Of a stretch of 17,740 bases of DNA, positions 1 to 17,740 are shown piece by piece (the first letter of the stretch is position 1; the number at the start of each line of letters is the position of its first letter). The DNA is from Chloroflexota bacterium (GTDB taxonomy: Bacteria; Chloroflexota; Dehalococcoidia; GIF9; UBA5620). The stretch is from positions 1 to 17,740 of the forward strand of contig JAPLHH010000172.1 in assembly GCA_026389735.1 (NCBI GenBank), written 5' to 3'. The position numbers were made by a program, and so were the translations under genes. Under the pieces are notes generated by a model. It made no database searches and was not told the origin of the DNA. It was given only the letters and a program-made list of their open reading frames with translations.

Positions 1-1422
1 AAATCCCATGACGCCAAGCCCTATCTTTCTGGTGGCTTTGGTCATTTTCTCGATTTGGGGCAGTGGGAATTTATTAACATCTATGACATCATCGAGAAAA
101 CGGACACCCAGCCTGACAGCCTGGCCTAGCTTGCCATAGTCAATTTCAGGTTTGTGATTCTCGTTTTTGACCATTTTGGAGAGGTTGATTGAGGCTAAAT
201 TACAAGACTCGAAGGGCAGTAAAGGCTGCTCACCGCAAGGATTGGTGCTCTCTACTTTGCCAAGCTTCGGGGTAGGGTTGTTTTTGTTTATATTATCAAT
301 GAAAACGATACCAGGGTCGCCGGTACGCCAGGCCGTCTCTGTGATTTTCCTGAAGACCTCTCTGGCGTTGAGTTTTTCGACCACCTCTTTGGTATGTGGA
401 TTTACTAGATTGTACTCCCTGTCCTTTTCTATAGCTTCCATGAACTCGTTGGTTACAGCGACCGATAGATTGAAGTTAGTTAGCGCTCTTGGGTCTTCTT
501 TAGCTGTGATGAAGTCCAGGATATCGGGATGGTCGATGTTGAGGATAGCCATATTGGCACCGCGGCGCATGCCACCCTGCTTGATAACATCAGTAGCTGT
601 GTCGAAGGCTCGCATAAAAGATACTGGACCGCTAGCGACACCGCCGGTGGAACCCACCCTGTCTCTCTTTGGTCTGAGACGGGAAAAGGAGAAGCCGGTG
701 CCGCCGCCGCTTTTGTGGATTAAAGCTGTGTATTTTACAGCATCAAAAATTGATTCCATGGAATCCTCAACAGGTATAACGAAACAAGCTGAGAGTTGTC
801 CCAGTTCTCGTCCGGCATTCATTAGGGTTGGGGAATTGGGCAGGAATTCCAGAGATGTCATGAACTGATAAAACTTCTCTTCCCAATCGACAATGTCTGC
901 CTTGGGGTTATAGACAAGTTCAGCCGAGGCAATATGCTTGGCGACACGTCGGAACATCTCATCTGGTGTCTCAATGACCTGTCCCTGGCTATCTTTTTTC
1001 AAATACCTCTTTTCCAAGACTGTAAGAGCGTTTTGAGTTAGTTCTATACCCAGTTTAGCTTCGGTCTCCGTCTTGGGTGCAGGTTTTTCTGCTATTTTAA
1101 TCTTCGTGGCTTTCGGTTTGACTTCAGCCTCTATTTTAGGCGCGGGCGGCTCTGCTATCTTGGTCTTCTCAGCCAGGATTTCTTGAACTGCCACTTCGAT
1201 CTGGGAGGCAGATGGTGTCTGCTTTTTTTCCTGCCTCGGGACGAGGTGTTCCATTCCCGGTAAGGCTGGTCTTGACTCTAGTCTTTGAATTACTTGGCCA
1301 GTGAGTTCCTCGAGCAGTTTCCTATCATTTATGCCCGTAGACTCAGCAGCCGCGAAAATGGCCCGGGCGATGCGGTTATGATTAGAGGTTCGGGGTTGAT
1401 TCTTATTCTGTCGAGCAGCCAC
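1..1422 (-). CDS. nrdJ: Adenosylcobalamin-dependent (class II) ribonucleotide reductase, N-terminal 474 residues, cut by window edge
   Basis: Reduces ribonucleotides to deoxyribonucleotides using a B12-generated thiyl radical, in the cytoplasm. My reverse-strand translation is open for 474 codons and leaves the window with no stop. The start is a GTG directly after the nrdR TAA, with two GGAGG motifs just upstream. Residues about 16-85 resemble a degenerate ATP-cone. Residues about 88-123 are a charged Lys/Pro/Ala/Glu linker with an internal repeat ([15 protein letters not shown], then [15 protein letters not shown]). The reductase core follows: [12 protein letters not shown] (193-204), LSACF with C213 as one redox cysteine, [15 protein letters not shown] (237-251), RRGANMAIL (286-294) and [16 protein letters not shown] (394-409) with N394, C396 and E398 as expected active-site residues. 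The second redox cysteine and the C-terminal shuttle cysteines lie outside the window. Class II is inferred from the motif style and the absence of a neighbouring small subunit. Confidence 0.92.
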
Positions 1423-1956
1423 TTACCTCCGCCTCCGATGACGTTGCCCCAAGATGGTCAGTTCTTCTTGTGATAAGAGTGGCAGTTGACCAGCTGGTGG
1501 TGCCTTGGACTCAGTGTCTACCAGAGTATCTACTGCCTGTTTTAAGGCGGCGATGTCGGTGAACTCGCGGTAGACGCTGGCAAAGCGAATATAGGCTATA
1601 TGGTCTAACTCTTGCAATCTTTCCATTACCATGTCGCCGATGATGGAACTGGGGACTTCGATTTTGCCCAGGCGATAAAGCTCAGCCTCAATATTGTCCA
1701 CGAGCTTGTCGATAGTGCCGGTTGGTAGCGGGCATTTTTCACAGGCTTTGCGAATGCCAGCCAGCAGTTTATCCCTGTTGAACTCCTCGCGCCTGTTGTC
1801 TTTTTTAATTACAAAAAGATTTCTGGATTGCATATGTTCGTAGGTTGTAAAGCGGGTTCCACAATGAAGACATTGACGGCGACGTCTAATGCCATCACCT
1901 ATGCTCCTGGAGTCGATTACCTTTGATTCAGCATCACCGCAATAGGGACATTTCAT
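1423..1956 (-). CDS. nrdR: Transcriptional repressor NrdR
   Basis: Nucleotide-sensing repressor of ribonucleotide reductase genes. It starts with a zinc ribbon (C3, C6, C29, C32) containing VIDSR, RRRRQC and RFTTYE motifs. An ATP-cone domain follows (about 48-137: FVIKKDNRREEFNRDKL through IAYIRFASVYREF). At 177 aa it is longer than the usual 150-160. The extra C-terminal 25 or so residues are Pro/Gln-rich and end in RHRRRR, so those arginine codons also supply the Shine-Dalgarno of nrdJ. It is first in a two-gene operon with nrdJ, and its TAA touches the nrdJ GTG in the same frame. A near-consensus promoter and two candidate NrdR boxes lie just upstream, suggesting autoregulation. Confidence 0.95.
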   Translation of the reverse strand: MKCPYCGDAESKVIDSRSIGDGIRRRRQCLHCGTRFTTYEHMQSRNLFVIKKDNRREEFNRDKLLAGIRKACEKCPLPTGTIDKLVDNIEAELYRLGKIEVPSSIIGDMVMERLQELDHIAYIRFASVYREFTDIAALKQAVDTLVDTESKAPPAGQLPLLSQEELTILGQRHRRRR

Positions 1957-1963
1957 CAGGATA

Positions 1964-2010
1964 CCCCTACAAAGTGTGGTATAGAGATATTTTAGCCCAA
2001 TATATAGGTG
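1964..2010 (-). promoter_or_regulatory. Two candidate NrdR boxes in the nrdR promoter
   Basis: Box 1 (1995-2010) reads CACCTATATATTGGGC on the minus strand. Its ten-base core CTATATATTG fully fits the known NrdR-box core CWATATATWG, and it lies between the -35 and -10. Box 2 (1964-1979) reads CCACACTTTGTAGGGG, a weaker match of about 10 of 16 to the family consensus. Their centres are 31 bp apart, three helical turns, which is the usual spacing of NrdR-box pairs. Box 1 is convincing; box 2 is inferred mainly from spacing. Confidence 0.5.
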
Positions 2011-2017
2011 GTGTCAA
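1989..2017 (-). promoter_or_regulatory. Sigma-70-type promoter of nrdR-nrdJ
   Basis: Reading the minus strand: TTGACA (2017-2012), a 17-base spacer, then TAAAAT (1994-1989). The -35 is perfect and the -10 has one mismatch. The predicted start near 1982 leaves a leader of about 26 nt before the nrdR ATG at 1956. It lies just downstream of the ftsZ terminator, so nrdR-nrdJ is a separate transcription unit. Confidence 0.75.
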
Positions 2018-2044
2018 GCAGGATACAGACATAAAATGAAACAA

Positions 2045-2085
2045 AAAGTAAAAAACAGAGCGGCAATTTGGGTTGCCGCTCTGTT
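2045..2085 (-). terminator. Intrinsic terminator of the division operon, after ftsZ
   Basis: A perfect 13-bp inverted repeat (2054-2066 with 2073-2085; minus-strand arm AACAGAGCGGCAA) with a 6-base loop. On the minus strand it is followed by a T-rich tract (TTTTACTTTTTGT). It stands 27 bases past the ftsZ stop and just before the nrdR promoter. Confidence 0.9.
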
Positions 2086-2114
2086 GGGGGAGGGTGGAGG
2101 GTTGGTGGAGGGTT
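2086..2114. repeat. G-rich 11-bp tandem duplication at the ftsZ stop
   Basis: Two perfect back-to-back copies of GGTGGAGGGTT (2093-2103 and 2104-2114) preceded by GGGGGAG. The second copy reaches into the ftsZ stop codon (plus-strand tta at 2113-2115). The plus strand has four G-runs of three or more in 27 bases, close to a quadruplex motif except that one loop is 8 bases. Confidence 0.6.
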
Positions 2115-3216
2115 AGCGGGGTGCTCTGGCCTGGGGTGAGGGCACTGGTTGTGCAGCCGGGTAATGCGACGAACGACGGAGGAATGAGGGGACGTCGAGG
2201 CTATCTTCAGCTACACCTCGTAGTAAACGACGCAACTCAGCTTCAGTGGGGACTCCGGCTCCGTATTGAGCGGTGAAACCGGTGGCAATAATGGTGATCT
2301 GTACCTCGTCATCCATTTGCGGATTAAAGACGACGCCGAAGACGATGTTTGCATCTGGGTCGACCGCTTGGGCAATGACTTCCGCAGCCTCATTACACTC
2401 GAACAGTGTGAGGCTGCTGCCGCCGGTAACATTGAATAGTACTCCCTTGGAGCCATTTATGGAAACATCGAGTAATGGGCTGGCAAGGGCAGCTCTGGCA
2501 GCCTCAACAGCTCGGTTCTGGCCGCTGCCTCTGCCTACTGACATCCAGGCAGGCCCGGCGTTCTTCATTATTGACCTGATATCAGCGAAATCGAGGTTGA
2601 TTAATCCTGGTACGGTTACCACTTCGGCAATAGCTTGAACTGCCAGTCGGAGCACATCATCAGCTAGTCTGAAGGCATTGTCTACAGTGGTCTTGGCGTC
2701 ACAAAGCTCAAGAAGACGGTCATTGGGTATGATAACCAGGGTATCTACTTTGTCGCACAGCTGTAGTATGCCTTCCTCGGCTACTTTGTTTCGGCGAGTA
2801 CCTTCAAAACTGAATGGCTTGGTTACGATGCAAATAGTTAAGGCGCCACTCTGTCGGGCTACATCGGCAACAACCGGGATGCCACCGGTGCCAGTGCCGC
2901 CGCCCATTCCCGCAGTGACAAAAATCATGTCGGCACCGGAAATTACCTCATTAATCGTTTGCCGGCTCTCTTCGGCTGCTTCAGCACCAATGGTGTGGTC
3001 GCCACCGGCACCTAGCCCACGTGTCAGCTTCTCGCCCAGCTGGACACGCACAGGGGCTTCAGACAGCGCCAAAGCCTGGGCATCGGTGTTCATGGTGATG
3101 AATTCCACGCCTTTGATGCCTTCACGGACCATACGGGTGATGGCGTTGGAACCACCACCGCCAATGCCTATAGCTCTGATTCGAGCTGGTGCGTTGGAAA
3201 ATGTTGACTTTGCCAT
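2113..3216 (-). CDS. ftsZ: Cell division GTPase FtsZ
   Basis: Tubulin-like GTPase that forms the cytokinetic ring. The 367-aa product has GIGGGGSNA (17-25), the tubulin signature GGGTGTGG (105-112), NTDAQAL (43-49) and the T7 synergy loop NLDFADIRSIM (207-217). The conserved C-terminal peptide LDVPSFLRR (340-348), which binds FtsA, is followed by an unusual 19-residue Pro/Ala/Ser-rich tail ending in QARAPR. The linker between the core and that peptide is only about 20 residues, short for the family. The ATG at 3216 has an AAGGAGG 13 bases upstream, and an in-frame TAA shortly before it excludes a longer protein. It is last in the winged-helix/mraZ/rsmH/ftsA/ftsZ operon, 35 bp after ftsA. Confidence 0.98.
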   Translation of the reverse strand: MAKSTFSNAPARIRAIGIGGGGSNAITRMVREGIKGVEFITMNTDAQALALSEAPVRVQLGEKLTRGLGAGGDHTIGAEAAEESRQTINEVISGADMIFVTAGMGGGTGTGGIPVVADVARQSGALTICIVTKPFSFEGTRRNKVAEEGILQLCDKVDTLVIIPNDRLLELCDAKTTVDNAFRLADDVLRLAVQAIAEVVTVPGLINLDFADIRSIMKNAGPAWMSVGRGSGQNRAVEAARAALASPLLDVSINGSKGVLFNVTGGSSLTLFECNEAAEVIAQAVDPDANIVFGVVFNPQMDDEVQITIIATGFTAQYGAGVPTEAELRRLLRGVAEDSLDVPSFLRRSSHYPAAQPVPSPQARAPR

Positions 3217-3251
3217 CTTTTTTAATTAGCCTCCTTCCTTTTTATGTATTT

Positions 3252-4466
3252 TTAGACACCGAAGAATTTCTTCAGTAATGTCATGAAACCATCAAGGGCA
3301 CCATTCCTCCCTTTTGCTTCCCAGGTTGGTTTACCATGATTCCTCGTTCCCCAGAGAAGGAGCCCAACTCCGGTGGAATGAGCCGGGTCATGGAGGATGT
3401 CAGTGATGCCATACACACCCATAGGCTCACCAATCCTTGCTTGGAGGCGGATTGTTTGCTTGGCTAGAGCTTCAAGGCCAGCTAAATTGGAACAACCTCC
3501 AGTGAGTACTAGGCCAGATGGAGCTATTGAGGCATAGTTAGAGTCAGGCATTTCGAGGAGAATTAGCCTCAGCAGTTCTTCCATGCGGACTTTGATGATA
3601 TTACATAGATCACGGTAGGAAACGCTGTGCCCGTCTTCAACAGTCAGTGTGGACTCTTGATTTTTACTCAGTACCTCAGGATAGACGTTACCATATTTCT
3701 TTTTCATAGCTTCGGCGATTTCAAAGGGTAAACCCAGGCCGATTGAGAGATCACTGGTCACCTGATATCCAGCTACCGGAATGATTGAGGTGTGGTAGAT
3801 ACTGCCGTCTTTGAATACGGCTATATCGGTGGTGCCGCCACCGATGTCAGCCAGGATGACTCCTACCTCTCTTTCTTCTGGTGTCAGTACTGCTTCACCG
3901 CTGGCTAGCGGCTCCAAAATGAGGTCCTGGATTTCGACTCCAATGCTCCGAATACATTTGACCAAATTCTGGACTGAGGATATGGCAGCGGTTATGATGT
4001 GGGTCTCCACATCCAGCCTGAAGCCATGCATACCTACCGGATTCTTAATTCTTTCCTGATTGTCTAAGGAATAGTTGCGAGGTATGGCGTGGAGTATCCT
4101 TCTGTCATCCGGGATATTAACCTGCTGGGCAGAAGACAGGACTCGCTTAAGGTCTTCGTGTCTAACCAAGCGGTCATTGCGTGGTATAGCCACTACCCCA
4201 TGGCTGTTGTGCGAGCTTATGTGTCTGCCTGTGACACCTACATAGGCAGATTCCACTTTTAGCCCGCTTGCCTGTTCAGCTCGCCTCACCGATTCGGCAA
4301 CCGATTCTCTGGCTTCTTCTACGTTGACCACCATACCTTTATGCATGCCATGCGATGGCACGAGACCGACCCCTAAGACCTGTATATTGCCTCCGGAATC
4401 GAGAGTGCCAGTAATGGTGCATATTTTGGTTGTGCCAACATCAATAGCCGAAATGATATTCTTCAT
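3252..4466 (-). CDS. ftsA: Cell division actin-like protein FtsA
   Basis: Actin-fold ATPase that tethers FtsZ filaments to the membrane. The 404-aa product has the phosphate-1 motif AIDVGTTKI (7-15), a SHS2-type 1C region with YVGVTGRHISS (75-85), phosphate-2 DIGGGTTDIAVF (207-218) and the adenosine motif LVLTGGCSNLAGL (around 328). It ends in an amphipathic helix, GFMTLLKKFFGV, the expected membrane-targeting sequence. The ATG has a strong AAAGGAGGT about 10 bases upstream. It lies 64 bp after rsmH. The ftsQ, ftsW and mur genes usually found between these two are absent. The terminal helix argues against MreB or a PilM-type relative. Confidence 0.96.
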   Translation of the reverse strand: MKNIISAIDVGTTKICTITGTLDSGGNIQVLGVGLVPSHGMHKGMVVNVEEARESVAESVRRAEQASGLKVESAYVGVTGRHISSHNSHGVVAIPRNDRLVRHEDLKRVLSSAQQVNIPDDRRILHAIPRNYSLDNQERIKNPVGMHGFRLDVETHIITAAISSVQNLVKCIRSIGVEIQDLILEPLASGEAVLTPEEREVGVILADIGGGTTDIAVFKDGSIYHTSIIPVAGYQVTSDLSIGLGLPFEIAEAMKKKYGNVYPEVLSKNQESTLTVEDGHSVSYRDLCNIIKVRMEELLRLILLEMPDSNYASIAPSGLVLTGGCSNLAGLEALAKQTIRLQARIGEPMGVYGITDILHDPAHSTGVGLLLWGTRNHGKPTWEAKGRNGALDGFMTLLKKFFGV

Positions 4467-4530
4467 CGTAGTGTTTACCTCCTTTAATTTTATTTAAGGT
4501 CAATTTGCCTCCCATGAGTAAGTTTTGTAA

Positions 4531-5469
4531 TTATAAAAGGCGCTCGGCTACTCTAAGCTTGGCGCTGCGACTGCGAGGATTAAGTTTAATTTCGGTCAGA
4601 GATGGCGTGATAGCCTTCTTTGATATTATTTTCAGGCTGGGCATATGCCCACATTGACAAACTGGAGTCTCCGGTGGGCAAAGGCATCCTTTGCTTTCTC
4701 GAATCATGAATTGTTTGACTATGCGGTCTTCTAGCGAGTGGTAGCTGATAACTACCAGCCTGCCTCGGTGGTCGAGGCAATTGACAGTTTGCTTCAGGGC
4801 TGTGGCTAGATTTTCCAGTTCGCGATTAACAGCGATGCGCAATGCCATAAAAGTCCTAGTGGCTGGGTGGATCTTGCCGTGACGGCTGCCGATAGCTTTT
4901 TCTACTACGCTGGCTAGTTGTAGGGTGCTGCTTATCGGGCGGCTCTTTACGATATACCGTGCTATCCGCTTGCTGTAACGCTCCTCACCATAGGTTTTGA
5001 TGATTTGACTTAACTTATCCTCGGGGAGATTATTGACAATATCGGCCGCAGTTAATTCCTGGGCTGGACTAAAACGCATATCCAGTGGTCCATCATGCTG
5101 GAAGCTAAAACCGCGTTCAGAAATCTCAAGCTGTGTGGAGGAGAGACCGAGGTCGAAAAGAATTCCATGTACAGGCAAGAAGTTGTTTTCTCTGCAGATG
5201 GTCTCGATGTTAGCGAAATTGTCATTTATTATGATAGTTGAGCCAATATAGTCGGCTAGTCTGGGCTTAGCTATGTCGATAGCTTCGGGGTCGGCATCTA
5301 TGCCCAGAAGTTGTCCATCAGGCAGAATCTTTTCCAGAATGGCTGAAGCATGCCCACCTGAACCTAAAGTGCAGTCAACATAGCGTTTTCCCGGTTGAGC
5401 TTGTAATGCTTCTACGGCCTCGCTAAGCAGCACTGGTTTATGAATAGGTATAGCCATGGTTAGACTCAT
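4531..5469 (-). CDS. rsmH: 16S rRNA (cytosine1402-N4)-methyltransferase RsmH (MraW)
   Basis: SAM-dependent methyltransferase acting on 16S rRNA C1402 in the ribosomal P site. The 312-aa product has [13 protein letters not shown] near the start, the SAM loop [15 protein letters not shown] (31-45), GIDADPEAI (56-64), [24 protein letters not shown] and [12 protein letters not shown], all typical of the family. A short cysteine-rich stretch ([13 protein letters not shown]) near the C-terminus is also common in RsmH. The start ATG overlaps the mraZ stop as ATGA, implying translational coupling. A second in-frame ATG at 5457 (MAIPIHKP) is possible. Confidence 0.96.
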
Positions 5470-5894
5470 CGCTGTTCCTCAAGGCTTTCTATGATTTGCC
5501 ATAGTTGCTCTTCAGCCAATGTCTTTTCTGAGTTCCAAAAAGTTGGGTTCCATATTTCGATACAATTGTTAGCACCGACTACGACGGCAGTATCACCTAT
5601 TTCAGCGCGATTGCGTAAAATAGATGGCAGAGCTATCCTTCCCTGACCATCGAGCGAAAGGCTGAAGGCTGTACCGAACATAGCCCGGTTCATCGTTCTG
5701 AATTTACTCGATGGCACAGCCTGAGCTGACAAAGTGTCCGCCACCTTGTGCCATTCAGCCGCTGGATAGATGGCGACGCACTTCTCTAGTCCTTTAGTCA
5801 ACACTAATTCACCACCCAGTTCTTGTCTGAACTTAGGGGGCAGAGGTAATCTACCTTTATTGTCGACTTTGTATTCGTATTCGCCTAGGAACAT
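5466..5894 (-). CDS. mraZ: Transcriptional regulator and division protein MraZ
   Basis: DNA-binding regulator of the division cluster, built from two SpoVT/AbrB-like halves. I place the start at the ATG at 5894, giving 142 aa that begin [16 protein letters not shown], the normal start and length of the family, with GGAAG 5 bases upstream. An in-frame TTG four codons earlier (5906) has no ribosome site. The two signature segments are [13 protein letters not shown] (N-terminal half) and [14 protein letters not shown] (C-terminal half). It follows the winged-helix gene by 19 bp and overlaps rsmH by 4. It probably binds the GTGGG array at 6296-6372 to control its own operon. Confidence 0.95.
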
Positions 5895-5913
5895 ATCTGC
5901 TTCCAACTAGTGT

Positions 5914-6279
5914 TTAGGCCAGTACAGCTTCCCCTTCTAGCTGCTTTTCTAGGATCCTTATTTCATTCCAATCTAAGCTAGCTAGTTCTTCGATGTATTC
6001 CTGTGTCTGCGGGTCGCTGGCCAGTGAGTAAGTGATCAGTCCATTGCCATCTTGTTGCTCTTGGAGTACACCTTTTTCGATTAAAGACCTGATTGCTTCT
6101 CTCAAGTTAATCTTGGCGGTGTCTAGGGCGCTAGCAATTGTATAGAGGCTTAGCCTGGCTCGGGGATGCCGTGCCCAAAAGCGGATCAATTGGAGTTCAA
6201 GGTTGGTGCGGCTGTTCTCCTTTAGAAAATGGAACAACTTGCTATTGGCTACTCGATATTGAATGCAATCAATTACCAT
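5914..6279 (-). CDS. Unrecognised winged-helix-like protein, first gene of the division operon
   Basis: I chose the ATG at 6279, giving 121 aa beginning MVIDCIQYRVANSKLF, because AAAGGAGA sits 8 bases upstream. The frame is open further up to 6456, but that extension would run through the promoter and operator array. The middle (about 25-85) reads like a winged helix: helices LELQLIRFWARHPRARL, TIASALDTAKINLREAIRSL, then a wing-like strand pair GVLQEQQDGNGLITYSLA. The tail is an acidic helix with ASLDWNEIRILEKQLEG. I do not recognise a named family. Its place between the MraZ operator and mraZ suggests a co-regulator of division or a nucleoid-linked factor, but that is inference. No signal peptide or membrane segment is seen. 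Confidence 0.75.
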   Translation of the reverse strand: MVIDCIQYRVANSKLFHFLKENSRTNLELQLIRFWARHPRARLSLYTIASALDTAKINLREAIRSLIEKGVLQEQQDGNGLITYSLASDPQTQEYIEELASLDWNEIRILEKQLEGEAVLA

Positions 6280-6295
6280 GATAACTTCTCCTTTT

Positions 6296-6372
6296 ACCAC
6301 TTTTTCCCACTGTTTACCATTATGAACATACTTTACCCACTTTGTCAATACCTTTCCCACCAAATTTCCCAC
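6296..6372 (-). promoter_or_regulatory. MraZ-type operator: six GTGG(G/T)-class repeats in 10-bp register
   Basis: On the minus strand, GTGGG (6372-6368), GTGGG (6360-6356), GTGGG (6340-6336), ATGGT (6320-6316), GTGGG (6310-6306) and GTGGT (6300-6296), each followed by AAA- or TAAA-like bases. Spacings are 12, 20, 20, 10 and 10, so nearly all lie on one face of the helix. Known MraZ operators are direct TGGG-type repeats spaced 10 bp apart in front of mraZ. This array flanks and overlaps the -35/-10 pair and extends into the leader. Confidence 0.8.
6319..6348 (-). promoter_or_regulatory. Promoter of the winged-helix/mraZ/rsmH/ftsA/ftsZ operon
   Basis: Minus strand: TTGACA (6348-6343), an 18-base spacer, CATAAT (6324-6319). 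The predicted start near 6312 leaves a leader of about 33 nt before the ATG at 6279. The promoter lies inside the GTGGG repeat array, so bound repressor would block polymerase. Confidence 0.7.
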
Positions 6373-6527
6373 TATTTGCATAAATTTTTCCGGGTTCTTG
6401 ATTTTAGCCGGGTTGCGTTTCCCAATAGGTAGTGATTTTATTTTAGATAACCTCAATATCTTGTGTCATCGTGGTTAATTGTGCTTATTTTAGGGTGGTA
6501 CTAAAGTATTGGTCGATTTTTGCGGTT

Positions 6528-6555
6528 TTGAGCTTTAGCTTTGGTGTGGTAAAAT
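6528..6555 (+). promoter_or_regulatory. Promoter of the moaB-trmD-rplS-priA-def operon, possibly leaderless
   Basis: TTGAGC (6528-6533), a 16-base spacer, TAAAAT (6550-6555) preceded by TGTGG. Only six bases separate the -10 from the ATG at 6562, so transcription would begin at or next to the start codon. No convincing ribosome site precedes that ATG, which fits a leaderless message. Confidence 0.55.
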
Positions 6556-6561
6556 AGGCAG

Positions 6562-7059
6562 ATGTTAGCTGGCATCCTTGTCATCAGTGATAGGGGGTGG
6601 CGTGGTGAGCGACTCGACAAGAGTGGGCAGGTTGCCAAGGAATTTATCAGCCGGCTGGGCATTGAGGTGGCCAAATATGAGGTTGTGCCTGACGAGGCGG
6701 AGATTATTTCAAAGAAACTTAGAGAATGGTCTGATGCAGTTAGGCTTGACCTTATTGTAACTAGTGGTGGAACTGGATTATCTCCCAGAGATGTCACACC
6801 GGAGGCCACGCTAGCAGTGATTGATAAAATTATTCCTGGTTTGACTGAGGCTATGAGAATGGATACGATGAAGAGAAAGCCTGAGGCGATACTTAGTCGC
6901 GCTGTCGCAGGTAGCCGTGGCAAGTGTTTAATTGTTAATCTTCCGGGCAGCCCTAAGGCGGTGAAGGAATGCCTGGAGGTCATCCTACCTGTTTTGCCTC
7001 ACGCACTAGAGATTCTTGGGGGCAAAACATCTGAATGTGGTCATGATGAGGCTAGTTGA
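6562..7059 (+). CDS. MogA/MoaB-family molybdenum cofactor biosynthesis protein
   Basis: The family binds molybdopterin and, in MogA, adenylylates it for molybdenum insertion. The 165-aa product covers a single MoCF-binding domain: GILVISDRGWRGERLDKSG (4-22), LIVTSGGTGLSPRDVTPEAT (64-83) with the GGTG loop at 69-72, and NLPGSPKAV (126-134). MogA, MoaB and an isolated CinA-type domain cannot be separated with certainty; length and the single domain favour MogA/MoaB. Its TGA is followed at once by the trmD ATG, so it is first in that operon, where many bacteria have rpsP and rimM instead. Confidence 0.85.
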   Translation: MLAGILVISDRGWRGERLDKSGQVAKEFISRLGIEVAKYEVVPDEAEIISKKLREWSDAVRLDLIVTSGGTGLSPRDVTPEATLAVIDKIIPGLTEAMRMDTMKRKPEAILSRAVAGSRGKCLIVNLPGSPKAVKECLEVILPVLPHALEILGGKTSECGHDEAS

Positions 7060-7800
7060 ATGCGCATTGATATCCTGACATTGTTCCCCCAGATGTTTGA
7101 TGGTTTGCTTAGCTGTAGCATTATCGGGAGGGCCACAGAACGCGGCCTGGTTGATATTAAGCTTCATGATATTCGTGCTTATACACATGATAAGCATCAT
7201 ATCGTGGATGACTATCCCTACGGTGGTGGAGCTGGAATGATGCTCAAGCCAGAGCCTATTTTTGAAGCTGTGGAGGGTATCAAGGAGGAACTCGGCTTGC
7301 CATCGGTGTCGACTATTTTGCTCAGTCCACAAGGTCGACTTTTTAATCAGGAGATTGCCCGGAAGCTAGCTGGTTGTCAGAATCTCATTCTTATTTGCGG
7401 CCATTATGAGGGTGTTGATGAGAGAGTGGCCGAGCATTTGGTCAGTGATGAGATTAGCATTGGCGACTATTTACTCAGCGGTGGTGAAGTGGCAGCCATG
7501 GCAGTGGTGGACTGTGTGGTTAGACTGTTGCCTGGAGTGCTTGGCTCTGAGGCATCTTTAGCGGAGGATTCGCATATTGGAGGTCTATTGGAGTATCCGC
7601 AGTATACTCGTCCGGCAATATATCGTGGCTGGACAGTACCTGAAATTTTGCTTTCTGGAGATCACGGTGAGATTGCTCGATGGCGACGCCAGCAAAGCCT
7701 GCTGCGGACTGCGAAGCGGCGTCCGGATCTCATGGAAAAAGCTGTGCTTTCCCCGGAAGATAAGAGACTGCTTAGGGAAGTCTTTGAAATCAAGTTATAG
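7060..7800 (+). CDS. trmD: tRNA (guanine37-N1)-methyltransferase TrmD
   Basis: SPOUT methyltransferase that makes m1G37 next to the anticodon and so prevents frameshifting. The 246-aa product has [13 protein letters not shown] at the start, [16 protein letters not shown] (51-66), SPQG (89-92), the knotted SAM site [10 protein letters not shown] (113-122) and [11 protein letters not shown] (133-143), followed by R155 and LAEDSH with D170 as the probable catalytic aspartate. The C-terminal [11 protein letters not shown] and RPDL motifs are also present. It starts directly on the end of the upstream gene and precedes rplS by 17 bp. Confidence 0.98.
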
Positions 7801-7817
7801 AAGGGATGTAGCTAGAA

Positions 7818-8276
7818 ATGAATGTCAATTCTATCAGCCAAATTAAGGTAAATCCTAACATACCTCAAATTAGCCCCGGCGATACAGTAAGGGTTAGTTT
7901 TAAGGTTAAAGAAGCTAGCAGGGAGCGTGTTCAGACACTGCTTGGACTGGTAGTTCGGGTTAGGAGAGGGGCTAGCGGTGGTAACTTTACGGTTAGACGA
8001 GTTACTTATGGAGTTGGTGTGGAGCACACCTTTCCCTTTGCCTCTCCGTTTTTGGAGAAAGTTGAGGTGGTACGGCATGGCAAGGTTCGCCGTGCCAAAC
8101 TTTATTACATACGCCGGCTCAGTGCCAGAGAGGCACGTCTCAAGGAGAGACGAGAGAAGATGGTGGAAAAAGCTGCTGTTATGGAGGACATGGGTGAAGA
8201 GGGTGAAGTTGAAGAAGCTGTGGCTGAAGAAGCTGTAGAAGAAGCTGCAGATGGAGAAGCTGAAAAAGTGGAATGA
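7818..8276 (+). CDS. rplS: 50S ribosomal protein bL19 with an acidic C-terminal extension
   Basis: Large-subunit protein at the subunit interface. Residues 1-114 match the family: NPNIPQISPGDTVRV (12-26), FTVRRVTYGVGVEHTFP (57-73), SPFLEKVEVVRHGKVRRAKLYYIR (76-99, shown in part) and the basic ARLKERR end. About 38 further residues (115-152) form a Glu/Ala-rich tail not found in the usual ~115-aa protein. Part of it is encoded by repeated GAAGAAGCTG units. The frame overlaps priA by 4 bases (ATGA). An AAGGGA about 11 bases upstream of the ATG is the likely ribosome site. Confidence 0.97.
   Translation: MNVNSISQIKVNPNIPQISPGDTVRVSFKVKEASRERVQTLLGLVVRVRRGASGGNFTVRRVTYGVGVEHTFPFASPFLEKVEVVRHGKVRRAKLYYIRRLSAREARLKERREKMVEKAAVMEDMGEEGEVEEAVAEEAVEEAADGEAEKVE
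8211..8262 (+). repeat. GAAGAAGCTG repeat in the acidic tail of rplS
   Basis: Perfect copies of GAAGAAGCTG start at 8211, 8226 and 8238, with a shorter GAGAAGCTG at 8254-8262. Spacings of 15 and 12 keep the reading frame (Glu-Glu-Ala). The pattern suggests the tail grew by in-frame duplication. Confidence 0.7.
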
Positions 8277-10702
8277 AATATGCGGAAGTGGCGGTCAATT
8301 CGCCTATCGCTCAACGCCGTAGCTTTTGTTATTCAATACCCCCTGAGCTGAAGATTGATGTCGGGCAAGCCGTCTGGGTGCCTTTTGGTTCTAAAACTCT
8401 TCAAGGCATTGTCGTCAAGGTAAGCGATTATCCCTCATTTGAGGTCACTAAGGAAATCAGTGGTCTTATCACATCTTTTCCTTTATTGTCTTTGGCCCAC
8501 CTTGAGGTTGTCTTCTGGTTGAATAAGTATTACCTTTCACCTCTCTTTGATGCTGTGGCCTTGATGTTGCCTCCTGGGTTTGAGCGACGGTTAGCCACTT
8601 TTTTGCAACTTTTGCCAGATCATGTTGATTTATCGCAGCTTAATCCCGAGCAGATACAGGTTATACGTCTTCTTGAAAACAAGGATAGGGTTGACATAAG
8701 AGAATTGGAGCGGAAGTTTGGGAAAAAGAAAACCGAGTCGATTACGCAACAGCTTCTGCGGCGGTGTCTGATGGTGAAAAGCCAACAACTCGAAGAAACT
8801 AAAGTAAAGCCAAAGCTAGTTACTCATTTGAAGCTACAGATTGACCCAGGTGAGGCTGAGGCGGAAGTTATTCGACTGAGGAAAGCTAAAGCTGATAAGC
8901 AAGCAGCGGTTCTCGAGTTCCTGATTAAGCGGCCTCAACCTGTCCCTTTGGCTGAACTCAGGAAGTCTATTGCTTGCCAGAAGGTGGTGATTGAGTCCTT
9001 GAAAAATCGTGGCTTGATTTCTGTGGTGGAGGTTGAGGTCAGGCGTGATCCTTTAGCTCATCTTAGAATTGCTCCGATATTGCCGCCGAAGCTTACTCCA
9101 TCTCAGGAGGCAGCCTTGCAGAGAATTCAAAGTTATATAGCTCAGCTGCACAGGTCACCGTCAGTTTTTCTGCTTCACGGGGTTACAGGCAGCGGCAAGA
9201 CTGAGATTTACCTTCGAGCTTTGGCTGAATTTGTAGCTCAGGGCAAGCGAGGCATTTGTCTTGTTCCGGAAATTGCGCTCACTCTACAGACGATAGAGCG
9301 CTTTGCCTCTCGTTTCCCCGGTCGTGTCGCTGTGATTCACAGCGGGTTGTCTTTAGGTGAGCAGTTTGATGAGTGGCATCGAATAAAGGAAGGTGGATGC
9401 GATGTAGTCATCGGTCCGAGGAGTGCCCTTTTTGCACCTCAGCCTGACCTCGGATTGATTGTTATTGATGAAGAGCATGAGTGGACGTACAAGCAGTCCG
9501 ATAAGTCACCACGGTACCATGCCCGAGATGTGGCTATAAAATTGGCTGAACTTACTGGTGCTGTAGTTATTTTGGGGAGCGCTACACCTGACGTGGAGAC
9601 TTTTTACAGGGCGCAACAGGGCGAGTATCAGCTTGTTGAGCTCAAAGAGCGCATTACGCCGTATGGTCCATCACCTTTGCCAGAAGTTGAGGTTGTGGAT
9701 TTAAGAGACGAACTGAAAGCCGGGCATCGGAGCCTTTTTAGTCGCTCTCTGATTGGAGCCATGACTGAGGCTCTAGCTCACCGTGAGCAGGTGATCTTGT
9801 TTCTCAATCGGCGTGGCACGGCCACCTTTGTTCAATGTCGGGACTGCGGCTTTGTTTTCCGCTGCTCACATTGCACAGCATCTCTTACCTATCACTCGGC
9901 GACAAGGAAGTTAGTTTGCCATCATTGTCGTTATTCCGTTACTCTGCCTGTGGAATGTCCTCAGTGTCTTAGCCATCGCCTCAGATTTTTGGGCATTGGT
10001 ACTCAAAGGGTGGAGGAAGAAGTCAGGCAATTTTTTCCACAAGCTCGCATTCTCCGCTGGGATAGAGATGTAACTTCTGGTCGGCGAGCCCATGAGGAAC
10101 TCTTGACTAAGTTTCGAGCCCATGAGGCTGACGTACTTATAGGTACTCAAATGGTAGCCAAGGGATTGGACTTGCCTCAGATAACATTGGCTGGTGTGAT
10201 AAGCGCTGACACTGGTTTGAATTTACCTGACTTTAGGGCTGGGGAGCGTACTTTCCAACTCTTGTGTCAGGTAGCTGGCAGAGCGGGGCGAGGCTTCACA
10301 CCAGGAAGGGTCATTATACAGACTTATAGTCCAGAGCATTACGCGATAAGGGCAGCGTCAAAGCACGATTATCTAACCTTTTATGCTCAGGAGATAAATT
10401 ATCGTCGCAAGTTTGGTTATCCGCCTTTCAGCCAGTTGGCCAGCCTCACTTTTAGTCATACTAATGACATCGCTTGTCTCAAAGAAGCAGAGAGGATGAG
10501 CCGCTTGCTTGCTGCCGAAAAAGATAGGAGAGGCATGCCTGACTTGCGGTTGATTGGCCCTGTGCCGGCTTTCGTACCTCGGGTTAGAGGACATTATCGA
10601 TGGCAGCTAGTTCTTTGTGGAACTGGCTTGAATGACTTCTTGACGGACATAGCGTTTCCTCGAGGGTGGGTTGTGGACATGGATCCAGTAGGTATGGTTT
10701 AA
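8273..10702 (+). CDS. priA: Replication restart helicase PriA
   Basis: 3'-to-5' superfamily 2 DNA helicase that reloads the replisome at stalled forks. The 809-aa product has the N-terminal 3'-DNA-binding domain (about 1-105, with VWVPFGSKTLQGIVV), Walker A GVTGSGKT (303-310), the DEEH box (399-402), SATPD (436-440), and a zinc module with eight cysteines (C522, C525, C531, C534, C549, C552, C562, C565). Motif V region IGTQMVAKGLDLP (623-635) and motif VI QVAGRAGRG (666-674) follow. All helicase motifs look intact. Its start overlaps the rplS stop, and its TAA overlaps the def ATG by one base, so translation is probably coupled on both sides. Confidence 0.98.
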   Translation: MKYAEVAVNSPIAQRRSFCYSIPPELKIDVGQAVWVPFGSKTLQGIVVKVSDYPSFEVTKEISGLITSFPLLSLAHLEVVFWLNKYYLSPLFDAVALMLPPGFERRLATFLQLLPDHVDLSQLNPEQIQVIRLLENKDRVDIRELERKFGKKKTESITQQLLRRCLMVKSQQLEETKVKPKLVTHLKLQIDPGEAEAEVIRLRKAKADKQAAVLEFLIKRPQPVPLAELRKSIACQKVVIESLKNRGLISVVEVEVRRDPLAHLRIAPILPPKLTPSQEAALQRIQSYIAQLHRSPSVFLLHGVTGSGKTEIYLRALAEFVAQGKRGICLVPEIALTLQTIERFASRFPGRVAVIHSGLSLGEQFDEWHRIKEGGCDVVIGPRSALFAPQPDLGLIVIDEEHEWTYKQSDKSPRYHARDVAIKLAELTGAVVILGSATPDVETFYRAQQGEYQLVELKERITPYGPSPLPEVEVVDLRDELKAGHRSLFSRSLIGAMTEALAHREQVILFLNRRGTATFVQCRDCGFVFRCSHCTASLTYHSATRKLVCHHCRYSVTLPVECPQCLSHRLRFLGIGTQRVEEEVRQFFPQARILRWDRDVTSGRRAHEELLTKFRAHEADVLIGTQMVAKGLDLPQITLAGVISADTGLNLPDFRAGERTFQLLCQVAGRAGRGFTPGRVIIQTYSPEHYAIRAASKHDYLTFYAQEINYRRKFGYPPFSQLASLTFSHTNDIACLKEAERMSRLLAAEKDRRGMPDLRLIGPVPAFVPRVRGHYRWQLVLCGTGLNDFLTDIAFPRGWVVDMDPVGMV

Positions 10703-11205
10703 TGGGTTATAAAATGGCGGTTCGTGCTATTCGTGTTTTGCCAGATCCTGTACTTAGACAAAAAGCCAAAAAGGTAACCATAATTGATAAGTCTGTCCAG
10801 CGGCTTATCGATGACATGATAGAGACTATGAGGGCAGCTTCTGGGGTTGGTTTGGCTGCACCTCAGGTCGGTGTGCCGCTCAGAATAGCTGTGATTGAGA
10901 TACCAGGTAGTGAAGTTATGGTTTTGATCAATCTGGAGATAGTCAAAAGGCAGGGCGAGCGTGTGGTACAAGAAGGCTGCTTGAGCATTCCGGGGTATCA
11001 AGGGGAAGTTAAGCGTTCAGTTTGGATTAAGGTCAAGGCGCAGGATAGACAGGGGCGGAACATCCGTCTCAAAGGGGAGGAGCTCCTGGCTCAAGTTTTA
11101 GAGCATGAGATAGACCATATTAACGGGGTATTATATGTTGACCGTGTGGAGGGGCCGGATAAGTTGTGGAAGTTAGTATCTGAGTCAGGGCAGGAAGAGC
11201 TTTAG
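10702..11205 (+). CDS. def: Peptide deformylase
   Basis: Removes the formyl group from the N-terminal methionine of new proteins, with a bound metal. I start it at the ATG at 10702, which shares its A with the priA stop (TAATG), giving 167 aa. The frame is open upstream within priA, and an ATG four codons later (10714) is also possible. Motif 1 is GVGLAAPQVGV (48-58), motif 2 EGCLSIPG (91-98) with metal ligand C93, and motif 3 QVLEHEIDHINGVLYVDR (131-148) with ligands H135 and H139 and catalytic E136. All are complete. It is last in the operon and convergent with the next gene, 17 bp away. Confidence 0.97.
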   Translation: MGYKMAVRAIRVLPDPVLRQKAKKVTIIDKSVQRLIDDMIETMRAASGVGLAAPQVGVPLRIAVIEIPGSEVMVLINLEIVKRQGERVVQEGCLSIPGYQGEVKRSVWIKVKAQDRQGRNIRLKGEELLAQVLEHEIDHINGVLYVDRVEGPDKLWKLVSESGQEEL

Positions 11206-11222
11206 TTTCTGCCTTCCTTAGT

Positions 11223-12488
11223 CTATCCCTGCCATTCCATTTCGACAACAAATCTGCCAGTTAAGTTTTCCACTTCCACATTATAGAAGCCAGGCGTGTT
11301 TTTGGTTATGCCAAAGGCTACCTTCTGATTTTCACCTGGACCTAGACTAATCTCTTCGGTGCTTTCGACGGCGCCCTTTAATTTAAGTACCATGCTGTAA
11401 TTGCCGGCAAGCTCTCCATTGTTGGTTACTATGGCACTGATGGTAACTTTTCCCCCCTGTTTGACGCGCTCTGGTGCTATGACGAGATTGCTCACGGAAA
11501 AATTCGCTGGGACTAGGGGTATAACGGTAAATGCACCGCCCAAGCCATCTACCTCTGCGTAGTAATCATCTCCAGCATCCTTGATTACCGTGAAAGTAGT
11601 GGATTGGCTTGCTCCGGGAGACAACGTTAGGTCAATTATGTTTTCGACCATGCCATTGATTCGCAATACCACGCTATAGGTGCCTGCCTCTGAGCCATTG
11701 TTGAATACTATGGCGCTGATGGTTATTGGCTCCCCTGATTTTACCTGGTTCGGTGTGATGGTCAGATTGCTCACGGAGAATATAGGTCTTCCGGCGTATT
11801 GTGAGTATGGGGCGGCCATTAATCCTGGTGCCGGAAATTGACCCGGAGCAGGAAATGCTCCTGGAGTCTGGGTTGGCATTGCGGTTGGATATCCAGATTG
11901 TGGGCTGGTTGGGCCAGGGCCTGGGATTGGAGTTGGAATTGGCATTGCTGCTTGCATAGATGGTAACCCTTGTCTATCTTTCTTGCCTTTGATGGCTGCT
12001 CCAGGCTGCTTCTTGCGTGATGGCATGACGGTAAGCAGTATGATTAGCACGAGCAATACGACGATTATGGCGACAATAGCTATCCATATCCCTTTAGGGA
12101 AAATACCCCAGAAGGACGTTTGCCCAGTTACAGTAAAATAATCGCTCGAATCACCTAGCTCTACCACGTAATCATCGGGCGGGCCAGCTTCAACTTCGAA
12201 CGTTACTGTTTGGCTATTCCCAGCATCCAGGGTTACTTCTTGTGTGTCTGTAAACTGAGTCCCCGTAAGTGTGCCGGTTATCTTCAATTCTAGGGTATAG
12301 GTGCCATTTTCACTTCCCGTATTTTTTACTACACAACTTATAGTGATAATATCTCCCTCTTTAGCGGGATTTGGGCTAATCGTTGGGTTTTCTATCTCAA
12401 AGTTAGCTGCTGCGCTGACTGAAGTGGTAGCAGCCAAGACAAGAGCTAGTATCGAGATTACTGGCAGCAGCCAGGTCAGTTTTCTCAT
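11223..12488 (-). CDS. Membrane-anchored protein with three CARDB-type domains
   Basis: The 421-aa product begins with a signal-like segment (1-27: MRKL, hydrophobic core, VSAAA). A first CARDB-like beta domain (about 29-121) follows, then one strong membrane helix (134-155), a basic stretch (PSRKKQ, KGKKDR), a Pro/Gly/Thr-rich linker (about 175-235), and two more CARDB-like domains (about 236-325 and 329-417). The last two are clear duplicates with a 93-residue period (FSVSNLTITPNQVKSGEPIT against FSVSNLVIAPERVKQGGKVT). CARDB domains are cell-adhesion-like Ig folds usually found outside the cell. The function is unknown; an envelope role is inferred. AGGAGG lies 5 bases before the ATG. Confidence 0.8.
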   Translation of the reverse strand: MRKLTWLLPVISILALVLAATTSVSAAANFEIENPTISPNPAKEGDIITISCVVKNTGSENGTYTLELKITGTLTGTQFTDTQEVTLDAGNSQTVTFEVEAGPPDDYVVELGDSSDYFTVTGQTSFWGIFPKGIWIAIVAIIVVLLVLIILLTVMPSRKKQPGAAIKGKKDRQGLPSMQAAMPIPTPIPGPGPTSPQSGYPTAMPTQTPGAFPAPGQFPAPGLMAAPYSQYAGRPIFSVSNLTITPNQVKSGEPITISAIVFNNGSEAGTYSVVLRINGMVENIIDLTLSPGASQSTTFTVIKDAGDDYYAEVDGLGGAFTVIPLVPANFSVSNLVIAPERVKQGGKVTISAIVTNNGELAGNYSMVLKLKGAVESTEEISLGPGENQKVAFGITKNTPGFYNVEVENLTGRFVVEMEWQG

Positions 12489-12597
12489 GCTTGCCTCCTG
12501 TAGTCCTTCATGGTTCAGATGCCTAATACTCTACGCCAAAACGGGCTATAAATCAATAGGCTGAATAGGGAGGCGGTTGGTTTTGGGATTTCTGAGC

Positions 12598-13335
12598 TTA
12601 GTTGTTATTCAGGGGCAAAGTAAAGGCGAAGGTGTTGCCGTTGTTTTCTTTGCTTTCAACCCATATTCTACCGTCGTGTAGCTCTATCAGATGTCGACAC
12701 AGGGCCAGACCTAAGCCTATTCTAGAAATCTGTTTGTCTTTAACCTCTTTGAGCCGGTAGTAAGGCTGGAAGAGTTCACGCTGCTCTTCTGGTGGTATGC
12801 AGGGGCTGCTATCTTGAATTTTGATGACTATGTATCCGGCTTGTTTATCTGTCGATACGGATATGTTGCCGCCATTTGGCGTCAGCTTTGTGGCGTTGGA
12901 TAGGAGATTGTGTAAGACCTGCTCTACCCTTAAAGGGTCAGCAATGATTTTTGAGGAATGTGGTACTAGATTTAAAGTTAAGGATTGGTTTCGGCTGCGA
13001 ACAGCTGGCAACAGCTGGTCGACTACTCTGTAAACAATGGTATCGATATCCGTCGGCGCAAGTTCCAAGTGGAAACCTTCAACTTGTAATTTAACCAAGT
13101 CTAACAGCTCTAAAGTTCGAGCCTCAAGGTAATGAGACGAAGCTAGAATGTTGCTAATTAACTTGGTTTTAGGGTCATCGTGTTGGAGAGCTAACTCTTC
13201 GGCTAACAGACTGGCCGAGGTAGTAATCGAGGTTAGTCGGCTCTTGAACTCATGGGTCAGAAAGGCGACAAGTTCCAACGTTTGCTTGGCATCACTTGGC
13301 AATTGGTTTCTTTGTAGACTGGCCTGGTTTTCCAT
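12598..13335 (-). CDS. Soluble histidine-kinase-like protein (HisKA plus HATPase), degenerate G1 box
   Basis: The 245-aa product has no membrane segment or separate sensor domain. It opens with a dimerisation/phosphoacceptor helix, VAFLTHEFKSRLTSI, with H28 as the likely phosphorylated histidine. The ATPase domain shows the N box HNLLSNATKLTPNGG (142-156, N143 and N147) and G2 box RIGLGLALCRHLIELHDGRI (205-224). The G1 box, normally DxGxG, reads DSSPC (175-179), so ATP binding may be weak or altered. No response regulator is adjacent. It could be an orphan kinase or a partner protein that no longer phosphorylates. The ribosome site is weak (AAGG). Confidence 0.85.
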   Translation of the reverse strand: MENQASLQRNQLPSDAKQTLELVAFLTHEFKSRLTSITTSASLLAEELALQHDDPKTKLISNILASSHYLEARTLELLDLVKLQVEGFHLELAPTDIDTIVYRVVDQLLPAVRSRNQSLTLNLVPHSSKIIADPLRVEQVLHNLLSNATKLTPNGGNISVSTDKQAGYIVIKIQDSSPCIPPEEQRELFQPYYRLKEVKDKQISRIGLGLALCRHLIELHDGRIWVESKENNGNTFAFTLPLNNN

Positions 13336-13347
13336 AGACCTTGGCTA

Positions 13348-13376
13348 ACATTAACAGGTGGTGCTTCGGGTGTCAA
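13348..13376 (-). promoter_or_regulatory. Candidate promoter of the histidine-kinase-like gene
   Basis: A perfect TTGACA (13376-13371) on the minus strand. Two overlapping -10 candidates follow: TAATGT after 17 bases (13353-13348) or GTTAAT after 15 (13355-13350). The predicted start leaves only a few bases before the ATG at 13335. Confidence 0.4.
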
Positions 13377-13515
13377 TACTTCTGCCGGATGATTTTGTAT
13401 TCAGTGCCGGGCTGCTAGGACTAAATTCCCATCCGAGAGGAGACTATTTGGACAGGGCTGACTGGGACAAAATTCTCATAATTTTTCTAAGTGGGCTTGG
13501 TCGGTTTTCCGCAGA

Positions 13516-15945
13516 CTACTTGTCACATTTTACCCATAGCCTATCGCCATCGGTTATGAACTCGATAGTCCCGTGAGTTGAACTCAGGTAGAGTCTGTCA
13601 CTTCCCAGCCGCTCGGCCAGTCTGTCCACTACTTCGCTGTCTGGTAGCCCGAATCTATTGCTGGCGCCTACTGAAATGGCGGCTACTTCAGGACTAACTA
13701 CAGCTAGAAACTCTGGAGAGGTAGAAGTCTGGCTGCCGTGGTGGGCAACTTTTAATACTGTGCTATTCAGATTGGCACGCTGGGCAATAAGGTGCCACTC
13801 AGCCTCACGGCCGATATCAGCAGTGAATAAGAAGCTTACTTTATTCCAGCTTAAGCGTAACACCATACCATTATTATTAATGTCATCAGAAGTATTCTGG
13901 AGCAAAAGCGACGAAGGGTAGAGTATCTCTATCTTTATTCCGTTTCCGAGGTTGACCTCCTGCCCGGCGTGAGCTATTTCGTGCTTGATTTCGTTGTCGT
14001 TAACCAAGTTGAGCCACTGCTGATAAGTGGCTGAGCTGTAGGCTATCCCCGGCTCGATTATCTGTTGCACTTTATACTTCTGGAGTACTTCTATAAGGCC
14101 GGCGACATGGTCGGCCTGGGGCTGGGTTAGAATCACCAAATCGATTGTCCTGTCCCAGAAAGGTAACTTCTTGCCTAACTCCAGACCTATTGCTTGAGGG
14201 CTTGGGCCACCGTCTATGAGAATGTCTTGATGATTTGGCGTTTGGATAAGTATGGCATCTCCTTGCCCTACATCGAGTATGCTTACATGTAGCTTGTCAT
14301 CAGGCATATTTAGAAAGGCAACCCAAACCAGGATAGCGGCAATCAGAAGTGGGGATATGACCCATTTTTTGGGTAGTTTGAAGGCGAGCTTCGAAGCCTT
14401 GCTTGCCGAAGGGCTCAGTTTGGAAGCCGTTAAGTGGAAAAAGTCGACTAATTGCTTTCGGTAATTTATGGCTGCCATGATTACAACCAGTAAAGCGTAG
14501 TAAATCCATATTTGCCAGATGTGGATACTGTCAAACTTAACTGACGAGAATGGCAAGGCATTGAAGGCTTGTACGACGAGAATGAAGTAGCTGAGGAAAA
14601 GCCAGGCTATCCAGCCTAGAGCCTGGGCTAAGAATGGTGCCAAAAGCCCTGCCCCGGCAAGTAGGGCTGAAGTGATGATTATGCCTGGTAAGGCCAGCAC
14701 AGCGAAGAAAGTAGCTGGCAGGCCAACGAAGGAGACAACGTCAAAATAGTAGGCGATGACCGGCCAGGTAGCTAAGATGGCAGCTAAAGTAACTGCAAAG
14801 CTATCGGCGACAAAATTACATAAAGATGCTGCAGTTCCTTCTCTGCCTACGGCAGCGGTTACTCCTTTTCTGCCCCAAGCTTGGAGATAGGGAGAAATAA
14901 AGATGAGTCCTGCCATAGCCAGGAAGCTCAGCTGGAAACTCGCATCCCATAAAACTTGAGGCTCGATTCCCACCATTACTGCTGCAGCGAAGGCCAGGGC
15001 AGTTGAGGCACTACGTTGTCTGCCCAGATATTCGGCTATCAGGAAAAGACTTCCCATGACGGCGCCACGGACTACGGGCGGATTCATGCCCGTAACCAGA
15101 GCATACAGCCAGATGGTCAGAAGAGCCAGCCAGATATAGATGGAGTATCGTTTACCGAAAATCCAGATTCCAGCGGCGAGAAGCATGCCTATGACGATGG
15201 TTATGTTTATACCGGAGATAGCTAGCACATGGGCAGTTCCAGTTCTTGAGAATGCTTGATTTAGAGGATATGGTATGTTGCCTCTTAAGCCGAGGAGAAT
15301 GCCTTGAGCCAGCGAGGCTTGTGGTTCGGGTAAAGCGAGGGACAGGCTCTGGGAAAGGCGATTTCTCAGTGAATAAATCCAAGCCAAAGGCTTAAAACCT
15401 CTGCCTGTATCGAGAGTTTCTATTTCAGGATAATTTATAACCGAATAAATTCCTTGCCGCGCTAGATAGCCTTTGTAGTCGAAGTCGTCAAATTGCGGTG
15501 GTGTTTCCAGCTTGCCGGTTACTCTCAATATATCCCCGTAGTGATATTCTTGATATCTGGGCACGCGTATTAGAGCTTTCCCTGATATTTCCTTTTTTGC
15601 GCCGTTTATTTGTATCTCACTGGCTGATAGCTGAAGGATAGAAGTTGTGTTCCCGGCCTCTGGTTCAGTGCATACCATTCCCTCAATTTCGGCCGTTCCC
15701 TTGTCGTTGTAGAATTGTAGATGCTGCTCATTTATTACGGGCAGGCTTGATTGGAGGCGGATGCAACCGCCAAGTAAAGCAAAAAGGCAGAATCCCGCTA
15801 TAAGCAGGTGTTTCTTATACTGCAATAGGAAAGGGATGAGACACAGGGGAAGAAACCCTATAAAAACAATACCCCAGGGCAGGGCTATTTTTGAGCCCAA
15901 GTAGATGCCTGTCACCCAAGCGGCGCTGAGGTAAATAAGCGTCAC
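13516..15945 (-). CDS. comEC: ComEC/Rec2-type DNA uptake channel with degenerate metallo-beta-lactamase domain
   Basis: Inner-membrane channel that imports single-stranded DNA in natural transformation. The 809-aa product has two N-terminal membrane helices, a DUF4131-like OB region (about 70-180), a multi-helix competence domain (about 195-500) with HVLAISGINI (239-248), and a C-terminal metallo-beta-lactamase-like domain (about 551-809: LDVGQGDAILIQT, TADIG at 708-712, HHGS at 735-738). The metal motif normally written HPDADH reads QPQADH (608-613), and the later GHP reads GLP (766-768). The start is a GTG at 15945 with GAGG 12 bases upstream; an in-frame TAG a few codons before it excludes a longer protein. 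It lies 7 bp after comEA. Confidence 0.95.
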   Translation of the reverse strand: MTLIYLSAAWVTGIYLGSKIALPWGIVFIGFLPLCLIPFLLQYKKHLLIAGFCLFALLGGCIRLQSSLPVINEQHLQFYNDKGTAEIEGMVCTEPEAGNTTSILQLSASEIQINGAKKEISGKALIRVPRYQEYHYGDILRVTGKLETPPQFDDFDYKGYLARQGIYSVINYPEIETLDTGRGFKPLAWIYSLRNRLSQSLSLALPEPQASLAQGILLGLRGNIPYPLNQAFSRTGTAHVLAISGINITIVIGMLLAAGIWIFGKRYSIYIWLALLTIWLYALVTGMNPPVVRGAVMGSLFLIAEYLGRQRSASTALAFAAAVMVGIEPQVLWDASFQLSFLAMAGLIFISPYLQAWGRKGVTAAVGREGTAASLCNFVADSFAVTLAAILATWPVIAYYFDVVSFVGLPATFFAVLALPGIIITSALLAGAGLLAPFLAQALGWIAWLFLSYFILVVQAFNALPFSSVKFDSIHIWQIWIYYALLVVIMAAINYRKQLVDFFHLTASKLSPSASKASKLAFKLPKKWVISPLLIAAILVWVAFLNMPDDKLHVSILDVGQGDAILIQTPNHQDILIDGGPSPQAIGLELGKKLPFWDRTIDLVILTQPQADHVAGLIEVLQKYKVQQIIEPGIAYSSATYQQWLNLVNDNEIKHEIAHAGQEVNLGNGIKIEILYPSSLLLQNTSDDINNNGMVLRLSWNKVSFLFTADIGREAEWHLIAQRANLNSTVLKVAHHGSQTSTSPEFLAVVSPEVAAISVGASNRFGLPDSEVVDRLAERLGSDRLYLSSTHGTIEFITDGDRLWVKCDK

Positions 15946-15952
15946 GTAATTT

Positions 15953-16462
15953 TCAGTCCTCTAGAGTTATTAAGTCTCTTATCGTGTCCAGGGTGGTGTT
16001 GCCTATTCCTCTGACATTGAGTAAGTCCTCGATTCTCTTGAAAGGCCCGTGTTGGTTGCGGTAGTCAACGATAGCTTGGGCTCTGTCTGGTCCGATTCCG
16101 GGCAGAACATCCAGTAGCCAGGCCTCAGCCCGGTTTAGGTTTATCCTTTGGGGCTGAGAGACTTCGCCGGTCTTGGGCACATAAATCTTGATTTTGCCTG
16201 TATCTGCGTCTGGTATAAGTCCGGCAGCCTGAATAAGAGCCTCTATGGTGTCATCTTCTCTTAATGGGTAGAAACCTGGGTTAGCCACAGCACCATCGAT
16301 GTAAATCTCTCCTTTGTACTGAACTGGCGCAGTTTGGGATAGGGAAATTTCGACAGGTTTATGGCTGCTTTGTTTGACTGCCAGCACAATGCCACCGCTG
16401 ACGAGGCTTACCAGTAAAAAGGCGATAATGAATAGCCAATATTTATTTAAATTACTTGACAT
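15953..16462 (-). CDS. comEA: ComEA-type DNA-binding competence protein
   Basis: Membrane-anchored receptor that binds incoming double-stranded DNA. I start it at the ATG at 16462 (169 aa) because AAGGAG lies 6 bases upstream; an earlier ATG at 16495 has its AAGGAG touching the codon. An N-terminal anchor helix (8-29) is followed by a SLBB-like domain (about 51-96: GEIYIDGAVANPGFYPL) and two helix-hairpin-helix motifs (about 107-168: INLNRAEAWLLDVLPGIGPD and LLNVRGIGNTTLDTI). It forms a two-gene unit with comEC, 7 bp downstream. The repeat cluster begins about 40 bp upstream of its start. Confidence 0.94.
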   Translation of the reverse strand: MSSNLNKYWLFIIAFLLVSLVSGGIVLAVKQSSHKPVEISLSQTAPVQYKGEIYIDGAVANPGFYPLREDDTIEALIQAAGLIPDADTGKIKIYVPKTGEVSQPQRINLNRAEAWLLDVLPGIGPDRAQAIVDYRNQHGPFKRIEDLLNVRGIGNTTLDTIRDLITLED

Positions 16463-16502
16463 AATAAACTCCTTACTTCTATTGTTTAAGAGCATCTCCT
16501 TT

Positions 16503-16692
16503 TGTCATTGCGAGGCGCAGAGTGCCGTGGCAATCTCGACGGGCAAATATGAGATTGCTTAATTGTCACCCTGAGCGATAGCGAAGGGTCTCTAGATTCT
16601 TCGCTACGCTCAGAATGACAGGAAGCGAAGGGCTCGCAATGACAGGAAGCGAAGGGCTCAGAATGACAGGAAGCGAAGGGCTCGCAATGACA
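16503..16692. repeat. Composite palindromic repeat (MITE/REP-like) with 12-bp terminal inverted repeats
   Basis: The ends are exact inverted repeats: TGTCATTGCGAG (16503-16514) and CTCGCAATGACA (16681-16692). Inside lies a smaller inverted pair, CAATCTC (16531-16537) with GAGATTG (16551-16557). A second imperfect palindrome spans 16564-16620 (TGTCACCCTGAGCG paired with CGCTCAGAATGACA). This looks like one intergenic repeat family interrupted by another. No transposase is encoded, so it would be non-autonomous. It ends 4 bases before the remaining smpB frame. Confidence 0.8.
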
Positions 16693-16694
16693 GG
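16614..16694. repeat. 24-bp tandem repeat, 3.4 copies
   Basis: Units at 16614-16637, 16638-16661 and 16662-16685, then a 9-base partial copy (16686-16694). Each unit starts AATGACAGGAAGCGAAGG. The last two bases alternate GC, AG, GC, so the array mixes the two palindrome types of the surrounding repeat. It probably grew by slippage or unequal recombination. Confidence 0.85.
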
Positions 16695-16696
16695 CT

Positions 16697-17032
16697 GTGG
16701 TGAATATTCGTGATGCCTATGCTAGGCCCGAAGGGGGTGAGCTGTGGCTGGTCAATGCGCATATCGCTGCCTATCAAGCTGGCAGTCATTACAATCATGA
16801 GCCGAACCGACCGCGTAAGCTACTATTGCATCGTCGCCAGATTGATGAGTTGGCAGGCATGGTAACCCAGAAAGGTTTGACTTTAGTGCCCTTGAAGTTG
16901 TATATTAAAAGAGGAACTGCCAAGTTGGAGTTGGGTGTGGCTCGAGGCAAGAGGCTTCATGACAAGCGTGAGGCGATGGCCCGCCGGGAGACGGAGAGGG
17001 AGATAGAGCGGGCGATGAAGAGAAAGAGTTAA
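16697..17032 (+). CDS. smpB: SsrA-binding protein SmpB, N-terminally truncated
   Basis: SmpB carries tmRNA to stalled ribosomes. The frame starts at GTG and gives 111 aa that match the later two thirds of the family: VNIRDAYARPEGGELWL (2-18), NHEPNRPRKLLLHRRQID, KGLTLVPLKLYIKRGTAKLELGVARGKRLHDKRE (shown for identification in parts) and a basic tail ending AMKRKS. A full protein has about 150-160 residues. The first 48 or so, with the first strand and helix of the OB-like fold and the GTEVKSLR-type tmRNA-binding segment, are absent. An in-frame TGA (16688-16690) and the composite repeat lie directly upstream, and no good ribosome site is seen. It is either a broken gene or an assembly artefact at the repeat. 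It lies 23 bp before ssrA. Confidence 0.85.
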   Translation: MVNIRDAYARPEGGELWLVNAHIAAYQAGSHYNHEPNRPRKLLLHRRQIDELAGMVTQKGLTLVPLKLYIKRGTAKLELGVARGKRLHDKREAMARRETEREIERAMKRKS

Positions 17033-17055
17033 AGGCACGTTAAAAACTTAGTTTT

Positions 17056-17401
17056 GGGGGCGCGTGGCTTCGACAGTGGAAGGCCTACAGGATAGCAGGT
17101 CGAGGTGCCATCTACCTCGTAAAACAGGTGGCAAAAGACAACTGCCGAAGCAGTTCCAATTGCAGCCTAATTAGGTTGCACATCCAACCTGACCTCACCC
17201 CGATGGGTTGGGATTGGGTGACGAAAAGTCGGGGCGCTCCAACCTTGATGTCGATGGAGGTTGGCTAAGAATTATCGACTGGCCCAGCCAGTTTTGGTCA
17301 GCAAAGGCTGGCTAGGTGAGATAAAAGAGCTGACTAAGCTTGTAGCAGATTCTGGCAACCTTCTTCTGGACGGGGAGTTCAACCCTCCCCCGCCTCCACC
17401 A
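17056..17401 (+). ncRNA. ssrA: Transfer-messenger RNA (tmRNA)
   Basis: Rescues stalled ribosomes as both tRNA and mRNA. The 5' end GGGGGCG (17056-17062) pairs with CGCCTCC (17391-17397, one G-U), followed by A and an encoded CCA (17399-17401). The T arm is GGGAG-TTCAACC-CTCCC. Pseudoknot 1 is visible: CGAGGT/ACCTCG (17101-17106 with 17114-17119), whose loop GCCA pairs with TGGC downstream. The tag frame reads (T)AEAVPIAA and ends at TAA 17168-17170; the resume codon is probably GCC 17144 or ACT 17141. The stop lies in the helix TGCAGCCTA/TTAGGTTGCA, as expected. The 346-nt length is normal and the gene looks intact. Confidence 0.95.
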
Positions 17402-17410
17402 CGGATTTTG

Positions 17411-17441
17411 AAGCTAAAATCTAACAGGTTTTAGCTTTTTT
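17411..17441 (+). terminator. Intrinsic terminator of ssrA
   Basis: A 9-bp perfect stem AAGCTAAAA/TTTTAGCTT (17411-17419 with 17429-17437), a 9-base loop and a run of T to 17441. It starts nine bases after the tmRNA CCA. Confidence 0.88.
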
Positions 17442-17460
17442 GTATTTAGTCGGTTGTTGG

Positions 17461-17478
17461 AAAAGGGTTATTAAACCC
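17461..17478 (-). terminator. Candidate weak terminator for the minus-strand PAS gene
   Basis: On the minus strand, GGGTT-TAAT-AACCC followed by TTTT (17478 down to 17461). The stem is only 5 bp, so this is tentative. It faces the gene ending at 17568. The 17442-17567 gap otherwise shows only AT-rich sequence and the inverted CTCCCCGTCC copy. Confidence 0.35.
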
Positions 17479-17567
17479 CCCACCTCCCCGTCCATTTTTC
17501 GTTTTATAATTTATCACTACTGGTTATTTTGTCTAAGGATTTCATCATTTCTATTCTATATTATTAA

Positions 17568-17740
17568 TTACTTCTTGTTATCAACATCATAGACAATGCT
17601 GACGAATTCCACGTTAATCAACTTACCATCATTCCTTTCGAGTGGTAAGTCTTCATAACGCATATATTTTTTACTCTGTAGTTCCGTAAAAGATTGTTTA
17701 CTTGTCGCGACATCTTTGGAAAGACCAATTTCCCAAAGTT
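17568..17740 (-). CDS. PAS-domain protein, C-terminal fragment, cut by window edge
   Basis: The last 57 codons of a minus-strand gene that begins beyond the window. The translation includes LWEIGLSKDVATSK and RYEDLPLERNDGKLINVEF and ends YDVDNKK then TAA (17570-17568). These are typical of the second half of a PAS domain in sensor proteins. In such proteins the text normally runs on into a VIQCNIRDITERK-like strand and a kinase or other output domain. Here the stop falls just before that strand, so the protein is either unusually short or truncated. Base use is more AT-rich than to the left, suggesting foreign or island DNA next to ssrA. Function unknown. Confidence 0.7.
   Translation of the reverse strand, partial: LWEIGLSKDVATSKQSFTELQSKKYMRYEDLPLERNDGKLINVEFVSIVYDVDNKK

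Follow-up and report, generated by a model that had tools for sequence, protein, structure and literature searches.

An smpB gene lacking its start beside a complete tmRNA gene in a Chloroflexota contig, with a candidate ssrA promoter inside it

In the window (the whole 17,740-nucleotide stretch of DNA analysed here), smpB carries a deletion relative to the nearest genome compared, while the flanking genes are in place and the tmRNA gene ssrA is complete. The reading we hold to be rather probable is a recent, local 192-bp deletion that turned smpB into a pseudogene and left ssrA intact and likely transcribed from within the remnant. According to this reading, a single event at the array of repeats that separates comEA from smpB, a place prone to indels, would have stripped smpB of its upstream region, its start codon and its first 41 codons. 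What is left would be a pseudogene, and any protein still made from it would be without the first barrel strand and helix; the untouched ssrA would probably still be transcribed from a promoter within the remnant. We infer that cells carrying the deletion exist and have no working SmpB, that trans-translation is off in them, and that ssrA is driven by the embedded promoter. Broken trans-translation, as put forward in the original prediction, seems the best reading for this DNA, in which smpB is without its start, first strand and first helix.

The nearest genome compared was an uncultured Chloroflexi MAG (G001), with which 59% of the sampled 31-letter words of the window are common. The window is collinear over bases 1–17401 with its contig 28 (VGNX01000028.1, Chloroflexi bacterium isolate M_DeepCast_200m_m2_208; source presumably Lake Tanganyika), with identities of 97.1% over 1–8134, 91.3% over 7635–16476 and 94.2% over 16700–17401. 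The comparison of smpB-ssrA in close relatives, which had been proposed as a check, showed the order comEA, repeat, intact smpB and ssrA in G001. Of the window's other ORFs, 16 were compared with this genome; every one aligns, 15 along 96% or more of its length and rplS to residue 118 of 152, so that smpB alone is beheaded (gene names except smpB and ssrA are our reading of the ORFs). The left flank is formed by a comEA-like gene (15953–16495, reverse strand), which aligned by tblastn to G001 over its residues 7–180 of 180 with 89.7% identity; G001 has the same neighbour there.

Two genes of the window, encoding a CARDB-like protein (11223–12488, 75% amino acid identity) and comEC (13516–15945, 84%), diverge from G001, while the other 15 ORFs are 90–99% identical at the amino acid level. 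The stretch 15501–15996 is closer to G004 (92%) than to G001 (84%). Combined, this divergence and the likeness to G004 suggest recombination. At the other end, positions 17402–17740 are unlike G001, where a selD-like gene follows ssrA. A 56-residue frame on the reverse strand of this end (17571–17738), PAS-like by eye, gave no Pfam match at E 0.1.

In the alignment with the G001 locus (L001), position 1413 jumps to 1606 exactly at the junction 16699/16700 (forward strand) of the window. The missing 192 bp (L001 1414–1605) consist of 69 bp upstream of smpB and 123 bp of coding sequence, that is, 41 of 151 codons (27%), and no remnant of them is visible in this alignment, as had been predicted. 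The loss itself, originally described as the 5′ third of the gene and about 140 bases, is thus borne out, although its coding part is slightly smaller than one third. The predicted start near residue 49 holds in the numbering of a longer profile (position 48 of NF003843), which corresponds to V42 in 151-residue relatives. The two deletion ends share zero bases of homology relative to G001; since this genome is 94% identical here, 1–2 bases of end homology may have existed in the true parent. Ends without homology would offer an assembler no common word at which to cross over.

The junction sits outside the repeat, though the repeat adjoins the breakpoint; the V42 codon, with which smpB now begins, comes six bases past the array. 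After the last GACAG of the repeat, the window retains GCTGTG, the same six bases as in the orthologous copy of G001. With one mismatch allowed, 40 different sequence contexts were found at repeat tails in the DNA analysed, and only the window and the G001 locus have this one. Because these orthologous bases are retained and the flanks are adjacent in G001, the join is local; an assembler hopping between repeat copies would carry the flank of another copy, which disfavours a join of distant loci. The deletion is known from one sequence, and its junction pattern was not found in viral_contigs or in the 124 loci searched.

The spacer between comEA and smpB contains a palindromic repeat with 24-bp tandem units (16552–16694), present in G001 with one 24-bp unit fewer. 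The composite palindromic repeat predicted just upstream of the smpB frame was recovered as three overlapping copies with 24-bp spacing (16608–16694) and inverted arms at 16503–16514, matching 16633–16644 and 16681–16692. The first of these arms lies in a 75-bp stretch (16477–16551) that is absent at the orthologous place in G001, where the alignment stops at 16476 and restarts at 16552. Compared with G001, the spacer thus shows three indels, two that add 75 bp and one 24-bp unit and a third that removes 192 bp, and it appears to be unstable, indel-prone ground. Across relatives, the repeat series at this locus ranges from none (G004 and G007) through one palindrome (G016) and a palindrome with tandem tails (G001) to more in the window. 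Similar repeats are dispersed: the comEA-to-ssrA DNA as query gave at least 51 matches in G001, at least 55 in G002, at least 17 in G004 and 4 in G003, counts that include the locus's own pieces and, in G001, G002 and G004, derive from the best 40 candidates scored in each.

What is left of smpB is an open frame at 16697–17032 (forward strand, 111 residues) that opens with GTG-GTG. It matches PF01668 over profile positions 36–143 of 143 (E 3.6e-41) and NF003843 from position 48 of 156, above the curated cut-offs of both. Compared with these SmpB families, the first strand and helix are missing, so that the match, which begins inside the profile, does not cover the whole OB fold. The first residue of the remnant corresponds to V42 of 151-residue relatives, and the remnant accordingly runs from the V42 codon to the stop (16700–17032, forward strand), without codons 1–41; the ATG that normally starts the gene is gone too, as is a −10-like box (GRTAnAAT) upstream of it. 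This box is present in all six relatives with a located smpB start, out of ten tried. In a model of the relative P0001, helix 11–14, strand 18–27 and helix 31–39 all fall inside the missing 41 residues, and the N-R-K-A-Y-H-D-Y stretch of SmpB is gone with them. Modelling of the truncated product gave a pLDDT of 70.4 and a pTM of 0.51, against a pTM of 0.68 for full-length P0001 (best pLDDT 78.4, the other four models at most 42.1), weak evidence as both are of modest quality. Lacking its start, the −10-like box, the first strand and the first long helix, the smpB gene is almost certainly null.

The remnant nevertheless bears the marks of a maintained gene. Over 101 codons, 17.5 synonymous and 3.5 nonsynonymous changes separate it from G001, an uncorrected per-site ratio of 0.06, and the same ratio for pairs among seven relatives is 0.05–0.20. 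This suggests that smpB was under constraint until recently and its loss is young, or that the deletion is not in all cells.

In line with the prediction of a 5′-truncated smpB directly beside an intact tmRNA gene, ssrA (17056–17401, forward strand) is complete, matching Rfam RF00023 over positions 1–374 of 374 with 151.3 bits. ARAGORN read the tag AEAVPIAA followed by a stop, also found in L001, L005, L010, L024, L025 and L028; of 46 sequences submitted to this program, 28 yielded a tmRNA, and Rfam then found several that it had missed. A terminator-like hairpin (17410–17438, forward strand) follows the gene. No difference from a standard tmRNA gene (RF00023) was seen in its completeness or in its tag, which is like that of close relatives, but its promoter appears to lie within smpB.

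This candidate promoter, the sigma-70-like TTGACT-18-TATATT (16877–16906, forward strand), lies 149 bases upstream of ssrA; the scanned stretch has four promoter-like sites, this one included, where 0.9 would be expected. In 28 relatives and the window (31 relatives tried; L002, L016 and L017 left out), the codons forming the hexamers are kept as TTG in 29/29, ACT in 25/29, TAT in 28/29 and ATT in 28/29 sequences, while four of the six spacer codons are free to vary, GTG and AAG being the exceptions. Of 130 equally spaced patterns in these 29 sequences, the promoter pattern has the lowest synonymous variation, a level reached in 1 of 100,000 degeneracy-matched resampling draws; in an 11-sequence version of the test it was the lowest of 81 patterns (0.0002). 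The −35 and −10 hexamers are thus conserved beyond coding need.

An exact match to the promoter inside smpB was present in six of ten genomes searched (G001, G004, G005, G007, G010 and G016), and in five of these six it is the sole exact match of the genome. As for the remaining four, G015 and G023 carry TTGACC, the smpB of G002 is cut before the site and G003 is without smpB. Three further genomes (G006, G014 and G018) also have the promoter. In a survey covering 41 of 45 relatives, the more distant L051–L053, L056 and L058, with ssrA adjacent, were without it and L054, L055 and L059 had it in part, which indicates that the promoter is clade-specific. On this pattern of conservation, ssrA is probably transcribed from a promoter inside smpB that survived the deletion. 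Judged by titles, the literature searched held no report of an ssrA promoter within smpB.

Across the order, smpB was found in 64 of 84 genomes with 65 matches, 63 of them full length (from profile positions 1–3 to 141–143). The two short matches (G002 and G010) are cut by contig ends and were rejected as true truncations, so that none of the 65 matches in the 84 genomes is a beheaded smpB inside a contig. Twenty of the 84 genomes gave no smpB match; among those with completeness of 90% or more and contamination of 5% or less, this was 3 of 26. Two apparent losses were set aside. In G003, a single contig from the same genus, which is also without ssrA and resembled a parallel loss, the pieces are joined by 100-base N runs and the comEC piece ends at such a join. 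In G021, ssrA begins at base 77 of its contig and smpB is cut off.

The protein search scored 8000 candidates, of which 7999 passed; among the best 120 of these, two are shorter than 145 residues, P0032 (110 residues) and P0082 (129 residues). P0032 is an SmpB 85% identical to that of the window and starts at the codon of the remnant; its contig is at most 2420 bases long, and it may be a second truncation case or a mere contig end. P0002 is a full-length SmpB of 151 residues, 95% identical to the remnant, whose sequence is not that of the window. It carries the source mark '-', as do the window proteins, which could indicate a full-length form in the same source as the window.

The main rival to a deletion carried by the dominant genome is that the contig here follows a chimeric read, an amplification artefact or a minority variant, a smaller but substantial chance. 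The deletion has been seen once, smpB is kept intact across the order, the remnant shows no decay, repeats and inverted arms lie close by, and the source mark of P0002 fits such an origin. Moreover, the loss should be costly. A review (PMC8012679) reports that, once trans-translation is missing, ArfA is essential in E. coli and ArfB in Caulobacter. No ArfB-sized gene was found in the four genus members searched (G001–G004, 77–96% complete), where all seven release-factor domain matches are frames of 349–364 residues, the size of RF1/RF2. NFACT_N, the domain of RqcH, was likewise found in none of the four. This search comprised the release-factor domain and NFACT_N. With no backup detected by it, a fixed loss should carry a cost, which weighs against fixation. 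On the other side, the deletion ends share no homology, and two more indels within this spacer suggest that it is naturally unstable.

The deletion could also be real while a second, full-length smpB elsewhere in the genome keeps trans-translation intact. One of the 64 genomes with smpB, G012, does have two matches, but the other 63, G001 included, have one, and we regard this arrangement as quite improbable. Still less probable is a minimal SmpB of 110–111 residues that is produced and functional, a possibility for which the original prediction had allowed. Its frame is open and constrained, a GTG start has AGG nearby, and P0032 starts at the same codon, but that protein may just begin at a contig start. 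Against a working protein stand the loss of the first barrel strand, the first long helix (both placed by the P0001 model) and the N-R-K-A-Y-H-D-Y stretch, the removal of the native start and −10-like box, and the lower pTM of the truncated model, with both models of modest quality. Finally, that assembly merged two distant loci through a multi-copy repeat, the alternative first raised, is hardly credible despite the many similar repeat copies in G001 and G002, since both flanks are adjacent in G001 and the junction lies beyond the repeat with the locus's own six bases kept.

A defective smpB with ssrA kept is a situation shared with cases in Table 3 of Hudson, Lau and Williams 2014 (PMC4131195), where the defect is a truncation into the β-barrel, as for Tremblaya, or a frameshift; the window has such a truncation beside its retained ssrA. 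By the yardstick of that paper, a remnant without a barrel strand is probably inactive. The two truncation cases given there come from highly reduced genomes and have smpB cut at both ends, whereas the window has an N-terminal deletion, and smpB is intact in the relatives nearest to it, G001 and G004 (about 2 Mb). According to the same authors, the listed frameshifts could stem from sequencing errors. By title, searches on smpB loss and on trans-translation in Chloroflexota returned nothing on this case beyond that paper, and a search on residue E31 of SmpB returned nothing on SmpB.

The event is of an ordinary kind, a deletion that breaks a gene at a spacer rich in repeats, but in this gene it is rarely seen. 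It has the look of a recent knock-out, or of a DNA copy gone wrong, and not of a novel type of rescue system. Should the deletion prove to be just a variant or an artefact, the lasting result would be the apparent ssrA promoter embedded in smpB in this clade. We consider it improbable that a lineage with a normal-sized genome is truly without functional SmpB, keeps ssrA transcribed from the remnant promoter and has neither ArfB nor RqcH. Were it so, either tmRNA would work unaided by SmpB or the cells would have a rescue factor not yet described, and such a genome, with a beheaded smpB and neither an ArfB-sized nor an RqcH gene detected in the genus, would provide a natural test of tmRNA activity without SmpB.
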